From positions 248,001 through 312,000 of the forward strand of contig JASCOH010000001.1 of NCBI GenBank assembly GCA_029959295.1: a DNA stretch of 64,000 nt, in the 5' to 3' direction. The position numbers were made by a program, and so were the translations under genes. This DNA is from Flavobacteriaceae bacterium PS02334. Its GTDB lineage: Bacteria > Bacteroidota > Bacteroidia > Flavobacteriales > Flavobacteriaceae. Positions 1 to 64,000 of this stretch are shown here, in pieces. The notes beneath the pieces are model-generated. The model did not search any database and was not told where the DNA came from. It saw only the letters and a list, made by a program, of their open reading frames with translations. Every line of letters begins with the position of its first letter. Positions within the stretch are counted from its first letter, which is position 1.

Positions 1-2
1 AG

Positions 3-1256
3 CTCGTGGAAGACCACGGCATACCCGCAAACGAAATCCGTTTTATACAGGAAGGCAAGAATGATAAGCAACGTAAGGAACTTATCAAAGGTATGAACGA
101 GGGCAAAATCCGTGTGCTGTTCGGTTCTACAAGTATGTTGGGTACAGGTGTGAATGCACAAAAAAGAGCCGTTGCCGTTCATCATTTAGATACACCGTGG
201 CGACCAAGCGACCTTGCCCAAAGGGACGGTCGGGCAGTCCGAAAAGGCAATGAGATTGCCAAGTTCTTTGCCGACAACAAAGTAGATGTAATTATCTATG
301 CCGTAGAAAAATCACTGGATAGCTACAAGTTTAACCTGCTGTACAATAAACAGCTATTTATAGACCAATTAAAAAACAACAATCTCGGCAAACGGACTAT
401 TGACGAGGGCAGTATGGACGAAAAATCGGGAATGAACTTTTCGGAATACGTGGCTATCCTTTCGGGAAATACCGACCTTTTGGATAAAGCCAAATTAGAA
501 AAACAGATTGCCGGATTGGAAAGCGAAAAACAGGCGTTTAACCGTTCCAAGTTCAGTGCCAAATACAAGCTGCAAGACTTTACGGAATTGCTGGATAGTA
601 CGCAATCCCGACTAAACAGAATGAGCCTTGATTGGGAAAACTTACAGCAACGCATACAAAAACGTTCGGATAGTACAATTGCAAATCCTGTACAGTTGGA
701 CGGTTTACCGCCCAATGAGGATATGAAACAAATCGGTGCAAAGCTCAACCAGCTTGCGGACAAAGCCCGCACCGGAGGTCAGTATGAAGAAATCGGTAGT
801 TTGTACGGATTTACGCTGTTGGTAAAAACCGAAATGTCTGAAAAGGAGGGCGTGGATATACGGGTAAACCGCTTTTTAGTGCAGGGAGAGGGCAATATCA
901 AATACACATTCAATAACGGTTTAATGGCAAAAGACCCTGAAACCGCTTCAATGAATTTTTTAAGGGCGTTGGAAAAACTACCCTGCTACGTCAAACAGGA
1001 GCAGGAGAAAATTGCCGAACTGCAAAAAGATTTACCTGTTCTTCAGGAGGTGGCCAATGGAACCTGGTCTAAGGAAAACCGATTGAGCGAACTCAAAACG
1101 GAACTGGCTGGCGTTGAACGAAAGATACAGTTGTCTATCACGCCGGAAATTAAAGAAGAACCAATAGAGCAAACCGAAAAGCAGAAAGAAGCTCCAAAGG
1201 TTTCTGAAAGTATTACACGAACAAAAGGTATTCATATACCACGTGGGGTATTATAA
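3..1256 (+). CDS. C-terminal part of a large SNF2-type helicase / N6-DNA methylase protein (5' end outside the window)
   Basis: The reading frame is open from the left edge, so the apparent GTG start at 6 is not real and the N-terminus is missing. The visible part begins inside the second RecA-like helicase domain. The run LFGSTSMLGTGVNAQ, then DTPWRPSDLAQRDGRAVRKG, is the SNF2 motif V/VI region with its arginine finger. After about residue 130 comes a long charged, coiled-coil-rich tail (ESEKQAFNRSKFSAKYKLQD). Proteins of this kind, often near 1,800-2,000 residues with an N-terminal methylase-like domain, are standard cargo or backbone of Bacteroidetes ICEs. A role in DNA modification or anti-restriction during transfer is often suggested but unproven. 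The tail ends with a short Lys/Glu-rich segment and a TAA stop. Confidence 0.8.
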   Translation, partial: LVEDHGIPANEIRFIQEGKNDKQRKELIKGMNEGKIRVLFGSTSMLGTGVNAQKRAVAVHHLDTPWRPSDLAQRDGRAVRKGNEIAKFFADNKVDVIIYAVEKSLDSYKFNLLYNKQLFIDQLKNNNLGKRTIDEGSMDEKSGMNFSEYVAILSGNTDLLDKAKLEKQIAGLESEKQAFNRSKFSAKYKLQDFTELLDSTQSRLNRMSLDWENLQQRIQKRSDSTIANPVQLDGLPPNEDMKQIGAKLNQLADKARTGGQYEEIGSLYGFTLLVKTEMSEKEGVDIRVNRFLVQGEGNIKYTFNNGLMAKDPETASMNFLRALEKLPCYVKQEQEKIAELQKDLPVLQEVANGTWSKENRLSELKTELAGVERKIQLSITPEIKEEPIEQTEKQKEAPKVSESITRTKGIHIPRGVL

Positions 1257-1491
1257 GAAAGTCATTCCCTGTCACCCTGCTCGTCCATTTTCTTGAAAGC
1301 CCGTCACTCATGGAATTTTGTCCTATTGGTTTTCCTGTTCCGCAATTCAAGGTATGTAGGATAAAAGTCACCGCAGCAGCAGTTTCAATTTGGTTAGTAC
1401 TGTTTTGAGCTTGGTAAATTTATAAAAAAATGAGCATCGCTTTAATCCTTATCTAATGCAGAATGTTATACCGGATATGCACCTTTCACTA

Positions 1492-4008
1492 TCACATAAG
1501 GGTTGATTTTTTCATTCTTCTAAACAATTTATAAATTTCAAACCACAAAACTGAAACCGCCGCTACCGATAATGTCATCCCTAACTCCTGTAAGTCCAAT
1601 CCGGTTACGTGAAAGAAATTTGCAGCAGGTGCAATATACAGTATGGCAAAAAGTAATACCAAAGTTAGACCGATAATAACCGGGAAGAGGGGATTCTTAT
1701 TCTTGAAGCTGTCAAACACACTGTAAGAGAAGGAACGGTTCACGAGGCTCAACAATATATTTGCGATAATCAGTGTGGTAAAAACCATTGCCCTTGTTTT
1801 TTCTTCGCTGCCACCATTCAGAACAGACCATTGATAGGCAAATAATACGCCTGCTGTGATTACTAACCCCTGTATGATACTGATGGCCAACTCACGCAAA
1901 TTCAAAAAGGTATCGGTCATTGTTCTGGGTGGTTGTTGCATCGTATTTTTCTCCATCGGTTCGTTTTCATACACAATGGAGCAGGTAGGTCCCATCACCA
2001 ATTCCAGAAAGATAACGTGTACAGGTGTAAATATCTGTGGAAATATCCAGCCCAAAAATAAAGGCAAAGATACCGTCAGTATAATTGGTATATGGATAGA
2101 AATGATGTACTGTATAGCTTTTTTGATATTGGCATAAATCCTTCTTCCGGCAGCAATACCTATAACTAATTTTTCAAGGTCGTCATTGGTTATCACCAAA
2201 GATGCGGCTGCTTTTGCAATTTCTGTTCCTTTGTAGCCCATTGCCACGCCTATATGAGCTGCTTTGAGAGCAGGGCCGTCGTTTACACCATCACCCAGCA
2301 TCGCCACCACTTCACCTTTCATTTTCAGTGCATTCACCACGCTAAGTTTAGCTTCGGGAAACATCCGGGTAAATAAAACGGTGCGTTCAGCCACCGGTAT
2401 TAATGCTTCTTCCGGGTAAGCCGCCACATCGTTTCCGTTCAGGACTTCAGCCGTATTGACGATACCTGCTTGGGAGGCGATACTGCGTGTTGTATCAGCA
2501 TTATCTCCCGTGATTACCTTCACCTTGATGCCTGCTTCATAAATATGACGGAATACTTCCCGTATCCCTTCCTTCGGAGGATCATAGAACACAACCAATC
2601 CCAAAAATTCAAATTCAAAATCCTGTTGTCTTTCCGGAAAATCATTGCCTTCAAAACCGGATTTGGCTACTCCTAACACCCGGTATCCCTGCTGCCCGAA
2701 CTCCCTGATAAGGCCTCTGATTTTGTCCTTTTCGGTATCCGAGAGCGTAGCGACAGCAAGAATAGCTTCGGGAGCTCCTTTGGCAGCTATAATTCTTTCT
2801 TTTTCTGAATTTTCGAAAAGATGTGTCATCATAGGTGGTTTACCTTCCAATGGATATTCGTGGAACATCTGGTAATCTTTTCTTACATCGTCTCTTTGTG
2901 TCTGTTCATACACCTGGTGAAGCGTTTTTTCCATCGGGTCAAACGGAACGGGTTCGCTACTCCACATCGCATAGTCTATCAATGCTGCCAGTTCGGGGTT
3001 GGCAAATTCTTTTTCATCAAAAATTTTGTCAGATCGGTAATCATACAACTGTTTAAGCTGCATAGAGTTTTCGGTAATGGTACCTGTTTTATCGGTACAG
3101 ATAACCGTGGTGCTGCCTAACGTTTCTACGATACTGCTTCTTTTTATGATGATGCCCTCCCGCATCAGCTTCCAGGCACCCAAAGCCATAAACGTGGTGA
3201 ATGCAACGGGAATTTCTTCGGGAAGGACAGACATCGCCAGGGTAAGACCGTTCAACAGACTGTCAACAAGATTACCCGTCCGTATGAAACTGAACATCCA
3301 AACCATTAGAAAAATGAGGATACCGGCAACAGCCATCCATTTTACAAATTTCCGTATCTGAACCTGCAATGGTGAAATTTCTTCTTTTATCGTCAGGATA
3401 GATTCGCCGATCTTGCCGATTTGCGTTTGTTTTCCAATCTGTTCTACTTCAAAGACCGCCAATCCCGAAACGGCAATCGTTCCGCTAAAAATTTTATTAT
3501 TCCCCGGATCACTGTTTTTGAATACAGAAAAACTCTCACCGGTTAATGATGCTTCATTGACTGAAAAGTCATTACTGTGGACAATCCGCCCGTCGGCATT
3601 GATGATCCTTCCTTCTTCCGTAATGCACAAATCGCCTATGACAATATCATGCGTAGCTATTTTGACCACTTCCGAATTTCTGATTACCGTGCTCAGCGGT
3701 TCATTCAGCTTTTCTAATTCCGCCAGTGCTTTTTTGCTGCGGTTGTCCTGATAAAAGGAAATAGCAGATACGGCAATAATGGCCAGAAACATAAACAGTG
3801 CTTCGCCATAATCGCCTACGATCACATAGATAATTGAAATAGCAAAGAGCAGGATTAGCATTGGCTCTTTCAATATGTTGATCAACATATCCAGCAGGGA
3901 ATTTTTGCCAATTGCCTCCATCCGGTTGTAGCCATACCGCTCCCGGGAAACCTTTACCTCGTTTACCGTCAGCCCTTTTAGATGATTGGGTATATTATAA
4001 GTTGTCAT
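1492..4008 (-). CDS. P-type cation-transporting ATPase (P2/P3-like)
   Basis: This 838-residue inner-membrane pump couples ATP hydrolysis to cation transport. The order of parts is typical: N-terminal cation-ATPase domain (about 1-60), actuator domain with LTGES at 155-159, the membrane motif PEEIP at 263-267, the phosphorylated aspartate D306 in DKTGT, and GDGVNDGPALK in the hinge. A six-helix C-terminal membrane region follows. No N-terminal CxxC metal-binding domain and no CPC motif are present, so a soft-metal (Cu/Ag/Zn/Cd) P1B pump is unlikely. A Ca2+- or H+-type substrate is more plausible, but ion specificity cannot be read from the motifs alone. It stands alone on the minus strand between the helicase gene and rteC, about 235 bp from the convergent helicase stop. 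Confidence 0.9.
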   Translation of the reverse strand: MTTYNIPNHLKGLTVNEVKVSRERYGYNRMEAIGKNSLLDMLINILKEPMLILLFAISIIYVIVGDYGEALFMFLAIIAVSAISFYQDNRSKKALAELEKLNEPLSTVIRNSEVVKIATHDIVIGDLCITEEGRIINADGRIVHSNDFSVNEASLTGESFSVFKNSDPGNNKIFSGTIAVSGLAVFEVEQIGKQTQIGKIGESILTIKEEISPLQVQIRKFVKWMAVAGILIFLMVWMFSFIRTGNLVDSLLNGLTLAMSVLPEEIPVAFTTFMALGAWKLMREGIIIKRSSIVETLGSTTVICTDKTGTITENSMQLKQLYDYRSDKIFDEKEFANPELAALIDYAMWSSEPVPFDPMEKTLHQVYEQTQRDDVRKDYQMFHEYPLEGKPPMMTHLFENSEKERIIAAKGAPEAILAVATLSDTEKDKIRGLIREFGQQGYRVLGVAKSGFEGNDFPERQQDFEFEFLGLVVFYDPPKEGIREVFRHIYEAGIKVKVITGDNADTTRSIASQAGIVNTAEVLNGNDVAAYPEEALIPVAERTVLFTRMFPEAKLSVVNALKMKGEVVAMLGDGVNDGPALKAAHIGVAMGYKGTEIAKAAASLVITNDDLEKLVIGIAAGRRIYANIKKAIQYIISIHIPIILTVSLPLFLGWIFPQIFTPVHVIFLELVMGPTCSIVYENEPMEKNTMQQPPRTMTDTFLNLRELAISIIQGLVITAGVLFAYQWSVLNGGSEEKTRAMVFTTLIIANILLSLVNRSFSYSVFDSFKNKNPLFPVIIGLTLVLLFAILYIAPAANFFHVTGLDLQELGMTLSVAAVSVLWFEIYKLFRRMKKSTLM

Positions 4009-4161
4009 ATTTTTAAAATTATTGTTTATTAAATAGTATCGGCATTAAGAGCTATTCTTGATAACAGCTTTCACGAACGCAGAGAAAGTAAGTTGGTAAA
4101 ACATTTAATATATTAATAGTTAAAATACAATAAGTATCTTTTATTGCAATTAAAATCAATT

Positions 4162-5004
4162 CTATTTTTCTTCTTGATCATCCATTCTCCGTAACAGTCC
4201 TTCTTTTAGAGTATCAATAAATTTGGTTCGGTTAGTTTTTCTATTGCGAAGTTCTAAAAAGGTGTGGTAAAAATCTCCCAAATCAACATTGAATGTCTGC
4301 TCAAAATAAGTCGCAATTACTTTGATGTCTATGGTTCCATTACCAAAAACCCCTTGAGTGTGTAATGCGTAAATTAATTCAATCAGTGCTGTTTTACTTG
4401 CTGTCCACACTAGCGTAGATTTGATTTTTTCCGCACTTTTCAGTGTGCTGTATCTAATATTATTAGAAAGATTATCCTCCAAATAAACCTGTATTAAGTC
4501 GTTCGCAATAATTTTGGCGACCTTATAGTCATGGGATGTTGAAAAACTATGATCAGATTCAAAATAGTAAGTATCCAAACTTAACTTAATATCATACTTC
4601 CCACGAACGAAATATTTGTGGTCAAGATAAGTGCTGTTGGTTCGATAATACTTATAGAATTCAAGATTATTATCAAAAAATCTTTTAAGATTAAATAACT
4701 CGTTGTTTAAATGTGTTTCAATTACCTTTTCACCACCATAGGGCTTTTTGGTTTCTATCTTGTAGATAGAATTATAATAAATTAGTTTAGAAAGTACATT
4801 AGGCTTCAAATGTTTGAAAAAATGGATTTCTTCCTCAATGTCTTTAAAACCACGTTTTAATACAACTTGTTTTAATTTAGCTATTTTGTCTATAGTTAAG
4901 CCAATAGCTTTTTCGCATAATGCTAAAGAGCCATTAAATTCGATAGATAACTCATTAATCTCGTCATCTAAATCTCTAATTATGTTTTTACAAAAATCGT
5001 TCAT
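4162..5004 (-). CDS. rteC: RteC-domain regulator of ICE excision/transfer
   Basis: This 280-residue protein resembles RteC, the protein that in the CTnDOT family activates the excision genes after tetracycline induction through RteA/RteB. Recognisable features are the N-terminal helical stretch, the central LDTYYFES and DHKYFVRGKYDI segments, and the C-terminal part with TALIELIYALHTQGVFGNG and FYHTFLELRNRKTNRTKF, typical of the RteC winged-helix region. No rteA/rteB two-component pair and no tetQ are in the window, so the inducing signal here is unknown. The gene lies in an AT-rich stretch between the P-type ATPase and the HD hydrolase. RteC proteins are near-diagnostic of Bacteroidetes ICEs. 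Confidence 0.85.
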   Translation of the reverse strand: MNDFCKNIIRDLDDEINELSIEFNGSLALCEKAIGLTIDKIAKLKQVVLKRGFKDIEEEIHFFKHLKPNVLSKLIYYNSIYKIETKKPYGGEKVIETHLNNELFNLKRFFDNNLEFYKYYRTNSTYLDHKYFVRGKYDIKLSLDTYYFESDHSFSTSHDYKVAKIIANDLIQVYLEDNLSNNIRYSTLKSAEKIKSTLVWTASKTALIELIYALHTQGVFGNGTIDIKVIATYFEQTFNVDLGDFYHTFLELRNRKTNRTKFIDTLKEGLLRRMDDQEEK

Positions 5005-5092
5005 TTAAAAAGGTAGTATGATATGGCTATTCTTTAAAGGATTTTCCTTGCACTAAACCATAAATATTCAATAATAAAATTGTTTTGGATTC

Positions 5093-5695
5093 TCAAAAAG
5101 ACTTTATCAAGCCTTCCAGGTATTCTATATTGGCTTTCTTTCCGGTTAACAGCCTATCTTTGCAATATGCTGTATAAAAACAGTGTTTGTTGAGAAAGTC
5201 CAATGACTTCTGTAATTTATCTGGAATTATGTGCCCTGATCGTTGTTCTGTTTCTTTCCATACAAGTTCATCCATTTGACGGAAATCTTTGGTTCCTAAA
5301 TGGTACACATCCGAATCCCGTAAAATATCTTCGATTAAATTGGTTGGTTTTGTATTTGCCTCTGTTGCCATAATCGCTTTGTTTATTGCCAGTATAATAC
5401 TGGCATCAATTTTCTGGCTACGTAAAAATTGTTCCATAATAAATGCTCCTCTTTTTTCATGGCCATCCATTGGCCCAAATAATTGACCGGTATCGTGGAA
5501 CCATGCTGCCGCCAACAAAACAAATCTTTCCATATTTTTCAAACGATAGAAATCTGCCATTTCAGCTGCATTTTTAACAACAGCCTTTGTGTGTTCCAGA
5601 TTATGATAGCATAGTTCAGCGGTAGTCTTTGAATCAAACAGGCTTACTACATACTCCGCTATTCTTTTTAAATAATTTTGCTTTGATATATCCAT
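5093..5695 (-). CDS. HD-domain phosphohydrolase
   Basis: A 200-residue cytoplasmic protein with the metal-binding HD signature. The first histidine lies in CYHNLEHTKAVV near residue 32, and the HD pair in AAAWFHDTGQLFG near residue 67, followed by GHEKRGA. HD proteins hydrolyse phosphomonoesters or nucleotide phosphodiesters. This small, single-domain form is probably a nucleotide or phosphate-ester hydrolase, but the substrate cannot be inferred. It lies upstream of and in the same orientation as the VIT1-like gene, with about 70 bp between 5' and 3' neighbours on either side, so it may be the last gene of the minus-strand cargo run or have its own promoter. Confidence 0.8.
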   Translation of the reverse strand: MDISKQNYLKRIAEYVVSLFDSKTTAELCYHNLEHTKAVVKNAAEMADFYRLKNMERFVLLAAAWFHDTGQLFGPMDGHEKRGAFIMEQFLRSQKIDASIILAINKAIMATEANTKPTNLIEDILRDSDVYHLGTKDFRQMDELVWKETEQRSGHIIPDKLQKSLDFLNKHCFYTAYCKDRLLTGKKANIEYLEGLIKSF

Positions 5696-5773
5696 TGTAT
5701 CAATATTTATTAAATTGACAATTACATTGGGATTAAAACCTAAATATTCTTTTGATTTTGCCGTTCATCATTG

Positions 5774-6463
5774 TTAGGAAATATTTACGCCAAATACATA
5801 CCCAACAATTGCCGTTATTACCATTGCAATAGTCCCCCAGAAGCAAATTCTAACTATTGCGACCCCTATATTGGAGCCCCCTGTTTTGGCAGCAATAGCC
5901 CCCAAAATCATTAAGAAAATAATCGAAAAACCATATTGGTAATACACCATATTTTTTTCTGGAGCAAAAATGGAGACCATCATTGGCAACGCTGCTCCGG
6001 AAAGAAAAGAGAAAAACGATGCTACTGAAGCCTGAAAAGGTTTTGCTACAGTAATCTCGTTTATTCCTAATTCGTCTTTTGTATGTGCTTCCAGTGCATT
6101 GTGATCTGTAAGTTCTTTCGCCACGAGCATTGCTGTTTCTTTGCTGACACCTCTTTTTTTATAAATTTTTGCCAATTCGTGGAGTTCAATTTCAGGCATT
6201 TTTTCTAACTCTTTCATCTCCCTGTTTATGTCCGATTTTTCTGTATCAGCTTGTGAGCTTACAGAAACATATTCTCCTGCGGCCATCGACATTGCTCCTG
6301 CGATGGTTCCCGCCAAAGCCGCCAAAATTATAGCATGTCGGCTGGGATCTGCGGCAGCAACTCCAATTACAATACTTGTGGTGGAAAGCAATCCGTCATT
6401 AGCTCCTAAAACAGCAGCTCTTAACCAACCCACTCTGTTTACATAATGTTTTTCCAATTCCAT
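5774..6463 (-). CDS. VIT1/CCC1-family transporter (iron/manganese)
   Basis: A 229-residue polytopic membrane protein of the VIT1/CCC1 family, which moves Fe2+ or Mn2+ out of the cytosol. The start HYVNRVGWLRAAVLGANDGLL is the family signature, with GANDG in helix 1. Helix 2 (AALAGTIAGAMSMAAGEYVSV) carries the conserved Met and Glu. A charged cytoplasmic segment (about 75-130, MKELEKMPEIELHELAKIY) with several Glu residues matches the metal-binding domain. Three helices close the protein. It sits 32 bp from the cytochrome b gene on the same strand, within a block rich in metal and redox functions, which supports a metal-homeostasis role. Confidence 0.88.
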   Translation of the reverse strand: MELEKHYVNRVGWLRAAVLGANDGLLSTTSIVIGVAAADPSRHAIILAALAGTIAGAMSMAAGEYVSVSSQADTEKSDINREMKELEKMPEIELHELAKIYKKRGVSKETAMLVAKELTDHNALEAHTKDELGINEITVAKPFQASVASFFSFLSGAALPMMVSIFAPEKNMVYYQYGFSIIFLMILGAIAAKTGGSNIGVAIVRICFWGTIAMVITAIVGYVFGVNIS

Positions 6464-6495
6464 TTTTATAATTATTTATATAGTTTATATTATTT

Positions 6496-7071
6496 TTATT
6501 CTCCACCTATCATCTTAGATACTATTCCTTTTTTATTTGTCAGTTCACCAATTACGATTCCGCCAAAATGCAATAAAATGAATATCGGAAACCAATAAAT
6601 GGCCCACTTATGAACAGCTTCCATGGGTTCTTTCCATTGACCATCACCCCATTTCAGGTAAAATCCTGTAACAATAGAAACGGCGATGAACAGATAAAAA
6701 ATTACATAAATAAATCCTTGCATTCTTTCCTTTACTGATTGGGATTTCTTCAACGGATCAGGAAATTTAATTCCCTTTACGAGCATATAAATTATCCTTA
6801 CTAAGAATGCCAGAAACATAAAGTAGGCAGCATATTCATGCCATTCCCACATCGGTTTCTGAATGCTTTTTACGATAGGTATTATCTGTCCCTTTTCAAG
6901 TGAAATGTTGTGGCTTTGCATCTCGGTTTCAACCGTATCTATAATTGTTTTTTTGCTCATCCAGTACATCCGTAAAAATCCGGTAATAAATAAAATAGAC
7001 ATTAATAGTGCAACAGACCAATGTAAAATCCGGTGAATTACTGTAAACTGATTTTTGTTTTCCATTTTCAT
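6496..7071 (-). CDS. Cytochrome b561-like membrane cytochrome b
   Basis: A 191-residue four-helix membrane protein of the cytochrome b/b6 (b561 or Ni-hydrogenase type b) superfamily. Candidate haem ligands are the histidines in HRILHWSVALLMS (first helix), WHEYAAYFMFLAFL (second helix) and VHKWAIYWFPIFILLHFGG (last helix). Such proteins carry electrons between quinol and a periplasmic partner. The partner is not obvious. The ApbE, thioredoxin and DUF3570/DUF4266 genes further downstream in the same orientation make a shared periplasmic redox role reasonable but inferred. The stop codon is 3 bp from the PAP2 gene boundary, so co-transcription is likely. Confidence 0.82.
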   Translation of the reverse strand: MKMENKNQFTVIHRILHWSVALLMSILFITGFLRMYWMSKKTIIDTVETEMQSHNISLEKGQIIPIVKSIQKPMWEWHEYAAYFMFLAFLVRIIYMLVKGIKFPDPLKKSQSVKERMQGFIYVIFYLFIAVSIVTGFYLKWGDGQWKEPMEAVHKWAIYWFPIFILLHFGGIVIGELTNKKGIVSKMIGGE

Positions 7072-7074
7072 ATT

Positions 7075-7830
7075 TTAAAATGTTTTAATGATTGCTAATC
7101 CAAATTGTTTTGTTTGATAAGTAGGTAGAATAACCAGTGATGCCTGATTCTTTTTATTTGCAAACCATTTTGAAATGGTTGGAAACAACCAATACGCCAC
7201 TTCTGTCGATAGAATGCCAATGCCTGCTCCGGTCATCACGTCACCAACCCAATGTTTGTCATTAAAAATCCGGTAGATTCCTGTCATGGCAGCAATCGGA
7301 TAGCCGGAAATACCCAACCAAAAATTGGTTTCATTATATTCCCTGAACATAAAATGTGCGGATGAAAAAGCCGTTGCCGTATGTCCGGAAGGGAAGGAAG
7401 TCTTACTGGAACCATCCGGACGTTCCTCGCCAACCAACTGTTTGGTGGGCAAAACCATTGCCGCTGATATGAGTTGGGAGGTTGCATATATGATGGTTCT
7501 GTCCCTGAAATTATGTTTTCCTTTTACCCCCGACAGATTGAGTCCATAGACTGCAATAGCAGGAGCATACTGCATGTAGTTGTCAATCTTAGCACCAGGC
7601 AAAATATGTTCCCTGCTCTCGTGACGGGTAGATTGGTTAAGTGTTTTCAAACCATCTGACATTAGACTTAAAACACCATAAGAAACCAAAATTGTGGGAA
7701 TGATGAGCTTCTTAGTGGAAAACTGATAAGCAGGATTGGTTGTTTTAGACAAAATGCTGCTATCTGCTTCTATGTTTTGAGAAAAAAGCAAGGTTGGAAA
7801 TAGAAGAAATATTAAGAAAACACGCTTCAT
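7075..7830 (-). CDS. PAP2-family phosphatase
   Basis: A 251-residue secreted or membrane-bound acid phosphatase-like protein. Residues 1-18 (MKRVFLIFLLFPTLLFSQ) form a signal peptide. The three PAP2 motifs are visible: KQLVGEERPDG, the central PSGHTATAFSSAHF, and the third motif SGYPIAAMTGIYRIFNDKHWVGDVMTG, which holds the catalytic Arg, His and Asp. Bacterial homologues dephosphorylate undecaprenyl pyrophosphate, phosphatidylglycerophosphate or other lipid phosphates. Its place between the cytochrome b and DUF3570 genes, and near dgkA and an LTA-synthase-like gene, points to lipid-phosphate handling in the periplasm. It is 1 bp from the DUF3570 stop, implying one transcript. Confidence 0.88.
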   Translation of the reverse strand: MKRVFLIFLLFPTLLFSQNIEADSSILSKTTNPAYQFSTKKLIIPTILVSYGVLSLMSDGLKTLNQSTRHESREHILPGAKIDNYMQYAPAIAVYGLNLSGVKGKHNFRDRTIIYATSQLISAAMVLPTKQLVGEERPDGSSKTSFPSGHTATAFSSAHFMFREYNETNFWLGISGYPIAAMTGIYRIFNDKHWVGDVMTGAGIGILSTEVAYWLFPTISKWFANKKNQASLVILPTYQTKQFGLAIIKTF

Positions 7831-7831
7831 T

Positions 7832-9010
7832 TTATTTAAACTTAAGGTTCAACGAAATGATATCACCCTTCATACCGGTTGTTTTTGTATAATGCCCATA
7901 GCGTATTTCAATCATATTGAATTTTGAGATTCCTAATAATCCGTTGGGAAGATTGAACCTGGCCCCCATACCAAAGAACTGGCTGTTAAATCCGGACAGA
8001 TCATAATTGCTGGTATAAAACCCGTTGGATTCGTTGTGTGTTTGGTAGGCACCGAAATACTTTACCGCTGTCTGGGTATAATACCTGTAGAAAGGACTGA
8101 GGGAAACAAAAGGGGATAATTTTACCGGTGTTTCTATATTGAAAGTATGTGAATTTATACCCCAATTATCTGTATAATAGCGGTAATAGGTTCGGATAAT
8201 GAACCGGTCACCCAAGAAATAATTGGCACGGAAACCCAAAGGGAGCTTGAACCGGTTATCAGGAAGTTTTTCCTGATGTACGCTTCCATCCGAAAAATAT
8301 ACACGGTGAAACGGAAGGCTCAATAGTCCGTTTTGCTGAACGGCATCTACAAGAAATACGAGCTGTAAATTGGCATTGATAATCTGCGAATAAGAAAGTG
8401 ATGCCGCAAAAGTATTCCGGCTATCTGTTCCGCCGTCTTCTGCTGTCCCTTGCCTCAATTCTATGGGAAGAATAAGTTTTACCTGATCGATATACGCATG
8501 AAGATTGGTTGTTAATTCTCCCATTTTATTGGCTGTTTTTTTGGAGAAACCAATATTTGCCCCAAAAGATTGATAGTCATATTCGGTGGAAGAAGACACG
8601 CCTGCCATAAAACTGTTTCCCTTTTCTTCATTTTCTACCTGCCAGCTCAAGGAAGGATAAACTCTGATGTCCTGACTGGATGCTGAGGAATTGGCCTTGA
8701 GGTCTATCATATCCGAAGAGGCAGAAGTATAGTGGTCTATGCCCAATTCTGCCCCAAAAGTGTGTTTGCGTTTTTTCTTGTCATATCGGATGAGTTTCAC
8801 ATTGATTATATTGGAAATATCGGTCAGCTTTTCTGTTCCGATACCTCCCGTTACCGCAGAATTGTTCCCATCCTGTTTGTAATAACTGGACACTAAATTT
8901 ACTTCATCAACTTTTAATTTTCCGACCGATGCAGAATCTGTTTTTATTTGCTGTGCCTGGATTTGATAAAAACTAAAAAGTCCTAATGCACTAATATATA
9001 TTCTTTTCAT
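7832..9010 (-). CDS. DUF3570 outer-membrane-like protein
   Basis: The frame is open to 9100, but the ATG at 9010 gives MKRIYISALGLFSFYQIQAQ, a clean signal peptide. I choose it over the upstream start, which overlaps the DUF4266 gene. The mature 370-odd residues consist of alternating aromatic and polar strands (VSLSPFYRYYTQ, FIIRTYYRYYTDN) ending in a beta-strand with terminal Phe-Lys, as expected for an outer-membrane barrel. DUF3570 genes characteristically follow DUF4266, ApbE and thioredoxin-like genes in Bacteroidetes and some Proteobacteria, exactly the order seen here. The function of the family is not established. Confidence 0.82.
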   Translation of the reverse strand: MKRIYISALGLFSFYQIQAQQIKTDSASVGKLKVDEVNLVSSYYKQDGNNSAVTGGIGTEKLTDISNIINVKLIRYDKKKRKHTFGAELGIDHYTSASSDMIDLKANSSASSQDIRVYPSLSWQVENEEKGNSFMAGVSSSTEYDYQSFGANIGFSKKTANKMGELTTNLHAYIDQVKLILPIELRQGTAEDGGTDSRNTFAASLSYSQIINANLQLVFLVDAVQQNGLLSLPFHRVYFSDGSVHQEKLPDNRFKLPLGFRANYFLGDRFIIRTYYRYYTDNWGINSHTFNIETPVKLSPFVSLSPFYRYYTQTAVKYFGAYQTHNESNGFYTSNYDLSGFNSQFFGMGARFNLPNGLLGISKFNMIEIRYGHYTKTTGMKGDIISLNLKFK

Positions 9011-9041
9011 TTTTCTTTTTCGGGTTACTATTTCACTGATT

Positions 9042-9260
9042 TTAATTACATCCACAACCCCCGCCACTTTTTCCGGCATTGGCTCCGGAGGCTCCTTCAC
9101 GGTAAGATTGAAAGTTAAGTTCAGTTTTTTCTATGGTACGGTTGCTCAATACCATTTCGGCATCGTTGAGTTTGTTTTTCTGATATTCTTTCACTGTGGT
9201 GCAGGAACCAAGCGATAATGTACCGATAGCACTTAGCAGGATTATTTTATTTGTTTTCAT
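9042..9260 (-). CDS. DUF4266 small lipoprotein with C-terminal Gly/Cys tail
   Basis: A 72-residue lipoprotein. The N-terminus MKTNKIILLSAIGTLSLGSC carries a lipobox (LGSC) with the lipidated cysteine near residue 20. The tail is striking: SGANAGKSGGGCGCN, a glycine-rich end with two cysteines, conserved in DUF4266 proteins. The gene overlaps the ApbE stop by 4 bp and precedes the DUF3570 gene, so the three are surely co-transcribed. The Cys-rich tail could bind a metal, be oxidised by the co-encoded thioredoxin-like protein, or be a site of modification. None of these is demonstrated. Confidence 0.8.
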   Translation of the reverse strand: MKTNKIILLSAIGTLSLGSCTTVKEYQKNKLNDAEMVLSNRTIEKTELNFQSYREGASGANAGKSGGGCGCN

Positions 9261-10186
9261 ATTAAATTGATATTTTTTGAAGTGAATATTTTGTTTTTGT
9301 CATCTATGATGATGCATTCTATCTGATGGATTTGGTTTATCATTTCCAATCCTGCCTTAACGCCCATAATACTGATAGGGGTAGCCATAGCATCTGCGAT
9401 TTCTGCATTGGGGCAAATAACCGTTACACTTTTTATCCCGGTAATTGGCATACCTGTTTTCGGATTGATGGTGTGCGAGTATTTTTTACCGCCAACCTTC
9501 ACATATTTTTCATAGTTTCCCGAGGTGGCAATGGCAGTGTCCGTAAGGTTCAAATAAGAAAATGGCAGCCGGGCCTGGTCCGGGTTGGCAATGCCTATTG
9601 TCCAGGGTTTACCATCAGCCTGTGTACCCCATACTGTTAAGTCTCCTGAAGCATTGATGATACCTGAACCTACACCTTGTTTTTGCAAAACATTCTTGGC
9701 CATTTCTGCGGCATAGCCTTTTCCAATTCCACCGAAACCAATACGCATCCCTTTTTCTTTGAGATAGACCGTACTGTTCTCCCTGTTCAGGATTACATTT
9801 TGATAATTAATGAGATAAACCAGTTTTTTTGCCGTTTCGGCATCGGGCAGTCTGGTCATTGACCGATCAAAATTCCACAGACTTTTATCCACACCTCCGT
9901 AAGTGATGTCAAAAAAACCATTGGTAATACGGCTGATGCGGAGGCTTCTTTCTATCAGGTTAAAAACTTCTTCATCTACTTTCACCGCCTGTATTCCGGC
10001 ATTGTTATTAATCAGGTTGGTCTGACTGTCCGTTTTAAAAGTGGTAAACAATTGCTCAATCCGTTTAATCTCCCCAATGGCGGAATCAATTTGTTGATAG
10101 GCTAAAACCTCATCTGCTCCCACTACCGTGATTTCAAAGGCATTGCCCATCAGCTTTTCGGTTTTGCGAAATTCCTTTGCTGTCAT
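9257..10186 (-). CDS. apbE: ApbE-family FAD:protein FMN transferase
   Basis: A 309-residue ApbE/NosX-type protein, which covalently attaches FMN to a threonine of exported partner proteins using FAD and Mg2+. Family signatures are visible: MGNAFEITVVG near the N-terminus, FGGIGKGYAAEMAKNVL (flavin binding), GSGIINASGDLTVWG and the late segment KYSHTINPKTGMPITGIKSVTVI, with DAMATPISIMG containing the metal-ligand Asp and Thr. No obvious signal peptide is seen. The gene overlaps both neighbours by 4 bp. No protein with a classical FMN-binding domain is encoded nearby, so its substrate is either chromosomal or one of the DUF proteins in this cluster. Confidence 0.9.
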   Translation of the reverse strand: MTAKEFRKTEKLMGNAFEITVVGADEVLAYQQIDSAIGEIKRIEQLFTTFKTDSQTNLINNNAGIQAVKVDEEVFNLIERSLRISRITNGFFDITYGGVDKSLWNFDRSMTRLPDAETAKKLVYLINYQNVILNRENSTVYLKEKGMRIGFGGIGKGYAAEMAKNVLQKQGVGSGIINASGDLTVWGTQADGKPWTIGIANPDQARLPFSYLNLTDTAIATSGNYEKYVKVGGKKYSHTINPKTGMPITGIKSVTVICPNAEIADAMATPISIMGVKAGLEMINQIHQIECIIIDDKNKIFTSKNINLI

Positions 10187-10623
10187 TTTTTTACTTTTTT
10201 GTATAGGGTTATGATTTCGTTTGTAAACCCATCAACACCTTCTTTCGGGAGGCCTTCCCAGGTTTTTATTATTTTTCCATCCGCATCCAGTAAAAGGGTA
10301 AAAGGGAAAGCGCCGCCGGGATTATATTTATCTGCCAAAGCTTCATTTTCCTTTATGGTTTGGGATAAGGGCTGGTTTTTCTTTTTTCTCGGAAAATCCG
10401 CATTTACATACACCAAAAGGCTGTCGGCCATTTGTTTGTAGGTTCCGTTTTCAAAAATAGTTTTGTGCATTTTGATGCAGGGTACACACCAATCTGAACC
10501 CGAAAAATTCAATAGAATCAATCGGTGCTGTTCTTTGGCTTGTTGTTTTGCGTTTTCTATCGCGGTCTGCCCAAATGCGTGGGACATCACCATCACATGG
10601 AGAATTAAGAGTATTTTTTTCAT
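10183..10623 (-). CDS. Secreted thioredoxin-family protein
   Basis: A 146-residue exported thioredoxin-fold protein. The signal peptide is MKKILLILHVMVMSHAFGQ. The active site is the CxxC motif SGSDWCVPCIKM (C46, C49), and the cis-proline region appears as GAFPFTLLLDADGK. The fold type is thioredoxin_7/DsbD-gamma-like, consistent with disulphide reduction or thiol protection in the periplasm. It is the first gene of the tightly overlapping cluster thioredoxin, apbE, DUF4266, DUF3570, and may keep cysteines of the DUF4266 lipoprotein reduced. That functional link is inferred from the order. Confidence 0.88.
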   Translation of the reverse strand: MKKILLILHVMVMSHAFGQTAIENAKQQAKEQHRLILLNFSGSDWCVPCIKMHKTIFENGTYKQMADSLLVYVNADFPRKKKNQPLSQTIKENEALADKYNPGGAFPFTLLLDADGKIIKTWEGLPKEGVDGFTNEIITLYKKVKK

Positions 10624-10693
10624 TGTTTTTAATTTTTATAAATGGTTTTTAACGATACCATTAGTGCTGAATTTTGCCGATAAAATATGCTGT

Positions 10694-12685
10694 CTAATGC
10701 TGCTTTTCTTTCATTCGTCCTTTTTTAAATCGCTCACTGGCTGTTTGATAACAGGCTATTGTTTGAGTAATTAAAAAACGATTATTGGTATCTTTAACCT
10801 CTGACATTGTTTTACTCCGTTCATTCCAACGGAATTGTGTTACTCTTTTTTTATCATTCAGTTGTGTAAAAACGTTTCCTTTTAATAATCCAAGTGTTCT
10901 GTAGTTCCCAATAAATGCTCTTTCATCGCCAATTTTGGTTTGATTAATATCTTTGCCATAAAATGAAGACTGGTAATTCCAGTTTAAATATCCCAATAGC
11001 GTTGGCATGAGGTCGATTTGAGAAACCAAGCGGTCTATTTGCGTTTGCTGATGGTTCAGATTATAGATTATAGCCGGAATACGGTGCTTTTCAATGTTAA
11101 TCTCCCACTTTCCGGCACTGCTTGCGCAATGGTCAGCGACGATTACGAAAACCGTATTTTTAAACCACGGTTTTGTTTTTGCCTGATTGATGAATTTGCC
11201 CAGTGCATAATCAGTATATTTTACAGCTCCATCTCTATCTCCTTGCGGTAAATCTATTTTTCCGTTGGGGAAGGTGTAAGGTTTGTGGTTGGAAGAGGTC
11301 ATTATAAACTGGAAAAACGGTTTATTCTGCCGAAACTCTGAATCGGCATTTTTGATGGATTGTTTGTAAATATCCTCATCGCAAATACCCCAGGCATTTT
11401 CAAAGCTGACTTCGTTATCCTGAATAGGAAAACGCTGTGTATCAATATTATCAGATAGCGGATTCCCCCTGTCCCTATCAATAATATCAAAACCTTGTCC
11501 TCCGAAAAAAGTATTCATATTATCAAAATAACCATCTCCGCCATAAATGAAATTTAGCTGATACCCTTTTTCTTTTAACACCGTACCGATGGAATAAATG
11601 TTTTTATTATTCGGTCTTCGTACAATACTATTTCCAGGTGTTGGCGGAACCGACAGTGCTAAGGCTTCCATTCCACGAACTGTACGTGTTCCGGTTGCAT
11701 ACATATTTTTAAAAAATATGCTTTCATTTGCCATTGAATCATAATTTGGCGTGATATTTTTTTTATTACCAAAAGCAGACAGGAATTCAGCACTAAAACT
11801 TTCTATGGTAACCAAAATAATATTCGGATATTGAACCGGTTGCCCGTTCCCTTTGGTAATTCTCGAAATGGCGTCAAAATCCGTTGAAACATATTCTTGG
11901 TTTCCTTGCACTAATTCTTTTTTTAGAATAGTGTATGCATCGCGTTGTGACAGGGTCAGATAAAAAGCATCATAATCTAATTCATTAGACCTGAATGCAG
12001 CAAAAAAGGAAAAAATACCATTTTTGCTAAGCTCATTTACAGTTGTGTTTTTACTGAACTCCGCATTTTTATTGGTCAGGGAAATACCCAAAAGGGCGGT
12101 CGTTGCCAATAAGGCTGATGATACGACCAACCTTTTTTTAAAAGGCATTTTATTGGTAAAAGCAGCGCGGGAAATTTTCTTCTTATTTAGTAAAAACAAG
12201 GTTAATAGTACTAACAATAGCAATCCCCCGATCAGTAACGGTAAAGGATAGGATTCTTTAATATTTTCTATAACTTCATACGTATAAATGAGATAATCTA
12301 CTGCAATAAAATTAAATCGTGACCCAAATTCATCCCAAAACGGAAACTCTGCGACAGAACCAAAATAGGTGATAAAGAGCGTTACGATCAGTATGACAAA
12401 AGTAAGTATTCTGTCCGCTATAGAACCAATAAAACAGGTTGGGAAAAGCAGCAGATAAACATTATAGAAAGTGGTAATAAATAAAGCAACCGTGATATCG
12501 TAACATAAGCCAATGGCGAATGTGCATAGCATATTATATACATGTCCGTCAAGATTATGAAAAGAAATAATGCTAAGTGTAAGCCTTATCAAAAAAGACG
12601 TAATAATGTAAATAATTATTGTTGAAAGCAGCAATCCATATCTGCTTAAAAATATTTTTTTCATAATTGAATTTGAGTTAATCAT
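10694..12685 (-). CDS. LTA-synthase-like membrane sulfatase/phosphoglycerol transferase
   Basis: About 660 residues. Five N-terminal membrane helices (roughly residues 10-210) are followed by a periplasmic alkaline-phosphatase-superfamily domain. Key features are NIILVTIESFSAEFLSAFG (metal-binding region), the nucleophile threonine in MYATGTRTVRGMEAL, and VFVIVADHCASSAGKWEI (metal-binding Asp-His). Family members transfer phosphoglycerol or phosphoethanolamine to lipids or glycans. I start it at the ATG at 12685, which overlaps the dgkA stop by 8 bp. An in-frame ATG at 12664 is an alternative, and the longer frame to 12718 is unlikely. Pairing with dgkA fits the need to recycle the diacylglycerol released by such transferases. 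Confidence 0.85.
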   Translation of the reverse strand: MINSNSIMKKIFLSRYGLLLSTIIIYIITSFLIRLTLSIISFHNLDGHVYNMLCTFAIGLCYDITVALFITTFYNVYLLLFPTCFIGSIADRILTFVILIVTLFITYFGSVAEFPFWDEFGSRFNFIAVDYLIYTYEVIENIKESYPLPLLIGGLLLLVLLTLFLLNKKKISRAAFTNKMPFKKRLVVSSALLATTALLGISLTNKNAEFSKNTTVNELSKNGIFSFFAAFRSNELDYDAFYLTLSQRDAYTILKKELVQGNQEYVSTDFDAISRITKGNGQPVQYPNIILVTIESFSAEFLSAFGNKKNITPNYDSMANESIFFKNMYATGTRTVRGMEALALSVPPTPGNSIVRRPNNKNIYSIGTVLKEKGYQLNFIYGGDGYFDNMNTFFGGQGFDIIDRDRGNPLSDNIDTQRFPIQDNEVSFENAWGICDEDIYKQSIKNADSEFRQNKPFFQFIMTSSNHKPYTFPNGKIDLPQGDRDGAVKYTDYALGKFINQAKTKPWFKNTVFVIVADHCASSAGKWEINIEKHRIPAIIYNLNHQQTQIDRLVSQIDLMPTLLGYLNWNYQSSFYGKDINQTKIGDERAFIGNYRTLGLLKGNVFTQLNDKKRVTQFRWNERSKTMSEVKDTNNRFLITQTIACYQTASERFKKGRMKEKQH

Positions 12686-13052
12686 GGAACAAATAGGGAT
12701 AATAGATAATAGAAGCACATACTATCGAAACCAGTACCATGAAGGCTGAAGCTCCCGCAGAGATGTCTTTGATAAAACCTATTTTCGGGTGATAATCAGG
12801 ATGGATGAAATCGCATAATTTTTCTACCGCTGTATTTAACGCCTCCACTGCGAGTATCGCTCCGATAGCAGCTAATTGAAACATCCATTCATAACGGTTG
12901 ATACCAAAATAAAATCCTATCACAATGAAAACAGAACAAAGAAAGAACTGAGCCTTCGCAGCATCTTCGGTTGTGAGTAAATACCAAGTTCCTCTTAATG
13001 TAAATACCAAGCTTTTTGCTCTGCCCTTTAAAAAACCTCCTTTACTCTTCAT
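12678..13052 (-). CDS. dgkA: Diacylglycerol kinase (DgkA type)
   Basis: A 124-residue three-helix inner-membrane kinase that phosphorylates diacylglycerol or, in many relatives, undecaprenol. The signature AAIGAILAVEALNTAVEKLCDF (near residues 75-95) contains the conserved Glu and Asn of the active site. KDISAGASAFMVLVSIVCASI follows as the last helix, with the catalytic Asp. It overlaps the LTA-synthase-like gene by 8 bp downstream and the RND adaptor gene by 11 bp upstream, so it is translated from the efflux operon. The adjacent sulfatase would generate diacylglycerol, giving a simple metabolic reason for the pairing. Confidence 0.9.
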   Translation of the reverse strand: MKSKGGFLKGRAKSLVFTLRGTWYLLTTEDAAKAQFFLCSVFIVIGFYFGINRYEWMFQLAAIGAILAVEALNTAVEKLCDFIHPDYHPKIGFIKDISAGASAFMVLVSIVCASIIYYPYLFHD

Positions 13053-14217
13053 CCTCCGTATTTTTTAGTTTCATTAAGAGCGTATAGGCATTTTTGGAAA
13101 CGATATTTTTATCTGTAAAATCTGTATCATTTACAATCTGGACAAAGCCGTTTTCTTTCCCGCCTACAGTTATGGGCAGCATTTTATAGGTTTGTCTGGC
13201 AGTTTGCACAAACACATAATCCTTTCCCTCAAAATTCACGATGCTTTCTTCCGGAACGGCATGAGCGAACGAGATTTTGGTTTCTATTTCGGCATTCATG
13301 TACATACCCGGCAACAGGCTTTTGTTATAGGGGTCAAAATGACAATGCACTTCCGAAATACCATCGCTGCTGATGTCTTTGCTGATAAGGATGATTTCCC
13401 CTTCATATTTTTTGCCAGGTTCTGCATTGGAATAGGCCATTAGTTTTTGCCCGATTTTCAGTTTATCTATGTCGTTTTCATAGACTTTCAAATTGAGGTG
13501 CAAATCGTTGGGATTGACTAATTCAAATAATATGTCTGCAGGATTTACATATTTCCCGATGTTCACATTTACCTTGCTCACAAAGCCATTGATCGTGCTG
13601 TAAACCGGAATGGTTTTAGTGATTTTATTCGCATTCAGGCTATTGGGATTGATGTTGATAAGGCGTAATTGCTGTGCCAGGGCATTCATCATAATCTGCT
13701 GGTTATTCACTTCTGCCTGTGCAGTCTGCATTACCTTATCGCTGCTGGCCTGGCTTTGGTTGAGGTCTTTTTGTCGCTGGTAATCCAGCTGAGCAAAGTG
13801 CAGTTTTGATTTGGCCTGCAAATAGTCCTGTTGCAGTTTTATATACTGCGGGTCTTCCATCACGGCAATAGTTTCCCCTTTGCGCACATACATTCCGGGC
13901 AGTAAGCGGGTGCTCTTCAAAAAACCGCCCAAAGGCACACTTACCGAAATCAGGTTTTGCGGCGGCACGTCAATCTTTCCGTTTAATTTTAAAACAGTGG
14001 CAATGTTTTTTTCTGAAAGGCGTACCGTTTCAACAGCCGCATTTTTTAATTGGGCATCCGTTAATACTACGGTATTGCTTTCATTTACAACAGCTTGTTT
14101 AACATCTTCTTTAGGCTTGTTTTGGCATTGAACCAGCAACAATATTCCCAGAACGGGAAGCAGTATTTTCAGCATGCCCCGGTTTTTATTTTTTATATCG
14201 AATGAATACATTGTCAT
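13042..14217 (-). CDS. RND efflux periplasmic adaptor (CzcB/CusB-like lipoprotein)
   Basis: A 391-residue membrane-fusion protein linking the RND pump to the outer-membrane channel. The N-terminus has a lipoprotein signal with the lipobox LLVQC after LLPVLGILLL. Domains in order: barrel-sandwich first half (LGGFLKSTRLLPGMYVRKGETIAVMEDPQY), a helical hairpin (about 130-190, LQQDYLQAKSKLHFAQLDYQRQ), the second half of the lipoyl domain (YSTINGFVSKVNVNIGKYV), a beta-barrel and a membrane-proximal domain. Two ATGs lie 6 bp apart (14217 and 14211); either is possible. It follows the RND-TolC gene by 6 bp and precedes dgkA with overlap. A metal-binding N-terminal motif was not evident. Confidence 0.9.
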   Translation of the reverse strand: MTMYSFDIKNKNRGMLKILLPVLGILLLVQCQNKPKEDVKQAVVNESNTVVLTDAQLKNAAVETVRLSEKNIATVLKLNGKIDVPPQNLISVSVPLGGFLKSTRLLPGMYVRKGETIAVMEDPQYIKLQQDYLQAKSKLHFAQLDYQRQKDLNQSQASSDKVMQTAQAEVNNQQIMMNALAQQLRLININPNSLNANKITKTIPVYSTINGFVSKVNVNIGKYVNPADILFELVNPNDLHLNLKVYENDIDKLKIGQKLMAYSNAEPGKKYEGEIILISKDISSDGISEVHCHFDPYNKSLLPGMYMNAEIETKISFAHAVPEESIVNFEGKDYVFVQTARQTYKMLPITVGGKENGFVQIVNDTDFTDKNIVSKNAYTLLMKLKNTEDEE

Positions 14218-14223
14218 AAGAAT

Positions 14224-17200
14224 TTAATTGAGATAATTGATTTGTATAATAGTATCGTTCAGCATTTTGACAGCATCAGCGTAATTACTTTGAATACTGA
14301 TGGCTTGATTTATGAGCATTACAAAGTCCAGGTAATTGATTTCCCCGTTGGTGAACTGCTTTTGTATTGTTTCGGTAACGACTGCCGCATTTTTTAGCCC
14401 TTCACTTTCATAATAGTTTACAATTTCCAAATTGCGCTGATAGTTTTCCGAGAGTTGTTTATACCGGTTCTGTAAATAAGCACTTGTAGCCTGCAATTGG
14501 TTTTCGGTAATACTTTCCGTGATTTTGGAAGCATTGATTCTCGCTCTTTGCGACTGTGAAAAAACAGGAATGGAAAAACCAACCTGTACAGAATGGAATT
14601 GAGGGGAAGCGTTGTATAACTTATCATCGGCTCCGGTTCCTTTGAAACTGTTGAGATTGTAACCAATCATCAAACCGGGCAGCAACTTGGATTTTTCTAC
14701 TTTAGTTTGGCTCGCTGCAATATTTTTCTGCTGTTCCAAAACCTGTATAACAGGGTTTTTGCCGGTTTCATCCACCTGTAGCGGAATTATCTTTTCAGGG
14801 GATTCCACTTTATAGACCGTATCCGAATTTAATAACCATTGCCACTGCAACTTCGCTGTTTCTAATTCCCGCTGCACCTGTTTCAACTGGATATTGATAG
14901 CAGCCTTTTGATTCTGTGCAGTGGTTTTTTCCAAAATATTGCTTTCTCCTTTTTGCAGGCGCAACAAGGATTTGGCATAGAAATCAGCGTATAAGGAATC
15001 TGCTTTTAGCAGCAGCCTTTCCTTTTCCTGCCAGAACAGGATGGCATAAAAAGTTTGGGTAACGGCTTTTTTTAATTCAAATTCTTTCAACGAAACATTC
15101 AGCAAACTGTATTTCCATTCCTGTGTAAACAATTCTTTCTGCATTTTATAAACCGTTGGAAATGCGATATTCTGTGAAATTCCGAACTTGGTATCGTTGT
15201 ATGCACCGTTAATCTGTCCATAATCTGCCGTAATGCTGGTCTGCGGAATATCAGCCGAAGTTTTGATGATGGCCTTGGCATAATCGGCCTTCAGTTTTTC
15301 AGTTCTTAAATTTTGATTATTTTGAACAGCCAATGCAATAGCCCTGTCTAATGTGATTTTTTCCTGTGCTTTAACAGAACCCATTCCCATTAAAGAAATC
15401 CCTGAAACGATCAATAATGTGATTGCTTTTTTCTTGAATAGATTCATTGTAAAACCTTTTTCAAATGCGATGAACAATAAAGGAAGAACGAATAATGTGA
15501 GCAAAGTAGCCCCCATCAGTCCACCAATAACTACCGTTGCCAACGGACGCTGCACCTCTGCACCTGCACCATTGCTCAGCGCCATTGGAATAAAGCCCAA
15601 TGAAGCCACAAATGCGGTCATCAGCACGGGGCGTAAACGGGATTCTGTTCCGTCCACCACGATGCGGACAATGTTTTTGATTCCTGATTTTTTTAAACGG
15701 TTGAATTCGGCGACCAAAACAATTCCATTTAAAACAGCCACGCCGAACAGTGCAATGAAACCTATACCGGCACTTATGCTAAAAGGCATTCCCCGAAGTG
15801 CTAAAAAGAAAATTCCGCCAATGGTGGATAATGGGATTGCGGTATAAATCAATAAACTTTCCTTCACTGATTTAAAAGCAAAAAATAAGAGAATGAATAT
15901 CAAAGCCAATGAAATAGGCACCGCAACCATCAAACGGCTTTTTGCCTGGTTCAGATTCTCGAACGAGCCACCGTATGTAATAGAATACCCGGCAGGAAGC
16001 TTGATTTGCTTATTCACTTTGGCTTGCAATTCCTGAACAATACTTTGCACATCCCGGCCTTTTATATTGAAGCCGACAATAATCCTGCGTTGTGTATTCT
16101 CCCGCTGAATTTGATTGGGACCATCTTTGATCTGCACTTCTGCCAACTGTGAAAGTGGAATCTGATTGCCGGAAGGTATAGGGATCAATAAATTCTGTAC
16201 ATCTTCCAGATTCTTCCGCACGTCGGCATTTAGTTTTACAACCATATCAAAACGTTTTTCCCCTTCGAAAACCAAACCGGTGCTTTGTCCGGCAAATGCC
16301 GTATTGACCACCTTGTTGATGCCGGCTACAGACAAATGGTATTGGGCAATCATTGGGCGGTTATAGGTAATAATAACCTGGGGCATTCCGGTTATAGGTT
16401 CTATATAAAGGTTCTGTACGCCATCCACCGTATTGATTATTTTGCCTAATTTGTCAGCCGTTGCTGCCAGGGAATCCAAATCATCCCCAAAAATTTTCAG
16501 GACCACATCCTGTCTTGCACCCGTCATCAGTTCATTGAACCGCATATTTACCGGATATTGAAAACCTGCGGTAATTCCCGGTACATCTTCCAAGGCCTTG
16601 CTCATTTTCTCGGATAGTTCCGGAAAAGTTTTGGCAGATGTCCATTCGCTTTTGTCTTTCAGAATCACCATCATATCGCTGGCGTCCATCGGCATCGGGT
16701 CTGTGGGTACCTCGCCGCTACCTATTTTGGTTACTACTTTTATCACTTCAGGAAAGCGTGTTTTTAGGATGTGAGCGGCCTTTTGGGTGCTTGCAATGGT
16801 CGTATTAAGGTTACTTCCCGTTAAGACCCTGGTATCCACTGCAAAATCGCCTTCTTCCAATGACGGGATAAACTCGCCTCCCAATCTCGACATCACGAAA
16901 ATGGCCGCAATAAATAAAACCGAAACCACGGCGATAATGCGTTTGGGGATGCGGATGGCTTTTAACAAAAATTTTTGGTAGAAGGCTTCTACACGACGCA
17001 TAACCCTGTCTGAAAGATTGTGCTTATGGCTGATTTTCCTGCTCAGTACCCAGGAACTCATCATTGGGATATAGGTAAGCGATAATAAAAATGCGCCCAA
17101 TAAAGCAAAGGCCACGGTCTGTGCCATCGGTCGGAACATTTTGCCTTCTATACCTTGCAAACTTAGGATGGGAAGATAAACGATCAGAATGATGATTTGA

Positions 17201-18564
17201 CCGAAAACAGCACTGTTCATCATTTTTCCAGCAGAACCAATTACCGTATTATTCATTTCTTTTTTGGATAAATTGGTCATTTGCTGAAATCTGGCGTTAT
17301 GCGAGAGTTGATGCATCACCGATTCCACAATGATGACGGCACCGTCTATAATCAGCCCGAAATCCAAGGCTCCAAGGCTCATCAGGTTGCCGCTTACGCC
17401 AAACAAATTCATCATACAGATGGCAAAAAGCATGGCCAGCGGAATAACCGATGCTACCAGTAATCCCGCCCTGAAATTCCCAAGGAACAGAACCAAAACG
17501 AGCACTACAATCAGTGCGCCTTCCATCAGGTTTTTTTCGACTGTACTGATGGCATTATTGACCATTTTGGTACGGTCCAGGAAAGGCTCAACAACTACGC
17601 CTTCGGGCAGGGTTTTCTGTATTTGGGCTACTTTAGCTTTTACATTCTTGATGACTTCGCTGCTGTTTGCACCTTTCAGCATCATCACTACGGCACCCGA
17701 AACTTCGCCCTGGTCGTTGTAAGTCATAGCCCCATAACGAGTGGCATAACCCATTTTCACGTTTGCCACATCACGGATAAACAAAGGTGTTTCATTATTT
17801 TTATTGGCAATGGAAATATTGCCGATATCTTCCAGGCTGCCTATCAGGCCTTCGCTGCGGACATATAAAACGGTAGGCCCTTTTTCGATATATGCACCAC
17901 CGGTATTTTGATTGTTTTCTTCCAAAGCCGAAAAAATATCGTTGATGCTAATCCCGTAGGCATTAAGTTTGTCAGGGTTTACTGCAATTTCATATTGCTT
18001 GAGTTTGCCACCGAAACTACTCACTTCAGCAACCCCCTTTACGCTTAATAACTGCCTGCGCACAATCCAGTCCTGAATGGTACGCAGTTCGGCGATGTCA
18101 TATTTTTGTTCGTAACCTTTCTTGGGGCGGACTACATATTGATATATTTCGCCCAAGCCGGTAGAAATTGGTCCTAATGCCGGTGTGCCGATCCCCTGGG
18201 GGATTTGACTTTGCACTTGCTGCAAACGTTCAGCCACCTGTTGTCTTGCCCAATAAACATCTATATCATCATCAAAAACAATGGTAACGAGCGAGAGCCC
18301 AAAACGGGAAAAGCTGCGTATTTCTTTGGTACCGGAAATGTTGCCCGTTGCTTGTTCTATGGGGAAGGTAACCAGGCGTTCTATATCCGTCGCACCAAAA
18401 GAAGGGGCTATCGTAATAACCTGTACCTGGTTGTTGGTGATGTCGGGCACAGCATCAATTGGTAATTTTGTGGTTTGGTAGGCACCAATTCCAATGAGTG
18501 CAATGACCAAAAGCCCTATTATGAGTTTATTCCTTACGGAAAACTCAATGATTTTAGTAAGCAT
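14224..18564 (-). CDS. Heavy-metal RND efflux pump fused to a TolC-like outer-membrane channel
   Basis: The 1,446-residue product holds two proteins in one frame. Residues 1-1039 are a twelve-helix CzcA/CusA-type pump that exports metal ions by proton antiport. The helix-4 proton-relay motif is DFGLIIDGAVIIVE (D401, D407, E414), the DFG..DGA pattern of divalent-cation (Zn/Co/Ni/Cd) pumps rather than the Cu/Ag class. From M1040 (codon at 15445-15447) a typical signal peptide appears, with KAITLLIVSGISLMGMG and a VKAQ end, followed by about 400 residues of TolC-like outer-membrane factor (LDRAIALAVQNNQNL, YLDFVMLINQAIS). The fusion recurs in Bacteroidetes annotations. Separate initiation at M1040 remains possible. 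The adaptor gene follows 6 bp later. Confidence 0.93.
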   Translation of the reverse strand: MLTKIIEFSVRNKLIIGLLVIALIGIGAYQTTKLPIDAVPDITNNQVQVITIAPSFGATDIERLVTFPIEQATGNISGTKEIRSFSRFGLSLVTIVFDDDIDVYWARQQVAERLQQVQSQIPQGIGTPALGPISTGLGEIYQYVVRPKKGYEQKYDIAELRTIQDWIVRRQLLSVKGVAEVSSFGGKLKQYEIAVNPDKLNAYGISINDIFSALEENNQNTGGAYIEKGPTVLYVRSEGLIGSLEDIGNISIANKNNETPLFIRDVANVKMGYATRYGAMTYNDQGEVSGAVVMMLKGANSSEVIKNVKAKVAQIQKTLPEGVVVEPFLDRTKMVNNAISTVEKNLMEGALIVVLVLVLFLGNFRAGLLVASVIPLAMLFAICMMNLFGVSGNLMSLGALDFGLIIDGAVIIVESVMHQLSHNARFQQMTNLSKKEMNNTVIGSAGKMMNSAVFGQIIILIVYLPILSLQGIEGKMFRPMAQTVAFALLGAFLLSLTYIPMMSSWVLSRKISHKHNLSDRVMRRVEAFYQKFLLKAIRIPKRIIAVVSVLFIAAIFVMSRLGGEFIPSLEEGDFAVDTRVLTGSNLNTTIASTQKAAHILKTRFPEVIKVVTKIGSGEVPTDPMPMDASDMMVILKDKSEWTSAKTFPELSEKMSKALEDVPGITAGFQYPVNMRFNELMTGARQDVVLKIFGDDLDSLAATADKLGKIINTVDGVQNLYIEPITGMPQVIITYNRPMIAQYHLSVAGINKVVNTAFAGQSTGLVFEGEKRFDMVVKLNADVRKNLEDVQNLLIPIPSGNQIPLSQLAEVQIKDGPNQIQRENTQRRIIVGFNIKGRDVQSIVQELQAKVNKQIKLPAGYSITYGGSFENLNQAKSRLMVAVPISLALIFILLFFAFKSVKESLLIYTAIPLSTIGGIFFLALRGMPFSISAGIGFIALFGVAVLNGIVLVAEFNRLKKSGIKNIVRIVVDGTESRLRPVLMTAFVASLGFIPMALSNGAGAEVQRPLATVVIGGLMGATLLTLFVLPLLFIAFEKGFTMNLFKKKAITLLIVSGISLMGMGSVKAQEKITLDRAIALAVQNNQNLRTEKLKADYAKAIIKTSADIPQTSITADYGQINGAYNDTKFGISQNIAFPTVYKMQKELFTQEWKYSLLNVSLKEFELKKAVTQTFYAILFWQEKERLLLKADSLYADFYAKSLLRLQKGESNILEKTTAQNQKAAINIQLKQVQRELETAKLQWQWLLNSDTVYKVESPEKIIPLQVDETGKNPVIQVLEQQKNIAASQTKVEKSKLLPGLMIGYNLNSFKGTGADDKLYNASPQFHSVQVGFSIPVFSQSQRARINASKITESITENQLQATSAYLQNRYKQLSENYQRNLEIVNYYESEGLKNAAVVTETIQKQFTNGEINYLDFVMLINQAISIQSNYADAVKMLNDTIIQINYLN

Positions 18565-19043
18565 AGTTTTACTTGTTAATCAAATTATTATTCAATACAA
18601 TTACAAATAGATACAGCAGTATTTATCGTAAATAAAATAACAGGATTAACCAATTGACAATCACATTCTATGAAGCTCCGGTTTTATGGAGACAGGAATG
18701 AATAATAATGATATAACACTTTCATGTAGGAGATCAGTGCATAACAAAATCGCACCTCAACAAAGTTTCAGGCAGGCCATACAGAATACCCTAGAATTGA
18801 GTTGAAGATGAAATTCCACACAATCATGCCATAAGAAAAGCCCATGCAATATGCAGATTATCACAAAAAACAATGTGGCAATGTTTTTTTAACTTTGGAT
18901 GAATTCGAAAAAGAAATAAAATATTTTTCTCCAAAGTATAACACCAACCTGCATTCAATAGAACGTGTTAATACTGCATAGCAAACCTTCCTTTATGCAA
19001 AGTGCAAAAAGAATTTACGAAAAGTCAATTGGTTAAAAAAGAA
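18565..19043 (-). other. Intergenic region upstream of the RND efflux operon
   Basis: About 480 bp without a convincing gene. It should contain the promoter of the efflux operon. On the minus strand TCTATTTG near 18610 is one base away from the Bacteroidetes -7 consensus TAnnTTTG, but no good -33 element was seen. An interrupted inverted repeat, ACTTTGGA near 18894 and TCCAAAGT near 18931, could be an operator or part of a terminator for the preceding small gene. No RNA gene was recognised. Confidence 0.4.
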
Positions 19044-19439
19044 TTAACAAGATCTTGGAGGCTGCCAAATAGAAGAAAGAAACTGGTTGGAGATAAACGC
19101 ATCGTCAAAAGAAACTACCTTAGACGATTCTCGTATGTCAATTTTATGAAATGATTCAAAAAAAAGCGGTTGGGGATATACGAAGCAAAAGCTTAATACA
19201 TCTCCGTGCATAATGAAAGGTAGTTTTTGATCCTGATCATAATCATCATCGTGAGGATGATTTTCAAGGTGGTTACCTTCGTAATGAAGTACCAGAAACT
19301 CCATGACGGAAATTTGAGGATTTTTTTCTTTATGCTCGAAATAATGCTCTACCAGCATAGGAAACTTCAACAACTGACCTAATTCTGTTGTTGAAATAAG
19401 ATATGTAGATAGAAAAAATATTGCGAGCACTTTTTTCAT
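19044..19439 (-). CDS. Small exported His/Asp-rich hypothetical protein linked to metal efflux
   Basis: I start at the ATG at 19439 because it yields MKKVLAIFFLSTYLIST, a signal-peptide-like N-terminus; the frame is open a further 12 codons. The mature protein of about 110 residues contains HYFEHKEKN and then HYEGNHLENHPHDDDYDQDQ, a cluster of His, Asp and Glu that looks suited to binding divalent metals in the periplasm. It ends with PPRSC. I do not recognise a named family. Small proteins of this type are often found next to CzcA-like pumps in Bacteroidetes mobile elements, and it lies in the same orientation just upstream of the pump. A metal chaperone or sensor role is an inference. Confidence 0.6.
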   Translation of the reverse strand: MKKVLAIFFLSTYLISTTELGQLLKFPMLVEHYFEHKEKNPQISVMEFLVLHYEGNHLENHPHDDDYDQDQKLPFIMHGDVLSFCFVYPQPLFFESFHKIDIRESSKVVSFDDAFISNQFLSSIWQPPRSC

Positions 19440-19546
19440 ACTCACAAAGTTACTGAAAACTACATTTAATCCCACATTTCACCGTAATTTATACTGTATC
19501 CAGATAAACTATTGCATAATTTCGATATTCAGACACTTTTTATTAT

Positions 19547-21544
19547 TTACCGTGAAAGCAAATGCTGTAAGTTTGGATCATTCTTGATACGCTCCATTTC
19601 GCTTTCAATAATATTTACAATATCTATTTTTATCTGACGGTAATTGCTTTCGATTTCCTGTTTCATTTTATCCTCACCGTGTTCATTAACAAAGGATAGG
19701 ATTTCCGGTATCTTCTGATAGGCTTTGGTTTCGGCGGCAACTTTTTCATTATCCACTACGATTTCAGCGTGGAAAATCTTTTGGTCGATACGTTCATCAA
19801 AGTTGTCCGAAACTGAACCCACAAACATACCCTGTGTAAGCGTTGAAATTTTGGAAGCTGGAATAAGACTGTCTAACTGTGTAGAAATAGAGGTAGATTT
19901 ATCATTCCTGTTAATCGTCATACTTTGGCGTTTCTGCAATACTTTCCCGAAGCGTTCCGAAAGACTTTTTGCCGTTTCTCCTACAACCTGTCCGCTGAAA
20001 ATATTACCTACCGTATTTTGGATAACCTTACTTTCCTTGTCGCCGTAATCCCTTGTTAATTGCGAAAAATCCTGAAAACCCAAACAAACCGCTACCTTAT
20101 TACTTCTCGCAGTTGCGATAAGATTATCCAGTCCTCTAAAATAAATGGTTGGCAACTCATCTATGATAACAGAACTCTTTAATTGCCCCTTTTTGTTGAT
20201 GAGCTTCACAATCCTTGAATTGTACAAACCCAATGCTGCGGAGTAGATATTTTGACGGTCGGGATTATTACCCACGCACAAAATTTTCGGCTCTTTCGGG
20301 TTATTGATGTCAAGCGTAAAATCATCGCCTGTCATTACCCAATACAACTGCGGGCTAATCATTCTTGACAAAGGAATTTTTGCCGATGCGATTTGCCCCT
20401 GTAATTGGTCTTGTGCTCCGGATTGCCACGCATCCATAAAAGGCGACAAATAATTTTCCAAATCGGGATATGAGGTTAAAATAGTAAATACGTCCGAATA
20501 CTTTTTATTAAGCAATTCAATGGCGTGTGGGAATGTACAATACTTACCGTTTTCATAGATTTTCAGATACCAAATAATTGCCGCCAATAGGATAATTGGG
20601 CTTTCCACGAAAAAATCCCCTTGCTTCTGTATCCAGCTTCGATTGAGGTTCAGCATTATGGTATAGGCAGCTTCGTAAGCATCGGATATGTCCGTCATAA
20701 AATCGGGATTGAGTGGATTGCAACGGTGGCTCTTACGTGGGTCGTCAAAGTTGATGACGTAGAATTTGGGTTGAACTTTGTACTTATCCCGATGCTTCAA
20801 TAGATGATTGTAAGCAATGGTGGAAAGGTCATCAAATTTAAAATCGTAGATGTACATACTAAAGCCTTTCTCAATCTGTTGCTTGATGTAGTTGTTTACG
20901 ATTGCATACGATTTTCCTGAACCCGGAGTACCCAACACAATCGAGGCTCGAAAAGGATTGACGATGTTAATCCAGCCGTTGTTCCATTTTCCTTTATAAT
21001 AAAACTTCGTGGGAAGATTGACGGAATACTCGTTTTCCATTAATTTAGTTTCCTGCTGAAAACTCTCGTTCTCATTGTTGAAAACATCATCCATCAGATT
21101 GGTACGAAGTAGTCGGCTCATCCAAACTCCGGCTACCATTAAAGCGATATAGCCTAAACCTGTGGTAAGGATATAAAGGATTGTAGCGGTTAATAACGGT
21201 AGCTTTAGTAAAGGGAAATTCAGAAAAAACAGGATAGCACCAATAACTAAAGCCACATAGATTTTAGACCAGGTTATCTTTTCATTTTTAACTCCCTTAG
21301 AACCCAAACAGCTTAATGCCAACAATACCAAAGCAAACAGCTTGGTATATAGGGTATGCGAAAACAGCCCTGCCGTTCGCTGAAAATTGCCCAATACTTT
21401 GTTGATGATTTCTAAAGTCCAGCCACGTTCTATAAAGAAACCGTAGCAGAACCAATAAAGGTGCATCAGTACCAAAAGGATACTTACTGCCCTCATAAAT
21501 GCCATAATCTTGGCAAGTCCTCTTAAATCGTCTTCTCCCTGCAT
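19547..21544 (-). CDS. mobC: Type IV coupling protein (MobC/TraG family)
   Basis: A 665-residue VirD4/TraD-type ATPase that delivers the relaxase-DNA complex to the conjugation channel. Four hydrophobic helices occupy roughly residues 12-145. The Walker A motif is LGTPGSGKSYA at 204-214, and the Walker B region is SSVIIDELPTIYFRGLDN. Further TraD-like landmarks are GNNPDRQNIYSAALGLYNSRI and ARSNKVAVCLGFQDFSQL (sensor region). It is the last gene of the minus-strand mob operon mobA-mobB-mobC, the usual order in Bacteroidetes ICEs, where this protein is called MobC or BmgB-linked TraG. The gap to mobB is 101 bp and contains a copy of the GCCAAACAC motif. Confidence 0.92.
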   Translation of the reverse strand: MQGEDDLRGLAKIMAFMRAVSILLVLMHLYWFCYGFFIERGWTLEIINKVLGNFQRTAGLFSHTLYTKLFALVLLALSCLGSKGVKNEKITWSKIYVALVIGAILFFLNFPLLKLPLLTATILYILTTGLGYIALMVAGVWMSRLLRTNLMDDVFNNENESFQQETKLMENEYSVNLPTKFYYKGKWNNGWINIVNPFRASIVLGTPGSGKSYAIVNNYIKQQIEKGFSMYIYDFKFDDLSTIAYNHLLKHRDKYKVQPKFYVINFDDPRKSHRCNPLNPDFMTDISDAYEAAYTIMLNLNRSWIQKQGDFFVESPIILLAAIIWYLKIYENGKYCTFPHAIELLNKKYSDVFTILTSYPDLENYLSPFMDAWQSGAQDQLQGQIASAKIPLSRMISPQLYWVMTGDDFTLDINNPKEPKILCVGNNPDRQNIYSAALGLYNSRIVKLINKKGQLKSSVIIDELPTIYFRGLDNLIATARSNKVAVCLGFQDFSQLTRDYGDKESKVIQNTVGNIFSGQVVGETAKSLSERFGKVLQKRQSMTINRNDKSTSISTQLDSLIPASKISTLTQGMFVGSVSDNFDERIDQKIFHAEIVVDNEKVAAETKAYQKIPEILSFVNEHGEDKMKQEIESNYRQIKIDIVNIIESEMERIKNDPNLQHLLSR

Positions 21545-21645
21545 TATTTTTAGTTTTAATGTTCGGGCGTGAATTTAAAGGCTCTATATAGTGGCTATAA
21601 GAATGTGGCACTCAATGGCGGTGCGTGGCGGTGTTTGGCTGATTG

Positions 21646-22935
21646 CTATTTCTGACCTCTTTGGCGGTTTCTTTTCTTCTTCATTTTGTTGGCAAAATCC
21701 TGTTCCTCGTAATCTTCGCCCTGTGCTTCGGGCAATAAACCGCCCAATGCTTCAATCAAACCGTCTTCGTGTTTTTCATTAGTATTCAGGAAGTCGAACA
21801 AATGATGTGGTTCTTCCGAAGGAAGATCTGCATCATTTGATGTAGATATTTTCGGCTGTAATTCAACTGGCTCTTTAATCTCCGGTTTGATGTTATTGTT
21901 CCAATAATCATTAAAGGTATTGGCAGAAAGTTCCTTGCCTAAACGTGAACCGTTCCAGACCGTTTTAGAATTGTGGTCTATAAAAGTTATTCCGTAAATA
22001 CGTCCTGTGTCATTTCTACGCACCACTACATTAATGCCTTGTTCGCCTAACTGCTTTTTAAAACCCTGCTCATCATTTGTTGATTGCAGGGCAATGGTAA
22101 CGGCAGCTTTAATGGTTGGCTTTGTCGGGTGGTCTTTTAAAGCCTCTTTGCTTTTTGCAAAATGCAATTCCAAAGTCGGTAGCCCTGCGTTTTTTCCGAA
22201 AAGCGAAGCCTTGAATGGATGTCCGGCTCTTTCGCCTTTTTCATTTAACGGGATATACAGTAAACCCTGCTGCATCTTTCCCTGCAATTCGCCCTCCACT
22301 TTTTCGGTGGTAACATTGAACAGGGAAAGCAAAGCGTTGTATTCTCCCAAAGTTTGGTATTGATAATAATTCGGCAGGTGGCGAACAACCGAAGCGATTT
22401 GGCTTTTTACATCTCCAGCTTTGTAATCCACCGGACGGAAAATCTTATCGTTCTGCTTGTGTTCCTTATCCGTTGCGGGTATCAAACCGTATTTCCTTTC
22501 GAGTTCACGGCAAACATTCATAGACCGCATTTTCTCGAATTTGTCCGAAATCTTTTTGCCCTCTTCGTCCACGCAAACCGATACAATATGAATATGGCTA
22601 CGGTCAATATCGGTATGCTTGAATACCACAAAAGGTTGTTCGCCGTAACCCATTTCACGCATATACTGCTCTGCCATTTCCCTGTACCTGTCATCACTTA
22701 CCTTGTCTTTCGGGTCGGGATTGAGCGAAATATGCAACGTATGCTTTTCGGTATTGCGGTTGGCTATGAGATAAGGGGCAAAAGATTGGGCTAATTGTGC
22801 AACGGAATAATGACCGTTAGCGGTTTCAATCATCTTATTGGCAAACAAAATTTTTCCGTTTTCATTCTCCACTTTGAGCTGATTGTACGCCAATGCTCCG
22901 TATAAATTTCCGCTTCTTCCGATTTTCGCTATCAT
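21646..22935 (-). CDS. mobB: MobB-type relaxase
   Basis: A 429-residue relaxase that nicks oriT and stays covalently bound to the transferred strand. The N-terminal domain starts MIAKIGRSGNLYGAL, and the metal-binding histidines are HTLHISLNPD (H65/H68) and DIDRSHIHIVSV (H114, H116), the HxH signature of the MOBP group. Candidate nicking tyrosines are Y83 and Y91 in the helix between them. The C-terminal third is charged and low in complexity, ending KMKKKRNRQRGQK. It is 2 bp from the mobA stop, so the two are translationally linked. The role is well supported by neighbours on both sides. Confidence 0.92.
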   Translation of the reverse strand: MIAKIGRSGNLYGALAYNQLKVENENGKILFANKMIETANGHYSVAQLAQSFAPYLIANRNTEKHTLHISLNPDPKDKVSDDRYREMAEQYMREMGYGEQPFVVFKHTDIDRSHIHIVSVCVDEEGKKISDKFEKMRSMNVCRELERKYGLIPATDKEHKQNDKIFRPVDYKAGDVKSQIASVVRHLPNYYQYQTLGEYNALLSLFNVTTEKVEGELQGKMQQGLLYIPLNEKGERAGHPFKASLFGKNAGLPTLELHFAKSKEALKDHPTKPTIKAAVTIALQSTNDEQGFKKQLGEQGINVVVRRNDTGRIYGITFIDHNSKTVWNGSRLGKELSANTFNDYWNNNIKPEIKEPVELQPKISTSNDADLPSEEPHHLFDFLNTNEKHEDGLIEALGGLLPEAQGEDYEEQDFANKMKKKRNRQRGQK

Positions 22936-22937
22936 TT

Positions 22938-23375
22938 CTAAGGCTGTTTTTTCAGATGTTTTGCTTCAAATTCTTCGGTTATCTGAATGATTTTTTGGCA
23001 TAGCATCGCCATTTCAGCCGTCTGTTTTTCCAATTTGTAAAGGAACGCTGCGGCTTTTTTCTCGGAAAAATTCTTGTACAACAGCTTTACAATCTGATTA
23101 TAATTCACACCTACGGAGCGAAACTGACTGTGAAACGAGGTCAATCGCATATAAAAATCAACCGTTCCTTTATCAATTCTAACCGATTTCATTTCCTTAC
23201 TGAACAGCAGGGAAATGATAAACTTTGCTTTGTTGGGCATTCCCGATGCTTCAAAAAGCGATAAAAGTTTGGCATTTTCTTCGTCTGTAAGACGGAAAAC
23301 GTGGCGGTGGATGCTCGGGTCGGTTTTCGGTGTCCGTCCGCCCTTATTCTGTTTTTTGTTACTGTTCTCGTTCAT
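22938..23375 (-). CDS. mobA: MobA-like relaxosome accessory protein (ribbon-helix-helix type)
   Basis: About 145 residues, started at the ATG at 23375 (MNENSNKKQNKGGRTPKTD). The longer frame to 23399 lacks support. The basic N-terminal tail precedes HRHVFRLTDEENAKLLSLFEASGM, matching the ribbon-helix-helix DNA-binding region of MobC-type relaxosome proteins in Bacteroidetes. A C-terminal helical segment (YKLEKQTAEMAMLCQKIIQITEEF) may dimerise. Such proteins bind near oriT and help the relaxase nick it. Consistent with that, a large inverted repeat lies 66 bp upstream of the start. Confidence 0.85.
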   Translation of the reverse strand: MNENSNKKQNKGGRTPKTDPSIHRHVFRLTDEENAKLLSLFEASGMPNKAKFIISLLFSKEMKSVRIDKGTVDFYMRLTSFHSQFRSVGVNYNQIVKLLYKNFSEKKAAAFLYKLEKQTAEMAMLCQKIIQITEEFEAKHLKKQP

Positions 23376-23440
23376 CACTAATCCATTTTTAATCCACACA
23401 AAACCTCGACTTCGGAGAGCGTTTTCTGCCCCCTGCTAAG

Positions 23441-23496
23441 GGCAAGTTGTTTTGAGGCACTAACTCGGTTTCGAGTGCCTCAAAACACAACTTGCC
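23441..23496. other. Long inverted repeat, candidate oriT or mob-operon control site
   Basis: GGCAAGTTGTTTTGAGGCAC (23441-23460) faces GTGCCTCAAAACA-CAACTTGCC (23475-23496). The arms match over 20 bp apart from a two-base insertion in the right arm. The 14-bp loop itself contains CTCG/CGAG. It lies immediately upstream of mobA and between divergent mob and tra genes, the usual place for oriT in Bacteroidetes ICEs. A nick site cannot be assigned from sequence alone. A transcription terminator is less likely because no U-run follows either arm. Confidence 0.5.
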
Positions 23497-23675
23497 GTGT
23501 TCCGTTGAACACAAAAATCCGCCCTGCGGGACGGATTAAATGTAACAGGGAAAAACGGCTCGATGCCGTTCTCGTTACCCTCCAATTTGTCTAAAGACTT
23601 TTGCATAAATCCGTTAATAAAAATCATTTTACAAAGTAAAGCCCTGTTTACGAAAGCATTGTACTGTATAGCTGT

Positions 23676-23710
23676 GCCAAACACTGCCTTTGAACGCCAA
23701 ACACTGCCAC
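23676..23710 (+). repeat. GCCAAACACTGCC motif pair
   Basis: Two copies of GCCAAACACTGCC sit 19 bp apart start to start, separated by TTTGAA. The 24-base block 23676-23699 recurs with three mismatches at 40146-40169 upstream of traE. Shorter copies occur inside traD (25427-25440) and, reversed, between mobB and mobC (21627-21639). The role is unknown. Confidence 0.55.
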
Positions 23711-23825
23711 ACCGCAATCAGCGGGCAAATCAATCGCTTTATTTGCCGTATAATTTTAGTGCAGGTAGTAAAAAATGTATCTAAACAAAGAAGAAAATCA
23801 GGTTTGCAAACAGACAGTTTGGAAT

Positions 23826-23874
23826 AAAAGCATAGGGTTTTAAAAGCATAAAACAATAAAAGTGTAAAAGCATA
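23826..23874 (+). repeat. Three AAAAGCATA repeats upstream of traA
   Basis: AAAAGCATA occurs at 23826-23834, 23842-23850 and 23866-23874, starts spaced 16 and 24 bp apart, with related AATAAAAG and AAAAGCGG between. The cluster lies about 200 bp upstream of the ParA-like traA gene in the 700-bp mob/tra intergenic region. It resembles iterons or a protein-binding array. A ParA-partner site, replication site or simple AT-rich drift are all possible. Confidence 0.45.
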
Positions 23875-24074
23875 AAAGCGGTAAAGCAATTTACCTGTTG
23901 CAAGTTTTGCCACTTGCCAAAGAATGTGTCTTACAAGGCAAAAATGAAAGCAGATACCTGTGCAGGAAAGTACCCAAAAGGGAATGCAGGAATATAGGAA
24001 TGAGGTAATAATCAGATAAACCAATATTCAATCCTGCAAAACAAATAAAGTGTGTAACAATAAATTTTTAAATA

Positions 24075-24842
24075 ATGGAAACAACAAAGAAAACTTTAAA
24101 AATCAGCTTCTCCACGCAAAAAGGCGGTGTGGGAAAATCTACAATGACCACTTTGCTGGCAAGTGTGCTTCACTACCGTTTAGGTTTTAATGTGCTGGTG
24201 ATGGACTGCGACTTTCCGCAACACAGCCTGACCAATATGCGTGAACGGGATAAGAGAACCATAATGCAGAACGACTACCATAAAAAGGCGGCAATGAAGC
24301 AGTTTCAAGCCATCAACAAAAAAGCGTACCCGATTATTAAATGCAAAGCTGAAACAGCTTTGGAGAAAGCATCGGAATACAGAAGCCAGTCGGTTGTTGT
24401 ACCGGATGTTATTTTCTTCGACCTGCCGGGAACAGCCAATACCAAAGGCGTACTGACTACCTTAAAAAAAATGGACTTCATCTTTTCGCCCATTACTGCC
24501 GACCGTTTGGTAGTGGAAAGTACATTGGGCTTTACCAAAGCCTTTCTCGGACTTCCCCAAACGGACGAGGGCAATCCCGAACAAGAGATGTGGCTGTTCT
24601 GGAACCAAGTGGACGGCAGGGAAAAAACAGGTTTGTATGATGCGTATCAAAGTGTCATCAAAGAACTCAACCTGCCCATAATGGAAACAAGGATAATGGA
24701 TAGCAAGCGTTTTCGAAAGGAAACAGATGATACAGGTAGTTATGTATTCCGGTCAAGTTTGCTGCCTGCCGAACCACAGTTAATGAAAGCAACTAAAATG
24801 GATTTGTTTGTCGAGGAATTTTTAAAAATCACTCATCTATAA
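24075..24842 (+). CDS. traA: ParA/MinD-like ATPase TraA
   Basis: A 255-residue cytoplasmic P-loop ATPase. The deviant Walker A motif is KGGVGKST at 16-23, with the signature lysine of the ParA family. Walker A' lies in VLVMDCDFPQHSLT, and Walker B in VVPDVIFFDLPGTANTKGV. In Bacteroidetes ICEs this is the first tra gene (traA), probably positioning DNA or the transfer machinery rather than partitioning a plasmid. No ParB is adjacent. It starts the short tra module traA-traB-traD, each gene 3 to 12 bp from the next, which the defence operon then separates from traE. Confidence 0.85.
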   Translation: METTKKTLKISFSTQKGGVGKSTMTTLLASVLHYRLGFNVLVMDCDFPQHSLTNMRERDKRTIMQNDYHKKAAMKQFQAINKKAYPIIKCKAETALEKASEYRSQSVVVPDVIFFDLPGTANTKGVLTTLKKMDFIFSPITADRLVVESTLGFTKAFLGLPQTDEGNPEQEMWLFWNQVDGREKTGLYDAYQSVIKELNLPIMETRIMDSKRFRKETDDTGSYVFRSSLLPAEPQLMKATKMDLFVEEFLKITHL

Positions 24843-24854
24843 AAATAGTAAAGT

Positions 24855-25259
24855 ATGGCTTCAGATAACAAAAACAACGATTTTGAAAAGCCCAATGTTG
24901 ATGAGGAATACCTTATGAACGTCATAAGCGGCGATGAGCCTGTTGTTCCACCGACTATTAACAAAAAGCAGGATGTGCCAAAGGAAACAAAGCCCAGGGA
25001 AAAAGCCCGTAACAGTTCATCAAAGAAAGCGGACTACGAGGAAACATTTTTGGTCAATCGGTTTCCATCGGGGCGTAACGGTAAGGTAGTTTACATACGC
25101 CCTGAATACCACGAAAGATTGCTCCGCATCGTTCAACTGACAAGAGAGGAAAGAACAACGCTCTACTCTTACATTGACAACATTCTTGAACATCATTTCA
25201 GGGAGTACGGGGACGATATTACCGATTATTTCAACGAACATTTTAAACCCATTTTATAA
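24855..25259 (+). CDS. traB: TraB-like DUF3408 protein
   Basis: A 134-residue soluble protein. The N-terminal half is charged and disordered (VPKETKPREKARNSSSKK). The C-terminal half reads VYIRPEYHERLLRIVQLTREERTTLYSYIDNILEHHFREY, the DUF3408 pattern of a ribbon-helix-helix-like fold. Proteins of this family follow traA in Bacteroidetes ICEs and were named TraB in CTnDOT-type elements. DNA binding as a ParA partner is plausible but not shown. The gene starts 12 bp after traA and ends 3 bp before traD. Confidence 0.75.
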   Translation: MASDNKNNDFEKPNVDEEYLMNVISGDEPVVPPTINKKQDVPKETKPREKARNSSSKKADYEETFLVNRFPSGRNGKVVYIRPEYHERLLRIVQLTREERTTLYSYIDNILEHHFREYGDDITDYFNEHFKPIL

Positions 25260-25262
25260 GCT

Positions 25263-25898
25263 ATGGAAACAGTAATTGTGATATGCCTGCTGATAGTCAT
25301 CGCCCTCCTTTTGCAGGATAAGATTGTCATAAAGAAAAGTTCAAAACAAGGACCTCCGCAGAAGAAAGTTAATCCGAACCTGCCTGATATTATGGGGCAA
25401 CCCAAACCCGTAGAACGCCTTTCAATGCCAAACACTGCCAATGAAAGCCAAATTGAGGAACTGGAGATTAACCCTGCTAATTTAGACATTGAATACGACG
25501 AAAATGAAAACGTAAGTATTCAAATTCCGCAGGAAGAGCTGGACGAAGTTTTCAGAAATATGCCTGATTTGGAGGAAGAGGAAGAAGATTGGAACAGGTA
25601 TGGAATATCCGGTGGCGATGATGGTTTTGCCCAAGGGGTTACCTTTGAAGAACTAAGCTCCGTGGGGATGTTGCTCCAAAAAGAAGAATTGGAACCAGCC
25701 CAAAAGGAAACAGCGATAGCGATAGTTCAAAAAATACAGGGAACGGAATTATTCAGCCTATTGGAAAATTCTATGGAAGATGCTTCCCGAAGAATAGCCG
25801 AGCTTTTGGATAGCACCCTTTCATCTGAAACGGAAGACAGTTCTTCAACTTTGCGGAAAAGTGATTTGAGTGATTTTGACATTGGGGAGTTTTTATAG
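25263..25898 (+). CDS. traD: TraD-like acidic conjugation protein
   Basis: A 211-residue protein with one N-terminal membrane segment (VIVICLLIVIALLL, residues 4-17), followed by a very acidic region (QEELDEVFRNMPDLEEEEEDW) and a C-terminal helical part (LLQKEELEPAQKETAIAIVQKIQGTELF). The position after traA and traB matches the small TraD protein of Bacteroidetes ICEs, which has no recognised enzyme domain and is unrelated to F-plasmid TraD. The stop at 25898 is 33 bp from the convergent end of the defence operon. Confidence 0.7.
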   Translation: METVIVICLLIVIALLLQDKIVIKKSSKQGPPQKKVNPNLPDIMGQPKPVERLSMPNTANESQIEELEINPANLDIEYDENENVSIQIPQEELDEVFRNMPDLEEEEEDWNRYGISGGDDGFAQGVTFEELSSVGMLLQKEELEPAQKETAIAIVQKIQGTELFSLLENSMEDASRRIAELLDSTLSSETEDSSSTLRKSDLSDFDIGEFL

Positions 25899-25930
25899 AC
25901 TTCCCAATGTTATTCTTAAGCACAAATAAA

Positions 25931-26638
25931 TCACACTAAACTATGTTCTAACTTCTCTTTCCATTTCTTCCAGTCTGGCATCATTACCTCCTGTAAATCA
26001 TAGAAAGCCTTTGTATGGTTGTGATGCACTAAATGGCACAATTCATGAACAACTACATACTCAATACTACCTTTAGGAGCTTTGATTAACTCTGGATTTA
26101 GAATAACCTTACCATTTGGCGTACAACTTCCCCAACGTTTTTCCATAGAGCGGATATGTAATTCTGGTTTATTGATTTTGTATTTCTTAAACATGGGATA
26201 CACTTTACTCAATACCTCGTCAAAATGAACGAATGCCTTCTCTCGATACCACTTATCGAGAATATCTTTAACGTTATTTTCCTCTTTATAAAGTACCGTA
26301 ATATGCCCTCTGAAAAGCTTCACCTCATTTCTATTACCTATTTCTACACGTAGCTTATATTGTCTCCCCAAATACAGATGTGTTTCTCCATTGACATATA
26401 TTCGTTCTGGTGTGTATGGATGGTAGGATAAAAATTCACGTTGTTGTTTGATGATCCATGGAGCTTTTTTTTTGATATGCTGTGTAATTTTTTCCACCGC
26501 TGTATCATACGGTGCTATTATTTTTACAATACAATCTGGATAGACTTTAATAGTCAAATTTTTTCTATCCTGAAATTCGAGTCTATATTCAATTGTAGCA
26601 GAACCAAATTGTATCTTATGGATATTTTCCACCATCAT
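25931..26638 (-). CDS. YgjP/WLM-like M48-family metallopeptidase
   Basis: A 235-residue zinc metallopeptidase. The N-terminal beta-rich part (about 1-120) is followed by the conserved RSMEKRWGSCTPNGKVILNP and the zinc site VVVHELCHLVHHNHTKAFY, with HELCH at 198-202 and a downstream His/Asp. Genes of this type (DUF45, YgjP) are commonly the last gene of type I restriction operons, overlapping hsdR by 4 bp as here. Their role is unknown; control of HsdR levels by proteolysis has been proposed for type I systems in general. The gene is the promoter-distal end of the defence operon. Confidence 0.87.
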   Translation of the reverse strand: MMVENIHKIQFGSATIEYRLEFQDRKNLTIKVYPDCIVKIIAPYDTAVEKITQHIKKKAPWIIKQQREFLSYHPYTPERIYVNGETHLYLGRQYKLRVEIGNRNEVKLFRGHITVLYKEENNVKDILDKWYREKAFVHFDEVLSKVYPMFKKYKINKPELHIRSMEKRWGSCTPNGKVILNPELIKAPKGSIEYVVVHELCHLVHHNHTKAFYDLQEVMMPDWKKWKEKLEHSLV

Positions 26639-29600
26639 ACAAACTTGATTTTAGCTACTTTTAATGCCTCTTCTACGGTCTGATCAATATCATCGAAAGA
26701 CAAGTCAATGTCGTATTTGCTTTTCAAATCGAAGATGTAATCATCAATAGCGATGCGAATTTTACCTTCTATATCAGGTTTGTTCTGCCAATCTACCATC
26801 AATTGATCATTTTGATATACTACTGAACGGATTACTTGATCTATACCAAGAGCAAGCTCTGTAGCAACTTCGATTTTATCAGAAAGCACATCTTTAAAAA
26901 TATCAGTTATAAGATTATAAATAGCAATACCTGTATCATTTCCTAGCAAAGCATTTGGAATATTCCCTCGTTCTCCTTTTAAAAATGCCTCCTCATACTC
27001 TTTAGCTTTTTTTAGGAATTCAGCTTCGTCAATTCTTTGCTGATGATATTCTTCAATCGCTTCACGAATGAGTTTAGACAGCTTTTTATAAAAGATGGGA
27101 TCCTCATTCATTTTGATATTGATGGCTCGAATAGTTCTGCTGGCGATATGATCCGCTTTAGCAGATTTACTGCTTAATTTCTCAACTTCAGCTTCTCGTT
27201 GTTCTTTGTCAAAAATATCGACTAAATCCGTTATCCTAAGCACTTCGCCCTCTGTCGTGATATGCTTGTCAATTAATTTTTGTACCTGTGGCTCATATTC
27301 CTTGTAGTCAATATCATCAGAAAATCTCCTTTTGACAGAAACACGCAATGCCAAAAAGAATTTCAAATCAGACTTATACTTGTCAATTTGTTTTTCAGGG
27401 GTGTTATTAGCAAAATCAATACTGGATAATGCCAGTTTTAGTAAACGTGCAAAAGCAGATACTTTCTCATAAAACTGATGCCGGATAGCTTCATCGCTAA
27501 GCAATTCTTCATAAGCTGGTTCATCATATTTGTTTTTAATAGTTTTGAAAATATCCCAAACCTCGGAATGTGCCTGAGGTAATTTTTTGATTTCTTCTAC
27601 TATATTTGTCCAGCTTCCGACTAAATCTTCTGCATCAAACATATTATCACCGGAATATGTCTGAATGGCGTTGTCCAAGTTCTCCAAATTACCAAAATAG
27701 TCTATTATATAACCATAATCCTTTCCAGGATACACACGATTTACACGAGCAATAGCTTGTAACAAAGTATGTTCTTTTAATTGACGGGTCAAATACAACG
27801 CAATATTTCTTGGAGCATCAAAACCCGTCAGTAGTTTGTCCACCACTATGATAATTTCAGGAAAGTCTTGTTTTTTAAACGCACCGATTACAGACTTTTC
27901 ATATTTTTCCTGTGTGCCGTATTTATCCATTCGGACATTCCAGAATTTTTTCACTTTATCGTCCGATACATCAAAGGCGTCTTCTTCGCCTTCCCGAGTG
28001 TCGGGAGCAGACATGATTACTTCAGAGCTTACTTTGCCAATTTCGTCCAAATACTCTTTGTATTTAATTGCTGTGGCTTTATTGGGTGTTACCAGCTGCC
28101 CTTTAAAACCAGTGCCTTGAAAATTATCCACATAATGTTCAGTGATATCCCAGGCTCTGGCGTAAATAACCTGATCGGCTTTATTAAGGATATTTTTCGA
28201 ACTGTATTTTCTCTTCAAAGCCGCTTTTCCGTAGGGTGTAAGTGGTTCCGAAACCTTGTCAAAATAATTATCCAACGGTTTTTCATTAACCTCAATAAGG
28301 TTATGCCTGCCTTCATATAACAAAGGGACAACGGCTCCGTCTTCTACAGCATCCGTAATCGAATACACATCGATAATGCCTCCAAACTTACTCGCTGTGC
28401 TTTTTTCTTTTTTCAACAATGGCGTCCCAGTAAATGCGATAAAACAGGCATTTGGAAATACTTTCTGCATTTTGACATTGAAAGAACCGTATTGTGAACG
28501 GTGTCCTTCGTCTATCAAAATGTAAATTTCTGAGCTATCAAATGATTGAGGGCTTGCATTAACAGCAGCTTCAAATTTATGAATTAGGGTGGTGATGACT
28601 GCGTCGCCGGATTCTGTAATCAATTTTAAAAGGCTGGTATCCTTCTTTAATTTTTCCTGTTCGTTATCATCCAGTATTTCCCCTCTGAGTTTTTTAGCTA
28701 TTTCCTTTGATGCTCCTTTATCAGCATTAACTACTGGCACATGACATTTTTTGAACGTTTCCGTTATCTGGTCATCCAGATCAATACGATCTGTTACCAA
28801 AAGTATCTTAGGATTTCTAATATTCGGATGTGAAGCAATTAATTGAGCCAGCATCACCATAGTCAAAGATTTTCCGCTTCCTTGTGTATGCCAAATCACA
28901 CCACCTTCGTGATTACCTTTGGTATCGGTTTTTAGGATTTTGGTCAACGTGTTTTTAATCGCAAAATACTGCTGGTATCGGGCTACTTTTTTGATACCGT
29001 CATCATATAAAATGAAATCATATATAATTTCCAATAATCGTTTGGGATGGCAAAAACTAAAGAGTAGTTTATCCTGCGTAGTAATAACCTGTTCCTCTTG
29101 TTCTAAATTTTCAAAATATTGCCAGACCTTTCTAAATCGTTCTTTAAATAATACTGTACGCTCATTTTCTGGTAAAGCTTTGTGCTTTAGAATGCTGATT
29201 TTATTTTCCCAAAAACGTTCTTCTTCTTTAGTACGGAACATTTCTTTCCAAACGCCCCAAAATTCTTTGCTGGTAGCGGTTGTACCATATTTTGCTTCAT
29301 TAGAGGCCAAAGCAAATGTAAGATTGGAGTACAAATACAAGCTTCGAATTCCGTCTTCTTGCTGGTTTCTTAGATGCTGTTCAATGGCTTTTTCTACAGG
29401 CTCTTTTATTTTAGGCGACTTACATTCAATAATGACCATCGGAATACCATTAATAAATAGTACAATATCTGGTCGGTAATGATCGGCTCTATCTGAACGT
29501 AGTACACTATATTCTTCAGTTATGTGATAGATGTTGTTTTCCGGCTTTTCCCAGTCAATATAACGAAAAGAGAAACTTTTTTTATCACCTAAAACCGTTT

Positions 29601-29925
29601 GGTCAAAACTTTTCCCTAATGTGATGAGTTCGTAATAGGCCTTATTCGCTGCTATAAAACCATCTTGTACTGGTAAATCCCTGATTGCAAGTATTGCATT
29701 GTTGATGTTAGATTCGGAAAAAGCAAATTCCTTTTGCTTATAATCAATTTTATTAATCTTCTGTACTTGGCTTTTTAGAATATCTTCTAATAGCACATTC
29801 GAGCTTCTTCCTCCACGGGCTGCTAAAGCCTCCTCTGGCGATAGGTATTTCCAGCCCATATTCATCAGCAATTTTAACGCCGGAATTTGGGAAATATGGT
29901 CTTCTATGAATGAGGGTGTGTCCAT
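26635..29925 (-). CDS. hsdR: Type I restriction enzyme R subunit
   Basis: A 1,096-residue motor and nuclease subunit that translocates and cuts unmodified DNA as part of an R2M2S complex. The N-terminal nuclease domain has the PD-(D/E)xK residues D153 and E167-C-K169 (IIECKSPK). The SF2 helicase part has Walker A TQGSGKS (about 347-353), motif II ILIDEGHRSQ and motif VI-like QAIARVNRVYPGKDYG. A long helical C-terminal part binds the MTase core. It lies far from hsdM and hsdS within the operon, with five CBASS, GGDEF and pAgo genes between hsdS and hsdR. The gap to the upstream gene is 5 bp. All catalytic motifs are intact. Confidence 0.93.
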   Translation of the reverse strand: MDTPSFIEDHISQIPALKLLMNMGWKYLSPEEALAARGGRSSNVLLEDILKSQVQKINKIDYKQKEFAFSESNINNAILAIRDLPVQDGFIAANKAYYELITLGKSFDQTVLGDKKSFSFRYIDWEKPENNIYHITEEYSVLRSDRADHYRPDIVLFINGIPMVIIECKSPKIKEPVEKAIEQHLRNQQEDGIRSLYLYSNLTFALASNEAKYGTTATSKEFWGVWKEMFRTKEEERFWENKISILKHKALPENERTVLFKERFRKVWQYFENLEQEEQVITTQDKLLFSFCHPKRLLEIIYDFILYDDGIKKVARYQQYFAIKNTLTKILKTDTKGNHEGGVIWHTQGSGKSLTMVMLAQLIASHPNIRNPKILLVTDRIDLDDQITETFKKCHVPVVNADKGASKEIAKKLRGEILDDNEQEKLKKDTSLLKLITESGDAVITTLIHKFEAAVNASPQSFDSSEIYILIDEGHRSQYGSFNVKMQKVFPNACFIAFTGTPLLKKEKSTASKFGGIIDVYSITDAVEDGAVVPLLYEGRHNLIEVNEKPLDNYFDKVSEPLTPYGKAALKRKYSSKNILNKADQVIYARAWDITEHYVDNFQGTGFKGQLVTPNKATAIKYKEYLDEIGKVSSEVIMSAPDTREGEEDAFDVSDDKVKKFWNVRMDKYGTQEKYEKSVIGAFKKQDFPEIIIVVDKLLTGFDAPRNIALYLTRQLKEHTLLQAIARVNRVYPGKDYGYIIDYFGNLENLDNAIQTYSGDNMFDAEDLVGSWTNIVEEIKKLPQAHSEVWDIFKTIKNKYDEPAYEELLSDEAIRHQFYEKVSAFARLLKLALSSIDFANNTPEKQIDKYKSDLKFFLALRVSVKRRFSDDIDYKEYEPQVQKLIDKHITTEGEVLRITDLVDIFDKEQREAEVEKLSSKSAKADHIASRTIRAINIKMNEDPIFYKKLSKLIREAIEEYHQQRIDEAEFLKKAKEYEEAFLKGERGNIPNALLGNDTGIAIYNLITDIFKDVLSDKIEVATELALGIDQVIRSVVYQNDQLMVDWQNKPDIEGKIRIAIDDYIFDLKSKYDIDLSFDDIDQTVEEALKVAKIKFV

Positions 29926-29930
29926 GATAC

Positions 29931-30830
29931 TTATATCTTCTTTGTAGAATTTATAATTAGTTCACTTGGATAGCCAAGCATTTTCATAATTAATTCTTGT
30001 GATTTGTTTTTAAAGGCAGGTATTAAATTGCCTATAAGACTAAGCCCCAACGCTCCAAAAATTGTAAAAGCGTAGTTGTATGTTTCAATAAATTGAATTG
30101 TTTCAGGACTGTACTTTGGAAGCTTAAGCAATAGATAAATTAACCCAGCAAATAAAACTGCTTGAATTATCCATGATAAGTATTTTATGCGTCTAATAAA
30201 TTTGGTATTAAAGCTCCTAAACAAGTTTAATTCACTATTATCAGGTAATTCCTTTAGTAACAGTATTGAGTCATAAGCTTTTATAGAACACAAAATTTGA
30301 AAATCGCTACGACTTTCAAATAATTTAATATTCTCAGTCAACTTTTTATAGGTGAAGTTTACGAACTCGTTTGTAATTAGTGATTGATTGCTTATTTGAA
30401 GAAACACGAATACAATCTCTGGTAAATTACTTGTGCTATAATAATTTTCGTTTAAAATGTTTTCAAAAGTTATTGTTATTGCATTTCTGTTTCTGATAGA
30501 AACTATATAGTTTACCCAATCCTTGTTTGTACTAAATATTGAAACACCTACAATAAACGAGAACATAAGAAAATCATCATTGACAAAAGGAGCTGGAGAG
30601 TCTTTACTCGGTTTACTTTTACATTTTTTTTCAAAATATTTTTCAAAATCTACTTTCTTGTTTTTCTGAATAGCATTTACAATTTCAAAATAATACTCCT
30701 CAGACTCATTCAAATCTTGACTTTCAGGTACAATAATAGTCTTACCTAACAACAAATTATTAAATGCTGTAAGTTTATGGCTTTCAGTGACTCTTGATAG
30801 ATAACCTGTTTTTTCTTCTAAAGGAACCAT
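29931..30830 (-). CDS. Two-TM membrane protein paired with the Argonaute (possible pAgo effector)
   Basis: A 299-residue protein. The first 210 residues are soluble and mostly helical; two membrane helices lie at the C-terminal end (YLSWIIQAVLFAGLIYLLL, then AFTIFGALGLSLIGNLI), with a short basic tail. The start overlaps the pAgo stop by 13 bp, so the pair is translationally coupled. Catalytically inactive long-B pAgos are known to use associated membrane proteins (BPAM type), nucleases or Sir2 proteins as abortive-infection effectors. Gene pairing, size and the two helices fit a BPAM-like role. I cannot confirm sequence homology without a search. A structural membrane anchor is the alternative. 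Confidence 0.65.
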   Translation of the reverse strand: MVPLEEKTGYLSRVTESHKLTAFNNLLLGKTIIVPESQDLNESEEYYFEIVNAIQKNKKVDFEKYFEKKCKSKPSKDSPAPFVNDDFLMFSFIVGVSIFSTNKDWVNYIVSIRNRNAITITFENILNENYYSTSNLPEIVFVFLQISNQSLITNEFVNFTYKKLTENIKLFESRSDFQILCSIKAYDSILLLKELPDNSELNLFRSFNTKFIRRIKYLSWIIQAVLFAGLIYLLLKLPKYSPETIQFIETYNYAFTIFGALGLSLIGNLIPAFKNKSQELIMKMLGYPSELIINSTKKI

Positions 30831-33103
30831 TTCTTTCTTTTTAATCCATAGTTTAAGCTATCCGCATCCCAGCCAGGAACACTTCTCATTTTGCCGAGCA
30901 AGCGTGAAATAAGGTTGGAATACTTCATTGTTGCGGGTTCTTCTCCTGGTAAAAAACTACGCCAAGACAGGTAAGTGAATGAGAATATTTGCTGTGTGAT
31001 ATAACTCAAATCATGAAATATCAAATCATTCAATCCATTATTGTCATAATTGCCTTGTGGGGTGCGTATTTTAATTTGAATGGGCTTGCTCATCCCTTGC
31101 CTAGATGTTTTCAATTCATTCGGTCCCAACATTTGAACAATACAAGTTTCTGAATCCAAAAAAACATTACTTGCTCGGCTGGGGATAAATGCACCGATAA
31201 CATTGCTGTTACCATACTTTTGTACACCCTGTTGAGTGGTGTCAAAAATCATATTTGGGTGCGATTGGCTAATTGTAACAAAAGCAAATTTTATCTTATA
31301 CTGATTAATTTCTTTGACCAGTTGACTGATTACATCGAACTCTGTGTTTTTGATAGGTTTGAATATGTGAAAAATTAGACGTACAGTATCACCTTCCGCC
31401 CAACCATATTCTGATGATAGCCTTTCGATGGAATTTTTTAGGCTTTTAAGCAACTCCGAAAAGTAATTTTCAAAAGCTACATCTTTTACTTTATCTGATA
31501 ATAGATACTGACCATCTCCCGAAAGAAAGGTTGTGATACCAACCACTCTGTTTTGTTCGGATCCTGCGTATTGATTTTTCCTGAGCCAACTATGCCCAAT
31601 ACCAATTACTATTTCTCTATCGACCGAACGCTGCGAAGGCAAAACCCAAGGAATACCGCCAAGCTTTGCATAAATTTGCAATGCAAGTGAATTTAAAATA
31701 TATTCATTATGGCTTTTTACAACCTCTGCAGTAACATATTGAACCGGAATTTCAAGAGCAAGTAATTTTGCTTTTATAGCATAATATGGATTATTTCGGT
31801 CATCATATCTTTTAAATGCTGCTGGGATTTCAATAATAGCTAAATCTGGTTTACTTTCATCATCACTTCTAATTGCATTTAGATATTCATTTATAGTATA
31901 ATCCTGAATTTCCTTAATGTTAAATACTACATCTTGCAAATCGTATTTCTTTTGCAGTCCTTTTTGGAAATATCTGGATTGCGGAATACCATCTTTAAGA
32001 CTATAAAGGAACTTTGTGAAATTGCCACGGGTATTCTTGTTACAGATAGAAAGGATGTTTGGTGATTTGATATCAAATGTACTGCTGTCATAAGGGCCAT
32101 AATTAGACAGACCTGCATCTGGGTTATAATTATTGGTCTTTGTAACAGCATGGTCAAAAATAAACGTAGGATTTTTTAGCTCCATCGTATTTGAAACAGT
32201 GATCGGTTTGCTATTTACCGTAAAACAAAAACTGTCTTTATTCTGGAATAAAACGAGTTTCCCGTTTTCACTAAATAAGTGTTCAGCTATTTTAATAATT
32301 TCGGTATAGAGATTTTTAGGATTGTAGATATCAGATCGCTTCCCCTCAATGATGTTCAATATTTCATCACTTTTATCTGGTGATGTAGCAAAACTCAGGT
32401 ACTTCCCGATGTTGAATTTTGTTTTTCGAATTAGCAATTCACTTAATTCAAATTCTTTCAAACCTTCATTGGTTTCAACTTTTGCCTTGTTTCCTATTAC
32501 TTCTTTAAGAACACCAACAAATTCTTCATTGGGAGCAAGAATATTTGTTAATCCAGACAAGGTTTCTGCATGCAATACATCAAGACCAATCAATTCAAAT
32601 CCTTCTGAATGTAACTCAGCACAACTAATGTCAAAAATCCAGTTACGTTTGATATTGACCAAGAAACCGAAACGTTTTTTTCCATTGATCTCGGTCAAAC
32701 GCAATTGGACTTCAATGAGCTTTTTATAGCCTATCCTGTCTTTTAAACTATCTGGCAAGGCATTTCTAATGATATCGTCTTTACCCGAAAAGAAACGGAA
32801 AGGATAAAAATCTACGGGAGTGTATCTTGGGAAGCGGTCTTTGAAAGTTCTGAAAAAGATATGCTTTATCAATGAGGCTGTGATCTGATGATCCCTATAT
32901 GTGCTTCGTTCTGTTAATATACCAATTGGAGTGCTGTCATCACTGTCCTTGTTGGAAATGTATATAGAATCACCGTTTCTAAAAAAAGAATGCGTAGCAT
33001 TGTACAAACCTCTTAATTCAGTAAGACGTTCATCGCTATATAATTCAGTATTGATTTGATATTTTTCAAACTCAATATTTATCGGAAAGTAATTAAGCTG
33101 CAT
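30818..33103 (-). CDS. Long prokaryotic Argonaute with degenerate PIWI site
   Basis: A 761-residue pAgo. The N-terminal half (about 1-330) is the N/PAZ-like region. The family landmark GPYDSSTFD lies at about 336-344. The MID domain (about 370-490) holds NPYYAIKAKLLALEIPVQYV with Y440/441, K444 and Q455, and K480 in YAKLGGIPWVLP, matching the Y-K-Q-K guide-5'-phosphate pocket. The PIWI domain begins REIVIGIGHSW, where the first catalytic Asp is replaced by H504. The usual second Asp region reads RLIFHIFKPIK without Asp. It should therefore bind guide and target but not cut. The C-terminal end is hydrophobic (KKWFL). It resembles the long-B group and is coupled to a two-TM protein downstream. 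Confidence 0.82.
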   Translation of the reverse strand: MQLNYFPINIEFEKYQINTELYSDERLTELRGLYNATHSFFRNGDSIYISNKDSDDSTPIGILTERSTYRDHQITASLIKHIFFRTFKDRFPRYTPVDFYPFRFFSGKDDIIRNALPDSLKDRIGYKKLIEVQLRLTEINGKKRFGFLVNIKRNWIFDISCAELHSEGFELIGLDVLHAETLSGLTNILAPNEEFVGVLKEVIGNKAKVETNEGLKEFELSELLIRKTKFNIGKYLSFATSPDKSDEILNIIEGKRSDIYNPKNLYTEIIKIAEHLFSENGKLVLFQNKDSFCFTVNSKPITVSNTMELKNPTFIFDHAVTKTNNYNPDAGLSNYGPYDSSTFDIKSPNILSICNKNTRGNFTKFLYSLKDGIPQSRYFQKGLQKKYDLQDVVFNIKEIQDYTINEYLNAIRSDDESKPDLAIIEIPAAFKRYDDRNNPYYAIKAKLLALEIPVQYVTAEVVKSHNEYILNSLALQIYAKLGGIPWVLPSQRSVDREIVIGIGHSWLRKNQYAGSEQNRVVGITTFLSGDGQYLLSDKVKDVAFENYFSELLKSLKNSIERLSSEYGWAEGDTVRLIFHIFKPIKNTEFDVISQLVKEINQYKIKFAFVTISQSHPNMIFDTTQQGVQKYGNSNVIGAFIPSRASNVFLDSETCIVQMLGPNELKTSRQGMSKPIQIKIRTPQGNYDNNGLNDLIFHDLSYITQQIFSFTYLSWRSFLPGEEPATMKYSNLISRLLGKMRSVPGWDADSLNYGLKRKKWFL

Positions 33104-33197
33104 ATTCTTTTTAAAATTTTATTAGTTAAGGATTGATGTGCCTGATCTATTTCAATCAATTGATAAGCTATAATTCTAATTCTTTCTTAGGTTTACC
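33104..33197 (-). other. 94-bp gap in the defence operon
   Basis: This is the only sizeable intergenic space in the operon, between the GGDEF gene and the pAgo gene. No TAnnTTTG promoter or clear terminator hairpin was seen. The sequence is very AT-rich. It may mark the junction between two ancestral modules. Confidence 0.4.
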
Positions 33198-33956
33198 TTA
33201 AACAATCGACTTTGTGTTATTTTTACCTGAAATCTTTTTGGCTTCGTTTAGAGCTTCGATTACCCGATTAGTTATAGCAGTGTAATCATCTCCCTTCTTT
33301 AATTCAGTAACACCACAGCAAACAGTCAATTGATGGCTGACTCCTTCTATAGAAAACAAGTTTTTCTCAATCAATTTCCTTTTTCTTTCTGCTGCCTGAT
33401 AAGCCTGACCTAAACTTGTTTCAGTAGCAACTACAAGAAATTCATCACCTCTATTAAAATAACGAAATGTTTCGTCTGTAGCCCTTTTATCGTTGCCCAA
33501 TAATTCGCCAACTTTTTTCAGAATTTGATCGGCAACATTAAAACCAACTGTTGTATTAAAGCTCTTAAAGTCATCTATATCTAATATAACAATTGATAAA
33601 GCATCTCCTTTAGTTTTGTGTTCATGAATCTTTTGATTTAAATATTCATCGAGTGCTTTATGATTTCTTAGTCCAGTGAGTTCATCTGTATGGTTATTAT
33701 TTAGGACTTCTCGGATTTTATTATTGAATAGATAACTAACGATGAGCGTAGTTACAGTTATTAATAGAATAGATGCAATTAGTATCCAATATATTGAAAT
33801 ACTATGCTTGGTTATTAATAGACCATTAACATATGGAATCCATCTTGATGGAATAAGTAAAATCAAGAAAACGAACAACCATTTCAATATATCGTAGATG
33901 CCTTTAGACAAAACATCATCTTTGAATTTCTTAATTGATTTCTTAATATATCCCAT
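33198..33956 (-). CDS. Two-TM GGDEF-domain protein
   Basis: A 252-residue inner-membrane protein. Two helices (about 24-42, ILKWLFVFLILLIPSRW, and 54-77) precede a cytoplasmic GGDEF domain starting at DELTGLRNHKALDEYL (91-106). The metal-binding motif is DIDDF at 126-130, and the signature is RGDEF at 169-173, with Arg in place of the first Gly. The fold should be that of a nucleotide cyclase, normally making c-di-GMP. The RGDEF change may alter or abolish activity, and no c-di-GMP effector is seen nearby. GGDEF proteins are uncommon in Bacteroidetes. It sits 4 bp after capV and before pAgo, so a defence-signalling role is likely but unproven. Homology to minimal CRISPR polymerases (mCpol) should be considered. 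Confidence 0.78.
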   Translation of the reverse strand: MGYIKKSIKKFKDDVLSKGIYDILKWLFVFLILLIPSRWIPYVNGLLITKHSISIYWILIASILLITVTTLIVSYLFNNKIREVLNNNHTDELTGLRNHKALDEYLNQKIHEHKTKGDALSIVILDIDDFKSFNTTVGFNVADQILKKVGELLGNDKRATDETFRYFNRGDEFLVVATETSLGQAYQAAERKRKLIEKNLFSIEGVSHQLTVCCGVTELKKGDDYTAITNRVIEALNEAKKISGKNNTKSIV

Positions 33957-33960
33957 ATTC

Positions 33961-34983
33961 TCAGTTAATATTTAATAATCTGAAGATTTCATCCTTATTC
34001 TCTTTGTAAACATTAATGGCTCTTTCCTCTAACTCTTTCAATTTGGTTTGATTGGTTTCATCCATTTCAATGTTTTCTACCTCGGTTTTAAATAATGTAT
34101 TAAGTCTTAAATATGTAAAATTATCAGGCTCTTGTCTATCAATACCATTTTTTAATAAACTTAAAATGTTTTCCACCTGTTGAGATTGGCCTTGCATAAA
34201 CAACTCAATAATTCTTTTTCGTTTATTGTTTATCCAATACCAAATTCCAAACTTATTTTCTTTATTAGCCTCTAGAAATATTCTTTCACCTGTGCCAATT
34301 GATAACAAATTAATATCAATTAATTCTTTTTTGAAAGCTTTCTGAGCTTCAATCAAAGCAATCAGACTTGGATTGTTAGCCCAAACACCGCCATCTACTT
34401 TATTTTTAAACTGCAAAACATCTCCTTTGACATCTCTATACATATCTCCAGAATAAGGATCAAAATATGTTGGAGCTGATGATGTAGATAAAGCTGCATC
34501 TAATAATGGAAGATTAGGGTCACGCGTAAATCTATGATGGTAAAGACTTTTTAGAACGGATGGTTTTCCAATACTTAAATCGTAAATTGACACACCCACA
34601 GGGATTTTACAATCTTTAAGTTTAGGAATAGAAGTATTATGATATTTTTTGAACACATCTTCTAATAGTTTTTTTAAACTACTTCTATCATGTGATGAGT
34701 GATTTATGCATTTTAAAAATCCTTTTTTATTACCAAAAATACTGTGAGCATTTTCAAAGTATAATTTTTTGATTTCTTCCGCAGGGATACCCAACGATAA
34801 AGCCAATGCTAAAATTCCACCAGTAGAGGTGCCAAAAATCAAATCTACATTTTGGTAAATCTGCCAATTTTTACTCCCTTTATTCCTTAAGTCCTTTTCT
34901 ATTTCTGTTAAGATGACAGCGGGAAAAATACCCCTGATGCCTCCACCGTCTAAACTTAGAACTTTGAATTTTTTTTCAGTCAT
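33961..34983 (-). CDS. capV: Patatin-like phospholipase, CapV-type CBASS effector
   Basis: A 340-residue phospholipase. The oxyanion hole is DGGGIRG (12-18), the nucleophile S53 lies in GTSTG (51-55), and the catalytic Asp is D197 in VDGGVWANNP. In CBASS, CapV-type enzymes are switched on by the cyclic nucleotide made by the CD-NTase and destroy the inner membrane, killing the infected cell before phage release. No transmembrane segment is present. The start overlaps the hsdS stop by 4 bp, and the CD-NTase and E2 genes are two and three places upstream, so the assignment as CBASS effector rests on both motif and context. Related patatins outside CBASS exist, but none would explain the neighbours. 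Confidence 0.88.
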   Translation of the reverse strand: MTEKKFKVLSLDGGGIRGIFPAVILTEIEKDLRNKGSKNWQIYQNVDLIFGTSTGGILALALSLGIPAEEIKKLYFENAHSIFGNKKGFLKCINHSSHDRSSLKKLLEDVFKKYHNTSIPKLKDCKIPVGVSIYDLSIGKPSVLKSLYHHRFTRDPNLPLLDAALSTSSAPTYFDPYSGDMYRDVKGDVLQFKNKVDGGVWANNPSLIALIEAQKAFKKELIDINLLSIGTGERIFLEANKENKFGIWYWINNKRKRIIELFMQGQSQQVENILSLLKNGIDRQEPDNFTYLRLNTLFKTEVENIEMDETNQTKLKELEERAINVYKENKDEIFRLLNIN

Positions 34984-36206
34984 ACAATTCTGGTTTTTCC
35001 GGTTAATAATTGCTGCATCAAACCTTTTTTCTGCAATTTTAGGTTGCTGAGTTTTTGCTGGTATTGCTGTAGTTCTTTAGTAGCGGTGTCAAGAACATCT
35101 ACCAACCTAATTTGCTCCCCCATTGATGGTACAGGGATTTTTAATTTTAGAAACTCGGTCTGTCCTAATGTTTTATTTCTACCAGCACCTCCTGGCGAAG
35201 CTAATTCTAGTAAATATTTCCCTTTAAGGGACTTGAAAAAATATAGTAAATAATCTAAATTTAGAATTCCCGCTTTTGGCCTGTACATAGGGAATCTATG
35301 GGAAGCTATAAAACCTATATCTGCATCCGTTGTTTTACCAATTGCTCGTTCCCATGCGAAAACAATATTAACAATGAAACAATTAGGCTCAATCCAAAAG
35401 ACGGATTTATTTCCTAAACTTTTCCCAGTTACAGCCTCTTTATAGAATAAACCTTTGGCATGAGATCGAATTCCTATTTGTTTATATAGGGTATTTTCTT
35501 CAGGAGTAAATGAGTTTTTAATTCGATCTACAATCTGCATTATTGGCTTTTGATTTGGCTTTTTATCGTTATCCATAAACAACTTATTCGCCAATGCCTT
35601 ATTCCTTTTTTTCAATTTTTCGATGATGACATTGGTTTCTTGAATAGCTTTATCCCAAGTAGATAATACTTTGGCGATTTTTTGTTGCTCAAGAAGTGGT
35701 GGAATTGGTATGATTAGTTTTATCAATTGAGATTTAGATAAATTAAATCTTGTTGATCCTTGAGCCAAAACATCTAATTCTTTTCTTATGTTCTCACCTC
35801 TTAATAAATAGCTTGAAAATAAAGGATCCAAAACATTGTTATTCTTCAATCTAAATCCAAAACAGAAACTATTCAAATACATAATGTCTACTTCATCTAA
35901 CAACACTGATGACATTCCTACTTCTTCCGCTGTTTCCGATGAAGTTGTAAAAAAAATATCTCCATATTTTACTTTATGCTGTTTTTCACTTTCCTTAATA
36001 TCTACATAATCCATAAAATTGATATCAATCTTACTATTTTGGAATATGTTTTTATAGGGTATATATGGATAGCCTTTGCCAAAGTCTTCTTTGTTTTTTC
36101 CAGATAAACCTGAAAATGTATCCCCCAATTCCCTCAACTTCTTCACTTCCCAGTCAATGGGAATTTTTCCAATGGTTGTATTTTTATATTGAGTTGTCTG
36201 CTTCAT
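34980..36206 (-). CDS. hsdS: Type I restriction specificity subunit (two TRDs)
   Basis: About 408 residues from the ATG at 36206 (MKQTTQYKNTTIGKIPIDWE). The longer frame to 36251 runs deeper into the E2 gene and lacks support. The first target-recognition domain (about 15-150) ends in LLEQQKIAKVLSTWDKAIQE, the first conserved helical spacer. The second (about 205-360) ends in GEQIRLVDVLDTATKELQQYQQKLSNL, the second spacer. HsdS decides the bipartite DNA target of the MTase and nuclease. It overlaps the E2 stop by 23 bp and capV by 4 bp, so it is embedded between two CBASS genes, an unusual order. Confidence 0.9.
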   Translation of the reverse strand: MKQTTQYKNTTIGKIPIDWEVKKLRELGDTFSGLSGKNKEDFGKGYPYIPYKNIFQNSKIDINFMDYVDIKESEKQHKVKYGDIFFTTSSETAEEVGMSSVLLDEVDIMYLNSFCFGFRLKNNNVLDPLFSSYLLRGENIRKELDVLAQGSTRFNLSKSQLIKLIIPIPPLLEQQKIAKVLSTWDKAIQETNVIIEKLKKRNKALANKLFMDNDKKPNQKPIMQIVDRIKNSFTPEENTLYKQIGIRSHAKGLFYKEAVTGKSLGNKSVFWIEPNCFIVNIVFAWERAIGKTTDADIGFIASHRFPMYRPKAGILNLDYLLYFFKSLKGKYLLELASPGGAGRNKTLGQTEFLKLKIPVPSMGEQIRLVDVLDTATKELQQYQQKLSNLKLQKKGLMQQLLTGKTRIV

Positions 36207-36645
36207 TTTTAATAATATCTTTTTTAGTTTCGCCGTGAACTGTCCCGCCACCTAACCATTCACCTGTAATTAACCATAATTCGTAATGATAAAGCCATTC
36301 AATGGCCCAAACCATTACTGTTTGAGCTATCGATTTAGAGCTATTCCATTCCTTCCAATCTGGATAAAACAAGCACAAACGTTGCGTTTTATGGTCATAT
36401 ACGTGGGGTAAGGATTTTTTACCTTCAAATAATTTTAAAGGTGTCGGTTCTAATACATATACATTAGGGTTTTTACCTAATTCATAAATAAGTTTCACTT
36501 TATAATCATCTCCTATGGGTGAAGATTTTAATGTGCCAATCCATTGGAGTGTTTTACTATTAACAATCTTGGATTCACCAAAACTAAAATCTCTTTTCAG
36601 CCCAGCTAATTGATTATAAAGTGTTAACTTTTTCTTTTTAATCAT
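36184..36645 (-). CDS. CBASS E2-like protein (type II-short)
   Basis: About 153 residues from the ATG at 36645, which overlaps the CD-NTase stop by 8 bp; the frame start at 36666 is less likely. Landmarks are PHVYDHKTQRLCLFYPDWKEW, with the presumed catalytic cysteine in LCLFYP, and VWAIEWLYHYELWLITGEWLGGGTVH, a pattern typical of E2-like proteins of type II-short CBASS. In those systems the E2 protein acts without an E1 partner to modify or prime the CD-NTase. Here no Cap2-type E1 or JAB protease is adjacent, which fits the short type. The small size, no TM segment and direct coupling to the CD-NTase support the call. Confidence 0.83.
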   Translation of the reverse strand: MIKKKKLTLYNQLAGLKRDFSFGESKIVNSKTLQWIGTLKSSPIGDDYKVKLIYELGKNPNVYVLEPTPLKLFEGKKSLPHVYDHKTQRLCLFYPDWKEWNSSKSIAQTVMVWAIEWLYHYELWLITGEWLGGGTVHGETKKDIIKNEADNSI

Positions 36646-37915
36646 TCCCGTGAAAATTATGAGCATTCACTTTAGCAACGTTTGTAAGACCAGCTACTGC
36701 CGATCCAACTACACCTGCTTTACGATCTACATGATTATTGCCAGCTTCTGTTAGCGACCTCATTCTATTACCAACATCCGAAAAAGTTTTAGTTACAGGC
36801 TCGTTACCAAAAGATTTTTTTAATGATTCTGAAAGATTGATTCGATTAAATGGAGATTGAAATATTCCGAAATCGACCTTCAATTGCTTCAGCCAGTCAT
36901 TGAAAAATGCTTCTCTTTTCGATCCAGGTAATGTCCATCGATCAGCAAAATTCTCAGTTTCATTGACTGGATTTGAAACCCACTTTACATATCTATTCAA
37001 ATCATAATCGTACTTTTCCTCAATATGATTCCCCATATTATTAACAATACTGAGTAAAGCATCCGTAATATTATCTTCACCATCGTATGCCTTTGCTGCT
37101 AAAGTTGTGATGATACATGAAATCGGTTTCTCCTTTTTATCATCATCATTATAATCTTTAAACATTATATCACGATGTCTCTTTAACAGTTGCACAGCTC
37201 TCTGGAGGGGCAATCTGTCCTTTTGATACTTTGGCGTTGGGTTTACAGACTCGTTAAGGGAAAACATTTTTGTACGTCTTCCTTTAATATCGTCTGCGAT
37301 GGTCATAAACCACTTAGCATAACCAAACGGATTACTTTGAAGCCATTCACTAGGATCTGTGGAAATTTCATACTCTGGTAATCTTTCATTGTCGGTTATA
37401 CTGAGAACCAAATCTTCAATATTCTGGTCTTTAAGATTCGAATATGCCTTTTCTAAAATAACAGAATGTCCGTTAGTATTAATTGCTGGCAAAATATCCA
37501 TATGGTATCGCTCATTAGGCGAACCATTTTCCCTATACTTCAACGTCCAACATCTTCGCCCTTCTTCATCAAGGATAGACTCGTATTTCTTGTGTTTTAT
37601 CAATTGCTCTCCAACAATTTCCTTTACATCTTTCTGAGTCCAATTTTGTCTTTTTCCATTCAATTCACATACAATATCAAGATCCATATCTCCATCAGGA
37701 TCAATTGTCTGAATAATGGTCCCAATAATGAAGGAACCTTGTGGACTAATTACTGGATTGTATGGAGACAGTTTTGATTCATCATTGGTAAGCCAATTAC
37801 CCACAGCTTTATAGCTACGCACAGCAGCCTCATGCTGAGCTTCGTTAATACTTAAGTTTTCTCCTAAAGCATCTAATATATCTTCTAATTCAGTTTTTTG
37901 TTCAGTTGTGATCAT
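36638..37915 (-). CDS. cdn: CD-NTase (CBASS cyclic-oligonucleotide synthase)
   Basis: A 425-residue nucleotidyltransferase that makes the cyclic di- or trinucleotide alarm in CBASS. The polymerase-beta-like core has GS at 60-61 (SPQGSFIIGT), the metal-binding pair D78 and D80 in DGDMDLDIV, and the third carboxylate D140 in RYHMDILPA, so the active site looks intact. The helical C-terminal domain carries PLQRAVQLLKRHRDIMF. The protein ends in VNAHNFHGND, a tail whose Asn/Gly residues could be the target of the E2-like partner. The clade and product (cGAMP, cUA, trinucleotide) cannot be told from motifs. It starts 2 bp after the hsdM stop. Confidence 0.9.
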   Translation of the reverse strand: MITTEQKTELEDILDALGENLSINEAQHEAAVRSYKAVGNWLTNDESKLSPYNPVISPQGSFIIGTIIQTIDPDGDMDLDIVCELNGKRQNWTQKDVKEIVGEQLIKHKKYESILDEEGRRCWTLKYRENGSPNERYHMDILPAINTNGHSVILEKAYSNLKDQNIEDLVLSITDNERLPEYEISTDPSEWLQSNPFGYAKWFMTIADDIKGRRTKMFSLNESVNPTPKYQKDRLPLQRAVQLLKRHRDIMFKDYNDDDKKEKPISCIITTLAAKAYDGEDNITDALLSIVNNMGNHIEEKYDYDLNRYVKWVSNPVNETENFADRWTLPGSKREAFFNDWLKQLKVDFGIFQSPFNRINLSESLKKSFGNEPVTKTFSDVGNRMRSLTEAGNNHVDRKAGVVGSAVAGLTNVAKVNAHNFHGND

Positions 37916-37917
37916 AG

Positions 37918-39447
37918 TTATAAAAGGTTTAGTTCTTCTAAATATTTATTCATTTCGCTCTGTACTTCTTTAAGTTCCTTTTCAATCTTTACAATCTCTT
38001 CTTGAACAGCCTTGATATCCACTTCTTCCTCTTCTTCAAACGTATCTACATAACGGGGAATATTTAGATTGAAGTCATTTTCCTTAATCTCGTTATACGG
38101 TGCTCTGTAAGCATATTTATCTTCAATAACACTACCCTCGTCAGTACTAAGAGGAGCACTGACTTTAAAAGCTTTGTATGTTTCAACAATGTGTTTTATA
38201 TCTATATCTCTCAGTTTATTTTGATTTTTACCTGTTTCAAAGCCTTTGCTCGCATCAATGAACAGCACATCTTTATTGCTACCTTTTGCTCTATTAAAAA
38301 CCAAAATTGCTGCAGGGATCCCAGTCCCGAAAAATAAGTTGGCAGGTAAACCAATGACAGCTTCTAATAAATTTTCTTCAATCAACTGCTGACGGATTTT
38401 ACCTTCGCTGCTTCCCCTGAACAATACACCATGCGGCATAATCACTCCAACACGACCAATATCTTCATATGTGGTTTCTATCATGTGACTAATAAAAGCG
38501 TAATCACCCTTGCTTTTTGGAGGAACACCCCGATGAAAGCGGTTGTACTGATCAGTAACAGCATTTTCTGCTCCCCATTTATCTAATGAAAAAGGTGGAT
38601 TTGCAGCTACAATATTAAACTTCATCAATTCATCCCCTTCCAAAAGGCGTGGGTTATTTATGGTGTCTCCCCATTCAATGGTAGCGTTATCAATCTCGTG
38701 CAGAAACATATTCATACGAGCTAAGGCCCAAGTGCTTCCGTTTACTTCCTGTCCATATAAAGAAAAGTTACCAGATCCTACTTCTTTGGATAGCTTAATC
38801 AATAAGGATCCAGAACCGCAGGTTGGGTCATTTAATCTATTACCCGCTTCAGGAGCAAGGAGCTGCGCTAATAGGGTAGAAACCTCACTTGGGGTATAAA
38901 ATTCTCCTGATTTTTTTCCTTCATCACCCGCAAACATTGAAATCAGGTACTCATAAGAATCACCGATCACATCATTACCTTCCAAATGCGAAGGCTGTAA
39001 ATCCATTTCAGAAAAATCGACAAGCAAATTTTTCAGTCTTCTGTTACGGTCTTTTGTTTGCCCAAGATTTGATTCTGAATTGAACGTAATATTTCTGAAA
39101 ACACCTGCTAATTTCAAGCGGTTGGAATCTTCAATTTGTTCCAGAACACGGTCGATTAAATCACCTAATTGTACATCATTACGATTTTCAAATAAATAAT
39201 CGAAAGTTGCATTTTCAGGAAGCTTAAATCGTTCATTTGCCAAAGCCCGTTCTATACGCACATTATCACCTTTGTACTTTTCGGTGTAAAATGCTTTCTT
39301 GTCTTTCCATACATCAGAAACATACTTTACAAAAAGCATCGTCAGCACATAATCTTTATACTGTCCGCTACTTAACACTCCTCTGAATGAATCACAGGCT
39401 TTCCATACTATATTGTTAATCTCTTTTTGAGTGAGCTTCTTTTCCAT
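37918..39447 (-). CDS. hsdM: Type I restriction modification methyltransferase M subunit
   Basis: A 509-residue adenine-N6 methyltransferase. The N-terminal helical domain (about 1-150) is followed by GEFYTPSEVSTLL, the SAM-binding motif DPTCGSGSLL (207-216) and the catalytic NPPF (283-286). A C-terminal coiled coil (EEIVKIEKELKEVQSEMNKYLEEL) contacts HsdS. It methylates the HsdS-defined site to protect host DNA and forms the core to which HsdR binds. It follows the half-size S gene by 1 bp and precedes the CD-NTase by 2 bp. Every motif looks functional. Confidence 0.94.
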   Translation of the reverse strand: MEKKLTQKEINNIVWKACDSFRGVLSSGQYKDYVLTMLFVKYVSDVWKDKKAFYTEKYKGDNVRIERALANERFKLPENATFDYLFENRNDVQLGDLIDRVLEQIEDSNRLKLAGVFRNITFNSESNLGQTKDRNRRLKNLLVDFSEMDLQPSHLEGNDVIGDSYEYLISMFAGDEGKKSGEFYTPSEVSTLLAQLLAPEAGNRLNDPTCGSGSLLIKLSKEVGSGNFSLYGQEVNGSTWALARMNMFLHEIDNATIEWGDTINNPRLLEGDELMKFNIVAANPPFSLDKWGAENAVTDQYNRFHRGVPPKSKGDYAFISHMIETTYEDIGRVGVIMPHGVLFRGSSEGKIRQQLIEENLLEAVIGLPANLFFGTGIPAAILVFNRAKGSNKDVLFIDASKGFETGKNQNKLRDIDIKHIVETYKAFKVSAPLSTDEGSVIEDKYAYRAPYNEIKENDFNLNIPRYVDTFEEEEEVDIKAVQEEIVKIEKELKEVQSEMNKYLEELNLL

Positions 39448-39448
39448 T

Positions 39449-40000
39449 TTATTTTAAAATATCGTTTATTACTGCTTGAAATAATTTATTTTTTTCGTCT
39501 ATCAACCTTCCTGTCAAAGCTAATTCTGCTCGATGCAAATCACTTAGCTTGGCTATCTTTTTTTGAACTTCTAATGGAGGAAGAGGGATTTCTACTGCTT
39601 CGAGTTCATTTTTGCGAATAGAAGGAATAGAGCTACCTGCACCAAGGGACTGAAAAAATGATTGATACTTAGTCGAATTAAAAATCGTAACCAAATAGTC
39701 TGAATCAACAAGATCAGACTTCGGCTTGATAACAAAAAAGATAGAGGAAGCAATTGCTTTTCCTGTATCAACACTGTATTTCCAAGCAAAATTTCGCATC
39801 CCTTTCCCCACAAATAAAACATCTCCCTCTTCTAAAAGATGGCTTTTGGACTTTTCTGTTATTTCAACCCATCCGTCTCCATTACCATCAAACAGCCCAA
39901 AATCATTAAAATTTTTAGCCTGAAGATAGATAACTGCACCTTTTTCTTTTGGCTTGTCATAAAAGCCAAATTGCAAATGGGATATATCTTTTAATTGCAT
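39449..40000 (-). CDS. Single-TRD type I specificity-like subunit (half HsdS)
   Basis: About 183 residues from the ATG at 40000 (MQLKDISHLQFGFYDKPKEK). The frame extends to 40060, but that would place the start inside the promoter, so the downstream ATG is chosen. There is one target-recognition domain, followed by the conserved segment EIPLPPLEVQKKIAKLSDLHRAELALTGRLIDEKN, the spacer helix of HsdS. Half-size S proteins can dimerise to recognise a palindromic-type target, or associate with a full HsdS. It is the promoter-proximal gene of the whole defence operon and lies 1 bp from hsdM. The second, full-length hsdS is four genes away. Confidence 0.85.
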   Translation of the reverse strand: MQLKDISHLQFGFYDKPKEKGAVIYLQAKNFNDFGLFDGNGDGWVEITEKSKSHLLEEGDVLFVGKGMRNFAWKYSVDTGKAIASSIFFVIKPKSDLVDSDYLVTIFNSTKYQSFFQSLGAGSSIPSIRKNELEAVEIPLPPLEVQKKIAKLSDLHRAELALTGRLIDEKNKLFQAVINDILK

Positions 40001-40031
40001 TTTCAATTTTGTATTCCGTTTCAAATTTAAG

Positions 40032-40063
40032 CAAATATACAGGATAATATTTAAATACACAAA
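40032..40063 (-). promoter_or_regulatory. Promoter of the defence operon
   Basis: On the minus strand TTTG (40060-40063) is followed after 20 bp by TATATTTG (40032-40039). This is a full match to the Bacteroidetes consensus TTTG-N19-21-TAnnTTTG. Transcription should start near 40025, giving a leader of about 25 bases to the ATG at 40000. It fixes the start of the half-size S gene and is the only good promoter I found in the operon. Confidence 0.8.
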
Positions 40064-40145
40064 TATTTTTCTTTGTAGATAGTTTCAAATAATAAAATTA
40101 CTTCCCCTATTTCATGAAGAAGATCCAGCAATTCAGCCACTCACA

Positions 40146-40169
40146 GCCAAACACTTCCTTTGACTGCCA
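40146..40169 (+). repeat. GCCAAACACT(T)CC motif upstream of traE
   Basis: A 24-base block GCCAAACACTTCCTTTGACTGCCA matches the block at 23676-23699 with three differences. It lies about 90 bp upstream of traE, in the short region between the divergent defence operon and the tra operon. Confidence 0.5.
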
Positions 40170-40259
40170 CTTTCTTATAACGCCTCATTTTCTGAAACAC
40201 CTTTGTCCCGAAAGCCTGCAAAGTGCGGGATAACAGTAACAAATTAATGTGTTTCAATT

Positions 40260-40565
40260 ATGAAAAAACAGAGAAAAAAAGTTTTGCTGGCAGCCGTGGC
40301 TATGCTGTCAGGAATTGGTGCGTTCGCACAGGGAAACGGCTCGGCAGGTATAAACGAGGCTACCCAAATGGTAACTTCCTATTTCGACCCCGCAACCCAA
40401 TTAATTTACGCCATCGGTGCGGTCGTTGGGCTAATCGGAGGCGTTAAGGTGTACAACAAGTTCAGTTCGGGCGACCCCGACACGAGCAAGACTGCGGCTT
40501 CGTGGTTCGGTGCGTGTATCTTCTTGATTGTAGCAGCTACCATCCTGCGTTCATTCTTCCTTTAA
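40260..40565 (+). CDS. traE: TraE (DUF4134) conjugation membrane protein
   Basis: A 101-residue membrane protein. It has a signal-like N-terminus (LLAAVAMLSGIGAFAQG), then two helices (LIYAIGAVVGLIGGVKVYNKF and GACIFLIVAATILRSFFL). The pattern, size and position match DUF4134/TraE, the VirB2-like or inner-membrane core component of Bacteroidetes type IV secretion systems. It opens the second tra operon. No clear promoter was found in the 200 bp before it, other than the repeated motif at 40146-40169. Confidence 0.88.
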   Translation: MKKQRKKVLLAAVAMLSGIGAFAQGNGSAGINEATQMVTSYFDPATQLIYAIGAVVGLIGGVKVYNKFSSGDPDTSKTAASWFGACIFLIVAATILRSFFL

Positions 40566-40576
40566 TCCTTTGCTTT

Positions 40577-40909
40577 ATGAACAATTACAACATAAACAAA
40601 GGCATTGGCAGGACAGTGGAATTTAAGGGACTGAAAGCACAATACCTGTTCATTTTCGCTGGCGGACTGCTCGGTACGCTCATCCTCGTGATGATACTGT
40701 ATATGGCAGGCGTAAACTCTTACATCTGCCTGTTCCTCGGAGCAGGCGGTGCTTCGCTCATTGTGTGGCAGACCTTTTCACTAAACAGGAAGTACGGCGA
40801 ACACGGGCTAATGAAAATCGGGGCAGGAAAAAGACATCCCCGATACATCATCTGCCGCAAGCCTGTACACCGCTATCTGAAATTCACTCCTAAATCGAAT
40901 GCCCTATGA
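40577..40909 (+). CDS. traF: TraF (DUF4133) conjugation membrane protein
   Basis: About 110 residues from the ATG at 40577 (MNNYNINKGIGRTVEFKGLKAQY). The open frame begins at 40502 but overlaps traE. Two helices (YLFIFAGGLLGTLILVMILYMAG and YICLFLGAGGASLIVWQTF) match DUF4133/TraF, a VirB3-like inner-membrane protein that sits before the VirB4 ATPase. The stop overlaps the traG start by 4 bp. Confidence 0.87.
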   Translation: MNNYNINKGIGRTVEFKGLKAQYLFIFAGGLLGTLILVMILYMAGVNSYICLFLGAGGASLIVWQTFSLNRKYGEHGLMKIGAGKRHPRYIICRKPVHRYLKFTPKSNAL

Positions 40910-43407
40910 GAAACGTTGCAAAGACAACAACGCTGGAAAACAAATTTCCTTTGTTGGCAGTAGAAAACAACTGCATCCTTTCCAAAGATGCAGACATTAC
41001 CACCTGCTTTGAGGTTCGTTTGCCGGAACTGTTTACGGTAGCTTCTCCGGAATATGAAGCCATTCATTCCGCCTGGCATAAGGCTATCAAGACCTTGCCC
41101 GACTTTACGGTCATTCACAAGCAGGATTGGTACATCAAGGAAAACTATGCTCCCGATTTGGCACAGGAAGACCAGAGTTTTTTGTCTAAATCCTACCAAC
41201 GTCATTTCAACGAACGACCTTTTCTAAATCATTATTGCTATCTGTTCCTGACGAAGACCACCAAGAACAGAATGCGTATGCAAAGTAATTTCAGTTCGCT
41301 TTGCAAAGGCACACTCATTCCAAAGGAAATCAACAAGGAAACGATACACCGATTTATGGAAGCCGTCGCCCAATTTGAACGCATCGTGAATGATAGCGGT
41401 TTTGTGAGTTTGCGACGTTTGACCGAAGAAGACATTATTGGTATAGACGGGAAACAGGGATTGCTGGAACAGTACCTTACACTATCAAGGGAACCTGGAA
41501 CACCGATGCAGGACATCGCACTCGGAACAGAGGAAGTTCGTATCGGGAACAAAAGGTTAAGCCTGCACACGCTTTCGGACACGGATGATCTACCCGGAAC
41601 AGTATCTGCCGATACCCGTTTTGAAAAACTATCTACAGACCGGAGCGACTGTCGTTTATCATTCGCTGCTCCTGTGGGATTACTCCTTAGCTGTAACCAT
41701 ATCTACAACCAATACTTGTTTTTGGATAACAGCGAAGCCAACCTACAAAAGTTTGAGAAGTCCGCAAGGAATATGCACTCACTGGCAAGGTATAGCCGTG
41801 CCAACCAGATCAACAAAGAGTGGATAGAAAAATACCTGAATGAAGCACATTCGTTCGGTCTTTCTTCCGTAAGAGCACACTTCAACATTATGGCGTGGTC
41901 GGAAGACCCTGCGGAACTGAAACAGCTAAAAAATGATTGTGGTAGTGCTTTAGCATTGATGGAATGTAAACCCAGACACAACACTACGGATGTAGCAACA
42001 TTGTACTGGGCAGGAATGCCGGGTAATGCAGGTGATTTTCCCGCAGAGGAAAGTTTTTACACGTTTATTGAGCCTGCATTGTGCTTTTTTACGGAAGAAA
42101 CCAATTACCACAATTCGCCATCACCATTTGGTATCAAGATGGCTGACCGCCTGACTGGAAAACCTATCCATTTGGATATTTCGGACTTGCCGATGAAACG
42201 TGGAATTATTACCAACCGTAACAAGTTTATACTTGGTCCCTCGGGAAGTGGTAAATCGTTTTTCACAAACCACATGGTAAGGCAATACTACGAACAGGGC
42301 GCTCACGTATTGCTCGTAGATACCGGAAATTCCTATCAGGGTTTATGTGAACTCATTAAGGGAAAGACGAAAGGTGAAGACGGTGTGTACTTCACTTATA
42401 CAGAAGACAATCCCATTGCCTTTAACCCTTTCTATACCGATGACGGCGTTTTCGACATTGAAAAGAGAGAAAGTGTCAAGACTTTGATAATCACACTCTG
42501 GAAACGTGATGATGAACCGCCAACCCGTTCAGAAGAAGTGGCTTTATCAAATGCAGTAAGCGGATATATCGAAAGAATAAAATCGGACGATGTTTACCCA
42601 TCATTCAACGGCTTCTATGAGTATGTAAAAGGCGATTACCGCAAGGTATTGGAGGAAAAGCAGGTAAGGGAAAAGGACTTTGATATTGCCAATTTTCTCA
42701 ACGTACTCGAACCTTACTACAAAGGTGGTGAGTACGATTATTTGCTGAACTCCGATAAGCAGTTAGATCTGCTTTCTAAACGCTTTATCGTATTTGAAAT
42801 TGATGCGATTAAAGACCACAAAATCCTCTTTCCCATAGTTACTATCATTATTATGGAAGTTTTCATCAACAAGATGCGTAGGCTGAAAGGTATCCGTAAG
42901 CTCATACTGATTGAAGAAGCGTGGAAGGCAATTGCCAAAGAAGGAATGGCAGAATACATCAAGTATTTGTTTAAAACCGTACGTAAGTTTTTCGGAGAAG
43001 CGATTGTCGTAACGCAAGAGGTCGATGATATTATCCAATCACCCATCGTCAAAGAAAGTATCATCAATAATTCTGATTGCAAAATCCTCTTAGACCAACG
43101 CAAGTATATGAACAAGTTCGATGATATACAGGCAATGTTGGGGCTTACCGACAAAGAAAAAGGACAGGTACTTTCCATCAATATGAACAACGATGCAAGC
43201 CGACTTTACAAAGAGGTTTGGATTGGCTTAGGTGGTACGCACTCGGCAGTCTATGCCACCGAAGTTAGTTTGGAGGAATACCTCGCATACACCACCGAAG
43301 AAACCGAAAAAATGGAAGTGATGCAGCTTGCTTCCGAATTGGACGGTAACGTAGAACTCGCCATTAAGCATATCGCAATGCAAAGGCGTGACAAAGTAAA
43401 TCAATAG
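40906..43407 (+). CDS. traG: TraG, VirB4-type conjugation ATPase
   Basis: An 833-residue cytoplasmic ATPase that powers pilus and channel assembly. The Walker A motif is GPSGSGKS at 444-451, and Walker B lies in RKLILIEEAWKAIAKEG. VRKFFGEAIVVTQEVDDI is the downstream motif typical of VirB4/TraG. The N-terminal 400 residues form the VirB4 helical and RecA-flanking domain. This is the best conserved protein of Bacteroidetes ICE transfer systems. It is translationally coupled to traF. Length agrees with known relatives. Confidence 0.95.
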   Translation: MRNVAKTTTLENKFPLLAVENNCILSKDADITTCFEVRLPELFTVASPEYEAIHSAWHKAIKTLPDFTVIHKQDWYIKENYAPDLAQEDQSFLSKSYQRHFNERPFLNHYCYLFLTKTTKNRMRMQSNFSSLCKGTLIPKEINKETIHRFMEAVAQFERIVNDSGFVSLRRLTEEDIIGIDGKQGLLEQYLTLSREPGTPMQDIALGTEEVRIGNKRLSLHTLSDTDDLPGTVSADTRFEKLSTDRSDCRLSFAAPVGLLLSCNHIYNQYLFLDNSEANLQKFEKSARNMHSLARYSRANQINKEWIEKYLNEAHSFGLSSVRAHFNIMAWSEDPAELKQLKNDCGSALALMECKPRHNTTDVATLYWAGMPGNAGDFPAEESFYTFIEPALCFFTEETNYHNSPSPFGIKMADRLTGKPIHLDISDLPMKRGIITNRNKFILGPSGSGKSFFTNHMVRQYYEQGAHVLLVDTGNSYQGLCELIKGKTKGEDGVYFTYTEDNPIAFNPFYTDDGVFDIEKRESVKTLIITLWKRDDEPPTRSEEVALSNAVSGYIERIKSDDVYPSFNGFYEYVKGDYRKVLEEKQVREKDFDIANFLNVLEPYYKGGEYDYLLNSDKQLDLLSKRFIVFEIDAIKDHKILFPIVTIIIMEVFINKMRRLKGIRKLILIEEAWKAIAKEGMAEYIKYLFKTVRKFFGEAIVVTQEVDDIIQSPIVKESIINNSDCKILLDQRKYMNKFDDIQAMLGLTDKEKGQVLSINMNNDASRLYKEVWIGLGGTHSAVYATEVSLEEYLAYTTEETEKMEVMQLASELDGNVELAIKHIAMQRRDKVNQ

Positions 43408-43434
43408 TCATTAACATTTTAAAATTCAGAAACA

Positions 43435-44067
43435 ATGAAAAAAGTATTGTATCTGGTGTGTACGGCATTAATGCTCGCCGTTGCACCATCAGCGAAAGCC
43501 CAATTTGTAGTAACTGACCCTGCAAACCTGGCTTCAGGGATTATTAACAGTGCGAACGAAATCATACAGACTTCTTCCACCGTGAGCAATGTCGTAAAGA
43601 ACTTCAACGAAGTGAAGAAAGTGTACGACCAGGGCAAGGAATATTACGACAAGCTGAAAGCTATTAACAACCTTGTGAAAGATGCCCGTAAGGTGCAGCA
43701 AACCGTACTCTTAGTAGGCGATGTTTCCGAAATGTACGTGCAGAATTTTGGTAAGATGATGAACGACCCAAATTTCACACCACAGGAATTGGTTGCTATT
43801 GGCAATGGTTATTCGGCACTACTCAATGAAAGTACTGAACTGCTGAAAGAATTGAAGCAGATTATAACCTCTTCAAGCCTTTCGCTAAACGACAAAGAGC
43901 GTATGGATATTATTGATCGTGTGTACAAAGAGGTAAAGGATTACCACAGCCTTGTACGCTATTACACCAATAAGAATATTTCTGTAAGCTACCTAAGAGC
44001 GAAAAAGAAAAACGATGCCAAAAGAGTGCTTGAACTATACGGAACCTCTAATCAAAAATACTGGTAA
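43435..44067 (+). CDS. traI: TraI-like exported conjugation protein (DUF4141)
   Basis: A 210-residue protein. The signal peptide is LYLVCTALMLAVAPSAKAQ. The mature part is helical (KNFNEVKKVYDQGKEYYDKLKAINNL), with a coiled-coil flavour, resembling VirB5-like periplasmic components. Size and place between traG and traJ match TraI/DUF4141 of Bacteroidetes ICEs. It is unrelated to the F-plasmid TraI relaxase. It ends 2 bp before traJ. Confidence 0.8.
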   Translation: MKKVLYLVCTALMLAVAPSAKAQFVVTDPANLASGIINSANEIIQTSSTVSNVVKNFNEVKKVYDQGKEYYDKLKAINNLVKDARKVQQTVLLVGDVSEMYVQNFGKMMNDPNFTPQELVAIGNGYSALLNESTELLKELKQIITSSSLSLNDKERMDIIDRVYKEVKDYHSLVRYYTNKNISVSYLRAKKKNDAKRVLELYGTSNQKYW

Positions 44068-44069
44068 AA

Positions 44070-45065
44070 ATGGAATGGGATAATCTTCACGAACTCCTGC
44101 GTTCGCTTTACGACGATATGATGCCGCTTGCAGGCGATATGGCAGCAGTGGCGAAGGGATTGGCTGGATTGGGTGCGTTGTTCTATGTGGCATTAAAGGT
44201 TTGGCAGGCTTTAAGCCGAGCAGAACCTATTGATGTGTTTCCGTTGTTGCGTCCGTTCGCTTTGGGACTTTGCATAATGTTCTTCCCAACCTTTGTGTTG
44301 GGAACCATTAATGCAGTATTAAGCCCGGTGGTTACAGGAACCCACGCCATACTCGAAGACCAGGTGCTTGATCTCAACAAACTGCAACAGCAGAAAGACC
44401 AATTGGAATACGAAGCAATGGTCAGAAATCCCGAAACCGCCTATATGGCATCAGACGAAGAGTTTGATAAAAAGCTGGATGAATTGGGTTGGTCGCCATC
44501 GGACGTTGGTACAATGGCGGGAATGTATATGGACAGGCAAGCCTACAAGATAGAGAAAGCAATAAAGGATTGGTTTCGCAATTTACTGGAAATACTCTTT
44601 CAGGCTGCGGCTTTGGTTATTGATACCATACGCACATTTTTCCTGATAGTCCTTTCCATACTCGGACCAATAGCTTTTGCTATTTCTGTTTGGGACGGAT
44701 TTCAGTCCACGCTCACACAGTGGATCACGAGGTATGTCAGCGTATATCTCTGGCTTCCTGTTTCGGATTTATTCAGTTCGATGCTGGCAAGAATACAATC
44801 CCTCATACTGGAAAGGGATATAGCAATGCTTGCCGATCCGACCTACATACCTGACACCAGCAATACGGTGTATATCATTTTTATGATTATCGGCATTATC
44901 GGATACTTCACAATTCCGACAGTAACAGGTTGGGTAATCCAAGCCGGAGGCGCAGGAAACTTTACCCGCAACGTGAACCAAGCTGCAATGAAAACAGGGA
45001 ACATCGCCGGAGCCGGAGCAGGTTCCACAGTTGGAAACATTGGCGGTAAACTGATGAATAAATAA
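44070..45065 (+). CDS. traJ: TraJ conjugation membrane protein
   Basis: A 331-residue polytopic membrane protein resembling VirB6/TrbL. Several long helices are visible (AKGLAGLGALFYVALKV, PFALGLCIMFFPTFVLGTINAVL, FFLIVLSILGPIAFAISVWDGF, VYIIFMIIGIIGYFTIPTV). The C-terminal end is Gly/Ala-rich (GNIAGAGAGSTVGNIGGK), as usual for TraJ. It forms part of the inner-membrane channel. It sits between traI and traK with spacings of 2 and 20 bp. Confidence 0.9.
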   Translation: MEWDNLHELLRSLYDDMMPLAGDMAAVAKGLAGLGALFYVALKVWQALSRAEPIDVFPLLRPFALGLCIMFFPTFVLGTINAVLSPVVTGTHAILEDQVLDLNKLQQQKDQLEYEAMVRNPETAYMASDEEFDKKLDELGWSPSDVGTMAGMYMDRQAYKIEKAIKDWFRNLLEILFQAAALVIDTIRTFFLIVLSILGPIAFAISVWDGFQSTLTQWITRYVSVYLWLPVSDLFSSMLARIQSLILERDIAMLADPTYIPDTSNTVYIIFMIIGIIGYFTIPTVTGWVIQAGGAGNFTRNVNQAAMKTGNIAGAGAGSTVGNIGGKLMNK

Positions 45066-45085
45066 ACAATTAATCATTCTAAAAA

Positions 45086-45709
45086 ATGGAATTTAAAACG
45101 CTAAGAAATATCGAAAACAGCTTTAGGCAGATAAGATTATATGCCATTGTGTTTGCGGTTCTCTGCATTGGCGTGGTAGGATATGCCGTATGGCAGTCCT
45201 ACCGCTTTGCAGAAGAACAACGCCAAAAAATCTATGTACTGGATAACGGCAAATCTTTGATGCTTGCCTTATCACAAGATGCGGGCATCAACCGACCTGT
45301 GGAAGCTAGGGAACACGTCAGACGTTTTCACGAGCTGTTCTTTACACTCGCTCCAGATAAAAATGCTATCGAAAGCAATATGAGCAGGGCATTTAACCTT
45401 GCGGATAAAAGTGCTTTTGACTATTACAAAGACTTATCTGAAAAGGGTTATTACAACAGAATTATTTCAGGGAATGTTCAGCAACGTATCGAGGTCGATA
45501 GCGTGGTCTGCAATTTCGACACCCATCCTTATGCGGTGCGTACCTATGCCAAGCAGTTCATTATCCGTTCTAGCAATGTAACCAGGCGCAACCTGATTAC
45601 TTCCTGCTATCTCGTAAACTCCGTCCGTTCCGACAACAATCCGCAGGGCTTCAACATTGAAAAGTTTGCGGTGGTTGAAAACAGGGATATAGAAGTTATC
45701 GAACGCTAA
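45086..45709 (+). CDS. traK: TraK conjugation protein
   Basis: A 207-residue protein with one N-terminal membrane anchor (LYAIVFAVLCIGVVGYAVWQSY) and a periplasmic domain, the VirB8-like layout. The segment DAGINRPVEAREHVRRFHELFFTLAPD and the late VRTYAKQFIIRSSNVTRRNLITSCYLV are characteristic of TraK of Bacteroidetes ICEs. It probably bridges the inner-membrane complex and outer core. The neighbours traJ and traL agree. Confidence 0.9.
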   Translation: MEFKTLRNIENSFRQIRLYAIVFAVLCIGVVGYAVWQSYRFAEEQRQKIYVLDNGKSLMLALSQDAGINRPVEAREHVRRFHELFFTLAPDKNAIESNMSRAFNLADKSAFDYYKDLSEKGYYNRIISGNVQQRIEVDSVVCNFDTHPYAVRTYAKQFIIRSSNVTRRNLITSCYLVNSVRSDNNPQGFNIEKFAVVENRDIEVIER

Positions 45710-45720
45710 AAAACAATCTT

Positions 45721-46149
45721 ATGGAAACATTATCAGATTTAAACACGTTTGCAAAAATCCTTACCGACAAAGGATATAACGGCTATTTCCATACGCAAGG
45801 TGCGTATGCCGGAAAGTTGAAAGAAAGTATCAGCGATTACCTCGAAAGCTGCCAAAAAGGTAAAGATAGTTTGTCCAAGCAGGATTTATTGCTGACAGGC
45901 TACCTGCAATGGTCGGGCGATGACAAGCCCCGTGTAGAATGCAGTATGTGGGTAAAATACCTGAACGGGAAATTCTCTCTCAATAAAATGGAGGTGGCAA
46001 GGAAAGACCAATTCGGACAACTGCTGAAAAAATCGGAACTGACAAACCTGTCTGTAATATCTGCACCCAAAGCGGCTGAGGTAGTCGCTTTGGTCAATGA
46101 TGAACAAAAACAAAAGGCAGGTAAAAGCCCTAAGCGTTTCAAGCTCTAA
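45721..46149 (+). CDS. Hypothetical protein between traK and traL
   Basis: A 142-residue soluble protein without signal peptide or membrane helix. I do not recognise a named family. It starts METLSDLNTFAKILTDKGYNGYFHTQGAYAG and contains LTGYLQWSGDDKPRVECSMWVKYLNGKFSLNKMEV, an alpha/beta pattern. The tail is basic (KAGKSPKRFKL). It starts 11 bp after traK and ends 13 bp before the traL ATG, so it belongs to the tra operon and may be an accessory of this ICE lineage. Confidence 0.65.
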   Translation: METLSDLNTFAKILTDKGYNGYFHTQGAYAGKLKESISDYLESCQKGKDSLSKQDLLLTGYLQWSGDDKPRVECSMWVKYLNGKFSLNKMEVARKDQFGQLLKKSELTNLSVISAPKAAEVVALVNDEQKQKAGKSPKRFKL

Positions 46150-46162
46150 AACAGAAAAAGGT

Positions 46163-46450
46163 ATGAAAAAATTAAGAGCAAATATGGACAGATATTTTGA
46201 CAAGCTGGACGAACGCTGGCGGGAGTTACCCCTACGAAAACAGCATCAATATACGCTGTACTTCTTTGTAGGTTACCTGCTGCTTACCATGGCAGTGATT
46301 GGCAAAGTAATGTACGATACCTCAAAATCCGGTAACGATATAATTATTGAGCATATCGAAAACCCTGTCCTCAAAAAAAGTGAAAGCCCTGCAAGATTAC
46401 AGGACACATTATCAACAATTCTAAAAAATAAGATTTATGAAAGAAAATGA
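46163..46450 (+). CDS. traL: TraL (DUF3989) small conjugation protein
   Basis: About 95 residues from the ATG at 46163, preceded by a purine-rich AGAAAAAGG ribosome site. The open frame to 46097 overlaps the upstream gene and is not used. One membrane helix (YTLYFFVGYLLLTMAVIGKVMY) follows a basic N-terminal segment with DERWRELPLRKQH, the DUF3989/TraL signature. The end overlaps the traM start by 14 bp, implying coupling. Confidence 0.82.
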   Translation: MKKLRANMDRYFDKLDERWRELPLRKQHQYTLYFFVGYLLLTMAVIGKVMYDTSKSGNDIIIEHIENPVLKKSESPARLQDTLSTILKNKIYERK

Positions 46451-47783
46451 GAACAAAAAATCGGTTGTTCGGGTAACGGAGGGGAACCCGACAGCAACCA
46501 CTGATGTGTTGCAAGACGGCACACAGAATAATAAGGAGAAGCTCAAAAAGCCCTTAATCTTCGGTTTAATGGCGATTGTCTTCGTGGGTTGTATGTACCT
46601 CATATTTAAACCGTCCGAAGATAAAAAAGCGATTGAAAACATTGGGCTGAACGATGCAGTACCAGAAGCTACCGGAGCCGGAATGCCTGCCGACAAAGGC
46701 AAGGCGTATGAGCAGGAAATGCTGGAAAGCAAAGAACAGGAAAAGCGGAATGCTTTAACTACGCTTTCTGACTATTGGAATACCGAAGACAGAGAAGAGC
46801 CGATTGATGAACAACTTCCTGAAGAAGATCAAAGCAACAGCTATGGAGGTGGCAGAAGCTCGGGAAGAAACGGCAATCCTGCATTGAGCAGTTACCGCAA
46901 TGCACAAAGCACATTAGGTTCATTTTATCAGGATAACAACTCGGAAACAATGGAACTTCGTAGGCAATTGGACGAAATGAAAGAAAAGCTGGCTGAAAAA
47001 GATGTGCCACCTGTTGCCACCGTAGATGACCAACTTAAACTAATGGAGAAATCCTATGAAATGGCAGCAAAGTATCTACCGAAAAATACGACTACTGAAA
47101 ATGCAACACCTGCTAATGGTGCTGTTCCGGGTGCTGTTAGTGCTGCGGGTACTAACCAAAAAGAGCATTTTGTATCGTTTACGCCTGCAAGAAAGAATAC
47201 CGTATCAGCCCTGTACCGTGAGCCTACGGACAGTGCTTTTTTAGCCGATTGGAGCCAAACAAAGAACCGTGGTTTTTATACCGCCGGTTCTGTGGAGCAG
47301 GTGATACAGCCTAAAAATAGTATAAAAGCCTGCATACACGATGCTCAAACAGTAGTTGGCGAAACGGGTGTGCGTTTACGATTGTTAGAGCCTGCCCAAA
47401 CGCCACAACGAGCCATTCCAAAAGGAACGATTGTAACGGCAAATGCCAAATTTCAGGGAGGTCGATTACAGCTAAAAATTACCTCCATAGAACTGGAGGG
47501 AAACATCATTCCGGTTGATATTACTATTTACGATTTGGACGGACAGCAAGGTTTGTACGTTCCGTATTCGCCCGAAATGAACGCTCTTACTGAAATGGCG
47601 GGCAATATGAGCCAGACTTCGGGAACAAGCATAATGCTCACGCAGAATGCCGGACAACAGGTTGCTGCTGATTTAAGCCGTGGCGTGGTGCAGGGTATTT
47701 CGGGCTATTTCGCTAAAAAAGTACGCACACCCAAAGTTGCCCTAAAAGCAGGGCATCAGGTCTTCCTTGTATCTAAAAAATAA
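46437..47783 (+). CDS. traM: TraM conjugation protein (VirB10-like)
   Basis: A 448-residue protein with one membrane helix (LIFGLMAIVFVGCMYLIF, residues 41-58), a long variable low-complexity region rich in Glu, Ser and Asn, and a beta-rich C-terminal domain (RLLEPAQTPQRAIPKGTIVTANAKF). The C-terminal domain has the VirB10/TrbI look and should form part of the outer core complex. The size and order traL-traM-traN are standard for Bacteroidetes ICEs. The central region is typical of variable length. Confidence 0.92.
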   Translation: MKENENKKSVVRVTEGNPTATTDVLQDGTQNNKEKLKKPLIFGLMAIVFVGCMYLIFKPSEDKKAIENIGLNDAVPEATGAGMPADKGKAYEQEMLESKEQEKRNALTTLSDYWNTEDREEPIDEQLPEEDQSNSYGGGRSSGRNGNPALSSYRNAQSTLGSFYQDNNSETMELRRQLDEMKEKLAEKDVPPVATVDDQLKLMEKSYEMAAKYLPKNTTTENATPANGAVPGAVSAAGTNQKEHFVSFTPARKNTVSALYREPTDSAFLADWSQTKNRGFYTAGSVEQVIQPKNSIKACIHDAQTVVGETGVRLRLLEPAQTPQRAIPKGTIVTANAKFQGGRLQLKITSIELEGNIIPVDITIYDLDGQQGLYVPYSPEMNALTEMAGNMSQTSGTSIMLTQNAGQQVAADLSRGVVQGISGYFAKKVRTPKVALKAGHQVFLVSKK

Positions 47784-47807
47784 TGTTGAACTCAAATAAA
47801 TAAAACA

Positions 47808-48701
47808 ATGAAAAATCATTTAAAAACCTTTTGGGCAATTGCCCTGATACTCGGCTTTGCCGTACAATCTTATGCACAGGATAGCATCAGAACTCCGCTT
47901 GCGTTGGGCAAGATAGAACCGTATAAAATGGAAGTGACCTACAATAAGACATCACACCTGATTTTCCCCACTGCTATACGCTATGTGGATTTGGGTAGCG
48001 AATACCTGATTGCAGGGAAAGCGGAAGATGCGGAAAACGTGTTGCGTGTAAAAGCAACGGTAAGGGATTTTGAACCTGAAACCAATTTTTCAGTCATTAC
48101 GAATGACGGACGTTTTTACAGTTTCAATGTGTATTACAGTTCCTATCCCGAAGCATTGAGCTATGACTTGCTCACAATGCAAAAGGCAGTGGATAAAGCC
48201 AACGGTAACGATGTGCTTTTTGAGGAATTGGGCAACAATTCGCCATCGCTGGCAGGCTTGTTATTGGAAACCATTTACAAAAAGGACAAACGCATTGTAA
48301 AGCATATCGGGGCTAAGAGTTTCGGTATTCAGTTTATCCTCAAAGGTATCTACATACACAACGGCAAATACTATTTCCACACGGAATTGAGAAACCGTAC
48401 CAATGTGCCGTTTCAGATTGATTTTGTGAATTTCAAAGTGGTGGATAAAAAGGTGGCAAAACGTACCGTAGTTCAGGAACGCCCGATAATACCGCTTAGA
48501 ACTTACAAACCTTTGGACGAGATTGGCGGAAAACTAACCGAACAAAACGTTTTTCTGTTAGACCAATTTACCATTGCCGATGATAAGATACTGCTGATTG
48601 AGATTTTTGAGAAAAACGGGGGCAGGCATCAAACACTTCAGATAGAAAACTGCGATTTAATCAAGGCTCGTTTGATTAACGATATGCACCTGAAATTTTA
48701 A
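47808..48701 (+). CDS. traN: TraN conjugation protein (DUF4138)
   Basis: A 297-residue exported protein. The signal peptide ends near VQSYAQD. The mature domain, beginning with PYKMEVTYNKTSHLIFPTAIRYVDLGSEYLIAGKAED, matches DUF4138/TraN, a VirB9-like periplasmic component that binds TraM and TraO at the outer membrane. The remaining part holds regular beta strands. It is spaced 24 bp after traM and 20 bp before traO. Confidence 0.92.
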   Translation: MKNHLKTFWAIALILGFAVQSYAQDSIRTPLALGKIEPYKMEVTYNKTSHLIFPTAIRYVDLGSEYLIAGKAEDAENVLRVKATVRDFEPETNFSVITNDGRFYSFNVYYSSYPEALSYDLLTMQKAVDKANGNDVLFEELGNNSPSLAGLLLETIYKKDKRIVKHIGAKSFGIQFILKGIYIHNGKYYFHTELRNRTNVPFQIDFVNFKVVDKKVAKRTVVQERPIIPLRTYKPLDEIGGKLTEQNVFLLDQFTIADDKILLIEIFEKNGGRHQTLQIENCDLIKARLINDMHLKF

Positions 48702-48721
48702 TAACCCTTTAAAGCAATTTT

Positions 48722-49282
48722 ATGAAAAAATATATCTATACCCTGATGCTCATCTTTATGGCCATCACGGTTACACAGGCACAAAGAATGCTTCCAAAAC
48801 AGAAAGGACTGGAAGTAAGTGCAGGTGTATTATCTGATGATAAAATCGGCAATGATTATTATATCAATATCGGTATGACCGTAAACAGCAAGAATGGTAA
48901 CTATCAGCTTTGGGCATTGGAATACACGCACCAATACCACGATTACAAAGACCTTCGCATACCACAGGAAACTTATACTGCCGAGGGCGGTTACAGTTTC
49001 TTCCTCTTGGGCGATGCCCGTAAAAACATTACGCTGAACTTCGGAATAACAGGCGTAGTCGGTTACGAAAGTATCAATCGTGGCGAAACGATGTTATATG
49101 ACGGGGCAAAGATTTTGAGCGAGGATAATTTCATCTACGGAGCAGGCGGTCGCCTCACATTTGAAACACACCTGTCCGACCGATTTGTGTTAGTCCTGCA
49201 AGGACGTACAAAGGTTTTGTGGGGTACGGATTTGCAACGGTTCCGACCATCCGCAGGTGTGGGATTAAGGTTTAATTTTTAA
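48722..49282 (+). CDS. traO: TraO conjugation protein
   Basis: A 186-residue exported protein. Its signal peptide is LMLIFMAITVTQAQ. The mature domain is strand-rich, with KGLEVSAGVLSDD, ALEYTHQYHDYKDLRIPQETYTAEGGYSFFL and a final GVGLRFNF, which ends in an aromatic residue as outer-membrane proteins do. This fits TraO, a probable outer-membrane part of the transfer channel. It lies between traN and traQ. Confidence 0.9.
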   Translation: MKKYIYTLMLIFMAITVTQAQRMLPKQKGLEVSAGVLSDDKIGNDYYINIGMTVNSKNGNYQLWALEYTHQYHDYKDLRIPQETYTAEGGYSFFLLGDARKNITLNFGITGVVGYESINRGETMLYDGAKILSEDNFIYGAGGRLTFETHLSDRFVLVLQGRTKVLWGTDLQRFRPSAGVGLRFNF

Positions 49283-49294
49283 AACGTAAAAACA

Positions 49295-49744
49295 ATGATA
49301 GCAATCTTCAATAAATTCAGAATAGGATTACTGCCGATATATGTAATGCTGGCAATCCTCACAGCTTCGGTTTCTTTGGTATCTTGTAGCAAAGATGATG
49401 AACTCGAAATACAGAACAATTTTCCTTTTGAGGTAAACGTGATGCCAGTTCCAAAAGATGTAGCCAATGGGCAGACGGTAGAAATACGCATTACTATACA
49501 GCGTACAGGCAATTACAGCAACACGCAGTATTTTCTCCGTTACTTTCAGTTTGACGGACAAGGAACATTAAGGTATTACGATGAACCACCGTATTTACCA
49601 AACGATTTGTACCCGTTACCGACAGAGCAGTTTCGATTGTACTATACGTCAACGTCTGCCGTGTCACAATCTTTTGAGGTTTGGATTTCGGACAGCTTCG
49701 GGAATGAAAAGCAGATAAGTTTTCAGTTTAACAGTAGCGATTAA
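49295..49744 (+). CDS. traQ: TraQ-like lipoprotein (DUF3872)
   Basis: A 149-residue lipoprotein. A hydrophobic N-terminus ends in the lipobox SLVSC. The mature domain contains NNFPFEVNVMPVPKDVANGQTVEIRITI and QYFLRYFQFDGQGTLRYYDE, the DUF3872/TraQ pattern, with an immunoglobulin-like beta fold expected. It is the last tra gene. No TraP primase gene lies between traO and traQ, unlike in CTnDOT. A Rho-independent terminator follows at once. A diverged copy of its last 21 codons occurs at 51973-52035. Confidence 0.88.
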   Translation: MIAIFNKFRIGLLPIYVMLAILTASVSLVSCSKDDELEIQNNFPFEVNVMPVPKDVANGQTVEIRITIQRTGNYSNTQYFLRYFQFDGQGTLRYYDEPPYLPNDLYPLPTEQFRLYYTSTSAVSQSFEVWISDSFGNEKQISFQFNSSD

Positions 49745-49764
49745 TAGTAGTATTTCATTTCATA

Positions 49765-49795
49765 AAAACGGCTTATCTGATTGGTAAGCCGTTTT
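49765..49795 (+). terminator. Terminator of the traE-traQ operon
   Basis: AAAACGGCTTA (49765-49775) and TAAGCCGTTTT (49785-49795) form an 11-bp perfect stem with a 9-base loop, followed by CTATTT. It lies 21 bp after the traQ stop. Confidence 0.85.
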
Positions 49796-49882
49796 CTATT
49801 TACAGCGTATTTGCTTAGGTGCATTTTAATGGTTCATCAATATTTCTTAAATTTATACTTGTGAAATTAAAAATGTGAGGAT

Positions 49883-50164
49883 ATGGTTGCATCATTGGTT
49901 ATAGGGATAATATTTTTGGTTGCAGGCTTGGGACTTCGTTATTGGATTAACCGCAGAAAGTTTTACAGACGCAGCCCTATGGGAGCAGAGGGCTTTTCTT
50001 CTTATGAAAGTTCGGTTTTCATTAAATTGATTGAAAAGGTTGGCAAATGGATAGCTTACGCCCTGATTATATTCGGGCTATTGTCATTGTGGGTCTATTC
50101 CCGTGAGAAAAAAGAAAAACAACAACAGGAAGTAAAAATGGAACAGCCTGCTCAACGTAGATAG
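49883..50164 (+). CDS. Small two-TM hypothetical membrane protein
   Basis: A 93-residue protein with two hydrophobic segments (VASLVIGIIFLVAGLGLRYWI and IAYALIIFGLLSLWVY) flanked by basic residues. The C-terminal tail is charged (SREKKEKQQQEVKMEQPAQRR). No named family is recognised. It is plus-strand, downstream of the tra terminator and followed by its own terminator, so it is probably a single-gene unit. Its place beside the tra operon suggests an ICE accessory, such as an entry-exclusion or small immunity-type protein, but that is a guess. Confidence 0.6.
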   Translation: MVASLVIGIIFLVAGLGLRYWINRRKFYRRSPMGAEGFSSYESSVFIKLIEKVGKWIAYALIIFGLLSLWVYSREKKEKQQQEVKMEQPAQRR

Positions 50165-50189
50165 TTATTATAGCATACAGACCTAAAGC

Positions 50190-50220
50190 AAATCAGATAG
50201 CCCAAAAGGCTATCTGATTT
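50190..50220 (+). terminator. Terminator between the small membrane protein gene and the reductase gene
   Basis: AAATCAGATAGCC (50190-50202) pairs with GGCTATCTGATTT (50208-50220) over 13 bp around a CAAAA loop, followed by a T-run. It can stop transcripts from both sides, since the reductase gene converges on it. Confidence 0.85.
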
Positions 50221-50264
50221 TTTCTTATACGGCTAATTCAAACACTTGTTGGCGGTTTGTTTGT

Positions 50265-50798
50265 TTAATCTTTCCGTTTGTAATGTAGTTGTGCCAGTCC
50301 AGTTTCAAATGTTTTTACTGTTATAAATTCAAGTATTTGCTCGGGTCTTCCGTCTTTAAAAAGCCTTGTTCCGTTACCTAAAAAAACCGGGATAACCGAA
50401 ATTATAAACTCGTCTAATAAGTTATTCTTCAATAGTTCATTTATTACTTCAGCACCACCATCACAATAGATATTCTTACCGTTTTCAGACTTTAATTGTT
50501 TGATTAATTCGGTTATGTTTCCTGTATAGAAAGTCGTTCTGCCTACTTGCGGTCTTTCAGTTCTTGTTATGACATAAATATCTCGTTGCCCATTGTCGTA
50601 ATGAGATGCACCGCTTTCATTAAGTACATAGTCATAGGTTTTTCTACCAATAATTATGGTGTCAATTTTGGACGTAAATTCTGCATAGCCGTAATCTTCT
50701 CCTGCTTTTTCTACAAGTTTCAAGAAACTTAGGTCATCATTTGGTTTTGCAATGTACCCGTCTAAACTCATTGCAATGAAAAGTGATATTTTTCGCAT
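50265..50798 (-). CDS. Dihydrofolate reductase-family protein (RibD C-terminal-like)
   Basis: A 177-residue NADPH-dependent reductase fold. The N-terminus MRKISLFIAMSLDGYIAKPNDDL is the family signature. Other landmarks are DTIIIGRKTYDYVL (cofactor loop), GKNIYCDGGAEVINELL (nucleotide site) and FLGNGTRLFKDGRPEQ. Proteins of this YyaP/YwjB type are related to DHFR and RibD, but their substrates are mostly unknown. Some confer weak trimethoprim tolerance; nothing here shows that. It may be co-regulated with the AraC-type regulator gene just upstream on the same strand. A TAAATTTG promoter element lies at 50823-50830 on the minus strand. Confidence 0.87.
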   Translation of the reverse strand: MRKISLFIAMSLDGYIAKPNDDLSFLKLVEKAGEDYGYAEFTSKIDTIIIGRKTYDYVLNESGASHYDNGQRDIYVITRTERPQVGRTTFYTGNITELIKQLKSENGKNIYCDGGAEVINELLKNNLLDEFIISVIPVFLGNGTRLFKDGRPEQILEFITVKTFETGLAQLHYKRKD

Positions 50799-50822
50799 CT
50801 GTTTTAAATTTTTAATGTTCTA

Positions 50823-50830
50823 CAAATTTA
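50823..50830 (-). promoter_or_regulatory. Possible promoter -7 element of the reductase gene
   Basis: TAAATTTG on the minus strand matches the Bacteroidetes -7 consensus TAnnTTTG 25 bp upstream of the reductase ATG. No matching TTTG -33 element at the right distance was seen, so confidence is moderate. Confidence 0.4.
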
Positions 50831-50871
50831 CTTTTAGACAAGTCATTACACTTTGTAAAAATGCGACAAAA

Positions 50872-51606
50872 TTAAAGTAGTGAAGGCGAAAGTCCAGTGT
50901 TTCGCTTGATTTCACTGCTAAGATGCGAGTGGTCATAATAGCCACATTCAAATGCAATATCTAATAAACTTCGGTTTTGATTTGAATTTTTGATTATACT
51001 CAAAGCATTCTGAAAGCGAATAATATTTGAATATTCTTTTGGTGATAATCCAATGTACTTTTTAAAATTTCGTTCCAGTTGTCTTACAGTGGTGAAGTTT
51101 CTTTTTGATAGTTCAAAAATGCTAATTTGTCCGTTTGTTGAATGTATATCATTGACAACTGATTGTAACTGATTGTTTTTGCTTTTTATTCTTTCTGAAA
51201 AGAAACAGTCAAAATAATTGAACGGGTTGACTAATGTTTTATCAACATTAAAGGAATTGGATTTTTCAAATTCAATAGTGTCGTTGGTAAGCTCATTTTG
51301 CGAAGCATAACTATAGAAATTTGCAAAAGTTGCAGGTTTTAGGCACACACCTAACAAATGTGTATCGTTGTCAATAAAACTGTCTTTGAATGAATTCATT
51401 GCACCAACTACATAAGTTTTTCCAAACTCCATAGAAACCGATCCGTTGTCTGTCAGACAGGTATTTCCCAAATTCGTTAATACACCAGCGCAACCGTCTG
51501 GAAAAACCCGTTCCCATTGACTTTCAAGATCATTTCCTTTGAGTTCCCAGTAGAAATGAATAAAGGGCTCTAATTCTTTGCAAGGTCTTATTTTCTTGTA
51601 ATTCAT
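50872..51606 (-). CDS. AraC-family transcriptional regulator
   Basis: A 244-residue regulator. The N-terminal sensor part starts MNYKKIRPCKELEPFIHFYWELKG, typical of the DUF6597 ligand-binding domain. The C-terminal 100 residues form the AraC/XylS double helix-turn-helix. The first HTH is in FELSKRNFTTVRQLERNFKKYIGLSPKEYSNIIRFQNAL, and the second in SLLDIAFECGYYDHSHLSSEIKRNTGLSPS. The ligand is unknown. The gene reads into the reductase gene 73 bp away and may control it. It forms the first cargo block after the tra operon, and its upstream side abuts the duplicated 17-bp junction sequence at 51682. Confidence 0.88.
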   Translation of the reverse strand: MNYKKIRPCKELEPFIHFYWELKGNDLESQWERVFPDGCAGVLTNLGNTCLTDNGSVSMEFGKTYVVGAMNSFKDSFIDNDTHLLGVCLKPATFANFYSYASQNELTNDTIEFEKSNSFNVDKTLVNPFNYFDCFFSERIKSKNNQLQSVVNDIHSTNGQISIFELSKRNFTTVRQLERNFKKYIGLSPKEYSNIIRFQNALSIIKNSNQNRSLLDIAFECGYYDHSHLSSEIKRNTGLSPSLL

Positions 51607-51681
51607 CTTTCTCTGTGGTATCGTTCGCTACAACGCCAACTAATTTGTATTATATTTAATCTTCAGTAGGAATATTTTTTC

Positions 51682-51698
51682 CAAATTTACAAAATAAA
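51682..51698. repeat. Junction repeat copy 1 (17 bp)
   Basis: CAAATTTACAAAATAAA occurs here and identically at 54338-54354. Each copy lies just upstream of the last cargo gene of a minus-strand block and at the start of homologous ICE backbone sequence. On the minus strand it contains TAAATTTG, a candidate -7 promoter element for the AraC gene. Confidence 0.6.
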
Positions 51699-51828
51699 TT
51701 TCTTCAGGATTATTGCTAAAAACGACTAACACTTCCCTTCAAAGCCAATCAATACCACATTTCCTGATACTTTATAAAGCTTTCATAAATTCCACTTCCA
51801 CAAGAAATTGAGCAGAATAAAGAAGTTA

Positions 51829-51966
51829 TCCGCCATACAAAAATCACATTGGACGGAATAAAAAATGAGTTGAAACAACTTTTAGAACTAATTGAAATGC
51901 TACTCGGAAATATACTCCGATTTTCAAAGTGTAGAAGTGGCTGGATAACAAGAAAGTGTGTCTAAT
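51829..51966 (+). pseudogene. Remnant of an excisionase-like HTH gene
   Basis: The stretch aligns with the first 45 or so codons of the intact HTH gene at 54475. Shared blocks include GAAGTTATC, CACATTGGACGGAAT, AAAATGAGTTGAA, CCGATTTTCAAAG, AGTGGCTGGATAA and GGAAGTGTGT-like sequence. Small deletions and stop codons break the frame. Similarity extends upstream through TTCCACTTCCAC and the 17-bp repeat at 51682. It ends abruptly and is joined to a traQ fragment. Confidence 0.75.
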
Positions 51967-51972
51967 TGATAT

Positions 51973-52035
51973 TGGATTTCGGATAGCTTCGGTAATGAAA
52001 AGCAAGTGAGTTTCCAGTTCAACAGTAGTGATTAA
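51973..52035 (+). pseudogene. Remnant of the 3' end of a divergent traQ
   Basis: The 63 bp encode WISDSFGNEKQVSFQFNSSD and stop, matching the last 20 residues of the intact TraQ with a single Ile-to-Val change. DNA differences are nearly all at third positions. The fragment therefore comes from a related ICE's traQ rather than from a recent copy of the one here. Confidence 0.8.
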
Positions 52036-52054
52036 ATATCAGTTATAAAAAAAT

Positions 52055-52080
52055 AAAACCGACAGTGACAGGTCGGTTTT
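52055..52080 (+). terminator. Terminator following the traQ remnant
   Basis: AAAACCGAC (52055-52063) and GTCGGTTTT (52072-52080) form a 9-bp stem with an 8-base loop and a run of eight T. It probably belonged to the vanished tra operon of the donor element, and it also faces the 3' end of the DUF1801 gene. Confidence 0.8.
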
Positions 52081-52123
52081 TTTTACTTTTCAGAGTTTGA
52101 ATAAAGTGTGGCATTTCTGTTGG

Positions 52124-52495
52124 TCAATCTTTTAATTTTATTATGCCTGTTCTATATAAGTCCAACGCTTTTTGTAAAATGCCCTCAATTGTTCTTATGG
52201 GTAAGTCTTTATTAGGATTAACTCTAAAAATTTTCATTCGGGAACGATCACCTTGTTCCAATTCGGGATGATTAAGATATTTTCCTTCAACTATCAAAAT
52301 ATAGGGTTCTTCAGTCTTTTTATCCGTCCACAAATAGCAAAACATTTTTTTCTTGTAACAGAAACAGGGCATTCCCCATTTCCTGGTTTCAGCAATAGCT
52401 GTATCCTGATTAAGAATAATGTCTCTTAACGCAAGTAAGCAACTCTTGTTGGGTTCTTCTTTATCCAAATAAAAACTGTGAAGCTGTTCAACCAT
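52124..52495 (-). CDS. DUF1801-domain protein
   Basis: A 123-residue small soluble protein of the DUF1801 (YdhG-like) type. Typical features are the early LRDIILNQDTAIAETRKWGMPCFCYKKKMFCYLW, with the conserved Trp-Gly-x-Pro, and the late YILIVEGKYLNHPELEQGDR. Fold resembles a small frataxin-like alpha/beta domain; the function is not known. It lies 5 bp from the GyrI-like gene, the usual kind of partner in Bacteroidetes cargo blocks with YafY-type regulators. Confidence 0.8.
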   Translation of the reverse strand: MVEQLHSFYLDKEEPNKSCLLALRDIILNQDTAIAETRKWGMPCFCYKKKMFCYLWTDKKTEEPYILIVEGKYLNHPELEQGDRSRMKIFRVNPNKDLPIRTIEGILQKALDLYRTGIIKLKD

Positions 52496-52500
52496 TTTTT

Positions 52501-52959
52501 TTATTTTATTGCAATTAAAATATCTATCTCTGCATCTGCCGGGTTTTGTGCTTTCTCACCAAATACTTCAAAGTCTGCCGTGAACAGTCTATTTAGATCC
52601 ATTTCCCAAATTTCAAACCATTTGTTTATGACCAAGTCTTTCATTAAATCTCCTTTGGTCGAGAATTTAACATAGTTTCCACCCTTAACTAATTTACCTA
52701 CCATTCCATCAGGAATAGTGTCTAAGTTTTCCACTTTGCAACCCAGTATGGTCGTATAAGGCTTAGTATGGTCACTTTCATAATCCGTATAAATGGAATA
52801 TATAGTATTGTCAATTTTGTTCGGAATTGCTTCCAGAACTTTATCATTTATAAATCTACCCCACAAATCCCCAATATCTTTTGCGACCTGATTGTTTTTA
52901 TTTGTGGTTCTTACTGAAATACCGATTACTTTAAAAGACTCAATAGTTAATTTTTCCAT
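52501..52959 (-). CDS. GyrI-like/AraC effector-binding-domain protein
   Basis: A 152-residue single-domain protein of the GyrI-like family, which binds small amphipathic ligands. Pattern: SFKVIGISVRTTNKNNQVAKDIGDLWGRFI, then NTIYSIYTDYESDHTKPYTTILGCKV and the acidic core near GMVGKLVKGGNYVKF. The C-terminal part carries WFEIWEMDLNRLFTADFEVFGE, with the conserved Trp and Glu. Stand-alone domains may sequester toxins or drugs. It precedes the DUF1801 gene by 5 bp and follows the YafY-like regulator, which probably controls both. Confidence 0.85.
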   Translation of the reverse strand: MEKLTIESFKVIGISVRTTNKNNQVAKDIGDLWGRFINDKVLEAIPNKIDNTIYSIYTDYESDHTKPYTTILGCKVENLDTIPDGMVGKLVKGGNYVKFSTKGDLMKDLVINKWFEIWEMDLNRLFTADFEVFGEKAQNPADAEIDILIAIK

Positions 52960-53023
52960 TTCTTGAAATATTTTAGTTCAACCACAAAAATAAAATGGGG
53001 TTGCGACAACCTTATGTCAAGGG

Positions 53024-53734
53024 TCACGAAGAATATTTTTTCTTACAGATTTCAAAATATTCCTGCAAGGTCATTTTATGAGATTCAAACTGTTCGTTGA
53101 GTGTTGTAAGGTGTTGAATTCTATCAAGTCGAAAGGCTCTGAAATCATTTCGCAACAAGCAAAAAGCAATAAGTATCCAGTTGTCTTGTGTACTGTAAAT
53201 AGCAAAAGGCTCAATGGTTCTTTCCGTTGTTTGATTTGTATCCGGTGAATGATATTTAATCTTTACAAGATTGAAATTTGTTAAGGCTAATTGTAAGGTC
53301 GATAGAAAATTGCTTGTTCGTTCACCGACTATATTTTGTCTGAATACAACTCGGTCGGAAAGCAAGTTTGCTTTGTCTTTGGTATTGGTACGTAAAACGG
53401 ATTTGATCTTATTGATGGCTTCCGAATAATCTTTTACAAATGAAGCATCTTTGTTTTTATGTATAAGCTTTTCGGCAGTTATTAATGCATTGGCTTCGCT
53501 TTCGGTAAACATTACAGGCGGAATTCTGTAACCTTCCATCAAGGTATAGCCTTTTCCTTCCTCTGTCAGAATAGGAACTCCCGCTTGTTCCAATGCTTTT
53601 ATATCTCTATAGATAGTTCTGGTGCTAACCGAAAATTTTTCAGCTAATTGATTAGCTGTAATTAGTCGCTTTGTCTGTAATTGGGTTAGAATTGCAGTCA
53701 GTCTGGAAAGTCGCTTTGTATCGTTATCATTCAT
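53024..53734 (-). CDS. YafY-type HTH/WYL transcriptional regulator
   Basis: About 236 residues from the ATG at 53734 (MNDNDTKRLSRLTAILTQLQ). The upstream extension to 53824 is basic and not supported. The N-terminal HTH_11 domain is clear (ITANQLAEKFSVSTRTIYRDIKALEQAGVPIL), and TEEGKGYTLMEGYRIPP follows. The C-terminal WYL domain contains NWILIAFCLLRNDFRAFRLDRI, where the WYL residues would sit. WYL regulators sense ligands, sometimes nucleic acids or nucleotides. It probably regulates the GyrI-like/DUF1801 pair 64 bp downstream. Confidence 0.87.
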   Translation of the reverse strand: MNDNDTKRLSRLTAILTQLQTKRLITANQLAEKFSVSTRTIYRDIKALEQAGVPILTEEGKGYTLMEGYRIPPVMFTESEANALITAEKLIHKNKDASFVKDYSEAINKIKSVLRTNTKDKANLLSDRVVFRQNIVGERTSNFLSTLQLALTNFNLVKIKYHSPDTNQTTERTIEPFAIYSTQDNWILIAFCLLRNDFRAFRLDRIQHLTTLNEQFESHKMTLQEYFEICKKKYSS

Positions 53735-53869
53735 TGGAACTATTATTAGTTCTTTTTTGCAGGTTGTATGCTTCGTAAACAAATATTTTCTGTTACTAAA
53801 TTTCTTGCGGAAAGCAAACGTCAATTTACCACATAATTCATAATCTTGAACAATGGGTATTAACAGTAG

Positions 53870-54313
53870 TTAATTTTTTAATACCATATGTAAAGTGGGA
53901 TATGGTTTTCCCGAAGAATCCAATTCCGAACGACTTTTTGTTTCAAACCCACATTTTTTATAAAACCCTACTGCTTGTTCGTTTTGTTCATTCACATCCA
54001 CTTTCTTTACATTCATTTTTTCAATTGAATAATTTAATAATATTTTTCCAATTTGTTTACCTCTATAGTCTGGATGAATGAATAACATTTCCAAATTTTG
54101 ATCAGCTACTCCAAGAAAACCAGTTATTTGACCTTCCTCATTTTTTACACACTTCAATTCGACAGCATCTAGATAAATGTTTAAGATAAGTGGTTTAAAA
54201 TATTGAATATCCTCTTCTTTCAAAAAGTGATGTGTTGCTCGAACAGATGCTTCCCAAATATCGACCACTTCCTTGTATTCTGTTTTTTTAATATTGCCTA
54301 TTTTGTATTTCAT
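53870..54313 (-). CDS. GNAT-family N-acetyltransferase
   Basis: A 147-residue acetyltransferase using acetyl-CoA. The CoA-binding motif is LEMLFIHPDYRGKQIGKILLNYSIEKM (near residues 74-100), followed by VNEQNEQAVGFYKKCGFET. The acceptor is unknown; the N-terminal segment VVDIWEASVRATHHFLKEEDIQYFKP resembles YjaB/PhnO-like members. It is separated from the regulator by about 135 bp and has the candidate promoter element TAAATTTG (54338-54345, minus strand) just upstream of its ATG. Confidence 0.88.
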   Translation of the reverse strand: MKYKIGNIKKTEYKEVVDIWEASVRATHHFLKEEDIQYFKPLILNIYLDAVELKCVKNEEGQITGFLGVADQNLEMLFIHPDYRGKQIGKILLNYSIEKMNVKKVDVNEQNEQAVGFYKKCGFETKSRSELDSSGKPYPTLHMVLKN

Positions 54314-54337
54314 GTTATCTTAATTACTACTAACACG

Positions 54338-54354
54338 CAAATTTACAAAATAAA
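54338..54354. repeat. Junction repeat copy 2 (17 bp), with promoter-like element
   Basis: CAAATTTACAAAATAAA is identical to 51682-51698. Read on the minus strand it gives TTTATTTTGTAAATTTG, in which TAAATTTG matches the Bacteroidetes -7 element for the acetyltransferase gene. Downstream on the plus strand begins the intact copy of the backbone sequence whose remnant lies at 51700-51966. Confidence 0.6.
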
Positions 54355-54474
54355 CTATCGTGAGATTTATATCGTGGCGACAAATACTGCCTCTCGAAGC
54401 CAAACTCTACAAGACTCTCCAACACTGCATTAAGCCTCTTTAATTTAGACTTCCACGGAAAAAATAAGCAAACT

Positions 54475-54786
54475 ATGGAAGTTATCGCAATACAAAAGTC
54501 CACATTGGACGGAATGAAAAATGAGTTGAAGGAACTTTTGGAAATGACCGAAAACGCAACGAGAAAATACACACCGATTTTCAAAGAAGAAAAGTGGCTG
54601 GATAATCAGGAAGTGTGTTTGATGATGAATATAACCAAGCGGACTTTGCAAACCTATAAGGACAAAGGGCTACTACCATATTCAAAACTGAACCGCAAAA
54701 ATTATTATAAATGCTCGGACGTACAGGCTTTGCTCGAAGCCGGACTTCCGTATAGAACTATAGAAAATGGATTTATTGACGAATGA
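54475..54786 (+). CDS. Excisionase-like helix-turn-helix protein 1
   Basis: A 103-residue protein. The N-terminal third is helical (LKELLEMTENATRKYTPIF). The HTH_17/MerR-like domain reads WLDNQEVCLMMNITKRTLQTYKDKGLLPYSKLNRKNYYKCSDVQALLEAG. Such paired proteins are common in Bacteroidetes ICEs, where relatives (Xis2c/Xis2d-like) assist excision. The end overlaps the second HTH gene by 20 bp. Its 5' part is duplicated as a remnant at 51829-51966. Confidence 0.82.
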   Translation: MEVIAIQKSTLDGMKNELKELLEMTENATRKYTPIFKEEKWLDNQEVCLMMNITKRTLQTYKDKGLLPYSKLNRKNYYKCSDVQALLEAGLPYRTIENGFIDE

Positions 54787-55066
54787 TAATGAAGAAATCA
54801 TTTCCCATCAAGAAATGATTTTGATGTTGAGAAACCGTATTGAAAGCATATTAAAAAACTATCGTCCTGTAATGAATGGAGAAATTTATTTGTCGGGCGA
54901 AGACGTATGCAAACTGTTACACATTAGCAAACGCACTTTACAGCAATATCGTGATGATAATATCCTGCCGTATATTCAGATTGGTGGCAAAATTATTTAT
55001 AAGGAAACAGATTTGATGACAATATTGGAGCAGAATTATATCAATCACAAAACTAATTCGGACTAA
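54767..55066 (+). CDS. Excisionase-like helix-turn-helix protein 2
   Basis: A 99-residue paralogue of the preceding gene. The matching HTH reads YLSGEDVCKLLHISKRTLQQYRDDNILPYIQIGGKIIYKETDLMTILEQN. Residues such as KRTLQ, Y and LPY are shared with the first protein. The 20-bp overlap implies coupled translation, and the two may act as a heterodimer at the excision or control sites. A role as recombination directionality factor is inferred from ICE parallels. Confidence 0.82.
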   Translation: MDLLTNDNEEIISHQEMILMLRNRIESILKNYRPVMNGEIYLSGEDVCKLLHISKRTLQQYRDDNILPYIQIGGKIIYKETDLMTILEQNYINHKTNSD

Positions 55067-55107
55067 GCTTTTTTGTCGCATTAATACATCTAATAGCAAG
55101 AGTTTAG

Positions 55108-55115
55108 TATCTTTG
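55108..55115 (+). promoter_or_regulatory. Possible promoter -7 element before the structured RNA
   Basis: TATCTTTG matches TAnnTTTG. Transcription from it would start near 55120, just upstream of the first hairpin at 55136. A TTTG lies at 55072-55075, too far upstream for a normal -33 element. Confidence 0.4.
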
Positions 55116-55135
55116 CTTTTGAAAATATAGAAAAT

Positions 55136-55308
55136 CTTAAAGTGTTTTTGCTTTAAGTCCCACATTGAAAACTGGTAATTTTTAGACAACGGGACGATAA
55201 GGAAGAACGCTCATGCCATAGGCGTGGGCGCTCGCTTATTCGTTGTCGGGTATACCAGTACCTCAATGTGCGGTAAGTGTAGTTGCCTGCGCTTTCTTTT
55301 TGTGCAGG
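55136..55308 (+). ncRNA. Strongly folded RNA leader or small RNA
   Basis: Three hairpins follow each other. The first is CTTAAAG/CTTTAAG (55136-55142 with 55151-55157). The second is a long nested structure: CCACATTGA with TCAATGTGCGG (one bulge), ACTGGTA with TACCAGT, GACAACG with CGTTGTC, GATAAG with CTTATT, and a terminal stem CGCTCATGCC/GGCGTGGGCG closing on ATA. The third is CCTGCGC/GTGCAGG (55286-55308). Several G-U pairs are valid only if the plus strand is transcribed, which argues for a real RNA. It ends about 30 bases before the receiver-like gene. No known riboswitch class was recognised. A retron is excluded by the lack of reverse transcriptase. Confidence 0.6.
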
Positions 55309-55339
55309 AAACTCCATTAACTCAAAATCTGACAATATT

Positions 55340-55723
55340 ATGGAAACTGTTACAGCACAACAAAAAATCACTCTCGCATTTATCAACGACAAAAGCCCTA
55401 TTTTAGATGGTATCTGCCAAGACCTTGTCGCTTCAGGAACTGAAGTCTTATTTCGTTCGGAAAGCATTGAAGATGGACTATCGCAATTGTTTTCATTGAA
55501 TGAACTTCCCTATGTTTGCATTATTGACCTTGATTTTTACGACAAGAATGTGCTGACACAGCTTCAAGAATTGAGGACAAAATATCCAACCATAAAACTG
55601 ATTGCCCATAGTGATATTGATGATGAGAAAGTAGGAAAGGCAATTTTAAATATAGGGTTTTCAAGTTATCTTCTTGTTGGTAGTGATACTATGGATTTTA
55701 AGAAATTGATTTTCAACGCTTAA
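55340..55723 (+). CDS. Receiver-domain-like protein
   Basis: About 127 residues from the ATG at 55340 (METVTAQQKITLAFINDKSP). The frame opens at 55283 but that would enter the structured leader. The pattern fits a CheY-like receiver: beta-1 ITLAFINDKSPILDGI, a phosphoacceptor-like Asp in YVCIIDLDFYDKNVLTQL, and beta-4 IKLIAHSDIDDEKVGKAIL. The classical acidic pair at beta-1 is reduced to one Asp and the late Lys is not obvious, so phosphorylation is doubtful. No output domain is present. A LuxR-type response-regulator fragment or an ICE regulator are both possible. The gene is 2 bp from the convergent hypothetical gene. Confidence 0.65.
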   Translation: METVTAQQKITLAFINDKSPILDGICQDLVASGTEVLFRSESIEDGLSQLFSLNELPYVCIIDLDFYDKNVLTQLQELRTKYPTIKLIAHSDIDDEKVGKAILNIGFSSYLLVGSDTMDFKKLIFNA

Positions 55724-55725
55724 GG

Positions 55726-56577
55726 CTATATTTCATCTTCATCATCTCCATACCAGCTTGAAGTATCTACATCGTAATCATCAACCTCAAACTTAGTGGA
55801 TGGAAAATCATCATCGATTTGATAGCGTATCTTCGTTTCAAAAGGAAATGTTTCTGGCAAGTCTAATCCATCACCTTCACGTCTTTCTCTGTTAGATCCA
55901 TATTCAAGAATCACATGTAAATCTCCAAAGACTTCCACTACAATTTCATATTCATTAATTTCTGAAATATGATATTCTGACACCTCACTATATTCCAATG
56001 AATGATGAGGTGCGAGCCGATCAACATTCTCAAAAAAATTAGTTACAACGGATGATATCATATGCTCTTCAATATGTCCATCAAGGAATTGTTTAAGATC
56101 TTCACGATAGTTCTCAATTGTTTCTACTAAAGCAATGAAGGAGTTAAGTACATCTTGGCTCATACGCTCAACTTCAGAATCGCTAATATCGAACACCTCA
56201 GGATTAATATGAGTGTACTTGCTTAAAGTATTGATTGTTTCTTTTACCTCCTTTATCATGTCTTTAAGTTCGTCAACATCAAATCCCCAGCTATCTAATA
56301 AAGCGTCTTCTATTCCACCTTGAACTGCGTATTTAATCCTTTGGTTTCTTGTAGGCTTTCCGTCAGTAGTTTCGGGACTAAACCAAACACAATTTTTCAC
56401 ACGTTCTTCAGGTGCAAGGTTATATAAAAAATGTCGTGATAACTCCCTTATAGAGTATGCAAAATTATTAAAGCGAAGTTTGTTTGTTTGATCATTTAGG
56501 CTAGCAAGTGAAGCTTCAAATAAATCCTGTTCAAATTGATTTGATAATAATTGCTTTATTTTTTCTGCTTTTTCCAT
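55726..56577 (-). CDS. Hypothetical protein, possibly related to pPIWI-associated nuclease family
   Basis: About 283 residues from the ATG at 56577 (MEKAEKIKQLLSNQFEQDLF); the frame is open to 56658. The N-terminal part has FAYSIRELSRHFLYNLAPEERVKNCVWFSPETTDGKPTRNQRIKYAVQGG, with conserved-looking Arg, Trp and Asp residues. The remainder is helical and ends in a very acidic tail (STKFEVDDYDVDTSSWYGDDEDEI). The N-terminal pattern reminds me of proteins annotated as predicted pPIWI-associating nucleases, but I cannot confirm this without a profile search. It is convergent with the receiver-like gene and separated from the PRTRC cassette by 318 bp. Confidence 0.5.
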   Translation of the reverse strand: MEKAEKIKQLLSNQFEQDLFEASLASLNDQTNKLRFNNFAYSIRELSRHFLYNLAPEERVKNCVWFSPETTDGKPTRNQRIKYAVQGGIEDALLDSWGFDVDELKDMIKEVKETINTLSKYTHINPEVFDISDSEVERMSQDVLNSFIALVETIENYREDLKQFLDGHIEEHMISSVVTNFFENVDRLAPHHSLEYSEVSEYHISEINEYEIVVEVFGDLHVILEYGSNRERREGDGLDLPETFPFETKIRYQIDDDFPSTKFEVDDYDVDTSSWYGDDEDEI

Positions 56578-56895
56578 ATTGTCTATTTTATTTAGGATAT
56601 AGTCAAATTTAAAAAATAATATGGCGCAATTTTTAATGTGACGATCAAATCTAATCATGCGACGTTCTTTTGCTTCTTTTCTTTGGTCGCTGTGTGAAAA
56701 GAAAAGAAGTCAGTGCTAAATACAACAAATGGGATACTAAATATCCCAAGCAAAAACTCGCAACCTGTTTGGTAAAATGTGTGGAAAGGGAATTGTGTAG
56801 TGGTGCATTTTGACAAAGGGGTTGCACCTGTTTAATGCAAAAATGCGTTTCCGACCGTAGTAAGGAATTGCATTTTTGCCCGCCGATTTTGGCGT
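56578..56895. other. Intergenic region with three hairpins downstream of the PRTRC cassette
   Basis: CTTCTTTTCTTT (56673-56684) pairs with AAAGAAAAGAAG (56698-56709). GGTGCA (56802-56807) pairs with TGCACC (56823-56828). GCAAAAATGC (56837-56846) pairs with GCATTTTTGC (56870-56879). The last lies just past the stop of the thiF-like gene and may terminate the PRTRC transcript. The first may do the same or guard the hypothetical gene's promoter. No gene was found. Confidence 0.55.
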
Positions 56896-57705
56896 TTAAG
56901 CGACCTTAATCGGGTGGGTACGGTAGTCTTTCAGATTGTGAAAAAATCCTTTGTATTCGGTCATTCCCCTGCGAAACAAGTTCCATAGCAAAGAACACCC
57001 CATTTGGGTCAATGATGAATTGATAAACAAATCCTGATGTTCCAATGCTTCGGCAAGTGAGCAACTTGGCGTGTTGTCCTCTTGTTCGGATTGCTTCAGT
57101 AATTCGCCAAATTCATCGGTAACAAATGGCAGGCTTGTCACCGTTTCATACTTTTCAGAATTGGGTTGCTTTATCTCTCCGATAGTAGATAGTATTACTT
57201 GTCCTGTATCTTGGCTGTTGCCAAAATCCAACCAATATTTTGGCTCGTCTTGGTAGTGTCTGCGGTAGCTTATTTCTTTAAGAATTTCAGCAACACCAAA
57301 TCTCGCCTTTACATTGTCCACGCAAGTAATGGTAATGACTGCCCTTGCTTTTTCGGGAGGTCTTCCAAAATTGTCTTTTTCAAATTTTATCGTTTCGGCT
57401 TTCCAATTCGTACCTGCCCAACGGTTGCAACGATTGATTAAAGCAACGGATTTGTACAATCCTGTTTCACTTTCTGCAAAACGTTGTCTGCCCAAATTGG
57501 CACTGGTGATAACATCATCATCCCAAAGGCGGACTTGCAACCCTGCGTGTCCTAATGCTATCAAACTTTCGTTTATTTCCATTAAGGCGGTCAATACTTT
57601 TGAGCCTGTACCACCTGCTCCGATAAGGTTTACCGAAATCGGATTGGTAGGATTGAGTAAATAATTGTCTGTAAAATGAACTGCTGTTTTTGTCGTATTC
57701 ATCAC
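56896..57705 (-). CDS. PRTRC system ThiF-family (E1-like) protein
   Basis: A 269-residue E1-like adenylyltransferase fold. The Rossmann motif is LIGAGGTGSKVL (about 28-39), followed by the adenylation Asp/Arg region VRLWDDDVITSANLGRQRF and CVDNVKARF. A candidate catalytic cysteine lies in TPSCSLAEAL. ThiF proteins activate a ubiquitin-like C-terminus. In the PRTRC cassette this gene stands with an E2-like protein B and ubiquitin-like protein C, both present here. The gene overlaps protein B by 4 bp. The biological role of PRTRC is unknown, but it is a hallmark of mobile elements in Bacteroidetes and Proteobacteria. Confidence 0.88.
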   Translation of the reverse strand: MMNTTKTAVHFTDNYLLNPTNPISVNLIGAGGTGSKVLTALMEINESLIALGHAGLQVRLWDDDVITSANLGRQRFAESETGLYKSVALINRCNRWAGTNWKAETIKFEKDNFGRPPEKARAVITITCVDNVKARFGVAEILKEISYRRHYQDEPKYWLDFGNSQDTGQVILSTIGEIKQPNSEKYETVTSLPFVTDEFGELLKQSEQEDNTPSCSLAEALEHQDLFINSSLTQMGCSLLWNLFRRGMTEYKGFFHNLKDYRTHPIKVA

Positions 57706-58424
57706 AATAGATTTTTAAGGGTTTTGTTATTCTTTTTTAATACTTCTTTCGGAAAGGGTTTATCTGTGTTGATAAGGTCTTTCCAAAGGTTTACAATATT
57801 TTTTTTCGTTAAGTTTTCGCATAATGAATGACTGAAATAAGAATTGAAAAAATAATGTTCCCACGCCTGTATAAATTCCTCAATCGAAGCCGAATTTTTA
57901 ATATCAATACTTACCGTACCCATACATACATTGCCCTTTTCGTAGATATTGAAGAAAGGTGCATAATGCAATGGCGTTTTCTCGGTGGGTCTTCTGTCGC
58001 TTGCCAAAGCAAATACCGTAAGACTGCTTTTGCTCGCTAACCAAAGCATTGGCGGTACTTGTGCCATTCCGTTTGGTATGCCCAAACTATCCACAAAGTA
58101 CAATTTCCGTTGTTGTGTTTTGGTGTACCATAATACTGTACCTTTTTCAGCATTTGGATTGATATGTAGGATATTGGTCGGCAAAATCCCCTTTGGTTTT
58201 AAAAAGGCTTGGTTCTTTTCTTCATCGATCTGTAAGGACTTTGCTAAAACATTGGCTTCCTTTACGGTTAATGGATGGGCATTGATAGGCATTCCGTTGC
58301 TGTCCATATCGAAATGCTCCACATACATATCGGTTTCAGTTCCTTTGGTTTCATAGAAAACCAAAGCGGATTTTGGATAGTACAATGTTCCAAAATGGTC
58401 TGTTATATCTGATACTGTGTTCAT
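57702..58424 (-). CDS. PRTRC system protein B (prokaryotic E2 family D)
   Basis: A 240-residue protein with an E2-like fold. The motif LHYAPFFNIYEKGNVCMGTVSID contains C167, the presumed E2 active-site cysteine. The N-terminal part (FGTLYYPKSALVFYE) and the late SIEEFIQAWEHYFFNSYFSHS are typical. It sits between the ThiF-like gene and protein F with overlaps of 4 bp on both sides, so the three are coupled. Conjugation of the PRTRC C protein to unknown targets is a reasonable inference. Confidence 0.87.
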   Translation of the reverse strand: MNTVSDITDHFGTLYYPKSALVFYETKGTETDMYVEHFDMDSNGMPINAHPLTVKEANVLAKSLQIDEEKNQAFLKPKGILPTNILHINPNAEKGTVLWYTKTQQRKLYFVDSLGIPNGMAQVPPMLWLASKSSLTVFALASDRRPTEKTPLHYAPFFNIYEKGNVCMGTVSIDIKNSASIEEFIQAWEHYFFNSYFSHSLCENLTKKNIVNLWKDLINTDKPFPKEVLKKNNKTLKNLL

Positions 58425-59587
58425 TTTTCTATCGTTTTGTATTCATATAATATTCCACTCAAATCATTCAATAAACCGAACAAACGGTTCTCATAATCGA
58501 GGTTGGTTGTTGGTATTTCGCTTCCATCAAATCGTTTAGAAATTGTAGGTTCTTCTATTGCTCCATATTCGTTAAATTCATTGTTGATGGTATCTGAAAG
58601 GCTTTCGTACAACCAACCTTTGGTGTCTGCAATAAATGAAATGTACTTTTCCATTCCGATTGCTCCGTTTTCGCAATCATCATTATAAGGGTCTTCTTCG
58701 GATATTGGTGCGTTTCGGAAAATATTTGCGTTCGGATATTCCGTAAAAAGGGCAAACGCATTGCAAGACACCTTGTGGCATTCCCTGTCGAACATATCAA
58801 CGCTTTCAAATTGGTTCAAACGCTGTTCAAATACCTTTAGATTGCTACGGTTGAATAGCTTTTGTTCTATTTTATCGCCAATGTATTCGGCATTTCTCAA
58901 CTCCCTTTTATAAGCTTCGGTTTCGTCCGTTTCCTCGTCCTGTTCTACCCAATCTTTGTATATTTCATATTGCCAATACAGATAGCTGTCTTCTTGTCTG
59001 TAATACGGCACATCGGCAATATGGTACAGATAACTACATACTGATATTAAAAGCTGTGCAGTCTTTTTACGCTTCGGGTCTTTGAGCATTTTAAAAAGCG
59101 GTACAATAGGAATGTAATACAAGGTTGTACCTGTATTGTATCGTTCCTCACTTGTGAAGTAGGTTTTCTTACTGTCCTGTACCAATTTGAAACTATCCCA
59201 ATTGATATTGGTGCGTTTTACTGTGGTTTCCATATCCCACATAGCCAATGTTATATTGTAGGGGAACTCAAAATCTTGGGTCTGCATTGGTTCAATGCTG
59301 TAATGCTCGGCAAGTTTGGAAAGGGACTTGTAAAAATCCCTCTCCGTTTTCTGACAAGCCTGTACGGATTGTGCTGTTTTCAGTTTGGGCAGAAACGTAC
59401 ACTTTAGAATACCATTGGTAGAATTGCTATGGGGACGGATTTCTGTTTGTCTTTCTGCACTTGGTTTGCATCTTTTGGTCTTTGCATCCAATTGGCGAAC
59501 TCGCCCAACTGTCGGTGCAATTGCCGTTGTCGTTTCTGTTCGGGTATGCTGATAGTTCCCGATATGATGTTGCGTTGCATAATTCAT
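58421..59587 (-). CDS. PRTRC system protein F
   Basis: A 388-residue soluble protein. Position between proteins B and C and the length match PRTRC protein F. The sequence is rich in aromatic and charged residues (FPYNITLAMWDMETTVKRTNINWDSF, DSYLYWQYEIYKDWVEQDEETDE) and shows no known catalytic motif. The first 60 residues are low in complexity and basic, so initiation further in cannot be excluded. Its role in the cassette is unknown. Confidence 0.75.
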   Translation of the reverse strand: MNYATQHHIGNYQHTRTETTTAIAPTVGRVRQLDAKTKRCKPSAERQTEIRPHSNSTNGILKCTFLPKLKTAQSVQACQKTERDFYKSLSKLAEHYSIEPMQTQDFEFPYNITLAMWDMETTVKRTNINWDSFKLVQDSKKTYFTSEERYNTGTTLYYIPIVPLFKMLKDPKRKKTAQLLISVCSYLYHIADVPYYRQEDSYLYWQYEIYKDWVEQDEETDETEAYKRELRNAEYIGDKIEQKLFNRSNLKVFEQRLNQFESVDMFDRECHKVSCNAFALFTEYPNANIFRNAPISEEDPYNDDCENGAIGMEKYISFIADTKGWLYESLSDTINNEFNEYGAIEEPTISKRFDGSEIPTTNLDYENRLFGLLNDLSGILYEYKTIEK

Positions 59588-59604
59588 CGTTTTATAATTT
59601 TGGT

Positions 59605-59823
59605 TTAACCTTTCGTACCCATTACGCTCTCAAATTTGTATTCTACTGCATCATCTTTAATTTGCGGTGCAGATGCTTTTGCTGTTGTCAAAATCGGGTA
59701 CATATTGGCGTAAAAATTCATTACTGCTTCCACGCTCCAACGTGGTTCGGGGTCGGTCAGTCTGATGTCCTGTCCTTTATCTTTGAGTATAAACACTCGC
59801 TCTAATTGGGTTGCTAATAACAT
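59605..59823 (-). CDS. PRTRC system protein C (prokaryotic ubiquitin-like)
   Basis: A 72-residue beta-grasp protein. LERVFILKDKGQDIRLTDPEPRWSVEAVMNFYANMYPILTTAKASAP matches the PRTRC C pattern, listed as prokaryotic ubiquitin. It ends in FESVMGTKG, so the C-terminal residue is glycine, as needed for activation by an E1 without prior trimming. The gene is 17 bp from proteins E and F on either side. Together with the ThiF and B proteins it makes a complete E1-E2-ubiquitin-like trio. Confidence 0.85.
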   Translation of the reverse strand: MLLATQLERVFILKDKGQDIRLTDPEPRWSVEAVMNFYANMYPILTTAKASAPQIKDDAVEYKFESVMGTKG

Positions 59824-59840
59824 ATTGCTCGTTTTAATTA

Positions 59841-60449
59841 TTAATATTGTTCTTCTTCGTCTGCTTCATCAATGGGATAATCGGCAGTAATTTTTTGCTC
59901 TTTTGGTGGTTCGGGTTTTGTTTCATCAATTGCTCCGAAAAGGCTCGGTGTGGCAAACTTGTCGGATAATGACGTTTTGCGTTTGCGTATCTCGTCCGCT
60001 TTTTCGGGAAACTCCGTTAAATCGGGTACTTTTATCCACGCTTCACGGAATTTGCCTTCTTTTTCCAACTCGTCCGCCTTTGCCATAGCATCTTTAAACT
60101 TCTTGTCTTTGGCTTCTTTGTCCTTTTTCGCTTTCTCGGTTTTTTCCTTTTCTATTGCCGATTGTGCTTTGGCTTCGTCCAATTGCTTTTGGAATTTTTC
60201 CATATCCACCATTAAGCCCGATACCTTTTGTATGGGTGTAGTTACCTGCTCAAAAAATCCCTCGTCAAACTCTTGGGGCGTGGCGTTAAATGTCAATGGG
60301 GGAATTAGATTTTTTGCACTATCTCCACACGCTTCGTTGTTGAGCAATACCGTTACAATTAGGTTACTTTCTATTCCTTTTGAAATGTTCAGTTGTAAAA
60401 CTCCTGTAAAGTCCAACTGCTGTATATGATTGAAAAAATTTGTGTTCAT
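59841..60449 (-). CDS. PRTRC system protein E
   Basis: A 202-residue protein. The N-terminal domain reads FFNHIQQLDFTGVLQLNISKGIESNLIVTVLLNNEACGDSAKNLIPPL, matching PRTRC protein E. A long highly charged coiled coil follows (AIEKEKTEKAKKDKEAKDKKF), then an acidic end. Function unknown. It lies upstream of protein C in the same transcript, about 50 bp from the DUF932 gene. Confidence 0.82.
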   Translation of the reverse strand: MNTNFFNHIQQLDFTGVLQLNISKGIESNLIVTVLLNNEACGDSAKNLIPPLTFNATPQEFDEGFFEQVTTPIQKVSGLMVDMEKFQKQLDEAKAQSAIEKEKTEKAKKDKEAKDKKFKDAMAKADELEKEGKFREAWIKVPDLTEFPEKADEIRKRKTSLSDKFATPSLFGAIDETKPEPPKEQKITADYPIDEADEEEQY

Positions 60450-60501
60450 TGTTGTAAAATTTTGTAGGCTACCACCGATTAAGGTGGTAGCCTGTTGTTA
60501 T

Positions 60502-61575
60502 TTAATTAAGGTTTAGGATTTCTGCACCATCTAAAGCAAAACCATTACACAAATCAAATGCTTTCTGTGATTTGAGTTGAGCAGTACCACCCAATACAAT
60601 GCTTTGTAATTTGGCTTCGTCATTCTTGTAATTTCTCACGTTCTGATAGTAGCCTGTAACAGCGTTATACGCTCCGAACAAAGTGCCTTTTGTTGTGTCC
60701 ATTTGCTGTGTATCGCTTATCATTGCGTATGCAAATGCGTCCTCAACGGTATTTTTGAACACGGTGGAAATTTCATCCATAGCACCTTTTTTCAGCAAAT
60801 CAAAGGTTTCCTTATTCGGGCAAAGTGCCAATTGGATTAGCTTTTTAACCTCTTGGTCTGTTACCTTCACTTTTGCCCACTCATTGAAAATTCCCTCTAA
60901 TTGGTTGCTCAATGTATTGGCAAGTCCCATAATCTTGTGAGCGTTCTCGATACGTCCTTTTGCTCCCGATGTGTGTTTGATGCGGACAACATTTGTCATA
61001 CTGCGTAACGAAGCATTTAAGGTGTTTTGGCAAACAATTCTGATAGGTGTAAATGCGGCTGTGATACTTCCGCTACCATCGTGCGAAGTGGTTAGGAAAA
61101 TGTATTTTTCCGTAACGTCATCGCCATTCCCAACTCGGATATAGTCGGGTAATTTGGCTGTGATAAAAATACGTTCTCCATTGCCTAACGCTCCTGCGGT
61201 TTCATAGAGAATGCCCTCACCACCACCTACAATAGCATCAAAGAAATTAAAGGCTTCACGGTTTTGTACAATGTGGTAATCCTTGCCAACCACGCCCAAT
61301 ACGGCATTGTTATCGGTGCGGATGTTGGCGAAATAGTTAGGTACTTGTAATTCGCTACTGCCTATCTCTATGCCGTTGGTGGTTTCGATAATGCCCGAAC
61401 CTTTTGTAAATAGTGGGGATTTTACGACTTCGTAATCTAACCCTGCGTGTTTGATAGCTTCCTCGCTTGTCGGGTACTGTTCTACGATTTGCCCCAAACC
61501 GTGCCACGCTTTTTGTTGTACACTAAAAAATGAATAACGTCCTGTTCTCTCGTTGAAATTGATATTATGTGCCAT
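60502..61575 (-). CDS. DUF932 phage/plasmid-like protein
   Basis: A 357-residue cytoplasmic protein of the DUF932 (phage/plasmid-like TIGR03299) family. Landmarks: AWHGLGQIVEQYPTSEEAIKHAGLDYEVVKSPLF, NANIRTDNNAVLGVVGKDYHIVQNREAFNFFD-like region, and HDGSGSITAAFTPIRIVCQNTLNASL. The family is common on plasmids, phages and ICEs, and its biochemical role is not known. Here it lies between the SSB gene and PRTRC E, suggesting a role in DNA maintenance after transfer. Confidence 0.88.
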   Translation of the reverse strand: MAHNINFNERTGRYSFFSVQQKAWHGLGQIVEQYPTSEEAIKHAGLDYEVVKSPLFTKGSGIIETTNGIEIGSSELQVPNYFANIRTDNNAVLGVVGKDYHIVQNREAFNFFDAIVGGGEGILYETAGALGNGERIFITAKLPDYIRVGNGDDVTEKYIFLTTSHDGSGSITAAFTPIRIVCQNTLNASLRSMTNVVRIKHTSGAKGRIENAHKIMGLANTLSNQLEGIFNEWAKVKVTDQEVKKLIQLALCPNKETFDLLKKGAMDEISTVFKNTVEDAFAYAMISDTQQMDTTKGTLFGAYNAVTGYYQNVRNYKNDEAKLQSIVLGGTAQLKSQKAFDLCNGFALDGAEILNLN

Positions 61576-61619
61576 AATGCTTAAAATTTGATGTTAAAAA
61601 AATGATTGAATACTCGTTG

Positions 61620-61997
61620 TTAAAATGGGAGGTCGTCTTCTGTCGTGTTATTGTTTGTGCCTGTGGTAGTTAGTACCGTTTCCTTTTTTTTGCTACCTCC
61701 GTGCAATTTGATTTGTGAGGTATGGAAATTCAGACCTGCTCTTGGCTCTCCGTCATTACCTGTCCACGCTCTGGTACTTACTCGTCCCGATAGTTCTACC
61801 AAAGTGCCTTTTGTAAGTAGCTTGGCTACATTCGGGGTTATCCAATAGGAGCAGTCGAAATAGGTTGTTTGCTCTATGCGTTCGCCCTGTTTGTTACGGT
61901 AGCTGTCGTTGGTCGCTACTGAAAAATTTACTACTTGTTTGTCCTGTGACGTTGTGCGTACTTCCGCATCTCTTGTCAGTCTTCCTGTAATGTTCAT
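61620..61997 (-). CDS. ssb: Single-stranded DNA-binding protein
   Basis: A 125-residue OB-fold protein. It starts MNITGRLTRDAEVRTT and continues VVNFSVATNDSYRNKQGERIEQTTYFDCSYW and GTLVELSGRVSTRAWTGNDGEPRAGLNFHTSQIKL, the standard SSB pattern. The acidic tip TTEDDLPF is the protein-interaction tail. It probably coats the transferred strand in the recipient. As the first gene of the minus-strand run it likely shares its promoter with DUF932 and the PRTRC genes. Confidence 0.93.
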   Translation of the reverse strand: MNITGRLTRDAEVRTTSQDKQVVNFSVATNDSYRNKQGERIEQTTYFDCSYWITPNVAKLLTKGTLVELSGRVSTRAWTGNDGEPRAGLNFHTSQIKLHGGSKKKETVLTTTGTNNNTTEDDLPF

Positions 61998-62612
61998 GAT
62001 TTCTACTTTTTTGCGTTATTAATTTTGTTCTGATTTTTCCCTTGATTTATTCGGCAATGAGAGGAGGTGCTGAAGTTTCGTTTCACTCTTTTGCCATTTC
62101 CAATGCTGTATTTTTTCATTTCTGACATTTTTTTTATTCGTCTAAAGAGCCGGAGTATGCTTTGTTTCGTTTCACGAGCATAAAAAGGTTAGTGTTTAGC
62201 AGGAACAAGGTTTTGTCAAGAAAATACGACCCGAATGGGTGGAGATTTTTTTGCAAACCAGGAAGGCACGACCTTGTTCCTGCGTTAAGAACACGGAAAT
62301 ACCTTTGCTCTTGAAATGGAACAAAAAAGCATATCGGTTCTTGAATAAAAAATCATGTGGAAGCACTTGAAAAAGGCATTCAGGAAATGGCCTTATGATT
62401 ACAAAACCTGCAATTACATTTAGCAGAATTTATTTTAGTATCTCAAAGTATTGTGGCTTTGGAAGCCACGTAAACGGTACTGAAAATATTTGTTGAGGGA
62501 TAAGATTGGATAGTTTTTCAGTATGGTTTATTAAGTCATCCTACCAAAGCTCTTTTATTGCATGGGATGGGTGCTGGAGGAATAAATGTGCTTTGAAGAT
62601 TAAGTATGGGCA
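61998..62612. other. Intergenic region with direct and inverted repeats
   Basis: About 615 bp without a convincing gene, between the divergently placed integrase 3' end and the ssb start. GTTTCGTTTCAC is repeated at 62075-62086 and 62164-62175. A 13-bp perfect inverted repeat, GCAGGAACAAGGT (62199-62211) and ACCTTGTTCCTGC (62271-62283), encloses a small ACCC/GGGT hairpin. It may hold the promoter of ssb, an RNA or an origin-type site. Confidence 0.5.
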
Positions 62613-62640
62613 TAAAAAAAGCAGGACATAATCCTGCTTC
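62613..62640 (-). terminator. Terminator of the integrase gene
   Basis: On the minus strand AAGCAGGA, loop TTATG, TCCTGCTT, then a T-run. The 8-bp stem begins 20 bp after the integrase stop. Confidence 0.88.
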
Positions 62641-62660
62641 GCTCTGTGTATATATAAATT

Positions 62661-63926
62661 CTAAATGATAACCTCTTTCTCCATTTCAGAAAATGCGGCT
62701 TCCATTCCTGCAAATTTATGCGATACCAGATCCATATCCTTGCTGATTTTCTGACTGGTAATCTTGGCATAGATTTGAGTGGTAGAAATATTTTTATGTC
62801 CCATCATTTTGCTGAGGCTTTCAAGTGGTACACCCTCTGTTAAAAACATTGTTCCAAATGTGTGCCTTGCTGTGTGAAAGGTTACTTTTTGTTCTGTAAC
62901 AATCTCTAATTCTTGAATTAGTTTATCTATATGGCTGTTACAAATTTTGTTTGTAGGAACAGGAAAAATAAAATCATTTCGGGTTGTACCTTTATATTTT
63001 TCAATAATACGTTTGGGTATTTCCATAAGCCTAACATTAGAAGCAACATCAGATTTTTGTCTTCGGCTTATAATCCAGTCATGGCCGTCGAAAAAGGATT
63101 GTATGTTAGTACTTTTAAGTTGTTTAATATCTATGTAAGACAGCCCTGTAAAACAGCTGAATACAAAAAGATCCTTTACAAGTTCATAATTTTGTTTTGA
63201 AGGATTGTGTAATAAAAGTAATTCTACGTGTTCTTTAAGTAAATAGCTACGGTCATTTTCCTTCATCGATATTTCATAATCTTCAAAAGGATTTTTCCTG
63301 ATAAGACCGTTTTTGACAGCTATTTCCGCAACACGATAGAGTGGCATCGTATATACCCAAACAGTATTATGTGTGCACTTTTTGTCTATTCTAAGGAAGA
63401 AATCAAATTCTCTGATAAAATCACACGTCAATTCCCTGAACGCCATGTCATCACGATGATACCTGCTTTTGATAAATTCAGTAACGTGGTTATAGACAAT
63501 TTTGTATTTGTAGTAGGTACTTTCGGAGCGTTCTCCTTGTACTACCATTTTCCCAAAATCGTCATTGTTCTTCTTAAAGACTTTCAGCAAGGAATCTTCC
63601 ATAATACCAACACCGAGAAATGCAAGTTTCAGCTTTTGTGCCGTTACAAAACCCTCGTGTTTCAGCATATCTTCATAAAGGGTATCGATACGTGCCCTTA
63701 TATTATCCAATTTTTGGTTAATACCTAGTGCTTTTGCACTCTTACCTTCAACTCTTCCATACTTTAAATCCCAATTCTTTGGATTGATCTCTAACTTTGT
63801 TCCTAAAGTCTTAGGTGTTCCATCAATAGTAATACGTGCCATAATCGGGGCATTACCGTTCTTTTTCGGCTCGTTCTTTTTCAGGTAGAAAAGTAATTTG
63901 AACGTAGATTTTTTTGTCTGCTCCAT
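62661..63926 (-). CDS. int: Tyrosine site-specific integrase (IntDOT-like)
   Basis: A 421-residue tyrosine recombinase that integrates and excises the ICE. Parts in order: arm-binding domain with the Bacteroidetes pattern NAPIMARITIDGTPKTLGTKLEINPKNWD (25-53), SAM-like core-binding domain (about 120-215), catalytic domain. Active-site residues: K291, H351 and R354 in HTARHTF, H377 in MMGHKN, and nucleophile Y386 in STTQIYAKI. The place of the first catalytic Arg is S263 (CFTGLSYID), as in IntDOT, which also has Ser there. The gene reads inward, with the 5' end 74 bp from the right edge, so the attachment site is probably beyond the window. Confidence 0.93.
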   Translation of the reverse strand: MEQTKKSTFKLLFYLKKNEPKKNGNAPIMARITIDGTPKTLGTKLEINPKNWDLKYGRVEGKSAKALGINQKLDNIRARIDTLYEDMLKHEGFVTAQKLKLAFLGVGIMEDSLLKVFKKNNDDFGKMVVQGERSESTYYKYKIVYNHVTEFIKSRYHRDDMAFRELTCDFIREFDFFLRIDKKCTHNTVWVYTMPLYRVAEIAVKNGLIRKNPFEDYEISMKENDRSYLLKEHVELLLLHNPSKQNYELVKDLFVFSCFTGLSYIDIKQLKSTNIQSFFDGHDWIISRRQKSDVASNVRLMEIPKRIIEKYKGTTRNDFIFPVPTNKICNSHIDKLIQELEIVTEQKVTFHTARHTFGTMFLTEGVPLESLSKMMGHKNISTTQIYAKITSQKISKDMDLVSHKFAGMEAAFSEMEKEVII

Positions 63927-64000
63927 AACTCAAATGTTTAATGTTTAAAATTAAATTGTATTGAGTTACAAGGGAATATGAAAAATAGGGCAAAACACTG

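Follow-up and report, generated by a model that had tools for sequence, protein, structure and literature searches.

What does it mean that the genes of a type I restriction–modification (RM) system are interleaved, in a single operon, with those of a CBASS, a GGDEF protein and an Argonaute pair? The question is raised by a 64,000-nucleotide stretch of DNA from Flavobacteriaceae bacterium PS02334 (the window), in which eleven reading frames, all open on the minus strand as originally predicted, follow each other closely (Table 1). In transcription order, the junctions between them are +1, +2, -29, -68, -4, +4, +94, -13, +5, and -4 bp, which agrees exactly with the spacing first described (gaps of at most 5 bp or overlaps, and one gap of 94 bp). 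With the ATG at 36206 as the start of HsdS, which is likely, the -68 overlap shrinks to about -23. For the leading gene, S', the true start is most likely the ATG at 40000, giving about 183 amino acids. The families are confirmed by PADLOC or Pfam for ten of the eleven genes, plus YgjP by Pfam, and the defence families named beforehand (HsdM/S/R, CBASS, and pAgo with a membrane partner) are all borne out by such matches.

Table 1. Features of the operon, in order of transcription (positions in the window)
Feature	Coordinates	Strand	Support or remark
Operon, 11 genes	25931-40060	minus	ORFs all open
Bacteroidetes-type promoter motif TTTG-N20-TATATTTG	40032..40063 (reads 40063..40032)	minus	before first gene
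S', half-size HsdS, one recognition domain	39449..40060	minus	PADLOC specificity-subunit and mad5 models
HsdM methyltransferase	37918..39447	minus	Pfam N6_Mtase 2.3e-100, HsdM_N; NPPF, DPTCGSG motifs
CD-NTase (CBASS cyclase), slot A	36638..37915	minus	PADLOC Cyclase 2.9e-122; GS, DxD motifs
E2-like CBASS protein, slot A	36184..36666	minus	PADLOC E2 3.4e-50; single cysteine C98
HsdS, full size, two recognition domains	34980..36251	minus	Pfam Methylase_S, two stretches
CapV patatin phospholipase, slot B	33961..34983	minus	PADLOC Effector/Phospholipase 1.2e-94; GTSTG, DGG motifs
Transmembrane GGDEF protein, slot B, proposed CBASS accessory	33198..33956	minus	Pfam GGDEF 1.5e-29 (PF00990)
94-bp gap between GGDEF and pAgo	33104..33197		possible insertion seam
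Long pAgo, slot B	30818..33103	minus	PADLOC pAgo_II 2.7e-268
Membrane partner of pAgo, slot B	29931..30830	minus	PADLOC Aga_Unknown 1.2e-127
HsdR translocase-nuclease	26635..29925	minus	Pfam HSDR_N, SWI2_SNF2, T1R_D3-like; D-ECK, GSGKS, DEGH motifs
YgjP-like zinc metallopeptidase, last chassis gene	25931..26638	minus	Pfam YgjP-like 5.9e-54; HELCH

The gene set of a type I RM system is present, with hsdM, hsdS, and hsdR encoding the methylase, specificity, and translocase–nuclease domains. The half-size HsdS that comes first had not been singled out before. A type II-short CBASS consists of a CD-NTase, an E2 without E1 or JAB, and an effector. The same PADLOC families (cyclase, E2, phospholipase) occur here, with no further CBASS genes among the eleven, but hsdS lies between the first two and the third, and a GGDEF gene, for which PADLOC has no model, accompanies them. 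The closest solved chains to the CD-NTase are 9woo ("Cyclic GMP-AMP synthase") and SmCdnG. The solved relatives of the long pAgo are 23wq (EcAgo) and 5awh/6d8a; its membrane partner has no Pfam match. Both PADLOC models of this known pair are matched, but here the pair lies inside an hsd operon. In long-B pAgo modules, a long pAgo whose PIWI is inactive goes with an effector as partner; by its homologs and the partner model, the pair is a candidate for this class.

The consensus promoter motif of the original prediction has a single match on the minus strand of 24–42 kb, but 0.58–0.64 matches are expected by chance, and the motif by itself is not significant; what counts is its position, some 30 bases ahead of the likely start. 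In L003, one of the two nearest relatives of the locus, a similar motif occupies the same place upstream of S' (1226–1259); in the other, L002, there is no such motif in the stretch examined. A sigma-70 scan gives 57 sites versus 64 ± 7 in shuffles, and terminator-like sites number 18 versus 11.9 ± 3.1; on the minus strand none of the latter falls within the 94-bp gap, and one 12-pair stem lies inside the gene for the pAgo partner. A splitting of the operon by internal promoters and terminators, which had been named as a refutation, is neither shown nor excluded by these counts. The eleven genes are presumably read as one transcript. The 94-bp gap may be an insertion seam, since in L003 HsdR comes directly after the GGDEF gene.

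The order of the restriction genes recurs. In 14 of 14 complete loci, chosen by HsdR or GGDEF similarity (so that the rule may not extend to other type I families) and with ORFs called by a simple picker rather than a gene finder, we observe half-HsdS, HsdM, slot A, HsdS, slot B, HsdR, and YgjP metallopeptidase. A counterpart of S' is present in all 14, and YgjP follows HsdR in 18/18 loci. Slot A is occupied in 13 of the 14 complete loci and slot B in all of them. The cargo varies between loci (CBASS, Pycsar, Gabija, Shedu, Fic, Tin-like, helicase), with guests mostly in the operon direction and with short gaps. Thirty of the 82 cargo ORFs were scanned; 23 match a PADLOC model and seven match none.

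The search for the same gene order in other genomes, as had been suggested, finds S'-M-CDN-E2-..-S-..-CapV-..-GGDEF-..-R-YgjP also in L002 and L003, so that the order is not confined to one genome; in these three loci CBASS is interleaved with the hsd genes and not simply adjacent, as had been stated. The pAgo pair is absent from both relatives. The identities (window–L002/window–L003) are 55/88 for CapV, 40/74 for E2, and 71/53 for GGDEF, and L002 and L003 are mosaics gene by gene. A similar metallophosphoesterase sits in slot A in L003 and in slot B in L002 and L115. The idea that the operon is a known plasmid block was rejected: among 72,556 plasmid records a single one gave a match (2%), and this lay beyond the operon. 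A CD-NTase scan of viral contigs gave no match.

The best explanation, which we consider probable, is a type I RM operon, S'-hsdM-[slot A]-hsdS-[slot B]-hsdR-ygjP, that hosts foreign defence genes, its guests, at two fixed positions. With the functions of the separate modules taken from their known families, the restriction system would cut unmethylated DNA; a cyclic nucleotide from the CD-NTase, itself tuned by E2, would open the CapV phospholipase; and pAgo and membrane partner together would be a guide-dependent module of their own. The guests would be swapped in evolution gene by gene, each presumably acting independently by its own mechanism, and the shared promoter would have them co-expressed and inherited together.

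Such exchangeable, co-carried modules fit better than the relay proposed earlier, because the cargo changes between loci and the pAgo pair is missing from L002 and L003. That all parts act in sequence, with restriction fragments cueing the CD-NTase or giving guides to the pAgo, would suit the tight gene spacing, the interleaving of CBASS with hsd genes in three loci, and the listing of HsdS among the genes of pAgo operons in the available text of PMC6299218. But unrelated cargo fills the same slots of other genomes, and a CapV CBASS with a GGDEF gene stands in Runella without hsd genes; a fixed order from restriction through CBASS to Argonaute is given up as the main reading and appears very improbable. 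The mosaicism and the metallophosphoesterase found in either slot could also reflect chance packing of selfish modules, insertions between hsd genes being tolerated and spreading with the RM system. Against this, hardly any slot in the complete loci is empty, and the guests are mostly co-directional with short gaps, as co-expression would need, and we regard chance packing as unlikely. Neither is it likely that the guests serve as a back-up triggered once a phage has put the restriction enzyme out of action, with the nesting tying the guard to the guarded system: the cargo includes Gabija, Shedu, and Pycsar, families known to act alone. In favor of such a back-up, the nesting is kept while the cargo varies, and PrrC and PARIS are described as sensors of anti-restriction proteins (PMC12657218, available text). 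Coupling to restriction may be the meaning of a nesting conserved across distant genomes.

Type I RM operons with defence genes nested in them have been published (PMC12255303, PMC11411939, in the portions available), and the earlier claim that no such arrangement had been described has to be cut back; for this exact gene set we found no paper in the open-access library searched. As given in the available part of PMC12255303, the RRDM island of E. coli E2348/69 reads RptR-hsdM-hsdS-darTG2-hsdR-M48. As in the window, a defence module lies between hsdS and hsdR and a metallopeptidase gene, there of M48 type, comes last; but RRDM has one cargo module, whereas here both slots are filled, and its first gene is RptR, whereas here S' leads. 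TgvAB in the type I RM of V. cholerae VPI-2 and RloF of Campylobacter also lie between hsd genes, but that cargo, as described in the text available, is a modification-dependent restriction pair (PMC11411939), and here it is CBASS plus pAgo.

The most novel part of the operon is the GGDEF protein, whose gene had been named at the outset and not taken further. It matches no PADLOC model, its membrane segments are judged by eye, and its AlphaFold model is too poor (mean pLDDT 57.8). All four full-length relatives, a lower bound as the pattern scan missed the Runella relative and some loci have short flanks, are found near CapV, CD-NTase, and E2. In the Runella case, on a plasmid, the chassis and hsd genes are absent, and the GGDEF gene is on the opposite strand, 1.7 kb away from the CapV-type CBASS. 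On genome contigs, only L002 and L003 of 69 GGDEF loci carry another window gene (some flanks are short). Of the five plasmid records examined among the matches listed (10 of 25), the Runella one has CBASS, three have none annotated, and one is unannotated. A relative with 26% identity in G703 has a different context, and viral contigs give one distant match. The family was expected to be rare in the phylum, wrongly (81/148). In the modular reading, the GGDEF protein is probably part of the CBASS guest and not of the RM chassis.

In diguanylate cyclases, an Asp binds the metal and an Asn and an Asp read the guanine. These residues are retained here: D126, N134, and D143 line up with their counterparts in PleD and do not vary among the four relatives, and the RxxD site is kept in 4/4. 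Hypr-type enzymes have Ser instead of Asp at the second guanine position. Since that position is still Asp (D143), a Hypr-type GGDEF making cGAMP is disfavored. The Asn/Ser rule for guanine reading is given in the available text of PMC12657218. In place of the canonical GG(D/E)EF, the signature is R/KGDEF after a two-residue insert, and the activity of the protein is therefore uncertain.

In three genomes this is the sole GGDEF protein, and neither EAL nor PilZ has a match in those three. Tentatively, and with low confidence, we propose from sequence and context that it is a transmembrane cyclase and an unrecognized accessory of CapV-type CBASS, traveling with CBASS both where this lies within a type I RM operon and where it stands by itself, which in hosts without an EAL/PilZ network would make c-di-GMP only as a decoy saturating Tad2-like phage sponges. 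With these cyclic-dinucleotide sponges occupied by the c-di-GMP pool, the signal of CBASS could get through to CapV. According to the available part of a review, cGG is a strong ligand of the sponge Tad2, whose capture of 3'3'-cGAMP can suffer when cGG fills its pockets, but for the main sponge, Acb2, cGG is not among the strong ligands as described there, which counts against the decoy (PMC12043709). Also counted against it are a linkage resting on four loci, the strand and distance of the Runella gene, the commonness of the family, and the insert before R/KGDEF.

The protein might instead act directly on CapV, with c-di-GMP as a second activator or inhibitor, or as an inactive nucleotide-binding sensor via RxxD. 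The GGDEF gene adjoins that of CapV in the window and in L003, and the conserved RxxD and the unusual signature would agree. This we consider doubtful, as the activator described for CapV is 3'3'-cGAMP (PMC9813507, PMC12043709, text available), CapV and GGDEF have no common history between loci, and the other catalytic residues are retained. The decoy logic has a parallel in Panoptes, where a GGDEF-related polymerase fold makes a cyclic dinucleotide in the company of CBASS (PMC12657218, available text); but the window has a membrane-bound, true GGDEF domain (PF00990) and CapV instead of mCpol and OptE, and the likeness is in the working only. In vWA-MoxR conflict systems, GGDEF domains occur, rarely, as nucleotide generators, but the available text of PMC7159879 describes no link to CBASS or CapV.

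The recurrence of the chassis gives a searchable rule: any gene in its slot A or B is a candidate defence gene. If the decoy proposal is true, c-di-GMP, usually a lifestyle signal, could be a possible shield for immune signaling.

The minus-strand operon comprises 11 genes, transcribed in the order S′ (a half-size HsdS), HsdM, CD-NTase, E2-like protein, HsdS, CapV, transmembrane GGDEF protein, pAgo, its membrane partner, HsdR, and a YgjP-like metallopeptidase (families by PADLOC/Pfam). The original prediction of an eleven-gene minus-strand operon with tight junctions and one 94-bp gap is borne out by the ORFs and the junction table: the single 94-bp gap precedes pAgo, and the other junctions have the predicted spacing. 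The expected motifs occur in HsdM, HsdR, CD-NTase, CapV, GGDEF, and YgjP. The E2-like protein contains only one cysteine. Immediately upstream of S′ lies a Bacteroidetes-type promoter motif, of which only the position is informative because about 0.6 matches are expected by chance in an 18-kb strand. The motif occupies the same position before the operon of L003 (Sphingobacterium yanglingense) and is absent from the stretch inspected in L002 (a Bacteroidia MAG).

The operon runs antisense within a conjugative element, between two groups of transfer genes. The element further encodes a coupling protein, RteC, TraM, and an integrase; a relaxase and further tra genes were labelled by eye. Together with the named relatives, these genes point to a host in the Bacteroidota. 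Its flanking genes and other cargo are listed in the table.

Coordinates of the operon, its surroundings, and loci mentioned in the text
Locus	Position	Feature
Window	4162-24842	Conjugative element, part with one group of transfer genes
Window	10694-18564	Further element cargo: sulfatase, HlyD-type efflux protein, AcrB-type efflux protein fused to outer-membrane efflux domain
Window	24075-25898	ParA-like gene and two small genes, one flank of the operon
Window	25931-40060	Eleven-gene operon, minus strand
Window	40260 onward	DUF4134 and TraG genes, other flank of the operon
Window	40260-63926	Conjugative element, part with the other group of transfer genes
L114	C55:350500-370400	Second chassis copy in the window genome; HsdR in two frames, HsdS short; cargo Fic and unknown 660 aa
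L114	13769-15751	Slot cargo, no PADLOC or Pfam match
L115	8705-10741	Slot cargo, no PADLOC or Pfam match
L117	8363-9157	Slot cargo, no PADLOC or Pfam match
L118	11726-15541	Slot cargo, no PADLOC or Pfam match
L120 (Runella slithyformis pRUNSL02)	11427-12979	CapV-GGDEF interval: XRE-type regulator and 169-aa hypothetical protein, by eye like a regulator-PIN pair
L125 (Haliscomenobacter hydrossis pHALHY02)	9001-18094	CD-NTase relative (37%), with type III-B CRISPR Cmr genes a few kb away
L131 (G703)	8708-14117	Distant (26%) membrane GGDEF protein; its gene cluster is a different one, with a small membrane protein and, judged by eye, genes resembling adenylosuccinate synthase and dNTPase

The gene order recurs in other genomes. 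A genome_contigs scan with the GGDEF protein as query gave 69 loci, two of which, L002 and L003, have further window genes, both in the order S′-M-..-CDN-E2-..-S-..-CapV-..-GGDEF-..-R-YgjP (CDN for CD-NTase). In L003, a metallophosphoesterase and two further genes stand between E2 and HsdS, and GGDEF directly adjoins HsdR. In L002, a SAVED-HNH effector precedes CapV, another cyclase, split over two overlapping frames, follows it, and two genes separate GGDEF from HsdR. The pAgo pair is missing from both. The operon layout is supported; the fixed relay proposed with it, from restriction through CBASS to pAgo, is not, since L002 and L003 lack the pAgo pair and the cargo varies between loci.

The common frame is a type I restriction–modification chassis, S′-hsdM-[slot A]-hsdS-[slot B]-hsdR-ygjP. 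Searching a phylum draw of 395 genomes with the window HsdR (E <= 1e-200) gave 17 places in 16 genomes: the window, one in G531 cut by the contig end and left out, and 15 that were fetched. With L002 and L003, the sample has 18 loci (ORFs called by a simple length-based picker), 14 of them complete from S′ to YgjP and four incomplete (L109-L112; L112 by choice of stretch). As loci entered the sample through resemblance to this HsdR or to the GGDEF protein, the counts cover that type I family only and are uninformative on others: a half-size HsdS is ahead of HsdM in 14/14 complete loci (in L106 with a 72-aa ORF between), YgjP follows HsdR in 18/18 loci, slot A is occupied in 13/14 complete loci (the exception is L113), and slot B in 14/14.

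The 14 S′ proteins align over their full length, and each has a single recognition domain and a single helical repeat. Identity of S′ to the window is 34 and 45% (L002 and L003), far lower than the 66 and 67% for HsdM, which fits a specificity subunit. The chassis may encode two specificities, since an engineered half-HsdS dimerises into an active methyltransferase, with restriction at a palindromic target (PMC6158711).

Counting ORFs from 60 aa upward, the slots of the 17 loci other than the window contain 82 cargo ORFs; PADLOC was run on 30 of these and Pfam on 27 of the 30. A PADLOC model is matched by 23/30, some only by candidate (PDC) models; a match is lacking in seven (e.g., 1271 aa in L118, 660 aa in L114). 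CBASS-type cyclases occur in 8/14 complete loci (by PADLOC in the window, L113, and L116; by BLAST in L002, L003, L083, L084, and L117). The cargo further includes SAVED-HNH (L002 by PADLOC/Pfam, L083 and L084 by BLAST), a Pycsar cyclase with 2TM effector (L106), Gabija A and B (L111), Shedu (L113), Fic proteins (L083, L084, L106, L114, L116), a helicase with matches to the C3a193 and DpdF models (L107), a Tin model match (L118), Bro-N proteins (PDC-S13; L108, L111), RhuM (L109), and an AAA protein (L110). In the window, L002, and L003, CBASS is divided around hsdS: slot A has the cyclase and slot B has CapV; the cyclase and SAVED-HNH are together in slot A in L083 and L084, and all is in slot B in L117.

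Amino-acid identities of the window to L002/L003 are 66/67% for HsdM, 51/55% for CDN, 40/74% for E2, 55/88% for CapV, 71/53% for GGDEF, and 53/62% for HsdR. CapV and E2 are nearer L003 and GGDEF is nearer L002, so the guests have been swapped one at a time. Similar guests also move between slots: a metallophosphoesterase occupies slot A of L003 but slot B of L002 and L115, the copies of these last two sharing 81% identity.

The operon GGDEF gene is the sole PF00990 match in each of the genomes of the window, L002, and L003; neither EAL nor PilZ had a match in these genomes (control genomes matched). No GGDEF match was seen in the 16 same-genus, -family, or -order genomes listed in a phylum draw of 148, the window's own excepted. 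Close relatives number 1/299 in the family draw and 1/395 in the larger phylum draw (each the window itself), 2/201 in G679's order (L003, plus a 26% relative in a different context), and 0/146 in G409's order. One further full-length relative (43%) came from a plasmid search. It is encoded on Runella slithyformis pRUNSL02, on the opposite strand to CapV and some 1.7 kb away from it, with two nucleotidyltransferases and an E2-like protein nearby. No hsd genes are annotated in the 27 kb displayed; a large 'N-6 DNA methylase' adjoins the locus and had no BLAST match to window proteins. CapV-type CBASS is therefore close to 4/4 full-length GGDEF relatives found, three within the chassis and one outside. 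All four retain the RxxD site as well as counterparts of the PleD metal Asp and guanine Asn and Asp, with the signature R/KGDEF and a two-residue insert.

The GGDEF protein could act as a source of decoy. With no EAL or PilZ proteins in the cell, a dedicated cyclase would make c-di-GMP (cGG), whose pool the RxxD site would keep steady. According to a review, cGG is a strong ligand of the phage sponge Tad2, and saturation of the sponge's pockets by cGG can impair its capture of 3′3′-cGAMP, the signal behind membrane destruction (PMC12043709). The c-di-GMP pool would have this effect here. A decoy would work against some sponges only, because the strong ligands listed for Acb2 in that review are others, cGG not among them (PMC12043709). 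In Panoptes, a related fold makes a decoy cyclic nucleotide, which sets a precedent (PMC12657218). Against the decoy counts the presence of the GGDEF family in 81/148 genomes of the smaller phylum draw, so the family by itself is not rare.

Nesting of defence genes in type I operons is already published: DarTG2 with an M48 peptidase in RRDM (PMC12255303), and TgvAB and RloF (PMC11411939). HsdS-containing pAgo operons are listed (PMC6299218), and there are rare reports of GGDEF domains from vWA-MoxR conflict systems (PMC7159879). In the open-access papers searched, we found no description of a two-slot chassis with S′ or of a GGDEF accessory of CBASS. The chassis is a variation on the published nested-defence operons. 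The unmatched cargo proteins in the slots of L114, L115, L117, and L118 are candidates for unknown defence genes, and the link between GGDEF and CBASS is the part worth following.
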